The notes under the pieces: model-generated
What the model saw: the letters and a program-made list of their open reading frames with translations, nothing else
What the model was told of the DNA's origin: nothing
Database searches by the model: none
In this document: piece after piece, positions 1 through 64,000 of the stretch
Layout: the number at the start of each line of letters is the position of its first letter
Position numbering within the stretch: position 1 is the stretch's first letter
DNA from: an uncultured Bacteroidia bacterium
GTDB taxonomy: Bacteria; Bacteroidota; Bacteroidia; Bacteroidales; UBA932
Direction: 5' to 3'
Assembly (NCBI GenBank): GCA_902801885.1
Contig: CADCJX010000002.1
Span: 54,272-118,271 of the forward strand
DNA length: 64,000 bases
Made by a program: the position numbers and the translations under genes

Positions 1-2
1 AC

Positions 3-1805
3 CATCCGAGCGTGATTATCTGGAGCATGGGTAACGAGGCCGGTCCTGGCAAGAACTTCGAGTACGTCTATTCTGCAGCCAGGGACATGGATCCGATGCG
101 TCCGATCCAGTATGAGCGCAACAATGACATTTCCGACATAGGTTGCAGCCAGTACCCGCGTGTCGACTGGGTCAGGAAGGTCGCTACCGGCCAGGGAGAT
201 GTTAAATACCCTTATCACATCAATGAGTTTGCCCACTCCATGGGTAATGCCCTCGGAAACTTCGCCCAGTACTGGCAAAGCATCGACTCCACCAATTTCT
301 TTATGGGTGGCGCCATCTGGGACTGGGTCGACCAGTCGCTCTGGAACTACACTCCGGAAAGAGTCCGTTACCTCGCATCAGGTGGCAATTTCGGAGATGT
401 CCCCAACGACGGACAGTTTGTGATGAACGGGGTGCTCAACGGAGACCGTTCTCCCAAGCCACAATACTTTGAAGTGAAAAAGGTCTATCAGAACCTGAAC
501 ACTTCCCTGGTAAAGATCTCAGGAACAATGGCGGAGATCTGCCTGTTCAACAGGAACTATTATGAGCCATGCACCTATGATGCGACCTGGACCCTTATCG
601 TCGACGGAGAACCTCTCAGGTCAGGATCATTCGATGCTTCAGGAATAGGTCCACGCGAAAAAGTTGTCAGGCAGATAGATCTCGGCGACATCCCTGCCGG
701 CAGGGAGTGTTATCTAAACGTCTGTTATGCCCTTAAGGAAGATTTGCCTTGGGCCTCCAATGGTTTTGAAGTCTGCAAGGACCAGCTTGCCCTTGACAGT
801 GTCATTCTGAGTGAAACGAAGAATCTCTCCAGCGTATCCTCCCGCTATCCCAAGCATTTCACTGACAAGAAGACAGGCAACCTGGTTGTAAAGGGCCCGC
901 GCTTCAGGGTTGAATTCGATCCCTCCCAGGGTACGATCGCGAGTCTTAAGTACCGTCGCAAGGATGTCATAGTCCCCGGTCAGGGCCCCCGTCTGAATGC
1001 TTTCAGGGCTCTTGTCAACAACGATGCATGGGTGTTCAAGAGATGGTTTGCACAGGGACTTCATAATCTTGTCCATAGTGCATCAGGAATGAAAGTCGAA
1101 GAAAAAGACGGCTCGGTGGTTATCTCCTTTGACGTCGTCTCCAAGGCTCCCAATGCTGCACATCTTGTAGGAACCAGCGCCAGCGCTACTTGCGTGATTG
1201 AAGAGGACCAGGACATGAAGGACGTGATGCAGTTCACTTCCCATGTCGTCTGGACTGTCGACCGTAAGGGCAATGTAACCCTCAGTTCCAGGATTACCTC
1301 CGACAAACCGGATGAGGTGCTCGGCCGCCTCGGCTACATCATGCAGGTCCCCTCCTCGCTCGCTGATTTCACTTATTATGGACGCGGTCCTGTCGAGAAC
1401 TATTCCGACCGCTATACCAATGCCTTCGTAGGAATATATTCATCCACAGTGGCCGGGCAAGTCGGCAACTACACCAAGCCGCAGGACATGGCCAACCATG
1501 AGCAGGTCCGCTGGGCTTCGCTTACGGGCCGCCGTGGCAGGGGAGTCCTTTTCGAGGCTTCCGAGAACAGTCTGAGGAATTCGGATTTCGGACGCCCGGT
1601 GATGTCGGTCAGCGCCCTGCCTTATTCAGCAGTGGATATGGTCCAGGCTGCCCACCAGTGTGACCTTCCTGCTCCTGGCGACACCTGGCTCTGCCTCGAT
1701 GCGGCAGACCTCGGCCTCGGAGGCAACAGCTGCGGTCCCAGCCCCCTCGAGGAAGACAGGGTCCATCCATCCGCCACCTTCGGCTTCACAATCCGGATGA
1801 AATAG
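3..1805 (+). CDS. Glycoside hydrolase family 2 beta-galactosidase, C-terminal part
   Basis: The reading frame is open from the first bases of the window, so the 5' half (sugar-binding and immunoglobulin-like domains) is missing. The visible part begins inside the TIM barrel with HPSVIIWSMGNEAG, the GH2 acid/base motif with its NE pair. The nucleophile motif follows as HINEFAHSMGN, which corresponds to CEYAHAMGN in LacZ-type enzymes. The rest matches the C-terminal Ig and beta-sandwich (Bgal_small_N) layout, including FTYYGRGPVENYSDR. Known members hydrolyse terminal beta-galactosides and related beta-glycosides, usually in the periplasm of Bacteroidota. Substrate cannot be read from the sequence. 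It is convergent with the receptor gene, 6 bp away. Confidence 0.93.
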   Translation, partial: HPSVIIWSMGNEAGPGKNFEYVYSAARDMDPMRPIQYERNNDISDIGCSQYPRVDWVRKVATGQGDVKYPYHINEFAHSMGNALGNFAQYWQSIDSTNFFMGGAIWDWVDQSLWNYTPERVRYLASGGNFGDVPNDGQFVMNGVLNGDRSPKPQYFEVKKVYQNLNTSLVKISGTMAEICLFNRNYYEPCTYDATWTLIVDGEPLRSGSFDASGIGPREKVVRQIDLGDIPAGRECYLNVCYALKEDLPWASNGFEVCKDQLALDSVILSETKNLSSVSSRYPKHFTDKKTGNLVVKGPRFRVEFDPSQGTIASLKYRRKDVIVPGQGPRLNAFRALVNNDAWVFKRWFAQGLHNLVHSASGMKVEEKDGSVVISFDVVSKAPNAAHLVGTSASATCVIEEDQDMKDVMQFTSHVVWTVDRKGNVTLSSRITSDKPDEVLGRLGYIMQVPSSLADFTYYGRGPVENYSDRYTNAFVGIYSSTVAGQVGNYTKPQDMANHEQVRWASLTGRRGRGVLFEASENSLRNSDFGRPVMSVSALPYSAVDMVQAAHQCDLPAPGDTWLCLDAADLGLGGNSCGPSPLEEDRVHPSATFGFTIRMK

Positions 1806-1811
1806 CTGTCC

Positions 1812-4055
1812 TCAGAATTTCAAGAGGGTGCTGAACTCGACGGTGAAGGGCCTGATGTAGGAGCCGCTGGTGAGATAGTTCCGATAGGGGGTAATATCCG
1901 TGGCCAGGGAGGCTTCCCGCATTCCGGCCGATGCCCCTGTGACATTCAGGAAGTTGACCACGTTCAAGGACAGGCTCAAATGCTTGTTCCACTTGAAGTC
2001 CACACCACCGAAAGTCTCCCAGCGGGGATTCAGGTAGAGGGTGTTCGTGATGTTGACGTAGCGTCTGCTGTAATAGCGGGCGCTGAGCCAGAATCTCCAT
2101 TTCCCAGTCTCGTAGGAAGGTTCCAACTCGATTTCGGTGCCGCTGCTGCTGGTGATTCTCTTCCCTGAGAAATCATATTCCTCAGAGTACCCGTCGCTGA
2201 AGACTGGTGTAAAGCTGTAGTTCTGGTACCTCGGGATCCTGAAGGTGAACAGGCCGTGGAAGGTGAACCCTTTGAAAGGGCTCAAGATCATGTCGGTAGT
2301 CCATCCGAGAACTTCCATGTCGTAGAGCGAGCTGACGTAGACAGTCTCATTGTAGCCGGCAGGGTAGCCTCCGGCAGCATGGGACAGCTTATGTGTCCAC
2401 ATGCCCATCTCATAGCTGTTCGAGCGCTTTAAGTACGTCAGAAGTGACTGGAAATCAAGCCATTTGTTCTTGAAGTTGATTCCTCCGCGGAGAATGTAGC
2501 TGGGTTGAGCGCCCTCGAAAGGGACGCTCGAGTCTCCGTATTGTCCCAGGTTGGGGTGGTTCAATGAAGCAATGGCGTTGATCTCCGCCCCCCAGTGGGA
2601 GTTGAGGTTGTAATAGCCTATCAAAGTGGCTGCCCCGTTGATTACATTTCTCCTAAAGGGAGTAAGGGTCACCCCGGGGCTCTCCAATGTCCAGCCGTTA
2701 TAGCGGCTGTTATTGTCTTTCCCGTCAAGATTGTGGGCTGCCTTGCCGCTGATTCCGCTGTATTCAGCCCTAATTCCATAGTGGACATTTACCTTCTGGT
2801 TGACTCTCCATTCGTCCTGGGCGAACAGGGCCAGACGACTCTGGAATCCGTCCAGGAACTGTGCACCTGTGTTGTGGACGTAATATAGTTCCCCGTTGTA
2901 AGTGAGGGCTTCAGGATCTTTCATGGCCTCATAGGCAAAGTTGGAGGTCATGGTTGCGGCCTGGCTCCAATTGAACCAGAAATTGGCTCCGGCGATCGAT
3001 GAGTGCTTCCTTATGCTTCTCTTGACCCGCACTGTCGTGAGCCATTCATTGTAGTGGTCATCCTCGTACATAAAAAAACGGCTCTGTACGTTGCCCGAGT
3101 AGGGGGTGCCGTCGAGATAGGAATAGCCGTCGCCTGTCCCGACTTCTGTGATTCCGTTGAGGTAGGTGCTTTTCTGCTTGCTGTCGCTCATCCTCAGGCG
3201 GGAACTCAAGTCCATTTCCATCCCATTGTCAAAGGAACGGTTGAAACAAGCCGTGAGGACATGGACGGGGATGCCAAGATCCTCGGTAAAGCGTCCCTTT
3301 TTCCTTTTCCCGTCACGTATGTCAAGATATTCAAAGAAAGTCGTTCCGGGAATATACTGGTCCCTTCCAAGCCGGAAGTCGCCGTAAGGCTTCACGCTTC
3401 CGTCTCCCACGAAAATGAACGGGCCGTACTGGTCGGTCAGGTCCAGATAGTTCATGAACAGGTACGTGGCCTTGAGAAGGCCCCGCCCGTCGGCCATTTT
3501 TTTGGATACTCCTGCCTTGTAGAACCGTATCCTTTCCTGGTAGGTGGTGAAGTCCAGGTGGTTGGACCCCCGGTCGAAACTCTGGTACACGTTAAGGTCG
3601 ATTCCCCATCCATTCCCTAGGGGTGAGGCCGTGTGCAGTTCGATCTCGTGGCGGCCGTACTGGTTGGCGGTGTATTTCGCCGCCCCTTCGGCCTTGTCCG
3701 CACCGGCCTTTGAGACGGACATGGGGAAAAAGCCCGTAGTGCCAAGCTGGATCGCAGACTCATCCAGGCGGGTCAGCTGCATCGACTCGGTGGAGAGGCC
3801 GCTTCTCCAGGACAGGTATCCAGGGAAATAATCCTTGAACATGGATGCCGGAAGGCCGTCATCCATGATATAGGTTCCCCACTCCGGAATGCCAAGTGAG
3901 ATCGTCCTCGGGATCGATGCGTAGGATGCGTTCAGCATCACGTTCTGGTTGCTACGGCGTTCGGAACCGGACTTCAATGTGTCGGCGTCTTGGGCTATTG
4001 CCATGCTGCCGCCCATGAGCATGGCCAACAGGACTAAGATGCGTTTCACTGTCAT
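1812..4055 (-). CDS. Outer-membrane TonB-dependent-receptor-like beta-barrel protein
   Basis: 747 aa with a signal peptide (MTVKRILVLLAMLMGGSMAIAQ) and a long run of alternating aromatic/polar strands ending in EFSTLLKF, the terminal phenylalanine expected for Bam-inserted barrels. The length and strand pattern fit a TonB-dependent receptor barrel. I do not see a carboxypeptidase-like N-terminal domain, and a plug domain is not obvious, so an energised transport role is inferred. The start codon overlaps the stop of the HAD gene by 4 bp (ATGA), so it is the last gene of the cluster that starts near 8,589. This suggests uptake or export of the compound handled by the oxidoreductase and isomerase. 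Confidence 0.75.
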   Translation of the reverse strand: MTVKRILVLLAMLMGGSMAIAQDADTLKSGSERRSNQNVMLNASYASIPRTISLGIPEWGTYIMDDGLPASMFKDYFPGYLSWRSGLSTESMQLTRLDESAIQLGTTGFFPMSVSKAGADKAEGAAKYTANQYGRHEIELHTASPLGNGWGIDLNVYQSFDRGSNHLDFTTYQERIRFYKAGVSKKMADGRGLLKATYLFMNYLDLTDQYGPFIFVGDGSVKPYGDFRLGRDQYIPGTTFFEYLDIRDGKRKKGRFTEDLGIPVHVLTACFNRSFDNGMEMDLSSRLRMSDSKQKSTYLNGITEVGTGDGYSYLDGTPYSGNVQSRFFMYEDDHYNEWLTTVRVKRSIRKHSSIAGANFWFNWSQAATMTSNFAYEAMKDPEALTYNGELYYVHNTGAQFLDGFQSRLALFAQDEWRVNQKVNVHYGIRAEYSGISGKAAHNLDGKDNNSRYNGWTLESPGVTLTPFRRNVINGAATLIGYYNLNSHWGAEINAIASLNHPNLGQYGDSSVPFEGAQPSYILRGGINFKNKWLDFQSLLTYLKRSNSYEMGMWTHKLSHAAGGYPAGYNETVYVSSLYDMEVLGWTTDMILSPFKGFTFHGLFTFRIPRYQNYSFTPVFSDGYSEEYDFSGKRITSSSGTEIELEPSYETGKWRFWLSARYYSRRYVNITNTLYLNPRWETFGGVDFKWNKHLSLSLNVVNFLNVTGASAGMREASLATDITPYRNYLTSGSYIRPFTVEFSTLLKF

Positions 4056-4747
4056 ATCAGGATGTTGAGAATATCTTCGAACGTGTTTACTTTGAATAGG
4101 TTCCTGTGGTCATACTCCTCGGTGTGCTCGAGTTTCCAGAGGGTCTCGGATGGAATGAATATTCCCCAGCCGCCGAGCTGGATGACAGGTTCGATGTCGG
4201 ACTTGAAGGAATTGCCGACCATCAGGAGTTCTTTGGGGGTGATCCTCAGCCGATCGCAGAGGTCAAGATATTCCTTTTGAGTCTTGTTGGAGACTATGTC
4301 AATGTGGCTGAAGTATTTTGACAGTCCTGACCGGGCGATTTTGCGCTCTTGGTCGAGCAGTTCTCCCTTGGTCATCAGGACCAGCTCGTAGCGTCCGTCC
4401 TTGCTAAGTTTCTCCAGGGTCTCTTCTACTCCGGGAAAAGGAGTGGCCGGATTGCGAAGAATTCTTCTCCCGCTGTCAATGATGTACATGACCTGCTCTC
4501 CGGTAAGCTTGCCCCCGGTCAAGTTGACGGCGTTCTCGATCATGGACAGGACGTACGCCTTCGCACCAAAGCCGTAGTCACCCATATTCTTGAACTCTAC
4601 CTTGTAGAGCTCATCGGAAATATATTGAAAGTCGCCGAAGTCGGATAGCGCCTCGGCGACTTTCTTTTCTGCTTCCCTGAACAACGGCTCGTTCGACCAC
4701 AGGGTGTCGTCCGCGTCGAAGGCCAGGACTTTTACTCCTTCAAGCAT
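4052..4747 (-). CDS. HAD-superfamily hydrolase (phosphatase-like)
   Basis: About 231 aa from the ATG at 4747. A longer frame to 4834 exists, but its first 29 residues are arginine/proline-rich and lie antisense-free inside the upstream gene, so they are unlikely to be coding. HAD motif I is FDADDTLW (DxDxT), motif II is the threonine in LMTKGE, the motif III lysine lies around NKTQKEY, and motif IV is GNSFKSDIEP. A helical cap lies between motifs I and II. It is therefore a cytosolic phosphatase of the YjjG/PhnX-like class; the substrate is unknown, and a sugar phosphate is plausible from context. The start overlaps the stop of the isomerase gene (TGATG), which suggests translational coupling. 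Confidence 0.85.
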   Translation of the reverse strand: MLEGVKVLAFDADDTLWSNEPLFREAEKKVAEALSDFGDFQYISDELYKVEFKNMGDYGFGAKAYVLSMIENAVNLTGGKLTGEQVMYIIDSGRRILRNPATPFPGVEETLEKLSKDGRYELVLMTKGELLDQERKIARSGLSKYFSHIDIVSNKTQKEYLDLCDRLRITPKELLMVGNSFKSDIEPVIQLGGWGIFIPSETLWKLEHTEEYDHRNLFKVNTFEDILNILI

Positions 4748-5670
4748 CAGCAGCTTTTGGCTTCCTCCCACTGTGCGCGGAGGAGGTTGACGGCAGCGGT
4801 GACGAGGGTGGCACGGTCTCCGCCGCAGCCGCACTCGAAGCTCACGTACTTGTCGTAGCCGAGCTGCTGGAGAGCCTTGAATCCCTCTACATAGTTATCC
4901 ACCTCACCATTCTCACCGGGCATCTTGCGATTGCCGCGGCTGGCGATATGGACGTGCTGGAGGTACTGTTTTCCGGCTGACATGAGGGCTCCGTAGTCGG
5001 AGGTCTCTTCCTGCATGTGCCAGAAATCACCCATGGCCTTTACGCCCTCGCTGTCAGCATCGCGTGCGATGGCAGCTGCATCGGCGACGAGGCGCATGTA
5101 GAAAGCTTCCTTGCGGTTGAGGGGCTCGAGGATCACGGTCGTGCCGCAGGCCTTTGCAAACTCACCAAGCTTGTGGAGCTCCTCGCAAAGGTAGTTGCGG
5201 GTGTCCATGTTGTGAGGTTTGCAGGGGGTCTGGTTGTTGAAAGCGGGAACCATGATGACTCCGGTGGAACCGAGTTCTCCGGCAGCCTCGACAATCTCAC
5301 GCATGGTGGTGTCGAAAAGGTTCTTGACTTCGGGATCTTCGGCAAGGATGAAACCCTGGAAGCCGGCGCAGATTGCGCTCACCTTGATGTTGCGTCCGTT
5401 AAGGGCCTCCTTGATCTCAGTGACACGGCCCTTGAGTCCGCGTCCTCCGGGCTCGAAACCTACGACTCCGAGGTTCTCCATGAAGTCGAGTTTCTCGGCG
5501 AGGGTCTCTCCGGGGGCTATGCCCTCCTGGAAGGAGATGTTGAGGGGAACGTCACAAACGGCCTTCTTGCCTCCCTTTGAGGCTGAAGATGAACAACCCG
5601 GCAAAAGGGAAGCGGCGGCAAGAGCCGCCGTTCCTGTTGCCGAAGTCATCAAGAATGATCTTCTGTCCAT
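4747..5670 (-). CDS. Xylose-isomerase-like TIM-barrel sugar isomerase/epimerase, exported
   Basis: 307 aa. The N-terminus MDRRSFLMTSATGTAAL carries a twin-arginine motif, followed by a hydrophobic stretch and a lipobox-like LPGC, so it is probably a Tat-exported lipoprotein. The mature part has the AP-endonuclease-2/xylose-isomerase barrel pattern: FQEGI strand, VVGFEP, IKVSAICAGF, VIMVPAF, VILEPLNR (metal-binding Glu), MGDFWHMQEE, HVHIASR and VSFECGC. Relatives isomerise or epimerise sugars or keto-sugars with a divalent metal. It lies 3 bp after an exported Gfo/Idh/MocA oxidoreductase. The pairing is typical of oxidised-sugar (keto-glycoside or inositol-type) pathways; the exact substrate is not readable. 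Confidence 0.88.
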   Translation of the reverse strand: MDRRSFLMTSATGTAALAAASLLPGCSSSASKGGKKAVCDVPLNISFQEGIAPGETLAEKLDFMENLGVVGFEPGGRGLKGRVTEIKEALNGRNIKVSAICAGFQGFILAEDPEVKNLFDTTMREIVEAAGELGSTGVIMVPAFNNQTPCKPHNMDTRNYLCEELHKLGEFAKACGTTVILEPLNRKEAFYMRLVADAAAIARDADSEGVKAMGDFWHMQEETSDYGALMSAGKQYLQHVHIASRGNRKMPGENGEVDNYVEGFKALQQLGYDKYVSFECGCGGDRATLVTAAVNLLRAQWEEAKSC

Positions 5671-5673
5671 AAT

Positions 5674-7032
5674 TTACTTGGCTGAACCGGGAACCTGAAC
5701 TGTGTACTTGCTCATGTCCATGGGACCTATTTCGAGCTTCTCGGGGAGATAGTCGAGATCAGCAGCGCTGATGGTGTCCCATTCGATGGTCTGACCGGTG
5801 TAAGCAGCCTCACGACCCATGACTCCGCAGAGTGAGGACATTCCGCACTCGGATGCTTCGTCGTGAGCTGTGCCCTTACGGATATGGTTGACCCAGTCTA
5901 CGTGCTCGAGCACATAAGGATCCTGCTGCTTGAACTCAGCCTCTGCAGCCTCCTTGTTGAACTGCCAGAGGATATTGCCCTGGAGGTCGCGGATAGCGTG
6001 GTCTGCTGAGCTCCAATAGCCCTTGGTTCCGTGGACGGACTCGCTGACGTTGTTGGAGCAACCGTCGATCTGGCGGCACATGCTGTGGAGGTGGATTCCG
6101 TTCTCATATTCAAAGTCCACGCTGAAGAAATCGTACTGGTCGCCGGTGATCCTGCGCTGGCGGCTTCCGAAAGCGGTGGCCTTGATGGGGTGCTTGTAAC
6201 CGAACATCCAGTTGAAGACATCGATGTTGTGGACGTGCTGCTCGACGATATGGTCGCCGGAGAGCCACTTCCAGTTGACCCAGTCACGGATCATCCATTC
6301 CATGTCGCTCCAGCCCTTCTGGCGCTCCTTGTACCAGAGCATGCCCTGGTTCCAGTAGACGTTACCACCAGTGATCTCGCCGATCATGCCTTCCTGGATC
6401 TTCTGGAAAGCCTCGACGTAAGGACGCTGGTGATGACGCTGGGTTCCGCAGACAACGCTCAGCCCCTTGGCCTGTGCCTGCTTTGCGGTGGCCATGATGA
6501 GGCGGTAGCCCTTGGCGTCGACAGCGATAGGCTTCTCGAGGAAGGAGTGGACACCCTTCTCGGTAGCATACTGGAAATGAGTAGGACGGAACACCGGAGG
6601 AGTTGCGACGATGACCATGTCGACACCGGAGTCGATGACCTTCTTGTAGGCATCGAAACCGACGAAGCAATTCTCGTCAGCGACTACCTGGTTGCGCTTC
6701 TCCTTAAGTTTGTCCTTAAGGCTGACGAGACGGTCTTCGAAGGTGTCTCCAAGGGCGGTGACGGTGATTCCGTCAGCTGCATCAAGGAGGTTCATAATAG
6801 CACCTGAGCCACGTCCGCCGCAGCCGATGACACCGACCTTGAGGGCTTTTCCGTCAATGGCCTTGTCGGGAAGATCGGGAACATAATACTCACCAGGCTG
6901 CCTGAGGGCAACTGCCTTGGGTTCTTTCTTTGCGCAGGAAGCCAGCAGAGCGCTGCCTCCGACGACACCGACGACTCCTATCTTGGCGCTGGTGCCAAGG
7001 AAGGATCTTCTGTCCATTTTATTCTCACTCAT
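5674..7032 (-). CDS. Gfo/Idh/MocA family oxidoreductase with Tat signal
   Basis: 452 aa. DRRSFLG (residues 7-13) followed by a hydrophobic segment and LLASC is a Tat signal with a lipobox, so the enzyme probably acts in the periplasm with a pre-bound nicotinamide cofactor, as known for Tat-exported family members. The Rossmann motif is KVGVIGCGGRGSGAI (about residues 65-79). The conserved EKP (FLEKPIAVD) follows at about residue 140, and the substrate domain contains the WNQGMLWYKER and GDHIVEQHVHNIDVFNW signatures. The family oxidises or reduces sugar carbons. Neighbours are the cytochrome-FGE fusion upstream (18 bp) and a TIM-barrel isomerase downstream (3 bp). Confidence 0.92.
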   Translation of the reverse strand: MSENKMDRRSFLGTSAKIGVVGVVGGSALLASCAKKEPKAVALRQPGEYYVPDLPDKAIDGKALKVGVIGCGGRGSGAIMNLLDAADGITVTALGDTFEDRLVSLKDKLKEKRNQVVADENCFVGFDAYKKVIDSGVDMVIVATPPVFRPTHFQYATEKGVHSFLEKPIAVDAKGYRLIMATAKQAQAKGLSVVCGTQRHHQRPYVEAFQKIQEGMIGEITGGNVYWNQGMLWYKERQKGWSDMEWMIRDWVNWKWLSGDHIVEQHVHNIDVFNWMFGYKHPIKATAFGSRQRRITGDQYDFFSVDFEYENGIHLHSMCRQIDGCSNNVSESVHGTKGYWSSADHAIRDLQGNILWQFNKEAAEAEFKQQDPYVLEHVDWVNHIRKGTAHDEASECGMSSLCGVMGREAAYTGQTIEWDTISAADLDYLPEKLEIGPMDMSKYTVQVPGSAK

Positions 7033-7050
7033 GATTGTGTGTGTTTTATG

Positions 7051-8589
7051 TTATTTGTTGATGTTTACATTGTCGGGAACATCGCAGACCACCCTGAATC
7101 CGACTCCCTTTATGTCGGAATACCACCAGATGCTCTTGGGGTTCTGGGGATCCGTGCGAAGCCAGTCATCGTTGTAAGTCCGTCCCCTGCTGGAGCAGCG
7201 TACCAGGGATGCGTCGTCGGCGTAGCTTCCGCCGCGGACCACATGCTCCTTCCCGCTCTCGGGACCCTTCGGATCGAGTGCTCCATCCGGAATCTTTGAA
7301 TATGCATCCTCGGCGTACCAGTCGGAACAGTATTCCATGACATTGCCGAGCATATTCTTAAGACCGAAGGGATTGGCGTGTACCGCCTTGGCCTCCTGGG
7401 TCTTGCCGGAACTGTTGCCGGAGTAGACTACATAGCGGGCGATCATCGTCGTGTCAGCTCCCCTCAGTTTGCTCATGAACCCTTGTTCTGAATATTTCTT
7501 CGGATTGCCTTCGAAGAAGTAGGGTGTCTCGGTACCGCCCCTAGCAGCATATTCCCACTCGGCCTCGGTAGGGAGGCGGTAGTGGCGGCCGGTCTTGAGA
7601 GACAGCCACTGGCAGAAGGTGGTCGCTGAATAATGGGTCATCGTGATGGCCGGGCGCTCACCCATGCCCCATCCCTGGTCGGGGAAACCGAACGGTGGTG
7701 TAGGGCCGCTGACGGCGTCCACGTCAGGACGGTTGTTGTTGGCGTAGATCTTCTCGGGAGGAGTACGGCCCTCCGACATGGTCTCATTGTAGAAAGCCCA
7801 GAACTGGTTCCAGGTGATTTCGACCTCGCCCATGAAGAACGGAGAAATCTTGACTTTTTTCTGGGGACCTTCATCTTCCTTGTGGAAAGGTTCGTTTGGT
7901 GAACTTCCTATCGTGAACTCGCCACCAGGCACAGCAATCATGTTGATGGCTGCTGTAGTCCCGGGAACGGTTTCTGTGAAGTTTTCGAATGAATTGACAA
8001 CTGCGGCACTGTCGTAGGGATCGCCCTCGATCGTCTGGATCACCGTGCCTTCAAGGCGCTTGTGTTCGTAGCCGGGCATGTAGTGGCCGACATTGAGGTG
8101 GCAACTGATGCAGTCCAGGCCGAGTTTCTTGGCGTTCTCCTCGTAGTGGAGATGGGCGGTGATGCCATCGTCGGAGATTCCCTCAGGGAACAGGTTGACA
8201 TGGCACTTCTCGCAGGAAGAGTTGTAGACGATCTTGCGGGCGTGCTCAAGCTGCCTCTTTGACTCCCAGTCGATCTCTTCGGGATCCTTGGTCCACTTTG
8301 CCCACAGGTCCTTGATCCCAATCCTGGATTTCACGACGTAGTACTTCAGTAAGCCGTCTTCCTTAGGTGGGAGGTGGCAGGCTGCGCAGTCAGTCATGAC
8401 CCCGCTGTGACTGTTGTAGTGTGGGGATTTCTTCCAGTCCAGGTCTGCCTGTTCATGAGTGTGGCAACTCATGCAGTACTCGTTGGTGGATGTCTTGTTC
8501 ATGGTGGTGTCAAAAGCGGCCATGATAAAAAAGCCCACGAGGAGTCCTATGAGTCCGATTATCCAGTATTTCCCTTTGCCCTCAGCCAT
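7051..8589 (-). CDS. NapC/NirT-type tetraheme cytochrome c fused to an FGE-sulfatase (SUMF1-like) domain
   Basis: 512 aa with two modules. Residues 1-180: one N-terminal membrane anchor (YWIIGLIGLLVGFFIMAAF), then four heme-binding CxxCH motifs at about residues 39-43, 68-72, 126-130 and 160-164, the NapC/NrfH arrangement that passes electrons from menaquinol to periplasmic partners. Residues about 215-505: a formylglycine-generating-enzyme-like fold (VPGGEFTIGSS, WEYAARGG, GNVMEYCSDWY, HVVRGGSY, GVGFRVVCD). Many members of that family are not sulfatase activators but bind or modify other substrates, so catalysis is uncertain. It is the first gene of a cluster with an exported sugar oxidoreductase, so an electron-transfer partnership is possible (inference). 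Confidence 0.9.
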   Translation of the reverse strand: MAEGKGKYWIIGLIGLLVGFFIMAAFDTTMNKTSTNEYCMSCHTHEQADLDWKKSPHYNSHSGVMTDCAACHLPPKEDGLLKYYVVKSRIGIKDLWAKWTKDPEEIDWESKRQLEHARKIVYNSSCEKCHVNLFPEGISDDGITAHLHYEENAKKLGLDCISCHLNVGHYMPGYEHKRLEGTVIQTIEGDPYDSAAVVNSFENFTETVPGTTAAINMIAVPGGEFTIGSSPNEPFHKEDEGPQKKVKISPFFMGEVEITWNQFWAFYNETMSEGRTPPEKIYANNNRPDVDAVSGPTPPFGFPDQGWGMGERPAITMTHYSATTFCQWLSLKTGRHYRLPTEAEWEYAARGGTETPYFFEGNPKKYSEQGFMSKLRGADTTMIARYVVYSGNSSGKTQEAKAVHANPFGLKNMLGNVMEYCSDWYAEDAYSKIPDGALDPKGPESGKEHVVRGGSYADDASLVRCSSRGRTYNDDWLRTDPQNPKSIWWYSDIKGVGFRVVCDVPDNVNINK

Positions 8590-8643
8590 CTGAGTTTTTT
8601 CCTAAAATCCGATAAAAGTACGAATATTCCGATAAAAAAGCAA

Positions 8644-9138
8644 TTATTTGAGGTAGACGATGATGTAATACATCATCAGACCGCTGGCGATCAATTTGAT
8701 CCCGGTTCCGAAAAAGAAGCCCAGCAGGGCTCCGACTGCGGATTTCGTGGACTGCCAGCCGCTCTTCCTGGACACGATGAACTCGGCGAGGAAGGCCCCC
8801 GCAAGGGTTCCGAGGATGATGCCCACAGGAGGGACAAGCATTCCGACAATGAGTCCGACGATTGCACCGCGTCCGGCCACCTTGCTGCCTCCGGTGACCC
8901 TTGTGAAATAGGCCGGGACGACATAATCGATCACGCAGACTACCACGGTGATAGCCAACCAGATAAGCAGGAAACTGGTGGAAATCGGTTCACCGGCTCC
9001 GTTGGTGCCGCTGCCCCAGATGTAAAGGATCAGAAGGCCAGCCCAGCTGACCGGGGGACCGGGAAGGCCCGGGAGGATGCTTCCGGCGATTCCTATGATT
9101 CCGGCCACTACGGCCAGGATGATGATTATTGTTGACAT
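8644..9138 (-). CDS. DUF456 family membrane protein
   Basis: 164 aa, almost entirely hydrophobic, with about four to five membrane segments and glycine-rich loops (GSILPGLPGPPVSWAGLL near the N-terminus, GAIVGLIVGMLVPPVGIILGTLAGAFLAE in the middle). This is the DUF456 pattern. The function of the family is not established. The gene starts 46 bp after the stop of the aminopeptidase on the same strand, so the two may be cotranscribed, and it is separated by 54 bp of AT-rich DNA from the cytochrome fusion. Confidence 0.85.
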   Translation of the reverse strand: MSTIIIILAVVAGIIGIAGSILPGLPGPPVSWAGLLILYIWGSGTNGAGEPISTSFLLIWLAITVVVCVIDYVVPAYFTRVTGGSKVAGRGAIVGLIVGMLVPPVGIILGTLAGAFLAEFIVSRKSGWQSTKSAVGALLGFFFGTGIKLIASGLMMYYIIVYLK

Positions 9139-9184
9139 TCTGTTGTTTGTTCGTGCCGAGCACTTAAGGGAGGCAGACAGGCTG

Positions 9185-10624
9185 CTATGCCATAGCAGCT
9201 TCTACATCGTCAGGCTGGATCGGGAGCCTGTTTGGTCCGGTCCTGCGGGCACCATCAGCTGTCACGAGCACATCGTCCTCGAGGCGAATGCCTCCGAAGT
9301 CGTAGTATTCCTCGAGCTTGTGGTAATTGACGAATCCCTTGTCGAGTTTTTCGCTCTTCCACTTCTCTATCAGAGCAGGAATGAAATATATTCCAGGCTC
9401 ATCTGTAATCACGTTGCCGGGCACGAGCTTGCGGGCCATCCTGAGGCTGCCCAGGCCAAGCTGGGTCGAGCGCTTCTGGTCCGGATCATAGCCCACCAGA
9501 TTCTCTCCGAGGTCTTCCATGTCGTGGACGTCCAGGCCCATGTTGTGTCCCAGGCCGTGAGGCTGGAACAGGCCGGCGATACCCTCAGCAACCATGTTGT
9601 CAAGGTTGCCACGTACGATGTCCAGGGATCTGAGGTCCTCGAGCATCAGCCTGGCTACGGCGAGATGGATGTCCCTGTAGGCAACTCCGGGCTTAGTCAG
9701 CTTGAAAGCCAGCTCGTTGCAGTCGCAGACTATCTGGTAGATGTCCCTCTGTTTCTTGGTGAACTTACCGGAAGTGGGATATGTCCTGGTGAAGTCGGAT
9801 GCGTAGTGCATGTTGTTCTCAGCACCTGCGTCGATCACCATCAACTTGCCCGGCTCTACCACCTTGTCGTGGAGGTGGTTGTGGAGTGTCTCCCCGTGCT
9901 GGGTCAGGATGGTGGGGAAGGACACTCCCCAGCCTTTTGCAAGCACACAGGCCTCCATCTTTCCGACGATCTCCTGTTCTATGATTCCGACCTTGATGCT
10001 GTTGCGGGCCACCGTGTGCATCTCCTGTCCGAGGGCCCCGGCATCGTCGAGCTGCTCGATCTCGCAGGCTTCCTTGACGAGCCTCATCGAGATTACAGCT
10101 TTCACGAGTTCCTCGGAGGCGTGGCGGCCGCCGTTCTCTTCTATTGGTGCCACCTTGCAGACGTCCTCTTCAGGGAGTCCGACCAGCGAGGCCAACTTCA
10201 TGGTGTTGTAGTACCTGGACGGAGGAAGGAAATGAATATTCCTGCCGGTAGCAAGGGCCTTTGTAACCGCCACGTTGAGGGAACCGTAGGAGGCGGACTT
10301 GCCTATTCCTACGAGGGCGGCCTTCGATGCGACGGAAGGCTGGGGACCCATCCAGATGATGTCTCCGATCTCGACGTCGTCCGCGAAGATTGTTTCCTCG
10401 CCGTTATCGAGATCTATGATGGCTGCATAACGCGGCTCATCGATTCCGAAATAGTAGAGCCAGGATGAGTCCTGCCTGAATTTGTAGGGATTATCCTTGT
10501 ATTGGGCGGCAGCTTCGACATTGCCCACGAATAGGGCTATGCCACGTTTTCCTTCAGGTGCGCATTGACCCATCTTTTCTACAAGGGTCTTGCGCCGTGC
10601 GATATATACTTCCTTTGTGAACAT
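9185..10624 (-). CDS. pepP: Xaa-Pro aminopeptidase (M24B, PepP-like)
   Basis: 479 aa. An N-terminal aminopeptidase-P domain (residues about 1-170, with YYFGIDEPRYAAIIDLDNGEE) precedes a pita-bread metallopeptidase domain. Metal ligands are visible: Asp in VIDAGAENNMHYASDFTRT (two aspartates), His in HGLGHNMGLDVHD, Glu in ITDEPGIYF and Glu in RLEDDVLVT. It cleaves an N-terminal residue ahead of proline, in the cytosol, with two Mn2+ or Co2+ ions. There is no signal peptide, so it is cytosolic. A TATATTTG -7 element on the minus strand lies about 28 bp upstream of the start. Confidence 0.95.
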   Translation of the reverse strand: MFTKEVYIARRKTLVEKMGQCAPEGKRGIALFVGNVEAAAQYKDNPYKFRQDSSWLYYFGIDEPRYAAIIDLDNGEETIFADDVEIGDIIWMGPQPSVASKAALVGIGKSASYGSLNVAVTKALATGRNIHFLPPSRYYNTMKLASLVGLPEEDVCKVAPIEENGGRHASEELVKAVISMRLVKEACEIEQLDDAGALGQEMHTVARNSIKVGIIEQEIVGKMEACVLAKGWGVSFPTILTQHGETLHNHLHDKVVEPGKLMVIDAGAENNMHYASDFTRTYPTSGKFTKKQRDIYQIVCDCNELAFKLTKPGVAYRDIHLAVARLMLEDLRSLDIVRGNLDNMVAEGIAGLFQPHGLGHNMGLDVHDMEDLGENLVGYDPDQKRSTQLGLGSLRMARKLVPGNVITDEPGIYFIPALIEKWKSEKLDKGFVNYHKLEEYYDFGGIRLEDDVLVTADGARRTGPNRLPIQPDDVEAAMA

Positions 10625-10651
10625 AGCTGATATAGTTTAATATGGTTTTCA

Positions 10652-10659
10652 CAAATATA
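10652..10659 (-). promoter_or_regulatory. -7 promoter element for the aminopeptidase gene
   Basis: On the minus strand the sequence is TATATTTG, matching the Bacteroidota TAnnTTTG box. It lies about 28 bp upstream of the ATG at 10624. A matching -33 box is weak. Confidence 0.5.
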
Positions 10660-10676
10660 ACAATTCGACTGGACTA

Positions 10677-10707
10677 TTGAAAATGGTCCGGAAAAGTATT
10701 AAATTTG
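10677..10707 (+). promoter_or_regulatory. Promoter for the small membrane protein / DUF1080 unit
   Basis: TTG at 10677-10679, a 20-bp spacer and TAAATTTG at 10700-10707 match the Bacteroidota -33/-7 consensus. The -7 box ends only 6 bp before the ATG at 10714, so the transcript would be leaderless or nearly so. Confidence 0.6.
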
Positions 10708-10713
10708 TTCACT

Positions 10714-10908
10714 ATGTTGAAATTCATCTTGACATGTGCCCTTGTGGGCGGCCTTATCGGCCTTGTACTTTCGCACAGCGGCGAAGGAGAGAGAGGGTTT
10801 ACCGAAGGAGCCAAGAAAGGGATAGGCTGTGGTTGCGGTTGCGTGACCGTGTCAGTCGTCCTGCTTATCCTGCTGTTCCTGCTTATTATGGGTCTCATGA
10901 CCATCTGA
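10714..10908 (+). CDS. Small membrane protein with a cysteine-rich linker
   Basis: 64 aa from the ATG at 10714; an in-frame TTG 9 bp upstream lies inside the -7 box, so it is not used here. Two hydrophobic segments (MLKFILTCALVGGLIGLVLS and TVSVVLLILLFLLIMGLMT) flank a short polar stretch with FTEGAKKGIGCGCGCV. The alternating cysteines could bind metal or be acylated, but this is only a possibility. I do not recognise the family. It is followed 26 bp later by the DUF1080 protein and probably shares its promoter. Confidence 0.6.
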   Translation: MLKFILTCALVGGLIGLVLSHSGEGERGFTEGAKKGIGCGCGCVTVSVVLLILLFLLIMGLMTI

Positions 10909-10934
10909 CAATAATTGTTACATTTTATAACACT

Positions 10935-12230
10935 ATGAATATGAAAAAGTTGATTTATTGGACCGGAGCGACGCTCCTTGCGGCCCTCACGATCGCAAGC
11001 TGCGCTCCGAAACAGAACACGTTGACTTCCAAGGAGGAGGCCGAGGGCTGGCAGCTCTTGTTTGACGGAACCACGCTGGAGGGTTGGAGAGACTATAACG
11101 GAACGTCCCTCACTGGACCCTGGACCGTGGTTGACGGCACCATCCAGGCCGAAGGCCATGGAAACGACGAAAACGGCTACATAGTCACTGACAAGGAATA
11201 CACGAACTTCCATCTCAAGTGGGAATGGAAGATCAGCAAGGGCGGCAACAGCGGCATGATGTATCATGTCGTGGAGCGCAAGTGTTTTGACGTGCCTTAT
11301 GTCACCGGTCCCGAGTACCAGCTCATCGACGATGATAACTTTACAGAGATGAACGATGGCTACGTCCTCGAGCCTTGGCAGAGGTGCGGTGTCGACTATG
11401 CAATGTACGTTCCTGATTTCGAGACCCGTAATCTCAAGCCTGCTGGCCAGTGGAACCAGAGCGAGATCATCTTTGACAACGGCCATGTGACTTACCTGCT
11501 GAACGGAAAGGTGACTGTCGAGTTCGATGCATGGAGCGAGGACTGGTTCGCACGCAAGGCTGCCGGCAAGTGGGCTGACTGTACTGAGTACGGCATGTCC
11601 CCCACCGGTCACATCTGCCTCCAGGACCATGGCTATCCTGCCTGGTTCCGTAACATCAAGATCAAGGAACTGCCTGATCCTGAGCCCGTGGAGAAAGACC
11701 TCTTCAATGGCAAGGACCTGACCGGTTGGGTCAATTACGGCACCGAACTCTGGTACGTCGACGATGAGGGTTATCTCGTCTGCGAGAGCGGTCCCGACAA
11801 GGCCTATGGCTATTTCGGTACTACAGAATATTACTACAACTTCGATCTTACCCTTGAATTCAAGCAGGAGTCCGACGGCAATTCCGGCGTGTTCATCCGT
11901 TCCATCGTCCCCGAGGGCGTGAAGGTCAACGGATGGCAGGTCGAGGTAGCTCCTCCAGGAAACGACACCGGCGGAGTATATGAGTCCTACGGCCGCGGCT
12001 GGCTCTACCAGATTCCGGATGAGAAAGAGAATATCCTCAAGTACGGTGACTGGAACACCATGCGGATCCGTCTCGAGGGTGACCATCTCCAGTCCTGGCT
12101 CAACGGCGAGCCCATGACCGACATCACCGACGAGGCTATCGGTAAGGGTCGCGGCAGGATCTGCCTGCAGATCCATGACGGTGGCGGCATCAAGGTCCGT
12201 TGGCGCAACATCCACATCAAGACACTGTAG
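10935..12230 (+). CDS. Lipoprotein with two tandem DUF1080 (3-keto-disaccharide hydrolase-type) domains
   Basis: 431 aa from the ATG at 10935 (MNMKKLIYW); upstream in-frame codons are arginine-rich and overlap the small membrane gene in another frame, so they are rejected. The signal peptide ends in a lipobox (TIASC). Two DUF1080 beta-sandwich repeats follow: WQLLFDGTTLEGW...FRNIKIKEL (about 35-245) and KDLFNGKDLTGW...WRNIHIKTL (about 255-431), each with the GNSG and WN motifs. PF06439 includes enzymes that split 3-keto-glycosides. With exported Gfo/Idh/MocA enzymes and sugar isomerases close by, a 3-keto-sugar role is reasonable but inferred. Confidence 0.88.
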   Translation: MNMKKLIYWTGATLLAALTIASCAPKQNTLTSKEEAEGWQLLFDGTTLEGWRDYNGTSLTGPWTVVDGTIQAEGHGNDENGYIVTDKEYTNFHLKWEWKISKGGNSGMMYHVVERKCFDVPYVTGPEYQLIDDDNFTEMNDGYVLEPWQRCGVDYAMYVPDFETRNLKPAGQWNQSEIIFDNGHVTYLLNGKVTVEFDAWSEDWFARKAAGKWADCTEYGMSPTGHICLQDHGYPAWFRNIKIKELPDPEPVEKDLFNGKDLTGWVNYGTELWYVDDEGYLVCESGPDKAYGYFGTTEYYYNFDLTLEFKQESDGNSGVFIRSIVPEGVKVNGWQVEVAPPGNDTGGVYESYGRGWLYQIPDEKENILKYGDWNTMRIRLEGDHLQSWLNGEPMTDITDEAIGKGRGRICLQIHDGGGIKVRWRNIHIKTL

Positions 12231-12248
12231 AATGTAAATACTGTTGTC

Positions 12249-13349
12249 ATGATAGGAAGGACTGATACTCTGATCAAGGAGGTAAAGGAAGTCCTCGAAT
12301 GGGACATCCTCAAATTCTGGTCAGGCATGCAGGACCCCCGCGGCGGCTTCTATGGGAAGATCGCCGAGGGGCTTGCCGCTGACAAGGACGCCGACAGGGA
12401 GGAACAACTCAATGCAAGGATAATCTGGGCTTTCTCCAATGCCTACAGGATGTTCCGTAAGAAGGAATACCTGATGCCTGCTATGAATGGCAAGGACTAT
12501 TTCATCCAGCATTTCATAGACCACAAGTACGGCGGGGCCTTTGCCTACGTTGATTCCTGGGGTGAAAAGAAGGACACTGATGCCCTCCTGAGCAATCAGG
12601 CTCTGGCAATATATGCCCTGAGTGAGTTCTACGGAGCCACAAAAGACGAGGAATCCCTCAAGCAGGCGATCAACCTCTACAAGATAGTCGAGAAGGAGTT
12701 CCACGACCTGACCCTGGGAGGTTACCGTGAGGTTCTCTCACGTGATTTCACTGTCAAGGATGAATCCAGGCTGGCAGTTTCGCATCTCTATCTGTTGGAA
12801 AGCTACTCCAACCTGTACCGTGTCTGGAGAGACGCTTCTCTTCGTGGAGTAATAGCTGACCTGCTTGACGTGATGGTCTCGGAATTCTTCAATTCAGCGA
12901 CCGGCCACATTGAGCCGCGCTTCTCCAAGGACTGGAATCCCGTCCCTTCAGGTTGTATGTACGGACTTGATCTCGAGGCCTCTTGGGCCATCCTGGATGC
13001 GGCCTATGCGATTGAGGACATCGACGCGATCAACCATGTCAAGGATGTCTGCCTGGAACTCTACAAGGCAGGCATGGACGGACTCATGGGAGAGGGCTAC
13101 GTGGCCTTTGGCAAGGATGTGGACGGAGCTGTTGACAGCCAGATGGTTCCCTGGGTACAGGCTGAGTCTCTTATAGCCAATCTATGCGCCTGGAAATATC
13201 AAAGCGTTCCCGAAGGAGCAGACTACGCCCTCAGGATCTGGGACTACATAAAGGATCACCTGAACGACACAACCGACACCATAGCATTCAGGATGTTCCC
13301 CATGCATGATGCCCGCGCCTGCGTCCAGGTCATGAACATATTCAGGTAG
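12249..13349 (+). CDS. N-acylglucosamine 2-epimerase family protein (cellobiose 2-epimerase-like)
   Basis: 366 aa, an (alpha/alpha)6 barrel. Recognisable signatures are RGGFYGKI near residue 35, LNARIIWAFSNAYR, GGAFAYVDSWGEKKDT, SHLYLLESYSNLYRVW, GLDLEASWAILDAA and PWVQAESLIANL, with the C-terminal HDARACVQVMN. The family epimerises C2 of GlcNAc, mannose or the reducing end of beta-1,4-disaccharides through catalytic histidines. There is no signal peptide, so it is cytosolic. It starts 18 bp after the DUF1080 gene and is probably cotranscribed. The last codons are the first unit of a degenerate tandem repeat that runs on downstream. Confidence 0.88.
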   Translation: MIGRTDTLIKEVKEVLEWDILKFWSGMQDPRGGFYGKIAEGLAADKDADREEQLNARIIWAFSNAYRMFRKKEYLMPAMNGKDYFIQHFIDHKYGGAFAYVDSWGEKKDTDALLSNQALAIYALSEFYGATKDEESLKQAINLYKIVEKEFHDLTLGGYREVLSRDFTVKDESRLAVSHLYLLESYSNLYRVWRDASLRGVIADLLDVMVSEFFNSATGHIEPRFSKDWNPVPSGCMYGLDLEASWAILDAAYAIEDIDAINHVKDVCLELYKAGMDGLMGEGYVAFGKDVDGAVDSQMVPWVQAESLIANLCAWKYQSVPEGADYALRIWDYIKDHLNDTTDTIAFRMFPMHDARACVQVMNIFR

Positions 13350-13447
13350 CACCTGCTTTCAGGCAACTTCATGCTGAATATCTTCAGATAACTCCTGTTT
13401 TTCAGGCAGCCCCGTACTGAATATCTTCAGGCAACACCTGTTTTACG
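13338..13447 (+). repeat. Degenerate ~43-bp tandem repeat starting in the 3' end of the epimerase gene
   Basis: Three units begin at 13338, 13378 and 13421. Each opens with an ATAtcTTCAGgtA-like string, continues with ACCTGTTTTTCAGGCA and ends in CTGA. The first unit includes the last codons and the stop of the epimerase; the third runs into the 102-bp palindromic element. Confidence 0.6.
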
Positions 13448-13542
13448 GAAGTTGGTGATTATTAAGTAATTACAGAAAACGCATAGATTATTTATCTATG
13501 CGTTTTCTGTAATTATCTGGTTGTAAACCACTTGCGAAAAAC
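13441..13542 (+). repeat. 102-bp REP-like palindromic element, copy A (upstream of the transposase)
   Basis: It starts TTTTACGGAAGT and ends CTTGCGAAAAAC. Its core is a perfect 21-bp inverted repeat (arms 13468-13488 and 13494-13514, loop TATTT) containing ACAGAAAACGCATAGAT. Flanks and length match copy B (direct) and copy C (inverted). It may also stop transcription from the epimerase gene. Confidence 0.8.
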
Positions 13543-13604
13543 ACTTTTCGCAACAGATTAATTTGCTTACCTTAGGTGTACTAAACTATTAAGAAGAACT
13601 TCAC

Positions 13605-14552
13605 ATGTCCAGGACAATCAAGTACGACAGCCGTGGGATAGCCCACATCTATCAGCGGGGAATCAACATGTCCGTGATCTTTTATTCAATAAAAGACATC
13701 CTCGTTTTTTACACGGTGCTCTACACCAAAAAGAACAAGTATGACATTACTGTTCTTGGTGTTGTGTGCATGTACAATCATTACCATTTGACACTAACGG
13801 CCGGATCCCATGATGATGTCGCTGATTTCCAAAGGGATTTCGAATCGACTTATGCCAGGGAATTCAACAGTGAAGTCGGGATCAAAGGACGCGTCTTCGA
13901 GCCTGTCTATGGATTGTCGAATAAGATTGGTGGCAAGAAGCAGAGAGAAGCCACGGCCTATTTGTATAACAATCCAGTCGAGAAACAACTGTCGGCCAGG
14001 GCTCTGGACTACCGATGGAATTTCCTTTTTTATGCTGAATCAGATTGCCCTTACTCTGAGAAACTAGTAGTGAGAAAGGCTTCAAAGCAGATGAATAAAT
14101 GTCTCCAGCAGGTGAACTGTATGTTCAGGAGCGGCCGCTATCTGAATTATGACCTCCTTAGGGAATGCTTTTCCAGGCTGTCCCCTGATGAGGCCAATCA
14201 GTTTGTCGATTATGTTATAGTTAAGTATAAAGTTATTGATTACGAAAAGGTTATTCAGCTCTATGGATCATTCGAGACGATGCTTATAGCCTTTGATTCA
14301 AATACAGGCAGCGAGCATGACATCAGTGAGGAATATTCAGACAAATCGTATAAGCCTTATCCCACTCTGATCTATTCTTTGATTAATGATTATGGTTTTA
14401 CCAATCCGAAAGAAGTACTTAAACTGAGCTACGAAGAGAGGCTGAAAATGTGTAACAGTCTGATCAGGACGCAGCACGTGTCACCTTTCATTGCCGGCAC
14501 CCTGCTCCACGTCTATCATCCCAAGCCCAAGCGAAGGAAAAGACGCGAATGA
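13605..14552 (+). CDS. REP-associated tyrosine transposase (RAYT, Y1_Tnp / IS200-like)
   Basis: 315 aa. The N-terminal Y1 transposase domain has the family pattern: GIAHIYQRGIN, then YDITVLGVVCMYNHYHLTL with the HxH metal-binding pair (HYH), and the helix REATAYLYNNPVEKQ that carries the catalytic tyrosine before NP. These are single-strand HUH nucleases of the RAYT group, which are linked to REP palindromes rather than forming classic insertion sequences. The C-terminal part (from about residue 150) is specific to Bacteroidota relatives and ends in a lysine/arginine run. The gene sits between two direct copies of a 102-bp palindromic element, and its 3' end starts a tandem repeat. Confidence 0.88.
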   Translation: MSRTIKYDSRGIAHIYQRGINMSVIFYSIKDILVFYTVLYTKKNKYDITVLGVVCMYNHYHLTLTAGSHDDVADFQRDFESTYAREFNSEVGIKGRVFEPVYGLSNKIGGKKQREATAYLYNNPVEKQLSARALDYRWNFLFYAESDCPYSEKLVVRKASKQMNKCLQQVNCMFRSGRYLNYDLLRECFSRLSPDEANQFVDYVIVKYKVIDYEKVIQLYGSFETMLIAFDSNTGSEHDISEEYSDKSYKPYPTLIYSLINDYGFTNPKEVLKLSYEERLKMCNSLIRTQHVSPFIAGTLLHVYHPKPKRRKRRE

Positions 14553-14797
14553 CTTCTAACCCAAGCCTACGCGAAGTGAAATAGACAAATGATGTTTCGT
14601 ACAAGCCTAAGCGAAAGATAAGAAACGAGTGAAATTTCGTGTTAACCCAAGCAGAGGAAAAGAAACGAGTGACGTTTCATCTAAATTCAAAAGAAGGAAA
14701 GACAGGAATGGCGTTTCATTTGAATCAAACGGAGGGAAGACACGGATGACATTTCATCTGAGCCCACACGAATGGAAAAATGTGAATGACGTTTCGT
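14521..14797 (+). repeat. Degenerate 38-42-bp tandem repeat growing from the RAYT 3' end
   Basis: Seven units start at about 14521, 14559, 14601, 14641, 14681, 14720 and 14758; an eighth is partial. Each contains an AAGC...GAAGGAAAAGA part followed by CGAnTGACGTTTCAT. The first unit encodes the C-terminal PKPKRRKRRE of the transposase. The unit length is not a multiple of three, so reading frames through it are not conserved. This fills most of the 510-bp gap before ksgA. Confidence 0.75.
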
Positions 14798-14823
14798 TCA
14801 AACAGGGGGATGACAAAGTGGTG

Positions 14824-14925
14824 TTTTACGGAAGTAGGTGATTTTTAAGTAATTATGAAAAACGCATAGGTTATTTATCTAGGCGTTTTCTGTAATCGAC
14901 TAACTGTGAACTGCTTATGAAAAAC
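14824..14925 (+). repeat. 102-bp REP-like palindromic element, copy B (downstream of the transposase)
   Basis: It has the same orientation and length as copy A: TTTTACGGAAGTAGGTGATT at the left, a hairpin core AACGCATAGG/ATCTAGGCGTT around loop TATTT, and CTTATGAAAAAC at the right. The palindrome has a few mismatches. Confidence 0.78.
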
Positions 14926-14993
14926 GGGGGTGGGTGACGTCTGGGGAAAAGTCAACATTGCCGGTTGCGGAATAATGCGACGGCAGTATGTCC

Positions 14994-15059
14994 GGCTGGC
15001 AATGGCTGGTAATGGCTGTAATGGCTGGTAATGGCTAGCAATGGCTAGTAATACCTAGT
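14994..15059 (+). repeat. 10-bp tandem repeat AATGGCTGGT
   Basis: About six imperfect units of AATGGCTGGT / AATGGCTAGT run up to the 3' end of ksgA. The purpose is unknown; it may be slippage-prone. Confidence 0.7.
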
Positions 15060-15065
15060 GATATA

Positions 15066-16043
15066 CTACTGCAGGCGGAGGGTGAGGGCGATGAAGTCCT
15101 CGACGCTGAGCCGTTCGGGGCGGAGGTCGAAGATCGGGTCGGAGGTGATGGATCCCGGGGATCCTTGGCTTCGCCCTTCGACAGATCCAGGGCTTAGCTC
15201 AGGTTGGAAATCCGGCGATTGCTCGCTAGGATTGCACAACCGTGACTGTTTATTGGCCAAGATAGGCTTGAGGGAATTGCGCAGGGTCTTGCGGCGCTGG
15301 CCGAAGGCAGTCTTGACGACGGTACGGAACAATTTTTCGTCACAGCCCAGGGAGGTGCGTGAGTTGCGCGTCAGGCGGATGACAGCAGACTGGACCTTGG
15401 GCGGAGGGTTGAAGGCTCCGGGGCCCACCGTGAAAAGATATTCAATGTCGTACCAGGCCTGGAGGAAGACGGAGAGGATACCGTAGGTCTTGGTGCCGGG
15501 CTTCTCCGCGATGCGTTCGGCGACTTCCTTCTGGATCATGCAGACGACTTCCGGGACAAGGTCGCGGTTGTCGAGGATCTTGAAGAATATCTGGGAGGAG
15601 ATGTTGTAGGGGAAGTTGCCGATGATCGAGAACGGGCCGGGGAACAGGCCAGAAAGGTCCATCTTCAGGAAATCCCCTTCAATCAGCCCATCGCCCAGCG
15701 CCGGGAAATGCTTCTTCAGATAAACCACACTCTCCTTGTCAATCTCGACGACTTTAAGGTGACGGGCCGTCGTTGCCATCTCGTGGGGCTCGACCGCTTC
15801 CTCTGGTGATTCGGAGCTCTGCGACTCAGGGAGTCTGAGGGGAACGCCCCTCAGTCCCCCTTGGGGGTGCAGGGGGGTAGATGCGTTGACGCAGTTCTGC
15901 TTTAGCAGGTACTGTGTAAGGACCCCCATACCGGGGCCGACCTCAAGGGCATCTGAGCCTTGGAGGGCGTCGACAATTCTCATCGCTATGCTCTGGTCAG
16001 TAAGGAAATGCTGACCAAGTGCCTTTTTCGCTCGAACTTCCAT
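15066..16043 (-). CDS. rsmA: 16S rRNA dimethyladenosine transferase KsgA/RsmA with two in-frame insertions
   Basis: It dimethylates two adjacent adenosines near the 3' end of 16S rRNA using SAM. The start is taken at 16043 ([14 protein letters not shown]), the usual N-terminus; an ATG 18 bp upstream is possible. SAM motif I is [14 protein letters not shown], motif IV is NFPYNIS, and the C-terminal domain ends [18 protein letters not shown]. The protein is about 325 aa, while the family is usually 260-280. The extra length comes from two proline/serine-rich stretches with no family match, one between LLKQ and LKVVEID and one between KPIL and [12 protein letters not shown]. Both lie at surface positions, so activity is probably kept. 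Confidence 0.93.
15144..15251 (-). repeat. Repeat-like insertion 2 inside ksgA
   Basis: About 108 bp, in frame, GC-rich, with GGATCCCGGGGATCC and CTTCGCCCTTCGACAGATCC, which look like intergenic mobile repeat sequence rather than ksgA. It encodes about 36 residues before the C-terminal DLRPERL motif. Confidence 0.6.
15759..15896 (-). repeat. Repeat-like insertion 1 inside ksgA
   Basis: About 138 bp, in frame, containing the inverted strings CTGAGGGGAACGCCCCTCAG and CCCCCTTGGGGG. It encodes about 46 residues between SAM motif I and the acidic motif II strand (VVEIDKE). Confidence 0.65.
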
Positions 16044-16091
16044 ATCGCAAAGATAACTCATTTTCTTCTATCAAGGTTGGACATAAATTGT

Positions 16092-16099
16092 TAAATTTG
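16092..16099 (+). promoter_or_regulatory. -7 promoter element for aspS
   Basis: TAAATTTG, 31 bp upstream of the aspS ATG, in the divergent region between ksgA and aspS. A good -33 box at 19-21 bp is not seen. Confidence 0.5.
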
Positions 16100-16130
16100 C
16101 AGTCTTGTAAGAAATATAACAAAACCAGAT

Positions 16131-17903
16131 ATGTACAGAGACCACACTTGCGGAGAACTCCGCATCGCCAATGTCGGACAGAAGGTGACCCTTGCAGGTT
16201 GGGTCCAGAGGTCCAGGAAACTCGGCGGTATGACATTCATCGATCTGAGGGACCGTTATGGAATCACCCAGCTGGTCGTCGAAGCCGACGCCGAGGCATC
16301 CCTTGTCGAGACGGCCACATCCCTCGGCCGTGAATTCGTCATCCAGGCCACCGGAGAGGTCGTGGAGCGCCAGAGCAAGAACCCGAAGATGCCTACGGGG
16401 GACATCGAGATCAAGCTCGAATCCATCAATATTCTCAACAAGTCAGTCACCCCTCCTTTCACCATCGAGGACGAGAGCGACGGCGGTGAGGACATCAGGG
16501 CGAAATTCAGGTATCTCGACCTTAGGCGCGGCCCGCTCCAGAGCGCCCTTGCCCTGAGGCACAGGATGGCCCATGAGGTTCGTAACTACCTTGATTCCAA
16601 AGGTTTCATGGAGATCGAGACCCCTTACCTGATCAAGTCCACTCCTGAAGGAGCCCGCGACTTCGTAGTCCCTTCCAGGATGAACCCCGGCCAGTTCTAC
16701 GCCCTTCCCCAGTCTCCCCAGACCTTCAAGCAGCTCCTTATGGTTGCCGGCTACGACCGCTACTTCCAGATCGTGCGCTGCTTCAGGGACGAGGACCTTC
16801 GCGCTGACCGCCAGCCTGAGTTCACACAGATCGACTGCGAGATGAGCTTCGTGGAGCAGGAGGATGTCCTGAATATGTTCGAGGGCATGATGAGGACCCT
16901 GTTCAAGAATGTCATCGGAGTGGACATTCCCGACCCGCTGCCCAGGATGAGCTGGTACGACGCGATGGACAAATACGGTTCCGACAAGCCGGACGTTCGT
17001 TTTGGGATGGCCATCCACGAGATTACCGACAAGGTAAAGGGCAACGGCTTTTCCGTCCTCGATGACGCCGCCTATGTCGGCGCGATCGCAGTGCCCGGCG
17101 GAGCCGAATACACCCGCAAGCAGATCGACGAGATCACGGAATGGGTCAAGAGGCCCCAGGTCGGCGCCAAAGGCTTGATCTACATAAAGCTCAATGCCGA
17201 CGGATCCGTCAAGTCTTCGATCGACAAGTTCTACACCCCCGAGCAGCTCAAGGCCATCGCCGAGGTTGCTGAGGCCAAGACAGGCGACATAATATTCATA
17301 ATGAGCGGCCCCCAGAAGCGTAAGGTCCAGACCATGCTGGGCGTCCTGCGTCTCGAGATGGGCGGCAGGCTCGGCCTCAGGGATCCGAAGGTGTTCGCAC
17401 CGCTCTGGATCGTAGACTTCCCGCTGCTCGAGTGGAGCGAGGAGGACGGCCGCTTCTATGCCATGCACCATCCTTTCACAGCCCCGAAGCCGGAGCACAT
17501 GGACTGGTTCAACAGCAACAAGAAAGAAGACCTCGAGAGGGTATGCGCCAACGCCTACGACTTCGTGCTGAACGGCAACGAACTCGGCGGCGGTTCCATC
17601 AGGATCCACAACGCCGACGTCCAGAAGAGGATGTTCGAAGTTCTCGGAATCGGACCGGAGGAAGCTGAATATAAATTTGGCTTCATCATCCACGCCTTCC
17701 AGTTCGGCGCTCCGCCCCACGGAGGCCTCGCATTCGGATTCGACCGCGTGTGCGCCCTCTTCGCCGGCAAGGAGTCCATCCGTGACTTCATCGCCTTCCC
17801 TAAGAACAACCAGGGTCGCGACGTGATGATCGATTCCCCGTCAGAGATAGACCAGGCCCAGCTCGATGAGCTGAACCTGGACATCCGACCTATTGCGGAA
17901 TAG
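16131..17903 (+). CDS. aspS: Aspartate--tRNA ligase
   Basis: 590 aa, full length for the bacterial type. It charges tRNA-Asp with aspartate in the cytosol. Order of parts: N-terminal OB fold for anticodon binding ([24 protein letters not shown]), class II motif 1 region, motif 2 ([23 protein letters not shown]), the bacterial GAD insertion (about 280-420), and motif 3 ([16 protein letters not shown]). The C-terminus carries [17 protein letters not shown]. It stands alone, divergent from ksgA, and is followed 8 bp later by an inverted REP-like element that may end transcription. Confidence 0.98.
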
Positions 17904-17911
17904 CTCTTCCC

Positions 17912-18013
17912 GTTTTTCAGAAGTTATTCACAGTTAATAAATTACAGAAAACGCATAGATAAATTATCTATGCGTTTTCCATATTCACTTAATAATTAAT
18001 GAGTTCTGCGAAA
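17912..18013 (-). repeat. 102-bp REP-like palindromic element, copy C (inverted, solitary)
   Basis: This is the reverse complement of the copies around the transposase. Left GTTTTTCAGAAG matches the complement of their right end, the core is AATTACAGAAAACGCATAGA with its mirror arm (17940-17979), and right ACTTAATAATTA matches the complement of their left part. It sits between aspS and an oxidoreductase gene, without a transposase. Confidence 0.78.
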
Positions 18014-18020
18014 CGCCAGA

Positions 18021-19376
18021 TTACTGAGCGTAGCGGAAGCCGTCGGTGACGTTCCAGTCGCCGCGGGTGAAGTCAGGGAAACGAACGGGCATGGATCCGT
18101 TTTCAAGCGAGATCCTGCTGAGTTCCTGGACTGCCGACCATTCGGCAGCATCGTACACGTCCTCATCCAGAGGCAGTCCGTGATGCAGGCAGTAGATCAA
18201 GCGGTAGTCCATGATGTAGTCCATTCCACCGTGGCCTCCGACTGATTTGGCCTTCTCCTCGATGGCTTTTGCAAAGTCAGGTCTGTAGGCAGTCAGAAGG
18301 GAGTCCATGACTTCCTGGGAGACATAGTTGTGTCCGTTCAGGCCCTTGATGGAAATTCCCTGCTGGGGATACTTGTTGGCAAAGCCTTCGGAGCCGGTCA
18401 GCTGGTACATCCTCGAATATGGCCTGTAGGCGTAGACATTGTGCTGGACCTCGATGAGCTTCTTCTTCTCGGTCTGGATCAGGCTGATAGTGTGGTCACC
18501 ATCCTTGCAGTAATCCTTTTCCCTGAACTTCTTGGCTGAGACCTTTCCGTTGTAGGACGGGGTGTCCATGGCCACGAGATAGTCCATCTTGTCGCCCCTG
18601 TGGATGTTCAGTACCTGGCAGATTGGACCGAGGCCGTGGGTGGGATAGTTGTCCCCGCGGTTCTCCATGTTGTAGTCAAGCCTCCAGGTCTCACTCTTGT
18701 CCCAACCTTCGGAAAGGAAGTGGATGTAGGCCCCTTCCACGTGGTATACTTCTCCGAAGAGACCGTGCTGTGCCATATTCAAGGCAGACATTTCAAAGAA
18801 GTCGTAGCAGCAGTTCTCGAGCATCATGCAGTGGCGGCGGGTTCTCTCGCAGGCGTCCACAAGCTTCCAGCAATCGTCGATGGTCATGGCCATGGGCACC
18901 TCGCAAGCGACATGGTGACCGTGCTCAAGGGCGTAGAGGGAAATGGGTACATGGTCCAGCCAGTCTGTGGCTATGTAGACCAGGTCTATGTCATCCCTAT
19001 CACAGAGATCCTTGTAGGACTCTTCTCCCAGATAAGTGTCGGCTTCCGGAAGTCCTGCCTCCTTGAGATAACTCTGGCAGAGGTCCAGCCGGTCCTGCTT
19101 GAGATCGCAGAAAGCCATGATCTTGACTCCGTCGATCTGGGTGTACCTTTTCACTGCGCTGGCACCCCTTCCGCCGACTCCTACGAATGCGATGCGGACG
19201 GTTTCGATAGGGTCACATTTGAGTCCAAGTGCACTTTCCTGTCCCGGGGCACGGGGAGGAGTCTTCAGTTCGATGATTCCGTTCTTGATCTGTGCAGGAA
19301 CGGAGGCAGGAACCGTCTTCCCGCAGGAAACCAAAACAAGCGAGCAGAGGATTGCCGCGAATAATGCTCTTTTCAT
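18021..19376 (-). CDS. Gfo/Idh/MocA family oxidoreductase, lipoprotein
   Basis: 451 aa with a lipoprotein signal (MKRALFAAILCSLVLVSC). Rossmann fold motif VRIAFVGVGGRGASAVKRY at about 62-80, then ACEVPMAMTIDDCW in the place of the usual EKP, so the conserved lysine of the family (EKP) is replaced by EVP. The substrate domain has ENCCYDFFEM and NYPTHGLGPICQVLNIHRGD, as in alpha-N-acetylgalactosaminidase-like GH109 and related Gfo/Idh members. Both redox-neutral hydrolysis and simple oxidation are possible. It is located in the periplasm or outer-membrane leaflet by its signal. It is cotranscribed with the MBL gene upstream (6 bp). Confidence 0.9.
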   Translation of the reverse strand: MKRALFAAILCSLVLVSCGKTVPASVPAQIKNGIIELKTPPRAPGQESALGLKCDPIETVRIAFVGVGGRGASAVKRYTQIDGVKIMAFCDLKQDRLDLCQSYLKEAGLPEADTYLGEESYKDLCDRDDIDLVYIATDWLDHVPISLYALEHGHHVACEVPMAMTIDDCWKLVDACERTRRHCMMLENCCYDFFEMSALNMAQHGLFGEVYHVEGAYIHFLSEGWDKSETWRLDYNMENRGDNYPTHGLGPICQVLNIHRGDKMDYLVAMDTPSYNGKVSAKKFREKDYCKDGDHTISLIQTEKKKLIEVQHNVYAYRPYSRMYQLTGSEGFANKYPQQGISIKGLNGHNYVSQEVMDSLLTAYRPDFAKAIEEKAKSVGGHGGMDYIMDYRLIYCLHHGLPLDEDVYDAAEWSAVQELSRISLENGSMPVRFPDFTRGDWNVTDGFRYAQ

Positions 19377-19382
19377 AACAAT

Positions 19383-20444
19383 CTATTTATAGTCATACCA
19401 TTCTCCCCATGCCATCAGTACATACGGAGTGGGATTCTGATGGAAGTGGGTGTTCTTGTAAATGGTCATCCAGTAAGCCTCACGGTGATCGATACCGTGG
19501 GCGCCGATCTCGTTCTCGTGCTGTGAGATGAGCAGCCTGGGGCTGAAGTCAGCGACATGTTCGTCATAGTCGTGGATCCAGCAGTCCATTGCGAGGATGT
19601 CGATCTTCGGGAGCCTGAGGTGGATGTCCTTCAGCCACTTGAGGTCAGAACCATCGTCCTGCCACTGGTCTCCGGTAGCACCCACGACCTTGCCGTTGGG
19701 CAGGGTGACGATCCAGATGTTGTTCTGGAGGGCGTCCTGGTGGCCGGGAAGAACGTTCACGGTCAGGTTGCCCTTCGGGTGGTTGATCTCGAAGGTGTAC
19801 AGGTCGTCAAAGCGGACGTGGTGTACCTTAGCGTCGTTTTTGAAGACTTCGTCGGTAGCGTAGATCGGGACATTCTTCTTGTGGCAGATGTTGCGGACGT
19901 TGCGGTCGATGTGGTCGTAGTGGTTGTGGGTGTAGAAGAGGACGTCGACCTTGTCCACGATCTGCTCCATGATCTCGTCGGGAATGAGCTTGCCGTCGCG
20001 ACCGTTGAGGTCGACGGCGATGGTGATGTCACGTGTGCGGAAGAGTATGCCGCAGTTGTAAAGCTTGTAGACCCTGACATCCTTTTTCTTCGTGAAGGGT
20101 TTGTTGAGGTCTTCGATCACATGATTCATCCTCTTGCCTAAGAAATCTATGACTGCAGGATTCTCGATCGGTGCGGGCTCATGAGTGACGGCGTCAATCA
20201 TCAGCAGGGCCATCTCCCTTTGGAGGTTTATCTTCTGGGTGGGAGGGTTCATGTTGAGTGAGCGGTCCGCCAGGTCAAGCATGTAATAGGCCTGGTGCTG
20301 CAGGTATAGCTCTGACCTTCCCCAATACTCCTTTAGGTAACGGTGTCCTGGAACTGCATGGCGGCTCTGTACTTCCTGGGCTGAGACCGAAAGCGGCAGA
20401 AGGATAGCGGCCGCAGCGATGAGAATCGTAGATTTTAAGTTCAT
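19383..20444 (-). CDS. Secreted MBL-fold metallo-hydrolase
   Basis: 353 aa with a cleavable signal peptide (MNLKSTILIAAAAILLPLSVSAQ). The metallo-beta-lactamase motif HxHxDH is THNHYDHID at about residue 200, with later ligands in LPGHQDA, GATGDQWQDD and ISQHENE. An N-terminal helical region of about 110 residues precedes the fold, and the hydrolase part resembles UlaG-type lactonases. It probably cleaves an ester, lactone or phosphoester in the periplasm. It is the first gene of a two-gene unit with a sugar oxidoreductase, so a lactone formed by that enzyme is a plausible substrate (inference). Confidence 0.85.
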   Translation of the reverse strand: MNLKSTILIAAAAILLPLSVSAQEVQSRHAVPGHRYLKEYWGRSELYLQHQAYYMLDLADRSLNMNPPTQKINLQREMALLMIDAVTHEPAPIENPAVIDFLGKRMNHVIEDLNKPFTKKKDVRVYKLYNCGILFRTRDITIAVDLNGRDGKLIPDEIMEQIVDKVDVLFYTHNHYDHIDRNVRNICHKKNVPIYATDEVFKNDAKVHHVRFDDLYTFEINHPKGNLTVNVLPGHQDALQNNIWIVTLPNGKVVGATGDQWQDDGSDLKWLKDIHLRLPKIDILAMDCWIHDYDEHVADFSPRLLISQHENEIGAHGIDHREAYWMTIYKNTHFHQNPTPYVLMAWGEWYDYK

Positions 20445-20472
20445 TTTTTACAGTGTCTGTGGTTTGAATATG

Positions 20473-20480
20473 CAAATTTA
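20473..20480 (-). promoter_or_regulatory. -7 promoter element for the MBL/oxidoreductase unit
   Basis: TAAATTTG on the minus strand, about 29 bp upstream of the ATG at 20444. No clear -33 box. Confidence 0.5.
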
Positions 20481-20555
20481 ACTAAAACTCATGAAAAAGG
20501 GGACGGGCAAATGGCTCCCCGTCCCCCAGAGTCAATGTGAAATAAGATTCAAGGA

Positions 20556-22298
20556 CTACCAGCCCTGCTTCTGTGAACCCTTCCAACCAGGTGTGCGGTC
20601 AAGCTCGACCATAGGGATCGGCCACACATCGTGCTTTGCAGGATAACTCATGGTGTAGATCCTGCTGCCCCAGATGGTGGTGGCGTCTCCGGTCACGACT
20701 TGAGGACCGATGCCCCAGCGACGGATGTCGAAGAAGCGGTGGCCTTCGAACGGAAGCTCACGGGCCCTTTCATCGCGTATGTAATCACGGAGTTCATTGC
20801 CGGATTTCTGGATGGCGGGCATATTGACACGTGCGCGAACCAGGTTGACATATTCACATGCCTTGGCATCGTTGCCGGTCTCGTTGTAGCATTCAGCGGC
20901 CATCAGCATGACGTCGGCAAGACGGATGATAGGCCACTCGAACGGAGCGTTGCTGTACTCGCCTCCGAGGTTGCCCTCGATGACGAACTTGCGGACGAGA
21001 TAAGAAGGAGTGAATCCACCGTTGTTGTTACGGAGGCATCCGTTACCTTCGTTGGGACCGAAGGCGCTCTTAGTCGTGTTGACGAGATAGTAGTTGAACC
21101 ACTGGGGATTGGATCCTGCCGTGGTACCAAGGTACTTTGAATATGGAGTTATGGCGGTAACCATCAACCTGGGATCCCTTTCGCGGTAGGCGCGGGCCAT
21201 GGCGGAAGTGTCTGCCTGAAGCATGTCGTTGACATAGGCGATTCCGTCCTTGAGATCGATGGTGACAGAACTGAGATCCCTCCTCTTTTCCATGTTGCCG
21301 CTGTTCCAGCCGGGAAGGTATTCATCCCAGTTGAAAGGAGTTCCGTCCTTCTTCTCATACATGTCGATGAGCTTGGGTGAAGGATTCATGCGGTCGGTAG
21401 GAATCTGACGCAGGGAGCTCTTGTTACCCATGAGTGAAGTAGTAGCTGATCCGGACTCGTTGCTGTTCTGGATGGAGAATATCATCTCAGGGCAGCGGTT
21501 GCCGGTGCCCCAGGTCTTGAAGACATGGGCGTAGTCAGGGTCAAGGGCGAGCTTGGTGGAGCCGTAGGCAATACCGTTGTTTATCACGTTGTCGAAATCA
21601 GCTGCTGCAGCAGCATATTCCTTAGCGTAGAGACGGACCTTTCCACGGAGAGCGATGGCTGCCCATTTTGTAGCGCGGCCATACTTCGTGGTTTCCCATG
21701 ATGAAGGAAGAACCTTCTCTGCTTCATTCAGGTCGTTGATGATCTTCTCACGCACGGAGGCGATAGGAGAGATGTCGACATACATGTCACCGAAGCTTTC
21801 GGAAAGGACGGTTGTCTCGTCATAATAAGGGATGTCTCCGTAAAGGCTGATCAGACGGAAGTAGCCGAGGGCACGGAGGAACTTGGCCTCTGCGATTCCC
21901 TGGTTGACCATTGCGGTAGTGATTTCGCCGGCTCCGGTACCGGTCTGAGCTTCACTCAAGAGACGGATGGTGGTGTTGGCCCTTTGGACGACATTGTAGG
22001 TCTGCTGCCAGCAGTTCTGGAACCAGCCGTCACTGTAGGCAGAGATGCCCATTGCATAGTTCTGGAAATAGTCGCCTGTAGCGATGTCGGTGACGCTGTC
22101 GAAGAGGAAGTCGTAGCCGAAAGCCCATGCGTTCTTGATCTGGGCGTAGGTGCTGTTCATCAGCTTGTCCACGTCACTGGCACGGTCGAGGAAGTTGTCC
22201 TCACCGATAGCGTTCGAAGGATAGTAGTCCAGTCCCCAGCACCCGGAAAGAGTGATTGCGAAGATTGTCGCGATAATGGAATTCAATATCTTTTTCAT
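20556..22298 (-). CDS. SusD/RagB family outer-membrane lipoprotein
   Basis: About 580 aa from the ATG at 22298 (MKKILNSIIATIFAITLSGC, lipobox LSGC); a TTG four codons upstream abuts the SusC stop. TPR-rich SusD pattern: NLMNSTYAQIKNAWAFGYDF-like N-terminus, AEAKFLRALGYFRLISLYGDIPYYDE, WAAIALRGKVRLYAKEY, and the C-terminal RAREL PFEGHRFFDIRRWG with the usual WPIP end (HDVWPIPMVELDRTPGWKGSQKQGW). It binds an oligosaccharide at the cell surface and delivers it to the adjacent SusC channel. The glycan is unknown. Confidence 0.94.
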   Translation of the reverse strand: MKKILNSIIATIFAITLSGCWGLDYYPSNAIGEDNFLDRASDVDKLMNSTYAQIKNAWAFGYDFLFDSVTDIATGDYFQNYAMGISAYSDGWFQNCWQQTYNVVQRANTTIRLLSEAQTGTGAGEITTAMVNQGIAEAKFLRALGYFRLISLYGDIPYYDETTVLSESFGDMYVDISPIASVREKIINDLNEAEKVLPSSWETTKYGRATKWAAIALRGKVRLYAKEYAAAAADFDNVINNGIAYGSTKLALDPDYAHVFKTWGTGNRCPEMIFSIQNSNESGSATTSLMGNKSSLRQIPTDRMNPSPKLIDMYEKKDGTPFNWDEYLPGWNSGNMEKRRDLSSVTIDLKDGIAYVNDMLQADTSAMARAYRERDPRLMVTAITPYSKYLGTTAGSNPQWFNYYLVNTTKSAFGPNEGNGCLRNNNGGFTPSYLVRKFVIEGNLGGEYSNAPFEWPIIRLADVMLMAAECYNETGNDAKACEYVNLVRARVNMPAIQKSGNELRDYIRDERARELPFEGHRFFDIRRWGIGPQVVTGDATTIWGSRIYTMSYPAKHDVWPIPMVELDRTPGWKGSQKQGW

Positions 22299-22310
22299 GA
22301 CGATCATCAA

Positions 22311-25300
22311 TTAAAGGGTAATGTTGACACCGAAGGTTGTAACCTTGTTGATAGGGTGGTTCTGGATTGCCCTGCTCTGTCCGAGTTCGGGATCCATTCC
22401 GGGCCACTTGGTGAAGGTGAGAGCATTGTCAAGGCTGACGTAGAAGCGGAGCCTGTTGACATAGAACTTGCGGGAGAGATTCTCAGGGATAGTGTAACCG
22501 AGCTGTACATTCCTGAGGCGGAGGTAGGAACGGCTGTACATCCAGAAAGTGGACAGGGTGTTGTTCCTTCCGTCACCCATGAGGAGGCGAGGGAACTTGG
22601 CCGTTGCTTCATTTGTGTCCTTCCTCCATGCACCTTGTGCGATGGTACGGTTGAGAGTGTAACCCCATGCAGGAGTGCTTCTCCAGATAACATCGTTGAT
22701 GACATCATTCCAACCTGCGACACCGTTGATGATGACGGAGAAGTCGAAGCCCTTCCAGTCGGCACCGAGAGAAAGACCGTAGGTCCAGGAAGGCTGGTTG
22801 CCGTTGCTCATCTTCACGCGGTCATCAGCGTTGATGACGCCGTCTCCGTTGGAGTCCTTGAGAAGGATGTCACCTTTCTCGGGCTTCTGGACGGATGTGA
22901 AGAGATTAGGGTTGGCGGCAAGGAGCTGGTCGCGGTACTGGATGTCTGCATCGGTACGGAGCAGGCGGTCTGCTTCGTAGATGTTGAGGTAGTACAGAGG
23001 CTGTCCTTCCTCGATGTTGTAAGTTCCGACTGAAGGAGTTGCGAAGTCGACGACCTTGTTCTTATTGTAAGCAGCATTGGCGCTGACATAGTAGTTGAAG
23101 TCGCTTCCTATCTTATCGTTCCAGCGAAGCTGGAGCTCGACACCCTTGTTGTCTACAACTGCGGCATTCTGCCTGGGGATGCCAACTGTACCGTTGGTCA
23201 GTGATGCGGGCAGAGAGAGGAGAATTCCGTCTGTGAGCTTGTCATAAACCTCGGCGGTACCGCTTAGCCTGCTGCCAAGCATGGTGAAGTCGACACCTAT
23301 GTTGGTGACGGTTGTCTTCTCCCAGGTGATGTTGCGGTTGGCGATGGAGTTCTGGGACATGCCTTGGACTGTCGTTCCGTTGTTCAGCACATAGTTGTAG
23401 GAACCGAAGAGGGTCTGCCAGTCATAGTTGCCGATGGCGTTGTTACCAAGAGCACCCCATGATCCGCGGAGTTTCAGGAAGTTGAAGAGTCCCTGCTTGT
23501 TGAAGAAAGGCTCTTCGCTGATGACCCAACCAGCGGAGAATGAAGGGAAGTAACCCCACCTGTTCTCAGGGGAGAACTTGGAAGATCCATCAGCACGGAA
23601 GTTGGCCTCGAAGAGATACTTGTCATCCCAGTTGAGGTTGATACGGCCGAAGTAGGAACGCATGGCCCATTCGCTGTCGTATCCCTGGAGGTACTGGGCG
23701 ACGGCACGTGAAGTGTTCATGGTCGACCAGACGCTCTGACGGTAGTCGTTGTGCTCGCCGGGAGCAAGGCTCTCGTCATTGAATTTGAGGGCGTAGCTGT
23801 AGTCGGTCCAGTAGTATTCTCCGGAAGTACCGACAAGTGCGCCCAACTTGAGTTTGCCGAAATCCTTATTGTAACGTGCCACGAGGTCGGCCGTCTGGTA
23901 CTTGTACTCGTAGAACCACTTACGGAGGTAGACATTGACGGTCTTGAGGGTACGGACAGGCTCCTCAGGATAGAAGTTCCAGAGGTCCATATCCTGCAGC
24001 AGGTGCTGGATGTTGTGCGACCTGTAATCATAGGTGTAGTTGCCCTCGATCTCCAGGCCTTCGAAAGGCCTCAGCTTGGCGGAGAACTTGGGAACAACAC
24101 TCTGCTGAACCTCGGGACGGTTGTGGTCGTAGAAATTCATACGACGGAAAGCGTTGGCATTACGCTGTCCGGTGTTGTCCTCCGGGTTGTTGTACTCACC
24201 ATAGCGTCCGTCAGGGGAGACGAGGACGATACCGGGAGATCCTGCAGCGGCACCCCATGTGATGGCGTCACCGTCGGTGGAAGCAACGTCAGAGTTGGGA
24301 TCCATCTCGCTGCGGAAAGCGAAGACGTTGAGCCCGAGAGTGAGGAACTTGGTTACGTCGACTTCGAGGTTGGAGCGGAAGCTGATCCTTTGGAAGTCAG
24401 TCCATTTCATGACACCGGGGTTCTTGTAGAAGTTGCCGGACACGAAATAACGAACGTTGTCGGTACCACCCTGGAGGGATACGGTGTGGTTCTGGACATG
24501 AGCGGTGCGGAAGACTACCTTGGTCCAGTCGGTGTTCGGCCAGCGAAGTTTGCTCTTCGGGTCAGTGTCGTTCTCGTGGGAACGCCACTCTGCAATACGT
24601 TCAGGTGAGAAGTAGGGGGTCAAACCACGATTGTTACGAGAATCGTTCAGGTACTCCATGTAGGTCGCGTAGTTGGACTCGATGTTGAAGTAGTCTGAAC
24701 TGAGATTGGCCTGTTCGAGGGAGTACATACCGTTGTAAGTCACGGTAGGAGTTCCGGTGTGGCCCTTCTTGGTGGTGATGAGGATAACTCCGTTAGCGGC
24801 ACGGGAACCGTAGATTGCTGAGGAGGCTGCATCCTTGAGGATGGAGATGTTTTCCACATCGGAGGGGTTGACATAGTCCATGCTGGATACGATACCGTCG
24901 ACAATAACGAGTGGGGCCGAATTGTTGGTGGTACCGGTACCACGGATCTTGAGGGAAGCACCGTTGGCACCAGGACGGGAACCGCTGGAGTTGTTGGCCG
25001 TGGCGACGAGGCCGGGGGCGGCACCTGCGAGCAGGTTCGAAATGGTGTTGGTAGTACGGCCGTTGATCTCCTTCGAGACATTGACTGTCGAAACTGCGCC
25101 GGTCAGGTTGGCCTTCTTCTGGGTAGCGTAACCGACGACGACGGTTTCATTCAGAGAGAGGGCTTCTTCGGCGAGGGTGATGTTGAGAACTCCCTGGTGG
25201 GGGTTCACTCTCACTTTCTGGGAAACATAACCCATGGAGGTGATATCCAGGGTCACAGAACCAGCTGGGACATTGATCGAGTACGATCCGTCAGGGTTTG

Positions 25301-25718
25301 TGATGGTGCCCTGGGTCGTCCCTTCGATAACGACTCCGACTCCTGTCAGAGGTTCTCCGTTCATGTCCCTTATAGTTCCTATGACAGTTCTTCTGCCATC
25401 AGGCTGCTGGGCTGATGAACGCTTGAGGGTAATCTGCCTACCGTCGATCTCGTAGCTGATGCCGTTGCCGGAGAACACCGTTCCAAGCACCTGCTCAAGA
25501 GTCTGGTTGACACAGTTGACCGTCACCTTCTTGTCGACTCCGATGGAGTTGCTGAAGAGGAATGAATAATCAGTCTGACTTTCGATGGATTTGATACAAT
25601 CCAGGATGGAGCCGTTCTGAATCTGGACGGTCAGCCTTCTGTTCTGCTGGGCCTGGGCCGAGAATGACCCGAGGAACAGCATCAAAAGGCAAATCATTGC
25701 ACTGATTCTTTTACTCAT
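22311..25718 (-). CDS. SusC/RagA family TonB-dependent transporter with N-terminal signalling domain
   Basis: 1135 aa. Signal peptide (ends AQAQ), then an STN domain (about 28-98, LTVQIQNGSILDCIKSIESQ), which couples the receptor to a FecR anti-sigma. A carboxypeptidase-regulatory-like domain follows (VIGTIRDMNGEPLTGVGVVIEG, about 112-195), then the plug (ETVVVGYATQKKANLTGAV, IRGTGTTNNSAPLVIVDGI) and a 22-strand barrel ending FGVNITL. It imports glycans across the outer membrane with TonB energy. The STN domain and the FecR and sigma genes upstream (43 bp away) form a complete surface-signalling circuit. Confidence 0.95.
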   Translation of the reverse strand: MSKRISAMICLLMLFLGSFSAQAQQNRRLTVQIQNGSILDCIKSIESQTDYSFLFSNSIGVDKKVTVNCVNQTLEQVLGTVFSGNGISYEIDGRQITLKRSSAQQPDGRRTVIGTIRDMNGEPLTGVGVVIEGTTQGTITNPDGSYSINVPAGSVTLDITSMGYVSQKVRVNPHQGVLNITLAEEALSLNETVVVGYATQKKANLTGAVSTVNVSKEINGRTTNTISNLLAGAAPGLVATANNSSGSRPGANGASLKIRGTGTTNNSAPLVIVDGIVSSMDYVNPSDVENISILKDAASSAIYGSRAANGVILITTKKGHTGTPTVTYNGMYSLEQANLSSDYFNIESNYATYMEYLNDSRNNRGLTPYFSPERIAEWRSHENDTDPKSKLRWPNTDWTKVVFRTAHVQNHTVSLQGGTDNVRYFVSGNFYKNPGVMKWTDFQRISFRSNLEVDVTKFLTLGLNVFAFRSEMDPNSDVASTDGDAITWGAAAGSPGIVLVSPDGRYGEYNNPEDNTGQRNANAFRRMNFYDHNRPEVQQSVVPKFSAKLRPFEGLEIEGNYTYDYRSHNIQHLLQDMDLWNFYPEEPVRTLKTVNVYLRKWFYEYKYQTADLVARYNKDFGKLKLGALVGTSGEYYWTDYSYALKFNDESLAPGEHNDYRQSVWSTMNTSRAVAQYLQGYDSEWAMRSYFGRINLNWDDKYLFEANFRADGSSKFSPENRWGYFPSFSAGWVISEEPFFNKQGLFNFLKLRGSWGALGNNAIGNYDWQTLFGSYNYVLNNGTTVQGMSQNSIANRNITWEKTTVTNIGVDFTMLGSRLSGTAEVYDKLTDGILLSLPASLTNGTVGIPRQNAAVVDNKGVELQLRWNDKIGSDFNYYVSANAAYNKNKVVDFATPSVGTYNIEEGQPLYYLNIYEADRLLRTDADIQYRDQLLAANPNLFTSVQKPEKGDILLKDSNGDGVINADDRVKMSNGNQPSWTYGLSLGADWKGFDFSVIINGVAGWNDVINDVIWRSTPAWGYTLNRTIAQGAWRKDTNEATAKFPRLLMGDGRNNTLSTFWMYSRSYLRLRNVQLGYTIPENLSRKFYVNRLRFYVSLDNALTFTKWPGMDPELGQSRAIQNHPINKVTTFGVNITL

Positions 25719-25761
25719 CTTTTTTGGTTTGTAAATAAATGGTTAAATATGTGGTTGTTGC

Positions 25762-26763
25762 TTATTTTACTCTGATGGTAACCATCTTGCCGTCGATGTC
25801 GTAGTCTATCGGAGTGATTTTGTTGATCAGGGTAAGCATCTCCCTGAGCGATTCCGTCTTGATCGTCATCCAGTAGAGGCTTCTGGATGGTATGTGTCCG
25901 GTGAGCTTGATGTCCACTCCGTACCATCGTTCCATGTCCAGGATCATGTCCATGAAACTGGCCTTCTCGATCTTCATCTCTCCGAACCGCCAGACTGACT
26001 GGTTCTCCGCATCACACTCGGAAAGAAGCATGTTGCCGGAACTCTTGTGGTAGGTGAGCTCCTGCCCGGGCCGCAACTTGGCCAAGGCAACCCCGCTTTT
26101 TGAAAAGTGTTCGATTGAACCTTCTTTCAGGGTCACTGTCATGTTGGCGTCTTCTGGGTAATCCCGTACGTCGAAACTCGTTCCGTAGACCTTGATGAAT
26201 CCGTTGTTGGTGATGAGCCTGAACGGCAAGGTTTCACTGCGGGCCACTTCGAGGTAAGCTTCTCCCTCATTGAGTGTTACCTGCCTGCTTTCCATTCCGT
26301 AGTCGGCAGGATAGGAAATAGAAGTCCCTGAGTTAAGCCATATCCTGGTTCCGTCAGGAAGCAAGGTTTCGGATTTCTGCCCACGCATGGTCGATATCGT
26401 GATCTCTCCCACAGGAGAAGCGATGATCAGGGAATTATCTTTTTCCTCGCCTATGCGGACTATCAATGTAGCGGCAAGGAAGCCTGCTGCGACGGCCCCG
26501 ATTATAGCTGCGGCCTGGATGAGAGGGCGGATGACGCGGCGTCTTCTTGAGAGTGAGATTACTTTTTTTAGGACCTTCTCCCTGCTTTTTGCAAAGGTGG
26601 CGTAGTCGGCATAGCAGCAGCCCCATGCCGCTGTCATTTCGTTGAACAGGCGCAGGTTCTCTTCAGATGAATCCCTCCAACTTAAAAGCATGTCTGTTTG
26701 TTCCTTGCTGGCTTCTCCGGCAAGGTATGCTCCAAGCGCCTCGTATGGTGTGTTATCTGTCAT
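25762..26763 (-). CDS. FecR family anti-sigma factor
   Basis: 333 aa. A cytosolic N-terminal part (about 1-90), one membrane segment (LIQAAAIIGAVAAGFLAATLIV) and a periplasmic FecR domain with the typical ISTMRGQKSETLLPDGTRIWLNSGTSISYP signature (about 125-155). A C-terminal DUF4974-type part ends in ITPIDYDIDGKMVTIRVK. It holds the ECF sigma factor inactive until the substrate-loaded SusC STN domain signals across the periplasm. It overlaps the sigma gene by 11 bp. Confidence 0.94.
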   Translation of the reverse strand: MTDNTPYEALGAYLAGEASKEQTDMLLSWRDSSEENLRLFNEMTAAWGCCYADYATFAKSREKVLKKVISLSRRRRVIRPLIQAAAIIGAVAAGFLAATLIVRIGEEKDNSLIIASPVGEITISTMRGQKSETLLPDGTRIWLNSGTSISYPADYGMESRQVTLNEGEAYLEVARSETLPFRLITNNGFIKVYGTSFDVRDYPEDANMTVTLKEGSIEHFSKSGVALAKLRPGQELTYHKSSGNMLLSECDAENQSVWRFGEMKIEKASFMDMILDMERWYGVDIKLTGHIPSRSLYWMTIKTESLREMLTLINKITPIDYDIDGKMVTIRVK

Positions 26764-27283
26764 GGATCAATTCAAAAGTGGCCACTGCCACGTATTCGCG
26801 AATCTTCCTGAAAGCTATTCCCATCTGGGCCTCTACCGTCTTGACGGAGAGGTTCAGCCTCTCGGCTATTCCCTTGTAGGAAAGACCGTCTATTTTCGAC
26901 ATCTTGAAAATGGCCTTGCACACCGGCGGAAGCTTACCGATGGCTTCTTCCGTGAGAGAGAGGAGCTGTTCCCTTGAAAGGAGCGGCTCGCTTTCATGTC
27001 CGGAACGTTCGCGTTCCATCTCAATTTTGAGCCTCTCCTTCTTTCGGTCGTCACCAATCTTGTTTAAGAGGGCATTGCGCACGCATGAATATAGATAGGC
27101 GCGAATGTTGGCCACGCTTTCCAGCCTGTCGTTTTCGAGCAGTTTCAGGAAAGAATCCTGGATTATGTCCTGAATGTCGGTTTCGTTGACTGTGAAAGTG
27201 CGAAGGTAGAAGTACAGCTCAGGGAAGTATTTCTGGTACACTCCCCTGAACCATGCTTCTCGGAACTTGTTGAAATCTTTCAA
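26753..27283 (-). CDS. ECF RNA polymerase sigma factor (SusC-linked type)
   Basis: 176 aa. Sigma region 2 (about 10-75) contains DIQDIIQDSFLKLLEND and NIRAYLYSCVRNALLNKI. Region 4 (about 115-165) contains LPPVCKAIFKMSKIDGLSYKGIAERLNLSVKTVEAQMGIAFRKI, a helix-turn-helix. It directs RNA polymerase to the SusC/SusD promoter when released by FecR. It is the first gene of the sigma-FecR-SusC-SusD unit. Confidence 0.95.
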   Translation of the reverse strand: MKDFNKFREAWFRGVYQKYFPELYFYLRTFTVNETDIQDIIQDSFLKLLENDRLESVANIRAYLYSCVRNALLNKIGDDRKKERLKIEMERERSGHESEPLLSREQLLSLTEEAIGKLPPVCKAIFKMSKIDGLSYKGIAERLNLSVKTVEAQMGIAFRKIREYVAVATFELIHDR

Positions 27284-27331
27284 TGTTTCAGTCCTCCACT
27301 TTTTTCAACAAAAAGGACAAACCATTAAAAC

Positions 27332-27339
27332 CAAATCTA
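27332..27339 (-). promoter_or_regulatory. -7 promoter element for the ECF sigma operon
   Basis: TAGATTTG on the minus strand, about 48 bp upstream of the sigma factor ATG, in an AT-rich 180-bp intergenic region. The -33 box is not clear. Confidence 0.4.
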
Positions 27340-27431
27340 TTAAACGTTTCATTAAAACATTCGTTAAATAGACAAAGTTATCACAAAAACCCTTAAAATA
27401 TAATCAGGTTTTTTTTCAGTTTTTTTCTTCC

Positions 27432-27439
27432 TAATTTTG
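27432..27439 (+). promoter_or_regulatory. -7 promoter element for the DUF4965-type gene
   Basis: TAATTTTG, 25 bp upstream of the ATG at 27465 and divergent from the sigma operon. A run of T residues precedes it. Confidence 0.5.
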
Positions 27440-27464
27440 TAAGACGACAACAATCACTTCAAAT

Positions 27465-29798
27465 ATGAAATCTAGAACAGTTCTTTGCGGCCTGGCCGCA
27501 GCGTTGCTATTGTGTTCATGCTCCCAGGAGGCGGAAAGGGTAGTGAACACCCTTCGTGCTCCTGCTTATCCGTTGGTCTCGATCGATCCCAACACCAGCG
27601 CCTGGTCGGCAGCCGACCATCTGTACGATAATCCCGTCCAGCACTGGACCGGCAAGGAATTCCCTCTCATAGGAGTCCTGAAGGTCGACGGAGAGACTTA
27701 CCGTTTCCTCGGTGCGGAGGATGGTGAATATTCATGGATCCTTCCTTCAGATGAGCCTTGGAGCGGAAAGATGACGAAGAACGTCGCCATCGAGGCACCT
27801 GCAGAAGGGGAGCAGTTGTTCATGGTCTACGGAGGCAACACCGGCACTGAATATTATTTCAATGATATCCGCGTGGCGAGGATGGGAAAGAGGGCCTACA
27901 TGGACCTGTTCTCCGCCCTTCCCAAGGCAGCGGTAGAATCCCTCAAGGAGGAGAACGTCCTCTCGGTCAACACGGCCGAGGCCGAAGGCGATCTCCAGCC
28001 CCAGTTCGGGATCATCAAGCGTCAGAAGCCAGAACCCATATTCACAAAGACTGCAGTCCAGAACTTCGCCGACGTCCAGCCCACCCGCACGATCTATGGC
28101 TTCACCTGCGGTCCTGTGGACCTGGAACTGACTTTCATGGCTCCGCTCCTTCTTGACAACCTCGACCTCGTGAGCCGCCCTGTCAATTATATTACTTATG
28201 ACATCAAGGCCAACGACGGCAAGAAGCACGACGTGCAGGTCTATTTTGAGGCATCCCCGCTCTGGGCTGCCGACTATGCCAACCAGAAGACCTCTTCCGA
28301 GTGCTTAGAGGACGGAGGCCTTCTCTACCTCAAGGCCGGAACCCTCTCGCAGGACATCCTCGGCAAGAAGGGTGACGACCGCCGCATCGACTGGGGTTAC
28401 TTCTATCTCGTCTCCGAAAAGGAAGGAACCAATGTAGGAATAGGTACGGGCGCCGACCTCCGCAAGGCTTTCATCGGCGGAGCAGAGGTTTCATCTGTCG
28501 GCACTTCCGGCAATGACGCTGCCGGCCGCATGGCGGTAGTCCGCGACCTCGGAACTGCTTCCAAGGCTTCCGGAAAGGTCATGATCGGCTACGACGACAT
28601 ATTCTCGATCCAATACTTCCATGAGAACCTCCGCCCCTATTGGAACCGCGACGGCAAGAAGACCATCAAGGATGCCTTCCAGTCCGCTCTTGCTGAATAT
28701 CCTACACTCGTGAAGAAGTGCGCCGCCTTCGACGTCCAGATGATGAACGATGCCCTCAAGGCCGGGGGTAAGGAATATGCTGAACTCTGTGCCCTGGCTT
28801 ACCGCCAGGCTATCCACGCCCACAAGCTTGTGGAAGCTCCCAACGGCGACCTGCTTTGGCTTTCGAAGGAGAACAACAGCAACGGATCGATCGGTACCGT
28901 AGACGTGACCTATCCTTCCGCCCCGCTCTTCCTCCTCTACAATCCCAAGCTCGCCGAAGGCTTGATGAATCACATCTATTATTTCAGCGAAAGCGGTCAG
29001 TGGACCAAGCCGTTCCCTGCCCATGACGTAGGGACATATCCCCTGGCCAACGGTCAGACCTACGGCGGCGACATGCCTGTCGAGGAAGGTGGCAACATGC
29101 TGACCCTCACTGCTGCCGTCTGCCACTACGAGAACGACTTCTCCTATGCCAAGAAGCACTGGGAGACCCTCACCACCTGGACCGAGTATCTCATGCAGTT
29201 CGGTCTTGATCCCGAGGACCAGCTTTGCACCGACGACTTTGCAGGCCGCTTCGCCCACAACGTCAACCTCTCAGTCAAGGCTATCCTCGGAATTGCTTCC
29301 TATGGCTACATGGCGGATAAACTCGGTTATTCCGACGTGGCTGAAAAGTACACCAAGGCTGCCAGGGAAATGGCTGCCAAATGGGTGGAAATGGCTGATG
29401 ACGGCGACCACTTCCGTCTCACCTTCGACCGTCCCGACACCTGGAGCCAGAAGTACAACCTCGTCTGGGACAAGCTTCTGGATCTGGGAATATTCCCGGA
29501 GGATGTGGCTAAGAAAGAACTGGCCTATTATCCCAAGGTTTCAAACATCTACGGACTCCCTCTGGACAACCGCATGACCTACACCAAGACCGACTGGATA
29601 ATGTGGACCGCCACACTCTCTGACAATATGGAGGAATTCCAGCCATTCGTGAAGCCGGTCCACAAGTTCATGAACGAGACTGTCGACCGGGTCCCGATGT
29701 CAGACTGGGTGTTCACCGACAAGCCTACCCATAGAGGTTTCAAGGCCCGTTCAGTAGTTGGCGGCTACTTCATCAAGATGCTCGCTGACATGAAATAA
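27465..29798 (+). CDS. Glutaminase-A-like lipoprotein (DUF4964/DUF5127/DUF4965/DUF1793)
   Basis: 777 aa with a lipoprotein signal (LLLCSCSQ). Order of parts: DUF4964 (APAYPLVSIDPNTSAWSAADHLYDNPVQHW, about 30-90), DUF5127 beta-domain (about 100-330), DUF4965 (about 395-555, with AYRQAIHAHKLVEAPNGDLLWLSKENNSNG and THDV-like GTYPL) and a helical DUF1793 end (ILGIASYGYMADKLG...WSQKYNLVWDKLLDL). The layout equals fungal and Bacteroidota glutaminase A homologues; many have unproven activity, and a glycosidase-like role has been suggested by their (alpha/alpha)6 fold. It acts outside the cytoplasm. The downstream lipoprotein starts 6 bp later. Confidence 0.9.
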   Translation: MKSRTVLCGLAAALLLCSCSQEAERVVNTLRAPAYPLVSIDPNTSAWSAADHLYDNPVQHWTGKEFPLIGVLKVDGETYRFLGAEDGEYSWILPSDEPWSGKMTKNVAIEAPAEGEQLFMVYGGNTGTEYYFNDIRVARMGKRAYMDLFSALPKAAVESLKEENVLSVNTAEAEGDLQPQFGIIKRQKPEPIFTKTAVQNFADVQPTRTIYGFTCGPVDLELTFMAPLLLDNLDLVSRPVNYITYDIKANDGKKHDVQVYFEASPLWAADYANQKTSSECLEDGGLLYLKAGTLSQDILGKKGDDRRIDWGYFYLVSEKEGTNVGIGTGADLRKAFIGGAEVSSVGTSGNDAAGRMAVVRDLGTASKASGKVMIGYDDIFSIQYFHENLRPYWNRDGKKTIKDAFQSALAEYPTLVKKCAAFDVQMMNDALKAGGKEYAELCALAYRQAIHAHKLVEAPNGDLLWLSKENNSNGSIGTVDVTYPSAPLFLLYNPKLAEGLMNHIYYFSESGQWTKPFPAHDVGTYPLANGQTYGGDMPVEEGGNMLTLTAAVCHYENDFSYAKKHWETLTTWTEYLMQFGLDPEDQLCTDDFAGRFAHNVNLSVKAILGIASYGYMADKLGYSDVAEKYTKAAREMAAKWVEMADDGDHFRLTFDRPDTWSQKYNLVWDKLLDLGIFPEDVAKKELAYYPKVSNIYGLPLDNRMTYTKTDWIMWTATLSDNMEEFQPFVKPVHKFMNETVDRVPMSDWVFTDKPTHRGFKARSVVGGYFIKMLADMK

Positions 29799-29804
29799 CC
29801 GGTT

Positions 29805-31016
29805 ATGAAAATTTTTATTAAAGTGTTCTTGGCAGTGATCCTCCTCGTGGGGAGCACTGCTTGCAACGATAAGACTGACGAAATGGGAACTTACGGTTAC
29901 GATGTGGATTTCTTCGCCTCCTCCAAGTTCCAGCCTCTCGAATTGACGAGTGCTGACGGGCAGGCCAGGGTCCTGGTGGTCCCTGCCCTCCAGGGGCGTG
30001 TTATGACCTCAACTGCCGGAGGCCGTGGCGGGGTCAGCTATGGTTGGATCAATTACAAGGCCGTGTCCGAGGGATTGGTCAATCCCCAGTTCAATCCTTT
30101 CGGAGGAGAGGAACGTTTCTGGATCGGCCCCGAAGGCGGTCCCTTCTCCTGGTATTTCAAGCCCGGCGATGAGCAGGTCTACGCCAACTGGAAGGTTCCT
30201 GCCTTCATCGATTCGGAACCATTCGACATAGTTTCCTCTTCCGACACTGAGGCCGTCTTCACGAAGACCTGTGCCCTCAACAACGCCTCCGGCAACGAGT
30301 TCAAGATCGGAGTCCGCAGGGCAGTGAAGCTTCTGGACAAAACAGCCCTCGAGAATCTCCTCGGCGTCATAATTCCTGCGAGCGTGCATTCAGTCGCCTA
30401 CGGCACGGAGAACACTCTCGAGAACCTTGGCACCAGCGCTTGGACCAAGGAGACCGGCATGCCCTCCGTCTGGCTCCTGGGTACCTTCAACCCTACCCCT
30501 ACCACGACTGTATTCATCCCCTACAACGAGGATTTCGAAGGACGCATCGTAAATGATGAATATTTCGGGAAGGTCCCTTCCGACCGTCTCATCGTCGAGG
30601 ACGGGATGATCTATTTCAAGATCGACGGCGAGTACCGTGCAAAGATCGGTCTTCCTTCCGGCAGTGCCAAGGACATCTGCGGCAGCTATGACTCAAAGGC
30701 CGGGGTACTGAATATCCTCAAGTACACCGTCCCCGAATGGGAGAATGACTATGTCAACGGCCAGTGGGGACCTCAGGAGGATCCCTTCGGCGGAGACGTG
30801 ATCAATTCCTACAACGATGGCCCCACCGAGACCGGCACCATCATGGGCCCCTTCTATGAGATCGAGACCTCATCTCCCGGAGCTCCGCTTGTCCCTGGTG
30901 GCAAATTGACCCACACCCAGTACACGATCCATCTGGAAGGTTCCTTCGAGGACCTTGCCATCGTGGCCCGCGAAGTCTTCGGAGCTGACCTCGGAAAGGT
31001 TGCCAAGGCGTTCTAA
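29805..31016 (+). CDS. DUF6786-like lipoprotein (mutarotase-like beta fold)
   Basis: 403 aa with a lipoprotein signal (AVILLVGSTAC). The body is beta-rich with PALQGRVMTSTAGGRGGVSYGWINYK, FGGEERFWIGPEGGPFSWYF and YDSKAGVLNILKYTVPEWENDYVNGQWG. The glycine/aromatic pattern resembles aldose-1-epimerase-like sandwich proteins and the DUF6786 family; the function is not established. It follows the DUF4965-type gene by 6 bp, so both are probably one unit that acts on the same sugar or amide at the periplasmic face. It is the last host-like gene before tRNA-Ser. Confidence 0.75.
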   Translation: MKIFIKVFLAVILLVGSTACNDKTDEMGTYGYDVDFFASSKFQPLELTSADGQARVLVVPALQGRVMTSTAGGRGGVSYGWINYKAVSEGLVNPQFNPFGGEERFWIGPEGGPFSWYFKPGDEQVYANWKVPAFIDSEPFDIVSSSDTEAVFTKTCALNNASGNEFKIGVRRAVKLLDKTALENLLGVIIPASVHSVAYGTENTLENLGTSAWTKETGMPSVWLLGTFNPTPTTTVFIPYNEDFEGRIVNDEYFGKVPSDRLIVEDGMIYFKIDGEYRAKIGLPSGSAKDICGSYDSKAGVLNILKYTVPEWENDYVNGQWGPQEDPFGGDVINSYNDGPTETGTIMGPFYEIETSSPGAPLVPGGKLTHTQYTIHLEGSFEDLAIVAREVFGADLGKVAKAF

Positions 31017-31044
31017 GGCCGAGTGAATCAAAATCTGACTGCCA

Positions 31045-31077
31045 TTTGTTGCAATACAATTAATTTTTGTATCTTTG
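31045..31077 (+). promoter_or_regulatory. Promoter of tRNA-Ser
   Basis: TTTG at 31045-31048, a 21-bp spacer and TATCTTTG at 31070-31077 form a full Bacteroidota promoter about 50 bp upstream of the tRNA. Confidence 0.7.
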
Positions 31078-31128
31078 CAGTCCGGACTGAAAGAAAGGTT
31101 TGACTAAACCATTCCGCCAAGTACCACT

Positions 31129-31216
31129 GGAGAGGTGGGTGAGTGGCTGAAACCACCGGTTTGCTAAACCGACGTACGTCTCAAGCGTACCACGAGTTCG
31201 AATCTCGTCCTCTCCG
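31129..31216 (+). tRNA. tRNA-Ser(GCT)
   Basis: 88 nt. Acceptor arms GGAGAGG and CCTCTCC, anticodon loop TTGCTAA (GCT), long variable arm, T loop TTCGAAT. CCA is not encoded. The 3' end marks a sharp change from sugar-metabolism genes to sigma/AAA+/defence genes, so it is a candidate attachment site. Confidence 0.95.
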
Positions 31217-31219
31217 CTG

Positions 31220-31253
31220 AAATGCCTTGCAGAACGTTCTGCAAGGCATTTTT
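31220..31253 (+). terminator. Intrinsic terminator of tRNA-Ser
   Basis: Perfect inverted repeat AATGCCTTGCAGAA / TTCTGCAAGGCATT with a 2-nt centre and a following T run. Confidence 0.8.
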
Positions 31254-31262
31254 AGTAAAAAG

Positions 31263-31286
31263 TATCCCAAAAAATATCCCAAAAAC
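31263..31286 (+). repeat. Two 12-bp direct repeats TATCCCAAAAAA/C next to tRNA-Ser
   Basis: TATCCCAAAAAA and TATCCCAAAAAC are adjacent. Short direct repeats beside a tRNA could be recombinase arm sites of an integrated element, but no integrase gene is seen. The 250 bp that follow (to about 31,550) contain no gene I can support. Confidence 0.4.
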
Positions 31287-31561
31287 GCTAAAAATGGCCC
31301 ATAAAAAGTTGTTCGAAGGCGAGCGACTTTTAGAGAAGAAGGGATTTGATAATGACGGGCAAATCTTAGCTGTCTTCACACATCAACCACAGCATCAGCA
31401 CTGTAATTGGGACAGGGCTCATTGGGCTATTCCGGAACGGAACACGTTGAACTGCCCTTTTTTCTTTGCCCCCCAAAAACCGTTAAATAAACTTGGAAAT
31501 GTCAAACTAAAAGCTATATTATTCTAGTCGCGCGCGTAACTTATTGATTTTCAGCGATTTA

Positions 31562-31593
31562 TTTGGAAATCTCGATTATTTTGCTTACCTTTG
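31562..31593 (+). promoter_or_regulatory. Promoter of the sigma/AAA+ operon
   Basis: TTTG at 31562-31565, a 20-bp spacer and TACCTTTG at 31586-31593 match the full consensus. The predicted start near 31,599 lies about 210 nt ahead of the first ORF. Confidence 0.7.
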
Positions 31594-31721
31594 CACGCAG
31601 AAAAAACGACGAAATCCAAGCTTTCATATCCTAACTTAGCTAACCACCTCCCAGCCCGGGTCTTTGTCTCCCGGAGTACCCTCACGCCGACGGTATAACC
31701 GCCCTTGCGCATATCCTTTGA

Positions 31722-31771
31722 CAGACGGCCAGGCAAGACCGTCAAGGCGGAGCTGCCCCTGGCCCCGTCTG
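31722..31771 (+). promoter_or_regulatory. Strong stem-loop in the long leader of the sigma/AAA+ operon
   Basis: CAGACGGCCAGGCA (31722-31735) pairs with TGCCCCTGGCCCCGTCTG (31754-31771), about 16 pairs with two single-base bulges, and a small inner CCGTC/GGCGG hairpin. A smaller CCGGG/CCCGG hairpin lies upstream. This suggests a structured, possibly regulatory, 5' leader. Confidence 0.5.
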
Positions 31772-31810
31772 GGAAAAGCCGCCCCTCGAAACAAAACCAT
31801 CGATATCTTT

Positions 31811-32326
31811 ATGAGTAATCCCTTCCCTTCTCCAGAGAATCTCCTTCAGTACTCCAAAGCCTCTGTCAATAGCATTGTCAACGGCTTCTACAAACACAAG
31901 TTCACGGTTGAAGAAGCCAAAGACCTGATTCAGGACGTCGTTTACAAGGCCCTCCGGAATGCTTCCCGCTTCAATCCTGACAAAGGAACATACTCCACAT
32001 GGGTCAAGACTATTGCGCTCAATACGGTCAGGACCGCTCTTCGCAGCAAGGCCGCGCGCCGAATGCACCTTGTCTCTTACGACGGCTGGGAAGCTCGTCC
32101 GGACGTTGTCCTGTGGCACGAGTCCGCACCGGACGCCTCTATCCGGGAGCATCAAGCACGGGAGCAGATCCATTCCAAGGCGTATTCCGGCCGAGACCAT
32201 ATAATTCTCCGTATGCGGGAGGCCGGCTATGACTCCGGCGAGATTGCGCAGGAACTTTCGACGACACCTGGCTGCGTATATGTCGCTCTGCACCGAGTGA
32301 AAACCCGAATCAACCTTGCCGCCTAG
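31811..32326 (+). CDS. Sigma-70-like (ECF-type) transcription factor of the island
   Basis: 171 aa from the ATG at 31811; an in-frame extension upstream is arginine/proline-rich and covers the structured leader, so it is not used. Region 2-like part: FTVEEAKDLIQDVVYKALRNASRF followed by GTYSTWVKTIALNTVRTALRSK. Region 4-like HTH: DHIILRMREAGYDSGEIAQELSTTPGCVYVALHRVKTRI. It probably redirects RNA polymerase or acts as a DNA-binding regulator for the island. No anti-sigma gene is adjacent; instead a ClpX-like unfoldase and a second AAA+ protein follow, which could control it by proteolysis or remodelling (inference). Confidence 0.8.
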   Translation: MSNPFPSPENLLQYSKASVNSIVNGFYKHKFTVEEAKDLIQDVVYKALRNASRFNPDKGTYSTWVKTIALNTVRTALRSKAARRMHLVSYDGWEARPDVVLWHESAPDASIREHQAREQIHSKAYSGRDHIILRMREAGYDSGEIAQELSTTPGCVYVALHRVKTRINLAA

Positions 32327-32362
32327 ACCAGAAGACCAACATGACCCACCACGTTATCTAAT

Positions 32363-33445
32363 ATGACCGAAAACACCCTGATGAGACCTGACCAGATTAA
32401 GACGTACCTTGACCGACACGTAATTGGACAAGACGAAGCCAAAAAGACGCTCGCAGTTGCCGTCTATAACCATTACAAGCGCATTCTGCACAAGGACGAT
32501 CCCACCAGCAAGGTTCACTTGGAAAAGTCCAACATCATCCTCCTGGGCCCTACTGGCTGCGGAAAGACCCTGCTGGTGAAGACCATTGCCAAAATGTTGA
32601 ACGTTCCCTGTTACATTCAGGATACCACGAAACTTACCGCAAGCGGATATGTCGGTTCCGACGTGGAAGACTGTCTGGTAGGACTTCTCCGGGCCTGTGA
32701 CTATAATATGAAGAAAGCCTGCAAGGGAATCGTCATGTTGGACGAAGGAGACAAAATCGCCAAGAAGGACGCCGGTGTATCCGTCACCCGCGACGTCTCC
32801 GGGGAATGCGTCCAGCAATCCCTGCTTAAAATAATTGAAGGTGACCTTGTAGGTGTCCCGCCCATGGGAGGGCGCAAGCATCCGGAACAGGACCTCCTAT
32901 ACGTAAACACTACGGACATCCTGTTTATCCTTTCCGGCGCGTTCGTGGGCTTGGACGAAATCGTCGCCAGAAGAATGGGCTGCGGCAGCAGACGAATCGG
33001 CTTCGGTCAAGGCACGGCAGCGACGCCGGAGCAGGAGAAAGACATTCTCCGTTACGTCACCCCTGAGGATCTTCGGGACTTCGGCCTGATTCCTGAGTTC
33101 ATCGGACGTTTCCCCGTCATTACCCATGTGGAGCAAATGGAACGGGACGCACTGCTTAAAATCTTGACGGAGCCCGAAGACGCGCTTACCGGGCAGTACG
33201 CCGAACTCCTCCGGCAGGACGGCGTCATGCTGAACTTCGCGCCAGACGCGCTGGAAGCCATCGCGGACGCTGCCATTGAAATGGGAACCGGAGCACGCGG
33301 GCTGCGCCTGATTATGGAGAAGGTCATGCGTGACATCATGTACGACACCCCTCTTCTCGTGGCCAAGAAGAAGACTTCCTCGCTTACGCTGCAACGGAAG
33401 CAGATTCTGCCCATACTTGAACGGGAATACAGGATAGCGCTATGA
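32363..33445 (+). CDS. ClpX-like AAA+ unfoldase lacking the zinc-binding domain
   Basis: 360 aa. It starts directly in the ClpX core (IKTYLDRHVIGQDEAKKTLAVAVYNHYKRI). Walker A GPTGCGKT (about 66-73), pore loop GYVG, Walker B IVMLDEGDKIAKK (an Asp-Glu pair with Gly for the usual Ile), and the C-terminal GARGLRLIMEKVMRDIMYD sensor 2. A RRIGFGQ string sits where ClpX has its IGF loop for docking ClpP, so ClpP partnership is possible. The N-terminal zinc finger that binds adaptors in housekeeping ClpX is missing, so substrate choice must differ. It overlaps the next AAA+ gene by 4 bp. Confidence 0.88.
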   Translation: MTENTLMRPDQIKTYLDRHVIGQDEAKKTLAVAVYNHYKRILHKDDPTSKVHLEKSNIILLGPTGCGKTLLVKTIAKMLNVPCYIQDTTKLTASGYVGSDVEDCLVGLLRACDYNMKKACKGIVMLDEGDKIAKKDAGVSVTRDVSGECVQQSLLKIIEGDLVGVPPMGGRKHPEQDLLYVNTTDILFILSGAFVGLDEIVARRMGCGSRRIGFGQGTAATPEQEKDILRYVTPEDLRDFGLIPEFIGRFPVITHVEQMERDALLKILTEPEDALTGQYAELLRQDGVMLNFAPDALEAIADAAIEMGTGARGLRLIMEKVMRDIMYDTPLLVAKKKTSSLTLQRKQILPILEREYRIAL

Positions 33446-35124
33446 CACAGATCAAGAACCTCCTTGACTACGAAAAGGCCCTTCCCAAACTTGCCGGAAG
33501 CCTTGACCGTATCTTCCAGACCGTCCAACAAAACGGTCTTCGCGGGGAATCGTCCCCCTCACTCGAGGAGGACATCAACCTTGTGGCCCTCCATTTCGGG
33601 ATTCCCCGCAACGGCGTGGTATTGCTTGCCCACATAACCGAGCACAATACCGGCGGCGGCAGCGAAGAGGATGAACTGGCGCGTTTTGTCGGCTGTTCCA
33701 ACATCAGTTTCATGGGGTTCAAATCCGCCCTGGATGAGCTCGTAAACCGAGGAATCGTGATGCAAAGTTTGCGTAACTTTCATCAGCATTGCTACTTCCT
33801 CAGCCGGGAGGCCAGCAAGGCGATTGAAAGGGACACGACGTTCGAGCCCGTCCCCTTGAAGGGATTGTCTGCCGATACCTTCTTTGCGCGGCTAAGACAC
33901 TTCTTCGCCGATTTCAACAAGGATCTCGTCGATATCGAGCTTCTGCTCAATAACATCCATCGGCTCATCGAGGACAACCCTCATTTATCGTTCTGCCGTC
34001 GGGTTCAAGAACGGGACCTGATCAACGGCTACTCCTTCTGCGAGCAGATCATCTTTTTCTATCTCTGCCATCGGCGCGTGAATTTTGGCGACGAGTGTGT
34101 CGCCATCGACCGTCTCTTTCACTTGACGGAGTATTTGGAAGACTTGCAGCTCCTTCGCCGGCGTTTCACCAATGAGAAGACGACGCTTCAGCGGACGGGG
34201 TTGGTAATCTTTGGAGGAGAACAGGGCTTTCAGGACCCTGATTCCCTTTCTTTAACCGACGAAGCCGTGAAGTCCTTCTTGGACGAGGTCTCCACGAACA
34301 CCCACCAGAGCGAGTTGAAGGGAAAAGACATTGTTCCGGCCTCGAGCATTGTTAAACGAGACCTGTACTATAACGCGCGAGAAGCCGCGCAAATGGAACG
34401 ACTCGCCGAATTGCTCAACCCCAATCACTTCAAAGGCATCCAGCAGCGTCTGGAAGAGATGGGGATGAGAAAGGGGGTCGCCGTCCTCTTCTGCGGGGGT
34501 GCCGGTTGCGGGAAGACGGCCGGAGCGTATGAATTGGCGCGGCGCACCGGCCGGGACATCCTGGCGGTGAACATGGCGGCCATCAAGAACAAGTGGGTCG
34601 GAGACTCCGAAAAGAACATGAAGGCCCTCTTCGACCGTTACCGCACCCTGTGCCGAAGGCAGGAGCGCACGCCCATCCTCCTATTCAACGAGGCCGACGC
34701 CATCTTCTCCAAGCGAATCGAGAATCCCACCGACAGCGTGGACCAGATGATGAACGCCATCCAGAACATCTGCCTGGAGTCCATGGAGAACCTTGAGGGC
34801 ATCCTGATTGCAACCACCAACCTCGCAGGCAACTTCTGTGACGACGCCTTCGCCCGGCGTTTCATCTTCAAGGTAGAATTCTCCACCCCCGAAGCCGATA
34901 TACGCGGAAAGATTTGGAAATCACTGATTAAAGACCTCTCCGATAAGGACGCTCAAGATTTAGCCGACCACTATACTTTCTCCGGGGGCAATATTGAGAA
35001 CATTGCCCGAAAGGTGGCCATAAACTATGTGCTGAGTGGCAGCAAGGCAAGAATTGAAGAACTGTGCCGTTACTGTGAAGAGGAGAAGATCGGTGGTGGG
35101 CGAAACAGGATAGGGTTTCGTTAG
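33442..35124 (+). CDS. AAA+ ATPase with N-terminal helical/winged-helix region
   Basis: 560 aa. Residues 1-330 are mostly helical with a possible winged helix (FMGFKSALDELVNRGIVMQ) and have no clear family match. The AAA+ core follows: Walker A CGGAGCGKTAGAYELAR (about 350-366), Walker B ILLFNEADAIF with Asn in place of the first Asp, and arginine-finger region AFARRFIFKVEF. The C-terminal lid contains YTFSGGNIENIARKVAINYVLSG. Its start overlaps the ClpX-like gene (ATGA), so the two probably form a complex or a pathway. Its substrate is unknown. Confidence 0.8.
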   Translation: MTQIKNLLDYEKALPKLAGSLDRIFQTVQQNGLRGESSPSLEEDINLVALHFGIPRNGVVLLAHITEHNTGGGSEEDELARFVGCSNISFMGFKSALDELVNRGIVMQSLRNFHQHCYFLSREASKAIERDTTFEPVPLKGLSADTFFARLRHFFADFNKDLVDIELLLNNIHRLIEDNPHLSFCRRVQERDLINGYSFCEQIIFFYLCHRRVNFGDECVAIDRLFHLTEYLEDLQLLRRRFTNEKTTLQRTGLVIFGGEQGFQDPDSLSLTDEAVKSFLDEVSTNTHQSELKGKDIVPASSIVKRDLYYNAREAAQMERLAELLNPNHFKGIQQRLEEMGMRKGVAVLFCGGAGCGKTAGAYELARRTGRDILAVNMAAIKNKWVGDSEKNMKALFDRYRTLCRRQERTPILLFNEADAIFSKRIENPTDSVDQMMNAIQNICLESMENLEGILIATTNLAGNFCDDAFARRFIFKVEFSTPEADIRGKIWKSLIKDLSDKDAQDLADHYTFSGGNIENIARKVAINYVLSGSKARIEELCRYCEEEKIGGGRNRIGFR

Positions 35125-35146
35125 GCGGAGTGTGAAGAAAAAAACG

Positions 35147-35154
35147 TATATTTG
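35147..35154 (+). promoter_or_regulatory. -7 promoter element ahead of the macro-like gene
   Basis: TATATTTG, 20 bp before the ATG at 35175. A matching -33 is not evident. Confidence 0.4.
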
Positions 35155-35174
35155 AACAATAAACACTAAGACAT

Positions 35175-36023
35175 ATGACTAATAAAGAGTACTACGTTGA
35201 TGATCTTATGAATGAAGCCCGTCTGGCCTGGTTTTTAGACGATGACCCCGAGCCAGATGTACGAGTTTTCGTAAAAGACGGGAAAGCCGGCGTCTTTATT
35301 TCCTGTACTTCGGGCTACATGGGTTATTCAACGAGGCGGTGTTACTCGGTGGGTGAGCCTTTTTCATACGATAAAGCATATGTTCTTTCGTTCGACCCCC
35401 GCAGTATGAGTGGCAGGCCCGCTCTTTCTTGCTTCTTTGCATTGGGTCAGAAAGGAAGAGCAACCATTTATGTCGTAGAAGCTTATGAGGCAAAACCGCT
35501 TATTGAAAACGTGGCTTCTATGGAGGATGCCATGAATCAGTTTGGGGAAAGAATCGGGGTTAAATTTGCCCCTTGGGTAGATCTCTTAGTTCCACCTCCT
35601 CCTACATGGGAGAGATTAGATTACACTCCCGAAAAGATTACTTCTCTTGAGCCTCACCAAATCTTTGTGTTTGGCAGCAACCTGGAGGGACAACACTCTG
35701 GCGGTGCTGCAAGAGATGCCTATGAGCGTTTCGGGGCAATTTGGGGACAAGGTGAAGGGCTACAAGGTCAGAGTTATGCCCTTCCAACGATGGGGCTTTC
35801 GGAAGACGAGATTAAAGCGCACATAGAAGTTTTTGCTCGTTGCGCTAACGAACATCCCGAGTTTGAATTCCTCGTCACAAAAGTCGGGTGCGGTATTGCT
35901 GGATTTAAGGAGAGAGATATCGCGCCTCTTTTTTTAGACGCTTATTTATATTCGAGAAATATCACTTTGCCGGAGTCCTTTGCTGACATTATTGGACGTA
36001 TACTCCGTGACGAAGAGTACTGA
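35175..36023 (+). CDS. Phage-type (A1S_2505-like) macro-like protein with extra N-terminal domain
   Basis: 282 aa. The C-terminal half (about 155-280) has IFVFGSNLEGQHSGGAARDAYERFGAIWGQGEGLQGQSYALPT and LVTKVGCGIAGF, the pattern of a small phage and plasmid protein family related in look to macrodomains, with a glycine-rich nucleotide-binding-like loop. The N-terminal 150 residues are not recognised. Macro-type proteins bind ADP-ribose-like ligands, but this has not to my knowledge been shown for this family. It may belong to the sigma/AAA+ operon or be transcribed from its own promoter. A terminator follows. Confidence 0.7.
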   Translation: MTNKEYYVDDLMNEARLAWFLDDDPEPDVRVFVKDGKAGVFISCTSGYMGYSTRRCYSVGEPFSYDKAYVLSFDPRSMSGRPALSCFFALGQKGRATIYVVEAYEAKPLIENVASMEDAMNQFGERIGVKFAPWVDLLVPPPPTWERLDYTPEKITSLEPHQIFVFGSNLEGQHSGGAARDAYERFGAIWGQGEGLQGQSYALPTMGLSEDEIKAHIEVFARCANEHPEFEFLVTKVGCGIAGFKERDIAPLFLDAYLYSRNITLPESFADIIGRILRDEEY

Positions 36024-36077
36024 TTACTGGCCGAATAGAATTTAAGATTCTTCTTGCTTGTTTAAGCATCCAAGAAG

Positions 36078-36100
36078 CGCATCCTTTGGGGTGCGTTTTT
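36078..36100 (+). terminator. Intrinsic terminator after the macro-like gene
   Basis: CGCATCC / GGGTGCG hairpin with loop TTTG followed by TTTTT. It lies between convergent genes. Confidence 0.7.
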
Positions 36101-36146
36101 GGGATATTGACGTTATATCTGCTCGAGACAATACTTTCTAATTGCA

Positions 36147-37181
36147 TTATAGAGAAAGCGGTTCATTGCGTTTCATCTCGGCTATGAACGACACCCACAT
36201 CGGCTTTCGCTTGTCAATGCGACCGGGATTGCGAGGACTCACCGGATCCTGTTCGTAAATCGGACAGACGGCGTGGAAGAACTCCGTGGCACGAATCAAG
36301 AGATCCAGCGAGGCCTCCGGCGCATCATGCTCAGTTTCAATAAGAACCAACTTTGTCTTGGCCGGCAGATACGCGCGTGTGCGTCTGGCAATGCCTTTCT
36401 CCCGGGGCGATATGAACATCACAACAGCCGAGTCTTCAAGGTGGTTGGAGGTGTGGATGAATCGACCGTGGCAGTAGTTGCGGTAGTCGCAGATACAGCC
36501 GGTGGCGATGCCGGTTTCTATGAACTTGCCTTCCAGGTTCTTGGCCACAGAACGGCCCCAGCTGCCGTGTAGGAAGAAGAAGCTCCTCACCCCGGCGAAG
36601 TCCGCCGGAGTCATCGGCGTGTCGTCATTGAGGCAGAGGGTGAAGGGATACTCGGGAAGGGACTTGTACTTCTTCAGGTCCACGTCCGGCTGGAAGATCC
36701 GGGTAAGGACGGCGAAGTAGGAGAAGGAGGTCCCGGAAGAAACAAATCCTTCGCCGGTATTCGGCATCGGGGTGCAGAAACACTTGTCGGAGCCTGCTTT
36801 CAGGAAGAGTTTCCGGGCTTCGTTCCGGTCACCGGAGGAGAAGCACAGGGCAGACGTCTTGCCGGGATTGACGTCCAGAGAACGCTTGGAGGCAAAGACG
36901 ATATCGTTGTTGTGCCCGCCCTTGCTGAACAGCAGAATCTTGCCGGTCTTCAGTGCCGCGTCACTATATGAGTTGAAGGTATACGGCGAAACGGAAACGG
37001 CAACCCCACCACGAGCCCCGTAACACAAGGCCGCAAAATCACTGGCAGACTCCGTCCCGCCCGAGCCGGTTCCCACAAGAGGCTCAGAGGGATTGGACAT
37101 GAAGAAGGAATGGATGGAACTAAGGTCTGCCACCTGAGCCGCATCGAGGATGCCCGGAAGAATGTCTTTGGTATCAATCAT
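36147..37181 (-). CDS. SIS-domain-like protein of the island
   Basis: 344 aa. The N-terminal half resembles a phosphosugar-binding SIS fold: LVGTGSGGTESASDFAALCYGARGG, then TGKILLFSKGGHNNDIVFASKRSL and TSALCFSSGDRNEARKLF. In place of sugar isomerase catalytic residues I see nothing diagnostic. The second half includes FFFLHGSWGRSVAKNLE and KLVLIETEHDAPEASLDLL, which could be a second SIS-like repeat. SIS proteins bind phosphorylated sugars or act in signalling; the role here is unknown. It is the last gene of a minus-strand group within the defence island. Confidence 0.6.
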   Translation of the reverse strand: MIDTKDILPGILDAAQVADLSSIHSFFMSNPSEPLVGTGSGGTESASDFAALCYGARGGVAVSVSPYTFNSYSDAALKTGKILLFSKGGHNNDIVFASKRSLDVNPGKTSALCFSSGDRNEARKLFLKAGSDKCFCTPMPNTGEGFVSSGTSFSYFAVLTRIFQPDVDLKKYKSLPEYPFTLCLNDDTPMTPADFAGVRSFFFLHGSWGRSVAKNLEGKFIETGIATGCICDYRNYCHGRFIHTSNHLEDSAVVMFISPREKGIARRTRAYLPAKTKLVLIETEHDAPEASLDLLIRATEFFHAVCPIYEQDPVSPRNPGRIDKRKPMWVSFIAEMKRNEPLSL

Positions 37182-37230
37182 ATATAGGTCTTATATCCTA
37201 TATACTGCGTACCAGACAAAATCTTACCCA

Positions 37231-37602
37231 CTAAACGACACCTTTGATGGACAGTTCATAATAACCGACCCACTTACGTTCGGGACGAACGATATAGTGT
37301 CTATAAGGATTCGGGTACACGTCGATGAAATATATCGGGAAACGGGCGTATGCCCCGATAAGTTTCTTGCCGTTAGGGACTTCCTTCCAGTTGGGGACAA
37401 AAAGCGCCCTATCGTAAAGCTTATACGCGACGAACTCTCCCGTCTTGTTATTGATAGTTACCGGGCCATCTAGATCTTCATCCCACAATTCCAGGACCCG
37501 ATAGGCCTCCTTGAGGCTCCTGCAGACTTCTGCGGAAGAGACTTCGTATTCTTTTTTCCCAGCGACTTTGGTCAACTTATAGACCGCATACTTCTGTGCC
37601 AT
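37231..37602 (-). CDS. Hypothetical protein
   Basis: 123 aa from the ATG at 37602 (MAQKYAVYKLTKVAGKKEYEV); the frame runs 32 codons further upstream, overlapping the nuclease gene, which is unlikely. It is beta-rich with many aromatic residues (YFIDVYPNPYRHYIVRPERKWVGYYEL). No family is recognised. It lies between a PD-(D/E)XK-like protein and the SIS-like protein on the same strand. Confidence 0.6.
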   Translation of the reverse strand: MAQKYAVYKLTKVAGKKEYEVSSAEVCRSLKEAYRVLELWDEDLDGPVTINNKTGEFVAYKLYDRALFVPNWKEVPNGKKLIGAYARFPIYFIDVYPNPYRHYIVRPERKWVGYYELSIKGVV

Positions 37603-37670
37603 ATCATGTGGTTTCCCTAAAGATAGAGTTTTTACTGCACAAAGCAAAAAGCAGTGTATAAAGCCAAAGA

Positions 37671-38141
37671 CTAAGCGTCCTTGAGACTCTCGTAGCACGC
37701 CATCAACTTATGGAAGCCCTCCTTGGTCAGAAGAACCGCACGCGTTTCACCTCCCCTTTTTCTCAATGGAGCTTCAGAACCGTCAACAGGCACATTGAAA
37801 TAGACTTTGAAAGGAGGGATAGTGGAGTACTGCATGAACTCCTCCACGGAGTACTCTTTAAAATCGAAGACCGTGTCCGCCTCGTCGGCCTTCACTACGA
37901 CGAAACGATAGTGCGCCGAATCTTTCAGGGCTTGCTTCCACTCAGTCATCGTCGCTGCGCCGAAGTAACGGTCGGTACGGTGTGTCATCTTAATTTCGAA
38001 GTACCAGGTCTGCCCGTCGCGCGTTGCGGTAATATCGGCGGGGGCACCGGTAACGCGGGCCTGAAAGCCGCGGGTTTCGAGTTCCTTGATGAAGGCCTGC
38101 TTGGCCAATACGTCAGATTTCTTGTTCTTCTTCTCAGTCAT
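37671..38141 (-). CDS. Probable PD-(D/E)XK nuclease-fold protein
   Basis: 156 aa. Helix KQAFIKELETRGFQARVTG, then APADITATRDGQTWYFEIKMT, which gives the D-x(n)-ExK signature of the PD-(D/E)XK fold (Asp in ADIT, Glu and Lys in FEIKM). Such folds occur in restriction endonucleases, Holliday resolvases and DUF3883-like modules. The small size suggests a single-domain nuclease or a recruited DNA-end sensor. It lies in a minus-strand group close to Vsr. Target unknown. Confidence 0.65.
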   Translation of the reverse strand: MTEKKNKKSDVLAKQAFIKELETRGFQARVTGAPADITATRDGQTWYFEIKMTHRTDRYFGAATMTEWKQALKDSAHYRFVVVKADEADTVFDFKEYSVEEFMQYSTIPPFKVYFNVPVDGSEAPLRKRGGETRAVLLTKEGFHKLMACYESLKDA

Positions 38142-38192
38142 ATTGATGTCTTTTTTACAAATACTTATATGCGATTGGATTCTTACTGCTCG

Positions 38193-38942
38193 CTACTTAT
38201 TTCTAACCATATTGTCCTGGTTAACATAGTTCCAATAGATAAATGTCCGCGCTCGGGCATATAAAGTGCGCCAATCGTAACTGGACAGTGTTTCAACAAC
38301 GCGTGTAACGGAAACTTTCTCGCCAGTCGCTTCATCAACGAAGATTTCCGAATAGTGACGCCCTAGTATAAATAACATAGACTCACTGGCCTCAAAAACG
38401 GAACCCAGGGAAAAGCCCTGGTTAGCCACGGTAAAGTCTTGCTCCTCATTCATCCGGTATTCAAACTCCACGATGTCTTTCTCAAGATCGCCGCTCCCGA
38501 AGAGGGTGAAGGCGTCGTCGACGAATGAGATTCTGTCCGCATCCAACGCCCGGATAGACCGAAGTCCTGCTTTTGAAAGATTCTTCTCCTCGTCAGAACT
38601 AGAGGGGACGTCTGTTTCGTCGTGAGTCATATCCCACAGAAGGCGAGCCAAAGCCGACTTGAGGAAAGCATTTTCGTCAATGGCAACGTCGGCGACGGTC
38701 TGGCAATCCGGGCAATCGGAGAAATCCTTTATTGAACGCTCTAGAAAAACCCGAGCATTGGAATCGAAGTATTCCGTCCCCCTATCTCCGCGACTGAAAT
38801 AAACGATTCCCAGGCTGTGGAAGTACACAATATACTTAAGGTCGAGTTCGGGTGCAGGATCCCCGCATAGAGCAATTAAGCCGCTACGGTCGGTTTTGAT
38901 AAGGTTGTCGGCAATGGACAAGAGAGAAGTGTCTTTATACAT
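38193..38942 (-). CDS. Hypothetical protein of the defence island
   Basis: 249 aa, acidic, mainly helical, with FSDCPDCQTVADVAIDENAFL (a CxxC pair) in the middle and an aromatic C-terminus (YARARTFIYWNYVNQDN). No signal peptide or membrane segment is visible, and I do not recognise a family. It is on the minus strand between Vsr (144 bp upstream) and the PD-(D/E)XK-like gene (51 bp downstream). Confidence 0.6.
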   Translation of the reverse strand: MYKDTSLLSIADNLIKTDRSGLIALCGDPAPELDLKYIVYFHSLGIVYFSRGDRGTEYFDSNARVFLERSIKDFSDCPDCQTVADVAIDENAFLKSALARLLWDMTHDETDVPSSSDEEKNLSKAGLRSIRALDADRISFVDDAFTLFGSGDLEKDIVEFEYRMNEEQDFTVANQGFSLGSVFEASESMLFILGRHYSEIFVDEATGEKVSVTRVVETLSSYDWRTLYARARTFIYWNYVNQDNMVRNK

Positions 38943-39086
38943 ATGTCAATCTTGATAATCTTAACATACATACTGTTTATCTGGTCTTATCTTACATGCC
39001 GTCCTGAATAATCATGTCAATAATAAACAAGGGACCCGGCCCGGAGTGACTCAAAATAAAACAGAATAAGAACGAAGGGGAAAGGG

Positions 39087-39623
39087 TTATAGGGATTTCA
39101 CCTCCTCCAAGAGAGATTGTTCTCTTTTTTTCCGAACCTTCCTCTCCTGCCGGTACTCTTCCCGAGCTTTTCTTCTTTCTTCTTGGGCGGCTCGATATGC
39201 TTCTCCGTTCCGGACAATCTCGGCAGAAACCCGGGCGACGGTATCGTCAAGGTTCGCCTTCTTCAGCTGGCACTCCCAGACGATGACCACGCTCCAGCCT
39301 TTTGCCTCCAGCTTTCGCCAGACTTCCTGATCCCGCTCCTGGTTCCGGGCAACCTTTGCCATCCAGAACTCGGTGTTAGTCTGGGGAACAGTATAATACT
39401 TACAGTCCTTGTGGCCATGCCAGAAGCAGCCGTGCACGAAGATAACCGTACGATACTTTGGCAGCACGATATCCGGGCGGCCAAGTAGACGCTTGTCGTT
39501 CACCCGATAACGGAATCCCCGGTGCCAGAGCGAGCTACGCAACTGCAACTCCGGTTTTGTTGATGCGGAGTGAATGGCTGCCATATTCCGATGGCGCTGT
39601 TCTATTGTAAGGACGTCAGACAC
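39087..39623 (-). CDS. vsr: Very-short-patch mismatch repair endonuclease (Vsr)
   Basis: About 178 aa from a GTG at 39623 (MSDVLTIEQRHRNMAAI), which fits the E. coli Vsr start; an ATG at 39686 would add 21 residues. Vsr core: SASTKPELQLRSSLWHRGFRYRVND, catalytic region GRPDIVLPKYRTVIFVHGCFWHGHKDC and NTEFWMAKVARNQERD, then GWSVVIVWECQL. It nicks DNA 5' to T in T:G mismatches formed when 5-methylcytosine deaminates. The cytosine-5 methyltransferase at 50156 is the expected partner. The C-terminal 45 residues are highly charged and coiled-coil-like. Confidence 0.92.
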   Translation of the reverse strand: MSDVLTIEQRHRNMAAIHSASTKPELQLRSSLWHRGFRYRVNDKRLLGRPDIVLPKYRTVIFVHGCFWHGHKDCKYYTVPQTNTEFWMAKVARNQERDQEVWRKLEAKGWSVVIVWECQLKKANLDDTVARVSAEIVRNGEAYRAAQEERRKAREEYRQERKVRKKREQSLLEEVKSL

Positions 39624-39689
39624 ATCTAATAGTTTTCTTTTTCTTAACGAAGATACAAACTCTCTTTTATCATTCCTAATTCGCAATCA

Positions 39690-39720
39690 TTGGAGAAGAG
39701 CTTGATTATTCTTACCTTTG
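39690..39720 (+). promoter_or_regulatory. Promoter of the Druantia-like block
   Basis: TTG at 39690-39692, a 20-bp spacer and TACCTTTG at 39713-39720 match the full consensus. The predicted leader to the ATG at 39902 is about 175 nt, AT-rich, and holds no gene that I can support. Confidence 0.65.
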
Positions 39721-39901
39721 AAAGGTTAACCATTGATATAATTGTACATACCAGATAAGACCCTGGAAACGAGAAGAGTTAATGGTGGCTTTTATCGTCA
39801 TCATTTAACCCTTGTTTGGGATCTTTAGCTGTATTACTCCTAAAATGATATGACAGAGTATATGTTGGATACTAATTAATCGCAACCAAGGATTTACTGT
39901 T

Positions 39902-42832
39902 ATGGATATCAAAGGTTGGAGTAATCTCATTTATCGGTACTACTTCGAGAAAGGATCGAGGGAACGAGTTATATTACACATCTCTATGCAAGATCTTCTT
40001 GATTTTGCGAAAGATGAGGATGTGGAAATATATAAAGACAAATGTGCGTCCTCCTTTAATGACGAGGATCTCATTAAGGACTTTGTGCACAAATTTTGGA
40101 TCTGTCCTAGTGGCAATAAGAGCCTAAAAGACCTAGAAAGGAAGATTAATCAAATAACGGCATTAGCTAAAGTGGAGGGAAACTTTGTCCTTCTGCTCTC
40201 GATTCTTGCCATCTTAATCATGCCGTTTTGTGAAAATGACGAACTGGAACTCCACGGGAACGACTATTATGGACATTTGCTTCCTTTTCTTCAGTCACAC
40301 CGTTTTGCTGATAAAGTTAATTCTTCAAACTTTCTGGCCAACATTAAACTGGACGAGATCTGGGTAATGGTAAACCGTTGGGCGGCAGATAATGGACTTC
40401 CATTCCAATCGAGTGGGGTTCTTTCAGAAAACGGTACAAAACAGTATGTTCGTTCTTTGATGAGAGAGTCCCTCCTTTCTCCATCAAAATTACAAAAGTT
40501 CTGTTTCCTTTTTGACCACGCAGGCCTTGTACCCAAAATCAATATTGAAGATGATCGCTTATTGTCTGCATTTTCAAATTATTATTCGAGTATCAGTATC
40601 ACTCCAACAAAATACAGACAACTCACCAGCAAAGAATTCCGCGAATACCTCTTAAGTGTACTGAGGAATGAATATGAGAACTGGGATGGGACGACGCGAA
40701 TAAAAGAGCGCGATCGCCGTACGGGTAAAACTCGGGTAGAAGCTGGCAATACCGCATATCCCCTGCTTCTGCAGATGGACTTTGACACGAATAGCCTGAA
40801 CTGTTCATTCGCTTTTCAGCTCTACTGTTCAGATATCGACGACATGGATTATATGACTTTCGTCGCGGATACAAACAAAAAGAAATACCCTGAAGTATAC
40901 ATCAAAAATGACGGGTTTGCTAATCGGCTTTTTTGTATAGACGAGGCTGAACTTCCGACTATTTTTGCGAACAGACAAGGAGCTTATGCTGTTCATGAAG
41001 AAACGGATAACTCTTTGAGAGCCAGACATGTGGTTACTGATTACTATATTCTGCGTCTATATAAGAATCGATATATTGCCACGAATGAATTTGTTAAAGG
41101 CGACTTTTATTTTGCAATTATCAGACATGATACCACCGATGATTTCTCTATATGGCTCAAAGAAAATGCAGCAAGCCTTATTACGGATAATGCTTTAGGT
41201 GGTTATTATTCCGTGTTCCGTATTGAACACGCCGTTTCGGAATTACCTAACAAGAATAATCTCCGTTTCAAAACAGAAATCAGATGTAAGTCTATTAATA
41301 ATCTTGAAATTAAAACCGATTCGGACACCGATACCGTTTTTTTATCTACTCTATTGCCTGCTCAGTTTAGTATCTCTGGAGTTGATATCTCCAACGACAG
41401 GATCTATGCTGTATCAGTTAACCCTTCGTATCGTTTCTCCTCGGCATTAACGTATGACACTCAGAAGAACCTTTGGATTCTAAAGGTGTTTACCAATTTC
41501 TTTCAACTCCAGACTGAGTTTCAGCTATATTGTAATGAGATGCCTATCCCATATAGCCGAACATATAGATTCAAAGAGTTCTCGCTGCCAACGCATTTCA
41601 GAGAGTTGCCTCTAGACCAGTGGGGCGGCCTAAGTGAGGTTCCTCTGTCATCAGGTCTCGAATTGCCCACTAATGTCATTGGGAAAAACCTGATTAATTG
41701 GACCATGCTAAAAATGCAAATGCAAAAAGCGCCTACGGTTCCTAATAATCAGGGCCGATATATGGGGAAAGATTATTTGCTCTATGCCATAACGTCTGCT
41801 TCATTTGAAACGTCCCGTAGGATTATCACCCTGCAATGGATCAAAGAAATCAGAGACAGAATTTCCAGTGAGTTTGAAGATGACACAACCTGTTTACTCA
41901 CTGACAAGTATTCGTTAAGCAATGCTCTTGCAGACTATTTCCGTATGGGATATATAAACTATACCTATACGGACGATGGCCTCTCTCTTACTGCGAATCG
42001 CCCAACTTTAATTCTCCTAACACCAAAATTCACACGCTCTATTCACCCCGGCTTGCAAGGGAAAAACATCGTCTCTGTCTCATGTGTGGAGAATAGTTTC
42101 AAATGTCTGTTAACCGGTGGACGGACTATTGAGTTAATACACAGAATTGAGAAGTATCAACAATCATTGGGCTTTCGGATAGAGTACCTTGAGATAAACG
42201 ACCCCTTACAACCACAAACTATTTACATTCATGCAGATGAACGATCCGTCTTTCGAAATCTCGCTGAAAGATGCGACCTTCTGTACCAGGATAATATTTA
42301 TGCAAATGCATTATTAGAATCTTTGCCAACTGTAGAAGATTATATCTCTTTCAAAAAAGCCACCGGTGAGGAACGAGACCTATTCGCCGTTCCCAGCCGA
42401 CGTGTAATTGATTATCGGAGAATGGCCGAACTATATCCGGAAAGGCAGGCAAAGGGACAAGCAATCTCCAATTACGAAATTGATAAAGAGGATTTTAATC
42501 CTGAAAGCGATGTCGTTACCTTTTTCCCGGGGACCCGGGATGAAACGACCATTATGATTGACGATGGACGGATGGTGGAGATTGATAAGTACTGGGGATT
42601 TTTTGTAGGGATGTTCAAATCCAACGCAAAAGTTCTTCTGCATGACCCGGATCGGGCACAAATCAGTTTACCGCAACAATTTAGACTTCCATTGTTATAT
42701 GCCAGAGCACTTACGCTTATGATCGGGACGACTCCCGATTCCGTGTTTGGTAGTCGGACTTACAGCATCGGTGAAAATCCTTTTACTTTTGGGAGCCGCC
42801 CAGAGGCCATTTTAAAGAAACTAGGACAATAA
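39902..42832 (+). CDS. Large unknown protein upstream of the DUF1998 helicase (Druantia DruH/DruG-like candidate)
   Basis: 976 aa without a domain that I recognise. It is neither membrane nor secreted: soluble, mixed alpha/beta, with a beta-rich middle (about 280-560) and a C-terminal part with PLLYARALTLMIGTTPDSVFGSRTYSIGENPFTFG. It is the first gene after a strong promoter and lies 12 bp ahead of a 2075 aa helicase. In Druantia defence loci the DruE helicase is accompanied by long proteins of unknown fold (DruH in type III, DruF and DruG in type II), so by position and size this is the likely counterpart; homology is not shown. Confidence 0.7.
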   Translation: MDIKGWSNLIYRYYFEKGSRERVILHISMQDLLDFAKDEDVEIYKDKCASSFNDEDLIKDFVHKFWICPSGNKSLKDLERKINQITALAKVEGNFVLLLSILAILIMPFCENDELELHGNDYYGHLLPFLQSHRFADKVNSSNFLANIKLDEIWVMVNRWAADNGLPFQSSGVLSENGTKQYVRSLMRESLLSPSKLQKFCFLFDHAGLVPKINIEDDRLLSAFSNYYSSISITPTKYRQLTSKEFREYLLSVLRNEYENWDGTTRIKERDRRTGKTRVEAGNTAYPLLLQMDFDTNSLNCSFAFQLYCSDIDDMDYMTFVADTNKKKYPEVYIKNDGFANRLFCIDEAELPTIFANRQGAYAVHEETDNSLRARHVVTDYYILRLYKNRYIATNEFVKGDFYFAIIRHDTTDDFSIWLKENAASLITDNALGGYYSVFRIEHAVSELPNKNNLRFKTEIRCKSINNLEIKTDSDTDTVFLSTLLPAQFSISGVDISNDRIYAVSVNPSYRFSSALTYDTQKNLWILKVFTNFFQLQTEFQLYCNEMPIPYSRTYRFKEFSLPTHFRELPLDQWGGLSEVPLSSGLELPTNVIGKNLINWTMLKMQMQKAPTVPNNQGRYMGKDYLLYAITSASFETSRRIITLQWIKEIRDRISSEFEDDTTCLLTDKYSLSNALADYFRMGYINYTYTDDGLSLTANRPTLILLTPKFTRSIHPGLQGKNIVSVSCVENSFKCLLTGGRTIELIHRIEKYQQSLGFRIEYLEINDPLQPQTIYIHADERSVFRNLAERCDLLYQDNIYANALLESLPTVEDYISFKKATGEERDLFAVPSRRVIDYRRMAELYPERQAKGQAISNYEIDKEDFNPESDVVTFFPGTRDETTIMIDDGRMVEIDKYWGFFVGMFKSNAKVLLHDPDRAQISLPQQFRLPLLYARALTLMIGTTPDSVFGSRTYSIGENPFTFGSRPEAILKKLGQ

Positions 42833-42844
42833 TGTAACAACAAT

Positions 42845-45800
42845 ATGGCAAAGTATCTAATTAACCCGATCTATGCATACAAAGACATAAAGGATAATTT
42901 CCTTCTTTATGTTAAGACTGCATTTGGCACCCGCTATGCCAGTATCGAAAAAGAACGAGACGAACTCCTTCGCACAGATCAGGTGGCTTCCAGAGAGCCG
43001 TGGATAGAGCCTCTCCCTTCCTATGAGAATGTTGACATGGAGAATGGTGAGAAACTTAAGATTTCCACTTTACGACCTTCTGACTTACCTGGATTGAATG
43101 ATTCCGCTCGGCAGCTTTTTAAAGAGTTCATTAATCAAGGTCTTATCAGTGGCGATTACCCGATCTATCGTCACCAGGCAGAAATGTTGCGCAAGGCTCT
43201 TTCCGGGAAAAATTGCATTATCACATCCGGTACCGGCTCGGGTAAAACAGAATCGTTCATGCTTCCTATGCTTGCCGATATCATAGCAGAGGCGGAAAGA
43301 GAGTGGAAACAACCTATTTCTTATAGCGAGAACGCATGGTGGAAAGCGAATAACGGGGCCGCATTGTCTAAAGATGATATCTTTATTTTTCCGGCGGGAG
43401 CAACCAAGGGCACTCCTGGATTACTTGCCCCAGTGGCAATGCAACGTCCTAATGAGCAAAGGGATGCTGCCGTTCGTGCACTTATTATCTACCCCATGAA
43501 TGCTTTGGTTGAAGACCAGATGACACGTCTTCGCGATGCTTTGGATAATGACAATGTCCAAAAGTGGATGACCAAGCGATTAAATGGTAACCGTATTTTC
43601 TTTGGCCGTTACAATGGCGCGACGCCGACATCAGGATACCCGAAATACAAGGAGTCTTCAGTGAATTCACGTATTTATGAGAATTTGCTCAAGGCAATGC
43701 TCAAACTCGATTCTACGACGGATGATACGCTGAAATTGCTGGATACGACAGGCCTTTCTGAAGAAGAAATAAAACGGAATAAAGAAAAGTATATAATCCG
43801 TCGAACCATTTCTCAGCTAGTCAAAGGCCGTGACGGGATTCCGTCTTCAGAAATGCGTTCCCGTTTTGATATGCAGCAAACGCCTCCTGACATTCTCATC
43901 ACAAACTATTCCATGTTGGCCATGATGCTTATGCGAGAGGTAGACAACCCGATTCTCGCTAAAACGCGAGCGTGGTTATTGAATGACCCCTGGCGATCTA
44001 ATCAAGCCGACAAACCTCAACACATCTTCCATCTAGTAATTGATGAGTTGCATTTGAACCGCGGTACATCTGGAACAGAAACGGCATATCTTATCCGCTT
44101 ACTACTTAACCGCTTGGGACTGGCTCCTGATAGCCCTCAACTTCGTATTCTGTCTTCCTCTGCATCTTTGGAGATCAGCGGGGAGAAAAAGGACGATAGT
44201 TTGAAATTCCTGAAGGGATTCTTTGGATGTGAGTTTACGACAGAAAACGTAGTTGAAGGACACTATGTACAGTCAAAACAGTGCTATTCCTCTCTTCTGC
44301 CAATTGATCCCTTTGTTAAAGTCTATAATCTCTTTTACGAGAATCCACTATGCTTTGAAGAATACGCGAGCAACGACCAGGTTAAGGAATATGTGGACGC
44401 AACCTGCCATGAGGCCGCTCAAATACTTGCTGTTTATGCAAATTATAAACTACCAGAAGCCGACGGACTTGTTCAGCTACTGGATGTTGTAGCCTCAGAT
44501 GAACTTGCCATAGTTAAGCGGTTGTCCGACACTTTTGATTTAGGGGAGATTGGTCACAATCGCGCCCTCCCTTTTTGCAAAGGGAAAGGCGAGACAGATT
44601 CTCCAGAAGAATGGGGGGGACATTATTTTGCCACTAGCCTTTTCGGTGACTCAAACGAAGAGGATACGGCCAAAGCCGCTGAAGGTTTTATAATATTACG
44701 AGGTCTATATGATATTTTCGACAAAAAAACATACGGTGTTGATTGTGGTGCCATGCAGCGTTTCCGCTTCCATCTTTTCTATCGGAATATAGATGGACTT
44801 TGGGCAACACTGGATAAATATGATGAACAGAACGATAGGCCTGTTGGTAAGCTTCATGCCCATTCCCGTGATATAGACGGGGAGAAACGAGTGCTCGAGC
44901 TGCTCTATTGTGAACAATGCGGTACAGTTTTTTACGGCGGGAAACGACATGCTTACAGAGAACTTGGAAGTGGGAAATGGATAACTGACATTCTTCCCAC
45001 AAGTTCAAATTTGGAGGATCTTCCCGAACGTCAGAGCCAGGTGATGGTTGAAAAGCGGAGTTATCGTGAATTTGCTGTTTTCTACCCAATCCCTGACAGT
45101 TGGAGCGACGACTTTGTTGACCGGAATCTCCGGGAGCAAGAAGTCCCTATGTTTCATAAACTTGGCTTCGGGAAAGATGAACGTGATGCGGATTGCGAAT
45201 GGCAACTTGCATATTTAGACGAAAAGACTGGATTCGTCACTCCTTCTTCGAATGGTGCTTCTCATCCCGGGATACGTGGTTTTCTCTATACAGTACCCGA
45301 TCTAGATGGAGAACAGAACATTGACGCTGCAACTAATGCACCAGCCTTACCCTGTCATTGTCCATACTGTGCATCCAATAAATATGGGAGAGCATATCGT
45401 TCCCCTATTCGAGGTTTCCGAACTGGTTTTAATAAAGTGACTCAGTTATACGCTCGTGAGCTTTTCTATCAGCTCCCGACACTGCATAACCGTAAACTGG
45501 TGACATTCGCCGATAGCCGTCAAGATGCGGCAGTTGTGGCAAATAGCATTGAACGCGAACAGTTTACCGACTTAATGCGTGATATCGTTGTTGAAAAATG
45601 CACTTTAGACGAGACGATAGATTATGCTGCCAAACGAAATGATCTGATTGAGTTGATAAATGAGAAGAAGGCGGCTAATGATACGCTTGCTGATCCTCAT
45701 GCTACTAGCCAAGATAAACGTCGAGCCCAGTGGCTACTCAACAGCATTGAAGACGAAATTGTGGCATTACAAGATGTCCTTTCCCGCACGGTTCCTGTCG

Positions 45801-48800
45801 AGGATTTGATTAAATCCAACGACTGTTTTGAATCGCCCATATTTAAGGCTTTCAGGGAATTACATACAAATCCAGCAGGTTGCGACTCGAATAATCAGCA
45901 TTTTGAAGAAACTCCTACCGCAGATCCTGTAATGTGGTATGAGATTGATGATAGTGCTTCACCGTTACTCAAAGACAGTGTAAACAAGAAAGTAGGCAAA
46001 GCCATTACCCAAAATGTAATGAGGGTCTTATTCGGCCGCCTGCATTATAATGCAGAATCTTCCGGTATTGGTTGGGTTACTGTGGCGTATAACGATGATT
46101 TAATTAATCAAGTTCTGACAGAAGCTCATCATGCTGATCCGCTGCAGCCAGATTTATCGCGCCACATAGATCATCCGACTTTTATTGAAATTGTAAACTC
46201 TGTCATTCGTTTGGTTGGCAATGGATTTCGCTATGCCAACAACCCCTATGGGGATGACATATTCCCCAAAGACACTGATGCCGACTTTGCCAATCTAAGA
46301 GGCAAGGATCCTATCCGTGCCTATATATATGCCTGCTGTGATAAGTATGGAATTCCATATCAAAAAAAGATCGGAAACAAGGTCAAGCTTCCCAATTGTT
46401 TAGGGCAGGCCGTAATTGACTATCTTAAGCTTACTGGCAACAAACAATTGTTTTTACAACCACATACATTAAGAATCCGTTGCGTTTCCAATAATGATTT
46501 TGGTTATGTCTGCCCTAGATGTGGTCGGGTTCATTTACATAAGTCCGCCGGTGTCTGTTCCGGGTGTTTTCAGCCACTAGACCTTCAAAACACTATTACA
46601 GTTGAAGATTTGCGTAAGCGTACAGACTTGATGCTGAACATTGTCAAACAGCGTCCTGCTTGCCGCCTCCACTGTGAAGAACTGTCCGGTCAGACGGATG
46701 ACCAAGGAGAGCGCCAGTTAGAGTTCCGTGATATTGTTCGTGTCAGTCCGAATGATCCCAACTCTGAATATGTGGAAAAAGCACGCTCTATTGATGTTCT
46801 AAGCGTTACTACCACAATGGAAGTTGGTGTTGATATCGGACCGCTTCAGGGCGTCATGCTCACCAATATGCCCCCTCAGCGGTTTAACTATCAACAGCGT
46901 GTCGGGCGAGGTGGTCGTAGAGGGCAGGCTTATTCTGTTATTCTGACCTTATGTCGTGGTCGGAGCCATGACGAGCACTATTTCCTAAATCCGCAGCAGA
47001 TTACAGGAGACCAACCCCCCACTCCATTCCTGTCAATGGATCAATACGAGATTCTACAACGTCTGTTTGCCAAAGAAGTATTGTATTATGCATTTAAGGA
47101 TTTTGCAACGACTCTTGGTAAAAGATTAGATGGTAATACTCATGGAGAGTTCGGGTTACGACAAGAATGGGAGCTGAATACGAACGGGATTAAGGATGAG
47201 ATCAACAAATGGTTGTCATCTTCCTCCAGTCGACATGTTCTCATTGATACGGCCAAATTACTTACAGGGGATCAGAATTTAATCCGGAAACTAGTCAATT
47301 ATGCAGCCTTAACGACACAAGCAGACAGCTTGTTCAATAGTATAGAAACGGCCGTTGCGGATGATTCTGTTGTTGCCGATTCTCTAGCAGAATGCTTGGC
47401 CGAGGATGGCGTCTTACCAATGTACGGAATGCCGACAAGAGATCGTTTGTTGTATCATAGCCTTCAGTGCAATAAAGGAAATGAAATAAGAGAAGAAATA
47501 TCCACTGTTTCTCGTCCTATAGATCAAGCAATCTCTGCTTTTGCTCCTGGTGCATCCATCACGAAGGATAAGCATGTTTTAACGGCTATTGGTTTTTCTC
47601 AAGCCTCCCTTGTTTATGGAACAGGAGCAAGCGGGAGACCCGTTATTAAGACAAAAGGGAATCCGGATGCTCCAGTATTCCCCTTACGGATGACCTTCTG
47701 GGAATGTTCAAATCCCAGCTGTAATAATATTATCACTGAATTACCGGATCCTAATGTCACCGACAAGCGTTGCCCTTGTTGTCAAGCCCCGATGAATCAC
47801 TCTACGATTTGTACACCGGCCGCGTTTATTACCAGTCTGTCCAAAGGGTTTGATCAACGCGATGATTCAGAGATTCTTGTGAAACGTAATGGTATCCGCA
47901 TGGAATCATCCATCCTTCCACAAACTCCGAAATCACCCACTGGCCAAAACTGCGTTCTCACATTCCGTCAAGGAGGCAAGACATGGCGTGTTAGTGATAA
48001 GTTGATTAATGGTTGCGAATGCGATGTCCAATATTATTTGGGCGGGACATCGTTCTGGTCTTCAGCAAAACAATGGATTGCAAATCCTATTTACAATGGC
48101 CCTGATGCTCCTTCTTCATTGAATTCTGGCACACGTGTGGACCTTAGAACGGCGGACAACAAAGATGTTTCCACGAAAATAACACCTCGTGGAACATTAG
48201 AAGATATCTATCTCGCTGCTCAGAAGATAACAAATGTTATAACACTCTCACCCCAATCGGCCGTTGACGGACTTGTTTTAGAACCTTTCCACTGTAATCA
48301 AGAAGGAAAGCTTGATTTCCTGACCCAGGGTGTCAGGGCGGCTTATTATACTTTGTCTTTCTTGATTCAACGGGCTATAGCATCTCGTTTGGATGTGGAT
48401 CCGACAGAGATCGATGTGGTTGAAGTTCTTTCAAAGGCAGGTGGTCTTGGTGAAGTTTGCCTAGCTGATGAAAAGATTAATGGATCAGGTTTTGTCGCCG
48501 ACTTCTATGATCGTTTCTCCGAGTATAAAAGACGAATTCTCGACGGAGAAGATGTATATTTTAAAAAGATGCTTAGCGATGAACACATACATGACTGTGA
48601 TTCGTCCTGTTATAAGTGCTTAAAAACCTATCGGAATATGCCATATCACGGTCTTCTTGATTGGAGACTGGGAATAGCTCTGTTCCGTGTTATGGTTGAT
48701 CCGTCTTATCGGGCTGGAGCAGATGGGAACTTTGATTATCCTGAACTTCGGGGGTGGAAACAATCAGCCATTGATCGGTTAACTGCCCTAAATGAAGGGT

Positions 48801-49072
48801 TTTATCGTACAAAACCATTCGTTTTGGAACTTGCATCGACCGGTGTCCCCTACTTATACGATCCCGATGGGATACGGAAACCAATTATAGCCGCACATCC
48901 TCTCTGGGCCGGAGTAAGAGAAACAGCCATTTTGGCTGATACATTATTAGAAGCAGAGATAATGCTTAATACAACTCTATCAGAGAATAATGTGGTTGTT
49001 ATTGACACATTCAATCTCCTGCGCAGAACTAGCAACTGCTACGAATATATCCAAAAAAAGCAGAATCAGTGA
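42845..49072 (+). CDS. Giant DEAD/DEAH helicase with DUF1998 domain (Druantia DruE-like)
   Basis: 2075 aa. Q motif region YPIYRHQAEML, Walker A SGTGSGKTES (about 128-137), ALIIYPMNALVEDQMTRLRDAL, DEAH-box variant VIDELHLNRG, and helicase motif VI QRVGRGGRRGQ. Several cysteine pairs are zinc-ribbon-like (CEQCGTVFYGG, CHCPYCAS, CPRCGRVH with CSGCF, CSNPSC with CPCC). The C-terminal DUF1998 signature is CDSSCYKCLKTYRNMPYHGLLDWRLGIAL. Size and order fit DruE, the hallmark of Druantia anti-phage systems; DrmA/DrmB of DISARM share the DUF1998 but are smaller. Its stop overlaps the start of the nuclease gene. Confidence 0.88.
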   Translation: MAKYLINPIYAYKDIKDNFLLYVKTAFGTRYASIEKERDELLRTDQVASREPWIEPLPSYENVDMENGEKLKISTLRPSDLPGLNDSARQLFKEFINQGLISGDYPIYRHQAEMLRKALSGKNCIITSGTGSGKTESFMLPMLADIIAEAEREWKQPISYSENAWWKANNGAALSKDDIFIFPAGATKGTPGLLAPVAMQRPNEQRDAAVRALIIYPMNALVEDQMTRLRDALDNDNVQKWMTKRLNGNRIFFGRYNGATPTSGYPKYKESSVNSRIYENLLKAMLKLDSTTDDTLKLLDTTGLSEEEIKRNKEKYIIRRTISQLVKGRDGIPSSEMRSRFDMQQTPPDILITNYSMLAMMLMREVDNPILAKTRAWLLNDPWRSNQADKPQHIFHLVIDELHLNRGTSGTETAYLIRLLLNRLGLAPDSPQLRILSSSASLEISGEKKDDSLKFLKGFFGCEFTTENVVEGHYVQSKQCYSSLLPIDPFVKVYNLFYENPLCFEEYASNDQVKEYVDATCHEAAQILAVYANYKLPEADGLVQLLDVVASDELAIVKRLSDTFDLGEIGHNRALPFCKGKGETDSPEEWGGHYFATSLFGDSNEEDTAKAAEGFIILRGLYDIFDKKTYGVDCGAMQRFRFHLFYRNIDGLWATLDKYDEQNDRPVGKLHAHSRDIDGEKRVLELLYCEQCGTVFYGGKRHAYRELGSGKWITDILPTSSNLEDLPERQSQVMVEKRSYREFAVFYPIPDSWSDDFVDRNLREQEVPMFHKLGFGKDERDADCEWQLAYLDEKTGFVTPSSNGASHPGIRGFLYTVPDLDGEQNIDAATNAPALPCHCPYCASNKYGRAYRSPIRGFRTGFNKVTQLYARELFYQLPTLHNRKLVTFADSRQDAAVVANSIEREQFTDLMRDIVVEKCTLDETIDYAAKRNDLIELINEKKAANDTLADPHATSQDKRRAQWLLNSIEDEIVALQDVLSRTVPVEDLIKSNDCFESPIFKAFRELHTNPAGCDSNNQHFEETPTADPVMWYEIDDSASPLLKDSVNKKVGKAITQNVMRVLFGRLHYNAESSGIGWVTVAYNDDLINQVLTEAHHADPLQPDLSRHIDHPTFIEIVNSVIRLVGNGFRYANNPYGDDIFPKDTDADFANLRGKDPIRAYIYACCDKYGIPYQKKIGNKVKLPNCLGQAVIDYLKLTGNKQLFLQPHTLRIRCVSNNDFGYVCPRCGRVHLHKSAGVCSGCFQPLDLQNTITVEDLRKRTDLMLNIVKQRPACRLHCEELSGQTDDQGERQLEFRDIVRVSPNDPNSEYVEKARSIDVLSVTTTMEVGVDIGPLQGVMLTNMPPQRFNYQQRVGRGGRRGQAYSVILTLCRGRSHDEHYFLNPQQITGDQPPTPFLSMDQYEILQRLFAKEVLYYAFKDFATTLGKRLDGNTHGEFGLRQEWELNTNGIKDEINKWLSSSSSRHVLIDTAKLLTGDQNLIRKLVNYAALTTQADSLFNSIETAVADDSVVADSLAECLAEDGVLPMYGMPTRDRLLYHSLQCNKGNEIREEISTVSRPIDQAISAFAPGASITKDKHVLTAIGFSQASLVYGTGASGRPVIKTKGNPDAPVFPLRMTFWECSNPSCNNIITELPDPNVTDKRCPCCQAPMNHSTICTPAAFITSLSKGFDQRDDSEILVKRNGIRMESSILPQTPKSPTGQNCVLTFRQGGKTWRVSDKLINGCECDVQYYLGGTSFWSSAKQWIANPIYNGPDAPSSLNSGTRVDLRTADNKDVSTKITPRGTLEDIYLAAQKITNVITLSPQSAVDGLVLEPFHCNQEGKLDFLTQGVRAAYYTLSFLIQRAIASRLDVDPTEIDVVEVLSKAGGLGEVCLADEKINGSGFVADFYDRFSEYKRRILDGEDVYFKKMLSDEHIHDCDSSCYKCLKTYRNMPYHGLLDWRLGIALFRVMVDPSYRAGADGNFDYPELRGWKQSAIDRLTALNEGFYRTKPFVLELASTGVPYLYDPDGIRKPIIAAHPLWAGVRETAILADTLLEAEIMLNTTLSENNVVVIDTFNLLRRTSNCYEYIQKKQNQ

Positions 49073-50154
49073 TGAGGTTTCCCCAGATTCCAAATATTGA
49101 GAATGTGTGGGATAGTGTTTCTATAGATGCATTATCCCCGAGCACTTTTTCGTGGGTGAATCGAGGCTGCGGGTTTGCTGTTCTGCTTCAAAAGGCGGTT
49201 AAATCTTTCAAGGATAACTCGTTGTCTTTGCCTTCTGGCCGTAGTGCTCTACTGGGCACAATCATCCACAAAATATATGAATTGACAATAAAAGGAGAGC
49301 TGACGTCAATAACTGAATTGAAGAGCAAATGGGAGGAACTCATTACAGAGAAGAAAAATGAATTGGCTTCCCTTTATCCAACATTGCGTAATGCATCATT
49401 GAACGATTATGATAAGCGTAACGGCGCTATACGTTACGCAATGGGCATAATGAGAAATAAACGGTTCGAGCCTAATACCCGGAATGGATGTATCGTCCTA
49501 TCTGAGAAATGGCTTGACTGCACAGAAATAGGATTGAGAGGTAAGGCAGACAAACTCATTCTAGACAATGGTAATGTTGATATAGTAGATTTTAAGTCGG
49601 GGCAGGTTACGGATGATAGTGGAGTCATTAAGACGGAGTATTGTGATCAACTGCATCTTTATGCTGCAATGTGTCAATATTTGTCTATGGGTACACCCCG
49701 CAGATTAGCGCTCGTGGATATTGACGGAGAATATCATAACGTTCCATTCTCCATGGAGCATTGCAACCTATTGCTTTCAGAGGTAAAGGACACACTAGAA
49801 TTGTTAAATTCAGTAGTGAAATCAAAGGACTTTATGACTCTCGCAAAGCCTAAGCTTGGGATGTGCTCGATCTGCACTTGTCGCCATATTTGCAAATACT
49901 GTGAGATTCCTGCTGATTCATATTACCAGACTATTTCCGGAATAGTTTCTGCTATTCCGAGTACAAATATGTATGTATTACAATTCGGGAATATAACTTA
50001 TTATGTTTCCGGACTCAACATATATAATGTTGAATCTCCTAATGATTATATTGGGAAGCAACTTTCCTTCGTCAACGTTATCCGTGCCTCTCAAACGGCG
50101 GATGATTATACATATAGAGTAACAGAAAACACTCTTGTTTACGAGCAATTATAG
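49072..50154 (+). CDS. Cas4/RecB-like PD-(D/E)XK nuclease with cysteine cluster
   Basis: 360 aa from the ATG at 49072 (TGATG overlap with the helicase stop). Motifs of the RecB/Cas4 family: GTIIHKIYE (His near residue 66), LRGKADKLI (Asp) and VDIVDFKSG (Asp and Lys near 173-175), then a QLHLYAAMC helix. The C-terminal CSICTCRHICKYC gives four or more cysteines that may hold an iron-sulfur cluster, as in Cas4 and AddB. It is a probable exonuclease partner of the DruE-like helicase, translationally coupled to it. Confidence 0.85.
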   Translation: MRFPQIPNIENVWDSVSIDALSPSTFSWVNRGCGFAVLLQKAVKSFKDNSLSLPSGRSALLGTIIHKIYELTIKGELTSITELKSKWEELITEKKNELASLYPTLRNASLNDYDKRNGAIRYAMGIMRNKRFEPNTRNGCIVLSEKWLDCTEIGLRGKADKLILDNGNVDIVDFKSGQVTDDSGVIKTEYCDQLHLYAAMCQYLSMGTPRRLALVDIDGEYHNVPFSMEHCNLLLSEVKDTLELLNSVVKSKDFMTLAKPKLGMCSICTCRHICKYCEIPADSYYQTISGIVSAIPSTNMYVLQFGNITYYVSGLNIYNVESPNDYIGKQLSFVNVIRASQTADDYTYRVTENTLVYEQL

Positions 50155-50155
50155 G

Positions 50156-51271
50156 ATGGGTAAACGCATTCCAATCATATCTCTTTTTTCCGGCGGCGGT
50201 TTTATGGATATGGGGTTTATCAATGCCGGGTTTGATGTCGTATTTGCTAATGAATATGATAGGGTCTTTGCTGAGCTTCATGATGAAGGTATTTCTTCTT
50301 GGGCTAGAAGGCATAAGAAGAAATCCTGCCCTATAACCAGCACTGGGTCTCTTTCCGATTTAACGCCTGAATATATAATAAAGACTGCATTCCCTAAAGG
50401 TGTTCCTGATTTGTGGGGTATAATTGGCGGACCACCATGTCAGGATTTCACAATGCGCGGAAATGGAGAAGGGTTTAAAGGGACACGCGGAAAAATGACA
50501 CATGTGTTTTTTGAACGCATAATGAAAATGAAACCTTCATTTTTTGTCATGGAGAATGTTGTCGGGTTGTTAATGCGCAAGAAACCAAAACAAATCTTGG
50601 ACACACTACTGTTTAAATTACTAAGTGAACACTATTATTTGGACCGTGCGACATTAAATGCTTTGGATTACGGTGTTCCACAATATCGTAAACGCGTCTT
50701 TATCATTGGTTTACGAAAAGACCAGTTTATTATTGAACAGACAAAAGAATCAACTATTGACGACATCAAGAGTTTCATTTTTACGTGGCCAACACCAAGA
50801 TACCCTAATGCTATTAGTCGCTATAATTGGCCCGATACTACTCCTTTTGGAGCGAATGTGGTATTGAAACCCAAAGGCGTTCCTAAGAACTTATGTGTGC
50901 AACGCTGTGTTGAAGGTGCTGAAGAACTACCCAATGGCAACGAGTTCTTTGCATTCAATGGGGATGCGAATATCAGAACGGGTATTGATGAAGGGGATAC
51001 TAAGAGACGTTCTTTTAAGCGTCTTCACCGCTATCGTTACAGCCCTACCACATGCTTTGGAAACAATGAAGTGTTTCTTCATCCATACGAAAACAGGCGT
51101 TTATCAGTCAGAGAGGCTTTAAGAATTCAAAGTGTTGATGATAAGTATGTTTGGGGACCTGAAAGGCTTTCGGCCAAGTTTAAAATTATTGGCAATGGTG
51201 TTCCTGTATTATTAGCAGAAGCCGTAGCAAAGGAATTGTATACTCTGCTTGTGATGGCTCGGGATAATTAA
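50156..51271 (+). CDS. DNA (cytosine-5-)-methyltransferase
   Basis: 371 aa from the ATG at 50156, directly after the nuclease stop. Motif I ISLFSGGGFMDMGF, motif IV GGPPCQDFT with the catalytic Cys (about 95), motif VI FFVMENV, motif VIII QYRKR, a target-recognition region (about 215-300), and motifs IX/X RRLSVREALRIQSVDD and IGNGVPVLLAEAVAKEL. It transfers a methyl group from SAM to C5 of cytosine in a specific DNA sequence, probably marking host DNA as self for the block. It would correspond to DruM of type II Druantia. Vsr (39087-39623) is its usual repair partner. Confidence 0.95.
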   Translation: MGKRIPIISLFSGGGFMDMGFINAGFDVVFANEYDRVFAELHDEGISSWARRHKKKSCPITSTGSLSDLTPEYIIKTAFPKGVPDLWGIIGGPPCQDFTMRGNGEGFKGTRGKMTHVFFERIMKMKPSFFVMENVVGLLMRKKPKQILDTLLFKLLSEHYYLDRATLNALDYGVPQYRKRVFIIGLRKDQFIIEQTKESTIDDIKSFIFTWPTPRYPNAISRYNWPDTTPFGANVVLKPKGVPKNLCVQRCVEGAEELPNGNEFFAFNGDANIRTGIDEGDTKRRSFKRLHRYRYSPTTCFGNNEVFLHPYENRRLSVREALRIQSVDDKYVWGPERLSAKFKIIGNGVPVLLAEAVAKELYTLLVMARDN

Positions 51272-51316
51272 GCTTCAATAACAGCCCCATAAGCCTCTTG
51301 GTATTATAGGACGTCA

Positions 51317-51347
51317 TTGAAATATTGCAGACAATTGTTTACTTTTG
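51317..51347 (+). promoter_or_regulatory. Promoter of the McrB-like/DUF2357 pair
   Basis: TTG at 51317-51319, a 20-bp spacer and TACTTTTG at 51340-51347. It lies in the 120-bp gap after the methyltransferase, so the restriction pair can be expressed separately. Confidence 0.65.
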
Positions 51348-51391
51348 AGTTTGGGACCTTTTGTAGTCAACAATACTTAATATATTATGCT

Positions 51392-53119
51392 ATGAGGGCA
51401 GGTTTTATTAAAGAACTGAACACGCTTTTCTCTTCTTTCCAAAAAGCGGGACACGATTATGAAAAGCATATAGGAAAAGGAGTATCTCTTGAGTCAACAA
51501 GTGGAGAAGTATTACGAAAGGATATCCCACAAATTCTTAAGGAAGAATTCCCCGCAGATACATATAAGATTAAAGGGTCTATTGGGACAGGGCGCATATC
51601 CAAATGCCCATGGGTCGCCATTATGCATAATAAAGAGACCTCATCGACAAAACGTGGCATTTATCTGGTTTTCCTTTTTTCAAAAGACTTGAGCCGCGTA
51701 TATTTGTCTCTTGCTCAAGGCGTCTCGGAAATAACGATGGCAGAAATAAACGAGAACCGTGAGACTCTGAGGGGCGAACTTAAACTCGAAAGCCCCCTTC
51801 GCCGGCATTTTAACGATCAACTGATAGATAGTGAAGAATACAAAGCCGGGGCCATCTACTCAAATGAATGGAAATGCAAAGATGAGGATTATTGTGAGGG
51901 TCTTCTATTACAATTCAAAGAGGCATACGAGAAATATATAGCGTTGAAATATGGGGAATCAGATGATGGTCTCCCGATCGATCCAGCGACAAAAGTGGAA
52001 GGTATAGAATCAGAATTCTCAATAAAAGCCATCATTGATTACATCAACGAGACGGGTCTTGTATATTCTGAAAGTCTTATCAAGCGGTTTGCTTTTTCTC
52101 TGTTGACAAAACCATTTGTCATTTTGAGCGGACTAGCGGGGTCAGGAAAAACACAGCTGGCACTGGCATTCGCTAGTGCTCTGGTGGAGGACCGCGAAAA
52201 ACAGATGTGCGTGGTTAGCGTTGGGGCCGACTGGACGAACCGCGAGCCCTTGCTGGGTTTCCCTAACGCACTGCAACAGAATCAGTATGTGAAGCCAGAG
52301 AGTGGTGTGTTAGACTTGCTTATAGAGGCTAATCGAACAGAAAATGCGGAGAAACCGTTCTTCTTGATTTTGGACGAGATGAACATGAGCTACGTGGAAA
52401 GGTATTTCGCCGATTTCCTCAGTGCAATGGAGAGTCACGAGTCTATATCGCTGTGGAAGGGCATAGTCGATGTGGAGACAATTGGCTACGTTCCGCAAAA
52501 GGTAGTACTTCCGAAGAACCTTTTTATCATTGGTACAATCAACGTAGACGAGACTACTTATATGTTCTCTCCGAAAGTGCTGGACAGGGCGAACGTGATA
52601 GAGTTCAAGATTGCGAGTGAGGAGATGGCGGGATTCTTGACCGAGATGCAGAAGGTAAACCGCAATGGTATTAACGGAAAAGCAGCAGGCATGGCGAAGA
52701 GCTTTGTGAAAGTGGCCGCCCAAATGGAGCTGGCTAAGGATGAGGAAGCGGTGACTGTACTTCAAAAATTCTTCGACGAACTCAAGGGGGTGAACGCGGA
52801 GTTTGGCTATCGCTCGGCAATGGAAATATTCCGCTTTATTTGTCAGGCGAAAGACAATGATGACACGACGACAAAATTGTCAACGGACGAAATATTGGAT
52901 GCGGCCATCATGCAGAAACTGCTCCCGAAACTACATGGAAGTAGAAAGAAATTGGTTCCTATACTTGCTAACCTATGGGATCTGTGTGATGCTGGAATCG
53001 GAATAGAGCTTGCCGAAAATGTTCCACCCAAAACAAAGTATCCTCTTACAGCAGATAAACTTCTTCGAATGTATCGTGGAGCGATAGACAATGGCTTCAC
53101 CAGTTTTGCAGAAGCGTAA
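51392..53119 (+). CDS. McrB-like AAA+ protein with DUF3578 (MrcB_N) domain
   Basis: 575 aa from the ATG at 51392; a longer in-frame reading would run through the promoter. N-terminal DUF3578 (about 1-185) with KCPWVAIMHNKETSSTKRGIYLVFLF and VYLSLAQG. AAA+ core: Walker A LSGLAGSGKTQLALAFA (about 246-262), Walker B FFLILDEMNMSYVERYF (about 323-340), the McrB-type INVDETTYMFSPKVLDRANVIEF. McrB proteins hydrolyse GTP or ATP and load on modified DNA to drive cleavage by McrC. The partner gene follows by 6 bp. Confidence 0.9.
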   Translation: MRAGFIKELNTLFSSFQKAGHDYEKHIGKGVSLESTSGEVLRKDIPQILKEEFPADTYKIKGSIGTGRISKCPWVAIMHNKETSSTKRGIYLVFLFSKDLSRVYLSLAQGVSEITMAEINENRETLRGELKLESPLRRHFNDQLIDSEEYKAGAIYSNEWKCKDEDYCEGLLLQFKEAYEKYIALKYGESDDGLPIDPATKVEGIESEFSIKAIIDYINETGLVYSESLIKRFAFSLLTKPFVILSGLAGSGKTQLALAFASALVEDREKQMCVVSVGADWTNREPLLGFPNALQQNQYVKPESGVLDLLIEANRTENAEKPFFLILDEMNMSYVERYFADFLSAMESHESISLWKGIVDVETIGYVPQKVVLPKNLFIIGTINVDETTYMFSPKVLDRANVIEFKIASEEMAGFLTEMQKVNRNGINGKAAGMAKSFVKVAAQMELAKDEEAVTVLQKFFDELKGVNAEFGYRSAMEIFRFICQAKDNDDTTTKLSTDEILDAAIMQKLLPKLHGSRKKLVPILANLWDLCDAGIGIELAENVPPKTKYPLTADKLLRMYRGAIDNGFTSFAEA

Positions 53120-53125
53120 TACGTA

Positions 53126-55375
53126 ATGCGCGTAGAGCAGTTTATCATACCTATTTGCCCTAGGGTCAAGTTGTTGGTCTATTCGGTAGGCGCCCCGCTT
53201 TTCGTGGATGAAAATGCGGCCGACTATGGCGAATCTCGTTGGCAGCTACTGGAAGGAAAAGAATATGAGTATGAGCTTGTGGATGACTCCTTAAATGAGC
53301 CTGTTGACTGGTCTCTTGAAGGCCCGGCATCACTGACCCAAAGAAACCCTCGACATAAGAACCGCGGAGTAATCACAACCGACATTTATGTCGGAACCGC
53401 ACACTTCAAGGTTAAAAAGTCGGGTATCCACGACGGGATACCTGTAGATTTCGAGGTCTTGTCCGTCAAGGCTAGTTACAGGTCAGATTACCGACATATG
53501 TTGTCGGAGATCACAAGCTACTATACGGATCTTGTGATGCAGCAGGGGGCCCCTGTCACACAGAAATTCGAAGTGGACTATGATACCCCGCAACAGACCC
53601 TTTATCAGAAGTTCGCCTTTGTGAAGAGTATCGTCGAGGATGATCAGTTCGGCGAAGCGATCCACAAGATTATATCCAATCCTGTCCGTAAATGGGCTGA
53701 AACCACGGTTGAACGTCACATTGAATCTGTAAGTAAGCTGTCTAAGAACGGCCTCCGCCAGATTGTTACCAGAACGGACCGTGTTCCATATTCCGGAGCC
53801 ATCGAAGGTCTGGACTCACTACCCCGTTACCTTAACGTATCGCATAAGACGGACAGCGTTGATACGCCGGAGAATCAGTTCGTCAAATATGTGCTTACGT
53901 CGTTCTATGGTTTCTGTAGCAGTCTTGGAACCAAAAAGAATGCAACGACTCAGCTTCGCATGGAAATTGACGCCGTCTGCAATACCTTGGCAGGCTACAT
54001 GAACGGGCTTTTCTTCAAGGATGTCAGCAATCCCTCCCAGCTAAATCTTGGAAGCCCGGTGCTGCAACGTAAGGAGGGGTACCGCGAAATTCTTCAGGCC
54101 TGGCTAATGTTTGACCTGGCGGCAAAGCTCACATGGAACGGTGGTGACGATGTCTATGAGGCCGGCAAGAAAAATGTGGCAGTGCTTTATGAATACTGGC
54201 TGTTCTTCAAGCTAATGGAATGCGTGAGCGAAGTCTTTAATGTTCCAACGGTCGAGAAAAAGTGCCTAATCAGCAAGGATGATGATGGGATCAACCTGGA
54301 ACTCCGCCAGGGCCATACGAAGATGATTCATGGCACGACGACAGCAGGGAACCGTCGTCTCAATGTTAGTTTGTATTACAACCGGACTTTCAGTCATACA
54401 GATGATATCTATTCGTCCGGTTCCTGGACAATGAACATGCGCCCTGATTATACACTATCCATTTGGCCGGGAGAGATGTCTGAAGCAGAGGCCGAGCGAA
54501 AAGACGCTATTGTTCACATCCATTTTGACGCCAAGTATCGGCTTAATAGAATCATTATCGAAGACAAGGAAATTGACCTTGATGCTGAAGAGAAGGAGCT
54601 TCAAGAAGAAAAGGAGAACAGAGAAAAGGACATCTATAAACGAGGCGACTTGCTGAAAATGCATGCTTATAAAGATGCTATCCGGCGGACTGGTGGTGCC
54701 TATGTGCTATATCCTGGAACAGAGAAGAAGATCAGAAAAGGCTTTCATGAAATAATTCCAGGTCTTGGCGCATTCTGCATTGCACCCGGGCATGAGGATG
54801 AACAGATCCCGGCTCTTAAGAGATTCCTCAGAGATGTCTTTATTCATTTCATGGATCGAAATAGCCAACGAGAAAAGGTGGCTATTGCCGAACATGATAT
54901 TTATTCAAGTGAGCCGGAGCCGTTCTATGAGATGTTCCCAGAGCCATACGGGAATTCTGTATTCGCAGACGCGGTTGCAGTTCTTGTCGGTTGTTATAAA
55001 AGTAAAGTACATTTACAATGGATACTCGAAAAGGGTAAATATAATATCCGCTTTGGAGGAGAACGCGAAGGCGCCATTGAGTTAAAGGAATCCTATTTGA
55101 GGGCTCGCTACCTCCTGCTTTACGACCCTGATGATTTCAGCGATCTCAGGATTATGAAGATCATTAAAGATAATCCAACCATTATTAACGAAAAGGCAAT
55201 GGCAGAAATGGGCTACCCAGATCCAACACCAAATCAAATGTACATGGTCTACGATGTCTCAATTGACGCCGTTGAGCCCGAACTATACAATAGGCCATGG
55301 ACAATTGAACCATTCGTTAAAGATAAAAACGGCGCGCCAATTATCGTGACCTATACCAATCTGTTTCCGGAATAG
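53126..55375 (+). CDS. DUF2357 McrC-like restriction protein
   Basis: 749 aa. N-terminal DUF2357 domain (about 90-330) with QTLYQKFAFVKSIVEDDQF and RYLNVSHKTDSVDTPENQFVKYVL. It then has a PD-(D/E)XK-type core: MRPDYTLSIWP and HIHFDAKYRLN (Asp, then D-x-K), followed by a charged helix (KEIDLDAEEKELQEEKENREKD) and a helical part KRGDLLKMHAYKDAI, as in McrC-like nucleases. A C-terminal part of about 180 residues includes YNIRFGGEREGAIELKESYLRARYLLLYD. Together with the McrB-like protein it forms a type IV-style modification-dependent restriction unit. Confidence 0.88.
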   Translation: MRVEQFIIPICPRVKLLVYSVGAPLFVDENAADYGESRWQLLEGKEYEYELVDDSLNEPVDWSLEGPASLTQRNPRHKNRGVITTDIYVGTAHFKVKKSGIHDGIPVDFEVLSVKASYRSDYRHMLSEITSYYTDLVMQQGAPVTQKFEVDYDTPQQTLYQKFAFVKSIVEDDQFGEAIHKIISNPVRKWAETTVERHIESVSKLSKNGLRQIVTRTDRVPYSGAIEGLDSLPRYLNVSHKTDSVDTPENQFVKYVLTSFYGFCSSLGTKKNATTQLRMEIDAVCNTLAGYMNGLFFKDVSNPSQLNLGSPVLQRKEGYREILQAWLMFDLAAKLTWNGGDDVYEAGKKNVAVLYEYWLFFKLMECVSEVFNVPTVEKKCLISKDDDGINLELRQGHTKMIHGTTTAGNRRLNVSLYYNRTFSHTDDIYSSGSWTMNMRPDYTLSIWPGEMSEAEAERKDAIVHIHFDAKYRLNRIIIEDKEIDLDAEEKELQEEKENREKDIYKRGDLLKMHAYKDAIRRTGGAYVLYPGTEKKIRKGFHEIIPGLGAFCIAPGHEDEQIPALKRFLRDVFIHFMDRNSQREKVAIAEHDIYSSEPEPFYEMFPEPYGNSVFADAVAVLVGCYKSKVHLQWILEKGKYNIRFGGEREGAIELKESYLRARYLLLYDPDDFSDLRIMKIIKDNPTIINEKAMAEMGYPDPTPNQMYMVYDVSIDAVEPELYNRPWTIEPFVKDKNGAPIIVTYTNLFPE

Positions 55376-55592
55376 ACGCACGTTTTCCTTCAGTAGTATA
55401 TTCCAAACACGCCTGATTATTAATTGAATCACCCGCCGGGTCGTCGTTTCCAAACGCGCTCCGGCGGGGATTTTCCATACGTTTTCTCCATTCTTTAATG
55501 ACGGCGCGGCAAATTGTCTCGTCGTCCAAGCCTTCGTCAAAGAGATTACCGACGAGGTCTATGATATGCTGCGGCAGCTGCATTCCGATCAT
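55341..55592 (-). CDS. Small hypothetical protein controlled by the Ro60/tRNA regulon box
   Basis: 83 aa from the ATG at 55592 (MIGMQLPQHIIDLVGNLFDEGLDDETICRAVIKEWRKRM); an earlier in-frame ATG at 55604 lies inside the -7 box. The N-terminal half is helical with a regular hydrophobic pattern, the C-terminal half is polar. The last 35 bp overlap the convergent DUF2357 gene. The reason to accept it is the promoter at 55602-55650, which has the same palindrome and spacing as the promoters of the Y RNA/Ro60 unit and the tRNA array. Function unknown. Confidence 0.5.
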   Translation of the reverse strand: MIGMQLPQHIIDLVGNLFDEGLDDETICRAVIKEWRKRMENPRRSAFGNDDPAGDSINNQACLEYTTEGKRASIPETDWYRSR

Positions 55593-55601
55593 TTTGAAAG
55601 G

Positions 55602-55650
55602 CAAAGGTAAGGCAAGCCTACAAGACTCTGAAATCCTTGCAAGTCTTGCA
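55602..55650 (-). promoter_or_regulatory. Regulon promoter 3 (palindrome + TTTC-N20-TACCTTTG)
   Basis: TACCTTTG -7 box at 55609-55602 (minus strand), -33 TTTC 20 bp upstream, and palindrome TGCAAGTCTTGCA at 55638-55650, exactly 28 bp from the -7 box. The same arrangement is found at 57441-57489 and 60305-60353. The predicted start is near 55596. Confidence 0.75.
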
Positions 55651-55652
55651 GG

Positions 55653-56174
55653 CTATGCCAGCATGGTCACGAGATCCCTCGAGACGGCGATTCTGTAGAC
55701 ACCGTCCCTTCCCCTGACGATAGCATACTGGTCCGCTGCGAGCCTCCCGACCTTGTCGACCAGTTTCCTCTTGATCCTGGAGACGTTGGTCTGGAGGGTC
55801 GCCCTATCATCGTCGCACAGGGCATCCACGGCGGCCTCGATCTGGTCGGGATCGTCATAGACAGTCTGCTTCCGGTAGATCTCGCAGAGTTCGTCGTAGT
55901 ACTTCCAGATATCTTCGGCTGCTATGCCGTCGACATATCTTAGAAGCAAGGTATAAAGGGTTCTTTCCACCGGATTCAGATAGATCTTCACGTCTCCGTA
56001 ATCCGGCAGAGAAAGGATGCCGTTCCTCTCCAGGGAGATCCTCCCCGGTCCGTTCCTCTTCACGAGGGTATCGATCTGGTCATCGTTTAGTCCCCGCGCC
56101 CGAAGGTCCTTCAGTAGGTTTCTGACCGCGAGGACAAGAGCCTTGGTGTCGTCATCAAGCACTAACTTGTCCAT
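55653..56174 (-). CDS. Hypothetical protein downstream of the tRNA array (possible winged-helix protein)
   Basis: 173 aa (MDKLVLDDDTKALVLAVRNLLKDLRARGLNDDQIDTLV). The middle has ISLERNGILSLPDYGDVKIYLNPVERTLYTLLLRYVDGI followed by a helical stretch and LQTNVSRIKRKLVDKVG near the end, which resembles the recognition helix and wing of a response-regulator-type winged helix, but this is weak. It lies 264 bp downstream of the last tRNA in the same orientation and ends 3 bp before the regulon palindrome at 55638-55650. It is a candidate regulator of the three boxes (inference). Confidence 0.7.
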   Translation of the reverse strand: MDKLVLDDDTKALVLAVRNLLKDLRARGLNDDQIDTLVKRNGPGRISLERNGILSLPDYGDVKIYLNPVERTLYTLLLRYVDGIAAEDIWKYYDELCEIYRKQTVYDDPDQIEAAVDALCDDDRATLQTNVSRIKRKLVDKVGRLAADQYAIVRGRDGVYRIAVSRDLVTMLA

Positions 56175-56183
56175 GGTATGGGT

Positions 56184-56199
56184 GTGTCCGGCAGGACAC
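56184..56199 (-). promoter_or_regulatory. Hairpin just upstream of the 173 aa gene
   Basis: GTGTCC-GGCA-GGACAC, a perfect 6-bp stem that ends 10 bp before the start codon at 56174. It could mask the translation start. Confidence 0.35.
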
Positions 56200-56319
56200 G
56201 GTCTTGCGCAATTTGCGCGGTTAAATGATGGAATTTGCCCTGAGAACGGCAGGACTACCGGTGCGATTTAGCTGCGTTCGGGTCGAGAACTAATTCGCTC
56301 TATATGATGACGATTCCGT

Positions 56320-56401
56320 TTTTCGGACATGACGCAGCCGGCGAAACTCATTGAGTTACGCCAACATGTTGTAAAGAAAAACGTCTGTGCCATGTCCAAA
56401 A
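56320..56401 (-). ncRNA. Possible structured leader or small RNA between the tRNA array and the 173 aa gene
   Basis: Outer stem TTTTGGACATG (56401-56391, minus strand) pairs with CATGTCCGAAAA (56331-56320) with one bulge. Inside is GCG-AAACTCATTGAGTTA-CGC (56341-56361) with its own AACTCA/TGAGTT stem. A TATATTTG -7 box lies at 56418-56425 on the minus strand, about 17 bp upstream. This fills most of the 264-bp gap. It does not carry the Y RNA boxes. Confidence 0.35.
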
Positions 56402-56417
56402 TGGTTTTTTGCGGGTG

Positions 56418-56425
56418 CAAATATA
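56418..56425 (-). promoter_or_regulatory. -7 promoter element between tRNA-Thr and the 173 aa gene
   Basis: TATATTTG on the minus strand, about 245 bp upstream of the start at 56174. Confidence 0.45.
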
Positions 56426-56438
56426 CAAATAAAACTTG

Positions 56439-56511
56439 AGCCTCCAACAGGAATCGAACCTGCAACCCTCTGCTTACAAGGCAGATGCTCTACCAGTTGA
56501 GCTAAAGAGGC
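56439..56511 (-). tRNA. tRNA-Thr(TGT)
   Basis: Anticodon stem TCTGC/GCAGA with loop CTTGTAA (TGT); D arm TAGCTCAACTGGTAGAGC; T loop TTCGATT. CCA not encoded. Last tRNA of the array. Confidence 0.93.
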
Positions 56512-56516
56512 GTTTG

Positions 56517-56589
56517 AGCTCAGAGCCGGATTCGGACCGGCGAATACCGGTTTTGCAGACCGGCGCGTTAACCGCTTCGCCACCTGAGC
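56517..56589 (-). tRNA. tRNA-Cys(GCA)
   Basis: Anticodon stem CCGGT/ACCGG with loop CTGCAAA (GCA); acceptor GCTCAGG/TCTGAGC; T loop TCCGAAT instead of TTCGAAT. CCA not encoded. Confidence 0.92.
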
Positions 56590-56594
56590 GTTTG

Positions 56595-56665
56595 CTGGGG
56601 CAGAGAGATTCGAACTCCCATCGGCGGTTTTGGAGACCGCTATGCTGCCATTGCACCATGCCTCA
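56595..56665 (-). tRNA. tRNA-Trp(CCA)
   Basis: Anticodon stem GCGGT/ACCGC with loop CTCCAAA (CCA anticodon); acceptor TGAGGCA/TGCCCCA with one A-C mismatch; short D arm (TGCAATGGCAGCA). 3' CCA not encoded. Confidence 0.9.
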
Positions 56666-56672
56666 ATAATTG

Positions 56673-56760
56673 CGGAAGGTGTGAGATTCGAACTCACGGA
56701 ACCCTTTCAAGTTCGTCGGTTTTCTGGACCGGTGCCTTAAACCACCTCGGCCAACCTTCC
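56673..56760 (-). tRNA. tRNA-Leu(CAG)
   Basis: Acceptor GGAAGGT/ACCTTCC, anticodon stem CCGGT with loop CCAGAAA (CAG), long variable arm, T arm GTGAG-TTCGAAT-CTCAC. CCA not encoded. Confidence 0.92.
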
Positions 56761-56765
56761 GTTCT

Positions 56766-56843
56766 TGGTCGGGATGGCGCGATTCGAACGCGCGGTCTCG
56801 GCATCCCAAATGCCGCACCTTGGACCAACTGGGCTACATCCCG
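56766..56843 (-). tRNA. tRNA-Pro(TGG)
   Basis: Acceptor CGGGATG/CATCCCG, anticodon loop TTTGGGA (TGG), T loop TTCGAAT; discriminator A followed by an encoded CCA. Confidence 0.93.
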
Positions 56844-56857
56844 ATAGCTTGTTTTCG

Positions 56858-56946
56858 CGGAAGCAGAAAGATTCGAACTTTCGGAACCCCATGAGGAGTT
56901 CAGCACCTTAGCAGGGTGCCGCCTTAGACCTCTCGGCCATACTTCC
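56858..56946 (-). tRNA. tRNA-Ser(GCT), array copy
   Basis: Acceptor GGAAGTA/TGCTTCC, anticodon stem GCACC/GGTGC with loop CTGCTAA (GCT), long variable arm. It has the same anticodon as the tRNA-Ser at 31129 but a different body. CCA not encoded. Confidence 0.93.
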
Positions 56947-56949
56947 GAT

Positions 56950-57024
56950 TGGCGGGAATAGAAGGGCTCGAACCTACGACCCGATGGTTAACAGCCATCC
57001 GCTCTGCCACTGAGCTATATTCCC
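56950..57024 (-). tRNA. tRNA-Asn(GTT)
   Basis: Acceptor GGGAATA/TATTCCC, anticodon stem GATGG/CCATC with loop CTGTTAA (GTT), T loop TTCGAGC; discriminator G and encoded CCA. Confidence 0.93.
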
Positions 57025-57029
57025 GTTTG

Positions 57030-57104
57030 GGTGAATGGAGGGGTTCGAACCCTCGGCCTCCTGATCCACAATCAGGCGCTCTTGCCAACTGAGCTACAAC
57101 CACC
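57030..57104 (-). tRNA. tRNA-His(GTG)
   Basis: Extra 5' G (G-1) opposite discriminator C, as in tRNA-His; anticodon stem CCTGA/TCAGG with loop TTGTGGA (GTG). CCA not encoded. Confidence 0.93.
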
Positions 57105-57110
57105 ATGTTG

Positions 57111-57183
57111 CGGAGCCTCGCGGAATTGAACCACGTTCTATGGATTTTCAGTCCACCGCATACACCACGTCTGCCAAAGCTCC
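57111..57183 (-). tRNA. tRNA-Phe(GAA) with unusual D arm
   Basis: Anticodon loop CTGAAAA (GAA), acceptor GGAGCTT/AGGCTCC, T loop TTCAATT. The D arm (TTGGCAGACGTGGTGTATGC) resembles a leucine-type tRNA, which is odd for Phe; identity by anticodon only. Confidence 0.8.
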
Positions 57184-57186
57184 GGT

Positions 57187-57264
57187 TGGTCACGCCGACG
57201 GGATTCGAACCCGTAAATCTTCACCGTGAAAGGGTGAGGTCCTAGCCAGTTAGACGACAGCGTG
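57187..57264 (-). tRNA. tRNA-Glu(TTC)
   Basis: Acceptor CACGCTG/CGGCGTG, anticodon stem TCACC/GGTGA with loop CTTTCAC (TTC), D arm GTCTAACTGGCTAGGAC; discriminator A and encoded CCA. Confidence 0.92.
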
Positions 57265-57272
57265 ATTCTGTG

Positions 57273-57345
57273 TGGACGTTACAGGGTTTGAACCTGTGAC
57301 CTTCGGCATATCAGACCGATGCTCTACCAGCTGAGCTAAGCGTCC
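57273..57345 (-). tRNA. tRNA-Ile(GAT)
   Basis: Acceptor GGACGCT/AACGTCC, anticodon stem TCGGT/GCCGA with loop CTGATAT (GAT), D arm TAGCTCAGCTGGTAGAGC. CCA not encoded. Confidence 0.92.
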
Positions 57346-57349
57346 GTCT

Positions 57350-57423
57350 TGGTACTCCCGGGAGGATTCGAACCTCCATCACTGGTTTCGTAGACCACCA
57401 TCCTTCCTTTGAACGACAGGAGT
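57350..57423 (-). tRNA. tRNA-Arg(ACG), first of the twelve-tRNA unit
   Basis: Acceptor ACTCCTG/CGGGAGT, anticodon loop CTACGAA (ACG), T arm GGAGG-TTCGAAT-CCTCC; encoded CCA. Its 5' end lies about 12 nt downstream of the predicted start from the promoter at 57441. Confidence 0.92.
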
Positions 57424-57440
57424 ATACCTGGATTTCACGG

Positions 57441-57489
57441 CAAAGGTAGCCACCGGGTTCAAGACCATGAAATCTCTGCAAGTCTTGCA
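57441..57489 (-). promoter_or_regulatory. Regulon promoter 2, drives the twelve-tRNA array
   Basis: TACCTTTG -7 box at 57448-57441 (minus strand), TTTC 20 bp upstream, palindrome TGCAAGTCTTGCA at 57477-57489, 28 bp from the -7 box. Flanking GAAATC is shared with the two other copies. Confidence 0.8.
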
Positions 57490-57526
57490 AGGTTCTTACT
57501 ATCCCTTGACTTCGGCAACCGCCTTG

Positions 57527-57599
57527 TTGCGGGAACCAGGATCGAACTGGTGGCCTCGGGGTTATGACTCCCACGCTCTTCCAACTGAGCTATCCCGCA
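57527..57599 (-). tRNA. tRNA-Met(CAT), end of the Ro60 unit
   Basis: Acceptor TGCGGGA/TCCCGCA, D arm TAGCTCAGTTGGAAGAGC, anticodon loop GTCATAA (CAT) on a stem with one weak pair; T loop TTCGATC. CCA not encoded. It follows Y RNA 7 by 7 nt and lies upstream of regulon promoter 2, so it belongs to the Ro60 transcript. Confidence 0.88.
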
Positions 57600-57606
57600 A
57601 TGAGAA

Positions 57607-57719
57607 AACAGGAGCGACAGGCGGTTTCGGCAGGAGGGCGCGGGTCCCGAAGGGCGATTTCCTCCTGGTGGTACCAATTACCTATAGAGCGAAGTAACCG
57701 ATTCCTACGGCATCCTGTT
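57607..57719 (-). ncRNA. Predicted Y RNA 7 (no tRNA module)
   Basis: 113 nt. Terminal stem AACAGGA/TCCTGTT (7 perfect pairs), 5' box ATGCCGTAGG and 3' box CGCCTGTCGC as in the other Y RNAs, second helix CGGTT/AACCG. The middle is GC-rich (AGGAGG...CCTCCT) and lacks T- and D-arm motifs. Confidence 0.65.
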
Positions 57720-57727
57720 ATCGTAAT

Positions 57728-57861
57728 GAGCAAAAGCGACAATCGGAGACAGACGCAGGGACGTTCTATATACTCCCTACTTCCGCCGATATTAAAAAGT
57801 GTGGAGCCGTCGGCGGCGACGGCAAGTGAACGAAGGATCTGTCTCCTACGGCATTCTGCTC
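57728..57861 (-). ncRNA. Predicted Y RNA 6 (no clear tRNA module)
   Basis: 134 nt, starting 6 nt after the Ro60 stop codon. Terminal stem GAGCA/TGCTC, 5' box ATGCCGTAGG and 3' box CGATTGTCGC in an internal loop, then a perfect 9-bp helix GGAGACAGA/TCTGTCTCC. Inner hairpin GCCGTCG/CGACGGC. Confidence 0.68.
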
Positions 57862-57866
57862 AGCTG

Positions 57867-59405
57867 TCAAAGAACAATCTTCCGAATCTCGGAAAGGGCA
57901 TCCTCTCCGCGGTCGATGGCGTTCATCACGTCGAATACCTTTTCGCTCCATCCGGCGATAAGATAGACGTCAGGTTCCACGAGGTTCAGCGGGGACTGTC
58001 CGTAACCGGCAAGGTCGAAGAGATAGAGCTTCGCCTCCGGATTCTCCGCCTTGTACTTGTGCCAGTAATCGTTGATGGCTTTTTCGTAGTTAAACCATCC
58101 GCGACGGTGCCCGCTGTCCCACATCTGGCAATCGGTGAAGATCATCACCTTGTCCATGCGGACCTTGTTGGCGATGAGCCACTCGATAACCTTGTAACCG
58201 TTTGTGGAATATCCGACCTCTCCTTCGCGGCGGTGCATCTCGAGCGTATTCGCGAGGATGGAGTCCTGGGGCAGGTTCACCACCTTCCAGGTGTCGCCGA
58301 ACATTCCGCTTACCACGGAAGCGCACTTGCTCTTCAGGAGCATCGAGAGCAGGATTCCGATATCGAAGTTCTGTACGGAGCTCCTATCCGATACAGGGCG
58401 CTGCATGGAGCCGGAGACATCCGCAGCCACGAGGACGTTGGTGTCGGCGTCGAAACCTTCCATGTTGGCGACGGAAGCCTTCACGGCCGCTTCCAGAGCG
58501 GTCAGGACCTGGGAAGTATAAAGAGACTGGACACCCTTCATCTCCCTGTAGGCGGACAGGAACCGGAACGGAAGCTGCTTGGACTTCGCCACCTGGTCCG
58601 GATCGGCGAGACGGATGCAGAGACGGTTGACGTGTCCGGCCGAGACATCAGCCTGCAGGATGTTCCTGAGGTTGCGGAGAAGTGCCATGTAACCAAGCTT
58701 CCCGGAGTCCAGGAGTTCCTCCCAGAGGGCCTTGATGGCTGCCTTCTTCGCCTCCGGAGTCTCGAACTGCTGCTGCCCGATGGCAGAGAGCTGGGTCTCC
58801 CAGGTATAAGGAGTTTTGAGTGCATCTCCGACAATCTTGTCGAAGATCTCCTGCTGGGCGACATCCTTCGCCTTGGGGTGTACCAGGAACAGCGCATCCT
58901 TCAACTTGACCTCGGCATCCTTGCGGTCATACTTGGCAAACTGGTATTCGTCGAAGCGGTTGAAGGCTTCCTTCAGGCCGTTCTGGATCTGACGGGAAAG
59001 CTTGCCGAGTTTCTTGACGCCGGGAGCGGGATTGCGCCACTGATAGCACATCAGAAGTTCGCTGATCTCGTCCGCGCGAAGAACGGTCTTGCCGACCGCC
59101 TTGGAGACAATGTCATCACCGCTATGCACCTTGGCCAGTTCCACCAGCAAAAGCAGCGGAATGCTTCGGAGATTCATTACGGTGCGGGTGTAAACCGCCA
59201 GCTGCGCGACGAACATCGGGTCAACCTTCCCGACGAGCGTGGAAATCCTCTCCACGAATTCCTTGGGGGATTCGTAGAACTTCCCCGGCAGCGCAGAGGT
59301 GACGGCAGCTGTGTAGAGCTCCATTTCTGGAGTCATCCGGAAGGCGCGTGCGCCTTCATGGTTGAGAACCTTGTTCTCTTCCTTGAGGATTTCGTTGTAC
59401 TTCAT
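57867..59405 (-). CDS. rsr: Ro60-like TROVE domain RNA-binding protein (Rsr)
   Basis: 512 aa, normal length for bacterial Ro. Residues about 10-315 form the TROVE HEAT-repeat ring (EFVERISTLVGKVDPMFVAQLAVYTRTVMNLRSIPLLLLVELAK; LKDALFLVHPKAKDVAQQEIFDKIV; GYMALLRNLRNIL). Residues about 320-505 form a vWA domain with a full MIDAS: DVSGS (329-333), the Thr/Asp in IFTDCQMWDS. Ro binds misfolded RNAs in its ring and a Y RNA on its outer surface, which controls access and tethers nucleases such as PNPase. It sits inside an array of seven predicted Y RNAs on the same strand. RtcB, often found with bacterial Ro, is not in the window. Confidence 0.95.
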   Translation of the reverse strand: MKYNEILKEENKVLNHEGARAFRMTPEMELYTAAVTSALPGKFYESPKEFVERISTLVGKVDPMFVAQLAVYTRTVMNLRSIPLLLLVELAKVHSGDDIVSKAVGKTVLRADEISELLMCYQWRNPAPGVKKLGKLSRQIQNGLKEAFNRFDEYQFAKYDRKDAEVKLKDALFLVHPKAKDVAQQEIFDKIVGDALKTPYTWETQLSAIGQQQFETPEAKKAAIKALWEELLDSGKLGYMALLRNLRNILQADVSAGHVNRLCIRLADPDQVAKSKQLPFRFLSAYREMKGVQSLYTSQVLTALEAAVKASVANMEGFDADTNVLVAADVSGSMQRPVSDRSSVQNFDIGILLSMLLKSKCASVVSGMFGDTWKVVNLPQDSILANTLEMHRREGEVGYSTNGYKVIEWLIANKVRMDKVMIFTDCQMWDSGHRRGWFNYEKAINDYWHKYKAENPEAKLYLFDLAGYGQSPLNLVEPDVYLIAGWSEKVFDVMNAIDRGEDALSEIRKIVL

Positions 59406-59423
59406 AATGATATTGTATTAAAA

Positions 59424-59534
59424 ACGGTGCAACAGTCGCAAAGAGGCGTGAGTCAAAGGTCTCACCTCGCATACTCGGTCTGATGGATCATCATCCCGGT
59501 AACCTTCGATGAATCTCTTTACTACGGCAACCGT
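59424..59534 (-). ncRNA. Predicted Y RNA 5, directly upstream of Ro60
   Basis: 111 nt. Terminal stem ACGGT/ACCGT followed by TTTTT, 5' box TTGCCGTAG, 3' box CGACTGTTGC, second helix AAAGAG/CTCTTT, inner hairpin GTGAG/CTCAC. No tRNA-like T loop. The U run may end part of the transcripts; Ro60 starts 15 nt later. Confidence 0.7.
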
Positions 59535-59550
59535 TTGTTTATTTCAAATT

Positions 59551-59680
59551 AGCCGGGTAACAATCGAAAGGACCTTTTTGCCAGCTAAGCTATCAGCCTT
59601 GCGGCTGAACGGGAGTTGAACCCGCGTACCAACATTAAAAGTGTTGTGCTTTCGAAGGAATTCCTTTCTACGACACCGGC
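59551..59680 (-). ncRNA. Predicted Y RNA 4 with permuted tRNA module (split in the D loop)
   Basis: 130 nt. Terminal stem GCCGG/CCGGC, 5' box GGTGTCGTAG, 3' box CGATTGTTAC. Module order: D-stem 3' strand AAGC, intact anticodon arm CAACA-CTTTTAA-TGTTG (TTT), T arm GCGGG-TTCAACT-CCCGT, acceptor TCAGCC-GCAA-GGCTGA (6 perfect pairs closed by a GNRA tetraloop), then D-stem 5' strand GCTT. The 5' end directly follows the CCA of tRNA-Lys. Confidence 0.8.
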
Positions 59681-59755
59681 TGGTGGACCCTGCGGGATTC
59701 GAACCCACGCCCCCCTGATTAAAAGTCAGGTGCACTACCGCTGTGCTAAAAGTCC
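59681..59755 (-). tRNA. tRNA-Lys(TTT) with encoded CCA
   Basis: Acceptor GGACTTT/AGGGTCC, anticodon stem CCTGA/TCAGG with loop CTTTTAA (TTT), T loop TTCGAAT, discriminator A and CCA. The next base is the 5' end of Y RNA 4. It shares its acceptor 3' strand with the tRNA-Met at 59888. Confidence 0.93.
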
Positions 59756-59760
59756 GAAAA

Positions 59761-59887
59761 GGCCAGGCAATTTGCGGAAAGACTTCAATCATATGCTCTA
59801 CCAAATCTGAGCTATCCGGTTGCCCGGAACGTGACTTGAACACGTGACCCTATGTTTTCGAAGTATGTCTTCCCTACGGCACCAGCC
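59761..59887 (-). ncRNA. Predicted Y RNA 3 with permuted tRNA module (split in the anticodon loop)
   Basis: 127 nt. Terminal stem GGCTGG/CCTGGCC, 5' box GGTGCCGTAG, 3' box CGCAAATTGCC, then TTTT. Module: helix strand CTTC, anticodon 3' strand CATA, T arm ACGTG-TTCAAGT-CACGT, acceptor TCCGG-GCAA-CCGGA (GNRA-capped), TA, intact D arm GCTCAGATTTGGTAGAGC, anticodon 5' strand TATG, helix strand GAAG. The 5' end GGCTGGTGCCG resembles animal Y RNA starts (GGCUGGUCCGA). It begins at the base after the CCA of tRNA-Met. Confidence 0.85.
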
Positions 59888-59964
59888 TGGTGGACCCTGA
59901 CGGATTTGAACCGCCGACCCTCCGGTTATGAGCCGGGTGCTCTGACCTGCTGAGCTAAAGGTCC
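59888..59964 (-). tRNA. tRNA-Met(CAT) with encoded CCA
   Basis: Acceptor GGACCTT/AGGGTCC, D arm TAGCTCAGCAGGTCAGAGC, anticodon stem CCCGG with loop CTCATAA (CAT), T loop TTCAAAT, discriminator A and CCA. Its 3' end abuts Y RNA 3. Elongator Met or, if modified, Ile2. Confidence 0.93.
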
Positions 59965-59970
59965 GTGAAA

Positions 59971-60135
59971 GCAAGGCAACAAACGAAAAGGCCTGAAACG
60001 TGCTCTACCAGGCTGAGCTACTGTGATGCTTCGACACCTCCTTCATAAACGAGGGCGAGGTTGGTCACAGGCCGGACTTGAACCGGCGACACCGGGTTTA
60101 TCAAACCGAAGGAATCCCTTTCTACGGCACTTGCT
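59971..60135 (-). ncRNA. Predicted Y RNA 2 with permuted tRNA module and extended acceptor cap
   Basis: 165 nt. Terminal stem AGCAAG/CTTGCT, 5' box AGTGCCGTAG, 3' box CGTTTGTTGCC. T arm GCCGG-TTCAAGT-CCGGC, acceptor CTGTGA/TCACAG, intact D arm GCTCAGCCTGGTAGAGC, split near the anticodon (AAAC/GTTT). In place of the tetraloop the acceptor is joined by about 38 nt with an inner ACCTC/GAGGT hairpin. Confidence 0.78.
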
Positions 60136-60143
60136 ATGTTTCA

Positions 60144-60275
60144 GTGAGGCAACAGGCGGGACAGTTTCTGAACTACACCGGCCCTGCGGCCGGTGACCGG
60201 TTTCGAACCGGTACCTTTAGATCCTCAATCTAATGTTCTATCCGTTGCGAAGTAATCCGTCCCTACGGCACTCAC
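60144..60275 (-). ncRNA. Predicted Y RNA 1 with permuted tRNA module (split in the D loop)
   Basis: 132 nt. Terminal stem GTGAG/CTCAC, 5' box AGTGCCGTAG, 3' box GCCTGTTGCC, second helix GGGAC/GTCCC. Module: D-stem 3' strand GAAC, intact anticodon arm TTAGA-TTGAGGA-TCTAA (GAG), T arm ACCGG-TTCGAAA-CCGGT, acceptor CACCGGCC-GCAG-GGCCGGTG (8 perfect pairs), D-stem 5' strand GTTC. First RNA of the unit, about 24 nt after the predicted transcription start. Confidence 0.82.
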
Positions 60276-60304
60276 TTTTTCTTTCAATGATCTGTTCCGG
60301 GGGG

Positions 60305-60353
60305 CAAAGGTAAAGCAGTTTGTTCCCGCCGCGAAATCTCTGCAAGTCTTGCA
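60305..60353 (-). promoter_or_regulatory. Regulon promoter 1, drives the Y RNA/Ro60 unit
   Basis: TACCTTTG -7 box at 60312-60305 (minus strand), TTTC 20 bp upstream, palindrome TGCAAGTCTTGCA at 60341-60353, 28 bp from the -7 box. The start would be near 60299. Confidence 0.8.
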
Positions 60354-60380
60354 AATCCCTTTCTGTTTGCGAAGTGCACA

Positions 60381-60929
60381 CTATGTGAACTTCGCCTTAG
60401 TGCAATAATAAACGACGAGGCCTCCCAGCAGCAAGAGGATTTCGAATGCTATGATCGCCCAGACCCAGGCCTTGGAAGAAAGCCAGACGCCTTGCCCCGC
60501 CGCAATGCTCTTCAAGTCTTTTTTGTATTGGGAGAAGAGTTCCTTCTGCTCCAACTTGTATTCTTCAAGGGCCAGTTTCTGATCGGAAATGAGTTCGCGA
60601 TGAAGGTCATTAACCGTCAGAACAGACTTGTCGTCAAGTTGGACAGTATACTTCGTCTCATTCATCCTCTCAAGAGCAAGGTCTATTCGATCCAAGGTCC
60701 ACTTGATCTTCCAGGACGCTTCCTGAATGGACGCTGCAGTTTCGTCCATTCCGAAAGCCTCGATGACCATCGTCTCAAAAGACGCCTCCAGCTCTGAGGC
60801 CACCTTTTTTACCTGCCCAAGAAGTTCCTTTACGTTCTCGGATTCCTTCTTCAGTTCTTCCTGGTCGTCTATCTCGTCCATCATGGCCCCGAAATCGAGG
60901 CCGGTCTTGGGGGGTAACTTATCTTTCAT
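60381..60929 (-). CDS. Coiled-coil protein with C-terminal membrane anchor, mobilisation module
   Basis: 182 aa. A long charged helical region (about 15-135, rich in E/K/L heptads: QEELKKESENVKELLGQVKKVASELEASFETM) is followed by one membrane segment near the C-terminus (AWVWAIIAFEILLLLGGLVVYY) and a short basic tail. No signal peptide, so a tail-anchored inner-membrane protein with a cytosolic coiled coil is expected. It follows the relaxase by 12 bp in the same direction, a place where Bacteroidota mobilisable elements often carry such accessory proteins. Function unknown. Confidence 0.75.
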   Translation of the reverse strand: MKDKLPPKTGLDFGAMMDEIDDQEELKKESENVKELLGQVKKVASELEASFETMVIEAFGMDETAASIQEASWKIKWTLDRIDLALERMNETKYTVQLDDKSVLTVNDLHRELISDQKLALEEYKLEQKELFSQYKKDLKSIAAGQGVWLSSKAWVWAIIAFEILLLLGGLVVYYCTKAKFT

Positions 60930-60941
60930 TATGCAGTCTGT

Positions 60942-62153
60942 TTATCTGTGTCGTCTATACGGGCGTACATGCAGCTCCTTCGCTTTCTTCAGACAACGGC
61001 GCGCCCAAAGCCAGTCGTCCTCTTTGGGATCCTTTCCCCAGCCGGTTCCCGGAGAGCTGCCGCCACCACAGGACTGGGACAGCGCCGTTGCCCCGTCGAC
61101 ATACTCGCAGAAAAGGAGCATGGCGGTATGCAGGACGTGCTCTCGGCTGGTGCTGGAGTTGTTTTCCGGAACCTCCGCTTCCTTCTGGAAGATCTCATAG
61201 ATCGCCTCTGGAATGTCGAGGGAATACCTCTGCCCCTCGACCGTGATGTCCTGGTGGACCATAGCCGGGACAGGCTTCGGCGTCGGGGTGGGACGTTTCG
61301 TCACATCCGCTGCCGTAGGACGGGGTTTTTCCGTCTTTTCAGCCGGGACATTCACTTCCTTGACAGGATGCAGTTTTGCCCACGTCTCTTGGATCCTGGA
61401 GGGTGTGAGGCTGCGGGTATGCCCCAGCTCTGAGGACTTATATTTGATATATCCTATATTCAGGGAATAGCCATGGATCTTGCCTTCTTCGTCGAGCCGG
61501 AAGACTACTTTATAGCCCTTTCCCTCAAGTTTCTGCTTATAGGCATCCCAGTCAAAGGTATCCATTTCCTTCAGGGCTGCGATGCAGTCCTGGGTGACCA
61601 GCACTGCCCTTTCCTTGTGGATTTCCTCGGGCTGGACCCATCCCCGGCGTTCGTTGATCACGCAGGCTGCTTGCTTTGCCCGCTCGCTGACGTAGTGGGA
61701 GTCGATGACGTTCCCGTCCATGTCAATCCGGTTGGCAATGATGTGCAGGTGCAGGATTCCGCTGTCGCTATCGTGGTGGAGCATGGCGACGTACTGGGTG
61801 TTCTTAAGATTCGTGGATTTGGAACTCTCCCGCCCGGTCCGTCCGGAATAGTCCACAGCATCGAACTCCCGGACGAAATCATCCGCAAGTTCCCTCCATT
61901 CCTCCAGTGTCCATCCGACCGTCTCCTCTCTGGCGGGTGATACCTCGATCCGGAGGGAGGTGCATTTCAGGTGCTTGGTCCGGTTCAGTTTCTCCCGGAA
62001 CTGTTCCTGAAGGAGCTTCATCCTCGACCAGATCGCGGACGCGGAGAGGTTCTCCGGGAGGCAATTGACCTTGACGATTTCGGACAAGTCTTTTTCGGTG
62101 GAGTAACGGACGGTGATGCTCCCGTGTGTTACGGCTGCTGCTTTTGCGACCAT
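60942..62153 (-). CDS. Relaxase / mobilisation nuclease (MobA/VirD2-like)
   Basis: 403 aa. The N-terminal relaxase domain (about 1-210) contains YSTEKDLSEIVKVNCLPENL, RTKHLKCTSLRIEVSPAREE, and the metal-binding motif MLHHDSDSGILHLHIIANRID with the HxH pair at about 135-137. A linker rich in Pro/Lys/Thr (about 265-300) precedes a C-terminal helical part. It nicks oriT and leads the single strand into a recipient through a conjugation machine supplied by another element. The partner MobC-like gene ends 3 bp upstream. Confidence 0.9.
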   Translation of the reverse strand: MVAKAAAVTHGSITVRYSTEKDLSEIVKVNCLPENLSASAIWSRMKLLQEQFREKLNRTKHLKCTSLRIEVSPAREETVGWTLEEWRELADDFVREFDAVDYSGRTGRESSKSTNLKNTQYVAMLHHDSDSGILHLHIIANRIDMDGNVIDSHYVSERAKQAACVINERRGWVQPEEIHKERAVLVTQDCIAALKEMDTFDWDAYKQKLEGKGYKVVFRLDEEGKIHGYSLNIGYIKYKSSELGHTRSLTPSRIQETWAKLHPVKEVNVPAEKTEKPRPTAADVTKRPTPTPKPVPAMVHQDITVEGQRYSLDIPEAIYEIFQKEAEVPENNSSTSREHVLHTAMLLFCEYVDGATALSQSCGGGSSPGTGWGKDPKEDDWLWARRCLKKAKELHVRPYRRHR

Positions 62154-62156
62154 ATT

Positions 62157-62525
62157 CTATTCCTTCATTTTGTCGATGATACTGTCCCAATAAGCAAGGA
62201 TCTTGTTGACGGAATCCAGCCACGCCTGCCGGAATTTCTCATTCTTGAAGTACAGCTTCCTCTTCTCCGGCTCCTTGCTGTTGACCTGACTGAAGAGACG
62301 GACCACGTCTCCCCTGGCATCGGTCAAGCTGGTCAGGGCCTCGATCTCCCGCTCCGTCAGATGGTACTTTGGCTGGTGGCCGAGTGTACATTCCCGGGTG
62401 TATTTGCTTACGGTCTTGCCACATTCATCAGCACGTTTCTTCACGGCGTCATACTCTTCCTGAGTGACGCGGGCGTCCAAGTGCAGTATGCGTTTGGACA
62501 CGGCTTTGGTCTCTTTCTGTTTCAT
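62157..62525 (-). CDS. MobC-like relaxosome accessory protein
   Basis: 122 aa from the ATG at 62525 (MKQKETKAVSKRILHLDARVTQEEYDAVKKRADECGKTVSKYTRECTLG), a ribbon-helix-helix-like start as in MobC proteins. The frame stays open upstream to 62765, but that part overlaps the DnaC-like gene and the likely oriT. The C-terminal half is helical (RLFSQVNSKEPEKRKLYFKNEKFRQAWLDSVNKILAYWDSI). It helps the relaxase bind or melt oriT. Confidence 0.82.
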   Translation of the reverse strand: MKQKETKAVSKRILHLDARVTQEEYDAVKKRADECGKTVSKYTRECTLGHQPKYHLTEREIEALTSLTDARGDVVRLFSQVNSKEPEKRKLYFKNEKFRQAWLDSVNKILAYWDSIIDKMKE

Positions 62526-62655
62526 GTTCAGTTCTCTTTTAAGTCTACCCAATGCGAGCCGGCGAGCGTTCAAGATGCCACGTTGGACAAGTCGCACCGC
62601 GAGTTTGTCCGACATTGGCACATCTAGCAATACGGAGGAGAAAAAATACTCCTCC
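62526..62655 (-). other. Candidate oriT region
   Basis: 130 bp without a supported gene, directly upstream of mobC and the relaxase. It holds an inverted repeat GGACAA-TCGC-ACC-GCGA-TTGTCC (62585-62610) and a second hairpin GGAGGAG/CTCCTCC around AAAAAATA (62633-62655). This position and structure fit a nick region, but the nick site cannot be read. Confidence 0.4.
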
Positions 62656-63339
62656 TCACTCCGCAGGTTTGCCAATCTGTTCGCGATAAGAATCTCCCAG
62701 GAAAACAATCCTTTCACACATCTCCTCGAACCGGTCGAGGACGCGTTTTCCATACCATGCCACAATCCGGTCGTCAGAGAGGTTCGTTGATATGATGGTT
62801 ACCCGCTGCTTCTCGTATCTCTCATAGATGAGTTCAGGCAGGGGCGTATAGTCCACTCCGTAATCCTTGCACTTGGCAGGTTCTGTTCCCAGATCGTCCA
62901 GGAAGAGGTAGTCTGCCTTCTTGAATTCGTCATAATAAGACGGCTGCTTGTCGAGCTTGGCTTTGAATTGGTCATAGACCATCAAGGCGGTACATTTATA
63001 GATGCCGCTGGCGCCGTACCGGTACAAGGAACACAGTGCGTTCATGAGCGAGGACTTCCCTGATCCCAGGGTTCCCTGAAGAAGAAGGCTGCTCTTCAAC
63101 CTGGGGCCCGTCATCCACTCGGCGGCCGCCGCAATGTTTTCGGCGACCTCCGTTCCGGCTATTTCACGGAATTCACAGCCGCGGTCTTCGACCACGTCTT
63201 GATAAAGCTCCATCAAAACAGCTTGAATAACTTCTTTATCTTTCCCTATCAGCTTTGGAGGAAGCTTGGGGATATGCTTAGTGCCTGATGTATTCTGCCG
63301 GATTGCAGACATCAAGTGCTGGATTGCTGTTGGTTCCAT
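62656..63339 (-). CDS. DnaC/IstB-like ATP-binding protein
   Basis: 227 aa. Walker A LLLQGTLGSGKSSLMNAL (about 85-102), Walker B ADYLFLDDLGTEPAK (about 150-164), sensor region VTIISTNLSDDRIVAWYGKRVLDRFEEMCERI. This is the DnaC-type AAA+ helicase loader pattern. It probably loads the host DnaB helicase at the element origin. Its first 62 bp overlap the 3' end of the winged-helix gene in another frame. Confidence 0.88.
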   Translation of the reverse strand: MEPTAIQHLMSAIRQNTSGTKHIPKLPPKLIGKDKEVIQAVLMELYQDVVEDRGCEFREIAGTEVAENIAAAAEWMTGPRLKSSLLLQGTLGSGKSSLMNALCSLYRYGASGIYKCTALMVYDQFKAKLDKQPSYYDEFKKADYLFLDDLGTEPAKCKDYGVDYTPLPELIYERYEKQRVTIISTNLSDDRIVAWYGKRVLDRFEEMCERIVFLGDSYREQIGKPAE

Positions 63340-63796
63340 AACTGTTTTCTCTTTTGACCCGAGATGGGTCGTCTTTGTGTTTAGGATTATCTATAGCGCT
63401 ATGCACTATTTTATTGGTTGAAGTTTTTTCACCGGCATCGGTGAAAATATTGCTCTGTTCCTGGTGAAATTTTATCACCGACATCGGTGAAATATTTTCA
63501 CCATCCTTGTTGAAATAATCGCGCTTGACTTCCTCGCTGACCGTGTATTCGTATGTCCGGTATTTCGGGTGCTTCTCCTTTGAGCGGACAATCAGACCCT
63601 GGTCCATCAATTTTTTGATGGCCGTGCAGACCGTCCTTTTGGAGACATTAGCGTAATCCGCAAGAGATTGCTCGCTCTTATACATGGTCATCCCTGTTCG
63701 GCTATAAGAGAAAACCAGCCCAAAAATGACCAGCTCACACTTATTCAAGTTGAGCTTTCTCCCTAACATCCATTCATAGACGACGAAGTCAGACAT
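63278..63796 (-). CDS. Winged-helix replication/partition-type DNA-binding protein
   Basis: 172 aa. The N-terminal 90 residues form a winged helix (VVYEWMLGRKLNLNKCELVIFGLVFSYS, SLADYANVSKRTVCTAIKKLMDQGLIVRSKEKHPKYRTYEYTVS), similar to the front part of DnaD-like and phage replication proteins. The rest is polar and poorly ordered. It is paired with a DnaC-like loader, which fits a replication-initiation pair. The gene contains two palindromes at 63426-63490 that may be binding sites for its own product. Confidence 0.78.
   Translation of the reverse strand: MSDFVVYEWMLGRKLNLNKCELVIFGLVFSYSRTGMTMYKSEQSLADYANVSKRTVCTAIKKLMDQGLIVRSKEKHPKYRTYEYTVSEEVKRDYFNKDGENISPMSVIKFHQEQSNIFTDAGEKTSTNKIVHSAIDNPKHKDDPSRVKRENSYGTNSNPALDVCNPAEYIRH
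63426..63490 (-). promoter_or_regulatory. Paired palindromes TCACCG-nCAT-CGGTGA inside the winged-helix gene
   Basis: TTTTCACCG-GCAT-CGGTGAAAA (63426-63447) and TCACCG-ACAT-CGGTGA (63475-63490), plus half sites GGTGAAA near 63463 and TTTTCACC near 63495. They may be iterons or operators. Confidence 0.5.
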
Positions 63797-63798
63797 CC

Positions 63799-64000
63799 CT
63801 ATTTCTTAGTGGTCTGATACTCGTCCGCCAGTTTGCGGGCCTTGTCGACGTCGAAGACGATCCGTCGGCCGATACGAGAGACGATCGCTTCCCGCAGGAC
63901 ACCTCCGCCGACATTGGATCCGTCCTCCTCGCGCGGCGCGCGCATCAGCGCGTAAATAGTAGATTCGGAGCATCCGAGCTCCACGGCCAGGGCGTGAACG
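63799..64000 (-). CDS. Excisionase-like helix-turn-helix protein, cut by the window end
   Basis: At least 66 codons are visible; the frame stays open to the window edge, so the 5' end is missing (a GTG at 63984 is a less likely start). The visible part HALAVELGCSESTIYALMRA is a helix-turn-helix, followed by SRIGRRIVFDVDKARKLADEY, the pattern of excisionase/MerR-like HTH_17 proteins in which the wing reads the DNA. Such proteins control excision or replication of integrated elements. It ends 2 bp before the winged-helix gene start. Confidence 0.72.
   Translation of the reverse strand, partial: VHALAVELGCSESTIYALMRAPREEDGSNVGGGVLREAIVSRIGRRIVFDVDKARKLADEYQTTKK

What the first reader, a model, noticed from the sequence alone, without database searches (positions are those of the whole stretch)
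57607..60275. Ro60 gene embedded in an array of seven predicted Y RNAs interleaved with tRNAs
Seven segments on the minus strand share a 5' box (GCCGTAG; GTCGTAG in one), a 3' box (TGTTGCC, TTGCC or TGTCGC), and a self-complementary terminal stem of 5-7 bp whose sequence differs from copy to copy (for example AACAGGA/TCCTGTT, GTGAG/CTCAC, ACGGT/ACCGT). Covarying ends with fixed internal boxes are strong evidence of conserved RNA structure. They surround a TROVE-vWA (Ro60) gene, whose known RNA partners are Y RNAs. One to a few Y RNAs per Ro locus is usual in bacteria as far as I know; seven, of different architecture, alternating with tRNA-Met and tRNA-Lys, would be an unusually elaborate Ro system.
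Basis: partly seen in the sequence, partly recalled or inferred. Interest (0 to 1): 0.95.

Follow-up and report, generated by a model that had tools for sequence, protein, structure and literature searches.

The report
Seven Y RNAs around one Ro60
A ruminant-type Bacteroidales genome carries one Ro60 gene packed between seven predicted partner RNAs and several spare tRNA genes, two of the RNAs reading as scrambled copies of a whole tRNA, which points to a dedicated tRNA-care system that could now be tested.

Summary
A descriptor whose letters were trained without the window and its close kin picks out exactly these seven minus-strand elements (42-55 bits; next best in 64 kb 17.5). Each is stem 1 - TGYCGTA - stem 2 - (C)WTCG ... 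stem 2' - GNNTGTYRC-like - stem 1', with copy-specific paired stems. The same module lies beside Ro60 in other Bacteroidota: 238 elements of at least 30 bits in 82 of 86 loci. Rfam's YrlA stays below threshold. Several Y RNAs per locus is normal there (median 3); seven is the highest count. Tight Y/tRNA joints occur in 15 of 85 loci, the window included.

(2) A palindrome found only three times in the genome, all here, sits 28 nt before TACCTTTG in front of the Y/Ro60 operon, a 12-tRNA array and a small ORF; two relatives repeat this for operon and tRNAs. The array ends in a probable winged-helix gene. (3) The tRNAs are divergent extra copies. Best reading: a regulon for damaged tRNA, one Ro60 with exchangeable RNA adaptors. 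Expression and binding are untested.

The parts
60142..60277 (-). Y1: Y RNA whose distal domain reads as a whole cloverleaf circularly permuted at the D-loop; anticodon arm at 60217-60233, loop TTGAGGA (Leu-GAG-like)
59969..60136 (-). Y2: YrlA-type Y RNA (T-arm, long acceptor hairpin, intact D-arm)
   Evidence: YrlA 35.6 bits, below gathering 69; type A score 18.9
59888..59964 (-). tRNA-Met(CAT) between Y2 and Y3, 4 nt after Y2
59760..59888 (-). Y3: YrlA-type Y RNA
   Evidence: YrlA 40.6 bits, E 7.5e-7, below gathering; type A score 20.9
59681..59755 (-). tRNA-Lys(TTT) between Y3 and Y4, 4 nt after Y3
59550..59682 (-). Y4: D-loop-permuted tRNA mimic; anticodon arm at 59630-59646, loop CTTTTAA (Lys-UUU-like)
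   Evidence: type B score 24.9 against a control maximum of 18.25, but also 18.1 as type A; relatives in L030 and L028
59422..59536 (-). Y5: Y RNA without a recognised tRNA-like domain, 16 nt before the ro60 start codon
57867..59405 (-). Ro60 (TROVE-vWA, Rsr) gene, 512 aa
   Evidence: Pfam TROVE 90.2 bits and vWA_Ro60 34.8 bits; PDB 9l5y/9kop
57729..57860 (-). Y6: Y RNA without a recognised tRNA-like domain, 6 nt after the ro60 stop codon
57607..57719 (-). Y7: Y RNA without a recognised tRNA-like domain
57526..57599 (-). tRNA-Met(CAT), 7 nt after Y7, last gene of the inferred operon
57501..57521 (-). Remnant of an eighth Y RNA 5' box (TGCCGAAG), not called as an element by the descriptor
   Evidence: 86% identical to the Y5 box over 21 nt (family D15)
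60341..60353 (-). Palindromic operator TGCAAGACTTGCA of the Y/Ro60 operon; TACCTTTG 28 nt on, at 60305-60312
57477..57489 (-). The same operator before the 12-tRNA array; TACCTTTG at 57441-57448
55638..55650 (-). The same operator before the 87-aa ORF 55341-55604; TACCTTTG at 55602-55609
56438..57423 (-). Array of 12 tRNA genes, divergent extra copies
55653..56174 (-). 173-aa probable winged-helix protein at the end of the tRNA array, the candidate regulator
   Evidence: 71-84% identical copies in L029/L030; aligns with the C-terminal part of larger proteins; OmpR/ToxR/KdpE-like fold of that part, weak scores

Best explanation
The locus is a Ro60 ribonucleoprotein operon with seven Y RNAs that share one Ro60-binding handle (two helices around TGYCGTA / GNNTGTYRC) and differ in their distal domain. 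A single transcript (Y1-Y2-tMet-Y3-tLys-Y4-Y5-ro60-Y6-Y7-tMet) starts at the promoter at about 60305-60312. It is cut into its parts by the tRNA-processing enzymes at the Y/tRNA joints and by other nucleases at the Y/Y and Y/mRNA joints. Each Ro60 takes one Y RNA, so one protein is given several adaptors: YrlA-type tRNA mimics, complete permuted tRNA mimics with an anticodon arm, and non-tRNA forms. The operon and the adjacent array of divergent extra tRNAs are switched together through a common palindromic operator, most likely by the probable winged-helix protein encoded at the end of the array, and serve a response to damaged or misprocessed tRNA. Shown here: sequences, pairing, conservation, operator and spacing. 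Inferred: transcription, cutting, binding, inducing signal and purpose. My odds by step: Y RNAs 0.95; shared regulation 0.8; cutting at tRNA joints 0.7; tRNA-damage purpose 0.5.
For: Held-out descriptor finds exactly the seven. When only two complementary strands at fixed spacing were asked for, 102 of 181 candidates reach 14 of 15 pairs against about 5% of swapped controls, and the 3' box emerges unasked. Over 250 distinct element sets each of the 15 stem positions pairs more often than in any of 200 shuffles, 3355 of 3750 pairs; these elements were picked partly by pairing, so this count leans to it. 259 of 263 elements lie on the Ro60 strand. Y to tRNA gap is 4-5 nt in 16 of 30 cases and 1-12 nt in 25 of 30; the last Y ends 15-43 nt before the ro60 start in 35 of 48. 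The palindrome in this exact form is present 3 times in the genome, all here, same spacing; the three L030 sites with that spacing carry central G where window, L028 and L029 carry A. 13 of 15 tRNAs of the locus share an anticodon with a tRNA elsewhere but only 48-75% of its sequence. Neighbour clusters in relatives, by one or two tested members each: RtcB (36 of 83 loci), WYL regulator (39), RlaP (16), RNA ligase beside tRNA arrays (3). In Salmonella rsr-yrlBA-rtcBA is induced by damaged tRNA (PMC7790460, passages read); in Anabaena an extra 26-tRNA operon and rtcB share one repressor (PMC10272220, passages read).
Against: No expression or binding data. RtcB was not found in this genome, so RNA repair by that ligase is not available here. 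3 of 86 Ro60 loci show no element and 70 of 85 show no tight tRNA joint. The third operator in the window precedes only an 87-aa ORF without an NCBIfam match. The 173-aa protein has only the DNA-binding part; no homologue with the N-terminal extension was found in the genome, and its link to CARF regulators is weak (PADLOC E 4.4e-4, C-terminal part only). The permuted D-stem never varies within the eight Y1-type RNAs, and the lowest-energy fold of Y4 pairs a neighbouring stretch instead. Some palindrome copies in L029 and L030 have no promoter at 28 nt, and in L041 and L044 the distance is 35-36 nt.
Confidence: 0.6

Rival explanations
1. The elements are decaying tRNA genes inside a tRNA array; the shared boxes are left over from duplication and have no function.
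For: They lie in a tRNA array, Y4 resembles the neighbouring tRNA-Lys in its anticodon loop, and two give sub-threshold tRNA hits of about 25 bits.
Against: Two helices keep pairing through many changes. In the Y1 class 12 pairs have changes on both sides, against a mean of 3.7 in shuffles (0 of 500 reach it; related sequences can exceed shuffles without structure, but sliding the strands gives 0 to 2). Y5-Y7 have no recognised tRNA parts yet keep the handle. The module lies beside Ro60 in loci without any tRNA call.
Confidence: 0.03
2. The elements are cis-acting leader or spacer structures of the transcript (for processing or for feedback of Ro60 on its own mRNA) and not free RNAs.
For: Y5 ends 16 nt before the ro60 start and Y6 begins 6 nt after its stop; 35 of 48 upstream gaps are 15-43 nt.
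Against: Up to seven copies, on both sides of the gene; distal domains mimic tRNAs, which a leader does not need; known bacterial relatives (YrlA) are free RNAs. Feedback through Y5 could exist as well.
Confidence: 0.12
3. Real Y RNAs, but the neighbouring tRNA array and the operator are incidental: the array is a mobile unit that happens to sit here.
For: Mobilisation genes lie just upstream (relaxase, NikA-like); most Ro60 loci have no tRNA array.
Against: The same palindrome at the same 28-nt distance stands before both units in the window, L029 and L030, and in this exact form nowhere else in the window's genome. tRNA arrays beside Ro60/Y also occur in L062, L083, L084, L099 and L102.
Confidence: 0.2

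Closest known systems
YrlA, Rfam RF02553 (Salmonella, Mycobacterium and others)
   Same: Beside Ro60/Rsr; two-helix lower stem with an internal loop; tRNA-like distal module with T-arm, capped acceptor and D-arm in permuted order (Y2, Y3)
   Different: All scores below the gathering threshold (best 40.6 against 69); different internal-loop sequence (TGYCGTA/GNNTGTYRC); Y1 and Y4 keep an anticodon arm and are opened in the D-loop; Y5-Y7 lack the tRNA module
rsr-yrlBA-rtcBA RNA repair operon of Salmonella (PMC7790460, passages)
   Same: Ro60, more than one Y RNA, a dedicated regulator; an RtcB cluster near Ro60 in 36 of 83 loci
   Different: No RtcB found in this genome; seven Y RNAs; tRNA array under the same operator; candidate regulator has no sensor domain and is not sigma54-type RtcR
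Extra tRNA operons or tRNA array units (Anabaena trn operon, PMC10272220; Mycobacterium avium array, PMC12803027; passages of both)
   Same: Extra tRNAs in one cluster; in Anabaena under a repressor shared with rtcB
   Different: Here joined with Ro60 and Y RNAs. The terms Ro60, TROVE and Y RNA have no hit in either paper
Vertebrate Y RNAs
   Same: Lower stem with bulged internal loop as the Ro60 site (PMC4726728, passage)
   Different: No sequence homology claimed; distal parts unrelated
Circularly permuted tRNA genes of algae and archaea (recalled)
   Same: Order of tRNA parts rotated
   Different: No sign that the halves are rejoined to a tRNA; the open ends carry the Ro60 handle

Membership tests
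Y RNA (Ro60-bound noncoding RNA) | Encoded with a Ro60/Rsr gene | tested here: met
   TROVE gene inside the array; 82 of 86 loci hold elements of at least 30 bits
Y RNA (Ro60-bound noncoding RNA) | Lower stem of two helices around a conserved internal loop, joining both ends | tested here: met
Y RNA (Ro60-bound noncoding RNA) | Stable small RNA bound by Ro60 | not testable with these tools
   Needs RNA sequencing and pull-down
YrlA (RF02553) | Score at or above the curated threshold of 69 bits | tested here: not met
   Window best 40.6, Y4 20.3 and Y1 17.6 at chance level; no YrlA match at threshold in the window or in 22 of the 80 named loci
YrlA (RF02553) | tRNA-like module T-arm, capped acceptor, intact D-arm | tested here: met
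   Y2 and Y3 only; 68 of 266 elements in all, 0 of 785 controls at that score
tRNA | Acceptor stem joins the 5' and 3' ends | tested here: not met
   In Y1 and Y4 the acceptor is a capped internal hairpin; the ends lie in the D-loop
rsr-rtcBA RNA repair operon | RtcB ligase in the operon | tested here: not met
   No RtcB in G000, while 9 of 14 control genomes ring; an RtcB cluster is present in 36 of 83 loci
CARF-type regulator (as in RtcR) | CARF sensor domain | tested here: not met
   The 173-aa protein lacks the N-terminal part. Longer relatives have one of unknown fold: model confidence there is mostly under 50

The most novel reading that the evidence does not exclude
Y1-type and Y4-type RNAs are complete, circularly permuted tRNA mimics that offer a real anticodon loop (U33, with G36 G37 in all eight Y1-type members aligned; UUU/CUU/CAU in the three Y4-type ones) while tethered to Ro60. 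They serve as decoys or sensors for enzymes that cut or modify anticodon loops, inside a dedicated regulon that at the same time supplies divergent replacement tRNAs.
Probability: 0.3. Interest if true: 0.92.

Novelty: new variant of a known kind. Interest (0 to 1): 0.76.

Why it matters
It gives a sequence signature that finds Y RNAs in Bacteroidota, a phylum that includes gut commensals, where the public RNA model at its threshold found none in the 23 loci tried. It shows one Ro60 gene with up to seven adaptor RNAs, and a tRNA mimic opened at the D-loop that keeps its anticodon arm. The shared operator turns the open question of what bacterial Ro60 is for into a direct test: find the signal that switches on Ro60, the Y RNAs and the extra tRNAs together.

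Tried and rejected
Decaying tRNAs were rejected because of the pairing. No T-box or other known leader was found: on the minus strand Rfam gave tRNA, sub-threshold YrlA and two weak fragments (mascRNA-menRNA 17.1 bits, tmRNA 11.9 bits). Close copies on plasmids: none (near mode only). A fold of the 173-aa protein alone failed (mean pLDDT 49); a fold of its longer relatives is good only for about the last 130 residues, and its best structure matches (KdpE, ToxR, OmpR DNA-binding domains) have E-values of 0.13 and above, so they are suggestive only.

A widened search for Y1-type elements (CTTCGYARYGGNTRGAAC) rang in 4 of 393 genomes including the window's own; the other three places gave no element at 15 bits or more and are taken as chance.

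Descriptor limits: of the five strict 5'-motif places elsewhere in the genome three were scored; two reach 19.8 and 20.9 (L010, L022), so 19 bits is too low on pre-selected places and the 30-bit counts are the firm ones. One 29-bit element in L099 overlaps two good tRNAs and is probably false. Dropped before counting: L017-L020 and L025, duplicates of L029, L030, L054, L088 and L076. L048 and L049 are one genome, so loci are not all separate species. L021 was left out of the gap counts (85 loci). L029:5709 passes the permuted-tRNA rule (11 of 266) but its loop lacks U33, and was not aligned; L028:5850 did not pass and was added to the wider alignment by orthology. Low YrlA scores mean little: one of 22.4 bits falls across two ordinary tRNAs.

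Papers not held and therefore not read: Chen et al. 2014 and Sim et al. 2020 (both seen in reference lists) and two whose identifiers I gave from memory and which may be wrong. Earlier description of parts of this cannot be excluded. In the ten library searches I saw no listed title on Bacteroidota Y RNA arrays or D-loop-permuted tRNA mimics; most lists were capped.
Full report
Setting. The nearest named Ro60 relatives come from ruminant MAGs (reindeer, roe deer; 83% and 74% protein identity). Ro60 is rare around it: 6 of 299 genomes of its family and 6 of 393 of its order have it, the window's own included in both counts.

Observation. Seven minus-strand elements surround the TROVE-vWA gene 57867-59405. 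Each is: stem 1 (sequence private to the copy), TGYCGTA, stem 2 (also private), a constant WTCG, a variable domain (59-114 nt from WTCG to the returning strand), stem 2', a 9-nt GNNTGTYRC-like strand, and stem 1'. The spacings between box, stems and 3' strand are the same in all seven; 13 to 15 of 15 stem positions pair. The 5' motif alone occurs 12 times in the genome, 7 of them here.

Relatives. I took 80 named Ro60 loci (the best 80 of 404 confirmed) plus the window and five unnamed loci, 86 after removing duplicates; all relatives with informative titles are Bacteroidota. A search that ignored the 3' box sequence and only asked for the two complementary strands at fixed spacing recovered the box by itself: among the 102 of 181 candidates with at least 14 of 15 pairs, the 3' strand has G at position 1 in 94, T at position 6 in 99 and C at position 9 in 98. 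A score of 14 or more is reached by 56% of real and about 5% of swapped pairs. The full descriptor gives 266 elements of at least 19 bits in 83 loci and 238 of at least 30 bits in 82 loci. Resampled loci gave one score above 15, namely 15.7. Three loci (L026, L027, L075) have none even at 19 bits. A model whose letters were trained without the window and L028-L031 still finds exactly the seven (42-55 bits) and nothing else above 17.5 in the window. Pairing at all 15 stem positions exceeds every one of 200 shuffles, with the caveat that pairing was part of the selection. The signature is seen in Bacteroidales, in Pontibacter, Spirosoma, Emticicia, Flavobacterium and Pedobacter, and in MAGs titled Chitinophagales. 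Rfam's YrlA model reaches its threshold neither in the window nor in the 22 of 80 named loci I gave it.

Number and layout. At 30 bits the numbers of loci by count are 0:4, 1:17, 2:21, 3:15, 4:15, 5:11, 6:2, 7:1; the window is alone at seven (at 19 bits L059 also reaches seven). 259 of 263 elements are on the Ro60 strand, 4 are not. Of 30 Y-to-tRNA gaps 16 are 4-5 nt and 25 are 1-12 nt; of 27 tRNA-to-Y gaps 13 are -2 to 4 nt; the tight Y-to-tRNA joints occur in 15 of 85 loci, the window included. L084 (Chitinophagaceae) and L099 (Emticicia) have comparable arrays, each with five elements of at least 30 bits among many tRNAs. A Y RNA precedes the ro60 start by 15-43 nt in 35 of 48 loci (16 nt here), or follows its stop (6 nt here). 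Hence I read the locus as one transcript, with the tRNA joints as cutting sites; this is inference.

Distal domains. With explicit rules, 68 of 266 elements are YrlA-type (T-arm, capped acceptor, intact D-arm; 0 of 785 controls at that score) and 11 fit a second arrangement that is not in the YrlA consensus shown (0 of 785 controls at 19 or more). The remaining 187 were not assigned. In the second type the order is: D-loop 3' part, D-stem 3' strand, full anticodon arm, variable loop, T-arm, capped acceptor, positions 8-9, D-stem 5' strand; the Ro60 handle continues from the D-loop. It reads as a whole tRNA opened in the D-loop. Window Y1 (loop TTGAGGA) and Y4 (CTTTTAA) belong here; Y4 also scores 18.1 as YrlA-type. 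For eight Y1-type RNAs (window plus seven relatives, titled Prevotellaceae, Prevotella or Bacteroidales) 98.5% of cells pair, 12 of 33 pairs have changes on both sides (shuffle mean 3.7, 0 of 500 as high), four of the five anticodon-stem pairs among them; sliding the strands drops pairing to 36-47%. Weak point: the D-stem is invariant within these eight (GTTC/GAAC), so its only variation is the different but also complementary GCTT/AAGC of the Y4 type. The lowest-energy fold shows the D-stem in Y1 but pairs a neighbouring stretch in Y4. In the anticodon loop U33, G36 and G37 are the same in 8 of 8 while 34 and 35 vary. G36-G37 is the recognition feature of the tRNA methylase TrmD (recalled). 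Y4 relatives read CTCTTAA (L030) and CTCATAA (L028). ARAGORN calls six Y RNAs tRNAs (Leu, Arg, Lys), so annotation may hide this class.

Shared operator. TGCAAGTCTTGCA, in this exact form on either strand, occurs three times in the genome, all in this locus (forms with central G or C were not searched genome-wide). Each copy is 28 nt before TACCTTTG, which fits the Bacteroidota -7 element TAnnTTTG (recalled). The three promoters face the Y/Ro60 operon, the 12-tRNA array with the 173-aa gene, and an 87-aa ORF. The unit palindrome-28-TAnnTTTG also stands before the Y/Ro60 operon and before the tRNAs in L029 and L030, once in L028 (about 0.5 kb before its first tRNA and Y RNA), and a third time in L030 before a vWA protein; the three L030 sites share a changed central base. 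Two copies in L029 and one in L030 have no -7 element at 28 nt. L041 and L044 have the palindrome between a longer homologue of the 173-aa protein and the first Y RNA, 35-36 nt from a -7-like element. Of 83 loci compared, 6 encode this protein family and 5 of these have the palindrome; 3 of the other 77 do (Fisher p 1e-5, loci not all independent). Simple base counting expects about 0.06 copies in the 0.93 Mb of L028-L107; 15 were found. Together this makes this protein family the likely regulator; direction of control and signal are unknown.

tRNA array. 15 tRNAs lie in the locus and 41 elsewhere in the genome. 13 of the 15 share the anticodon of a tRNA elsewhere but only 48-75% of its sequence; Ser(AGA) and Ile(GAT) are found only here, although Ile(GAT) copies in rRNA operons may be missing from the assembly (recalled caveat). 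They look like acquired spare tRNAs.

Context. Neighbour clusters in 83 loci, each named from one or two members tested: WYL-type regulator 39, RtcB 36, RlaP 16; a Hen1-type protein in 6 loci (four Pontibacter, Cesiribacter, Sporocytophaga); an RNA ligase in L083, L099 and L102 beside their tRNA arrays. No RtcB was found in the window's genome. So Ro60/Y RNAs in this phylum often live with RNA repair, and here with spare tRNAs instead.

Verdict. It is a lineage-specific variant of the known Ro60/Y RNA system; the permuted complete tRNA mimics and the operator shared with a spare tRNA array are the unexpected parts. All statements on function are inferences from sequence.

Noticed in passing
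window 49069-55375 (+): Defence-type cluster converging on the locus: PD-(D/E)XK nuclease (DruK-like 52 bits), cytosine methylase (DruM 424 bits), McrB-like ATPase, DUF2357/PDDEXK_7 protein.
   Followed up: partly
window 60942-63796 (-): Mobilisation and replication-type genes just upstream (MobA-type relaxase, NikA-like, IstB/DnaC-like, DnaD-like), so the locus may sit on or beside a mobile element.
   Followed up: no
L030:6518-7171: A stand-alone protein with a vWA-like DESGSM motif under the same operator as Ro60 and the tRNAs (read by eye, no family search), perhaps a third member of the regulon.
   Followed up: partly
L040:3950, L045:5267, L047:5677, L064:7649, L085:8037, L094:7810: tRNA finder calls that overlap Y RNAs: likely misannotations of tRNA-mimic Y RNAs as tRNA-Leu, -Arg or -Lys.
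   Followed up: partly
L083, L099, L102: Ro60/Y loci with tRNA arrays and a clustered RNA ligase (PF09414 tested and matched in L099 only), another combination of RNA repair with tRNA arrays.
   Followed up: partly
L051:5652-5822: Y RNA with an enlarged domain before the T-arm, a possible further variant of the permuted mimic.
   Followed up: no
window 56672-56760: tRNA-Ser with anticodon AGA, an unusual A34 anticodon with no counterpart among the 41 other tRNAs.
   Followed up: no
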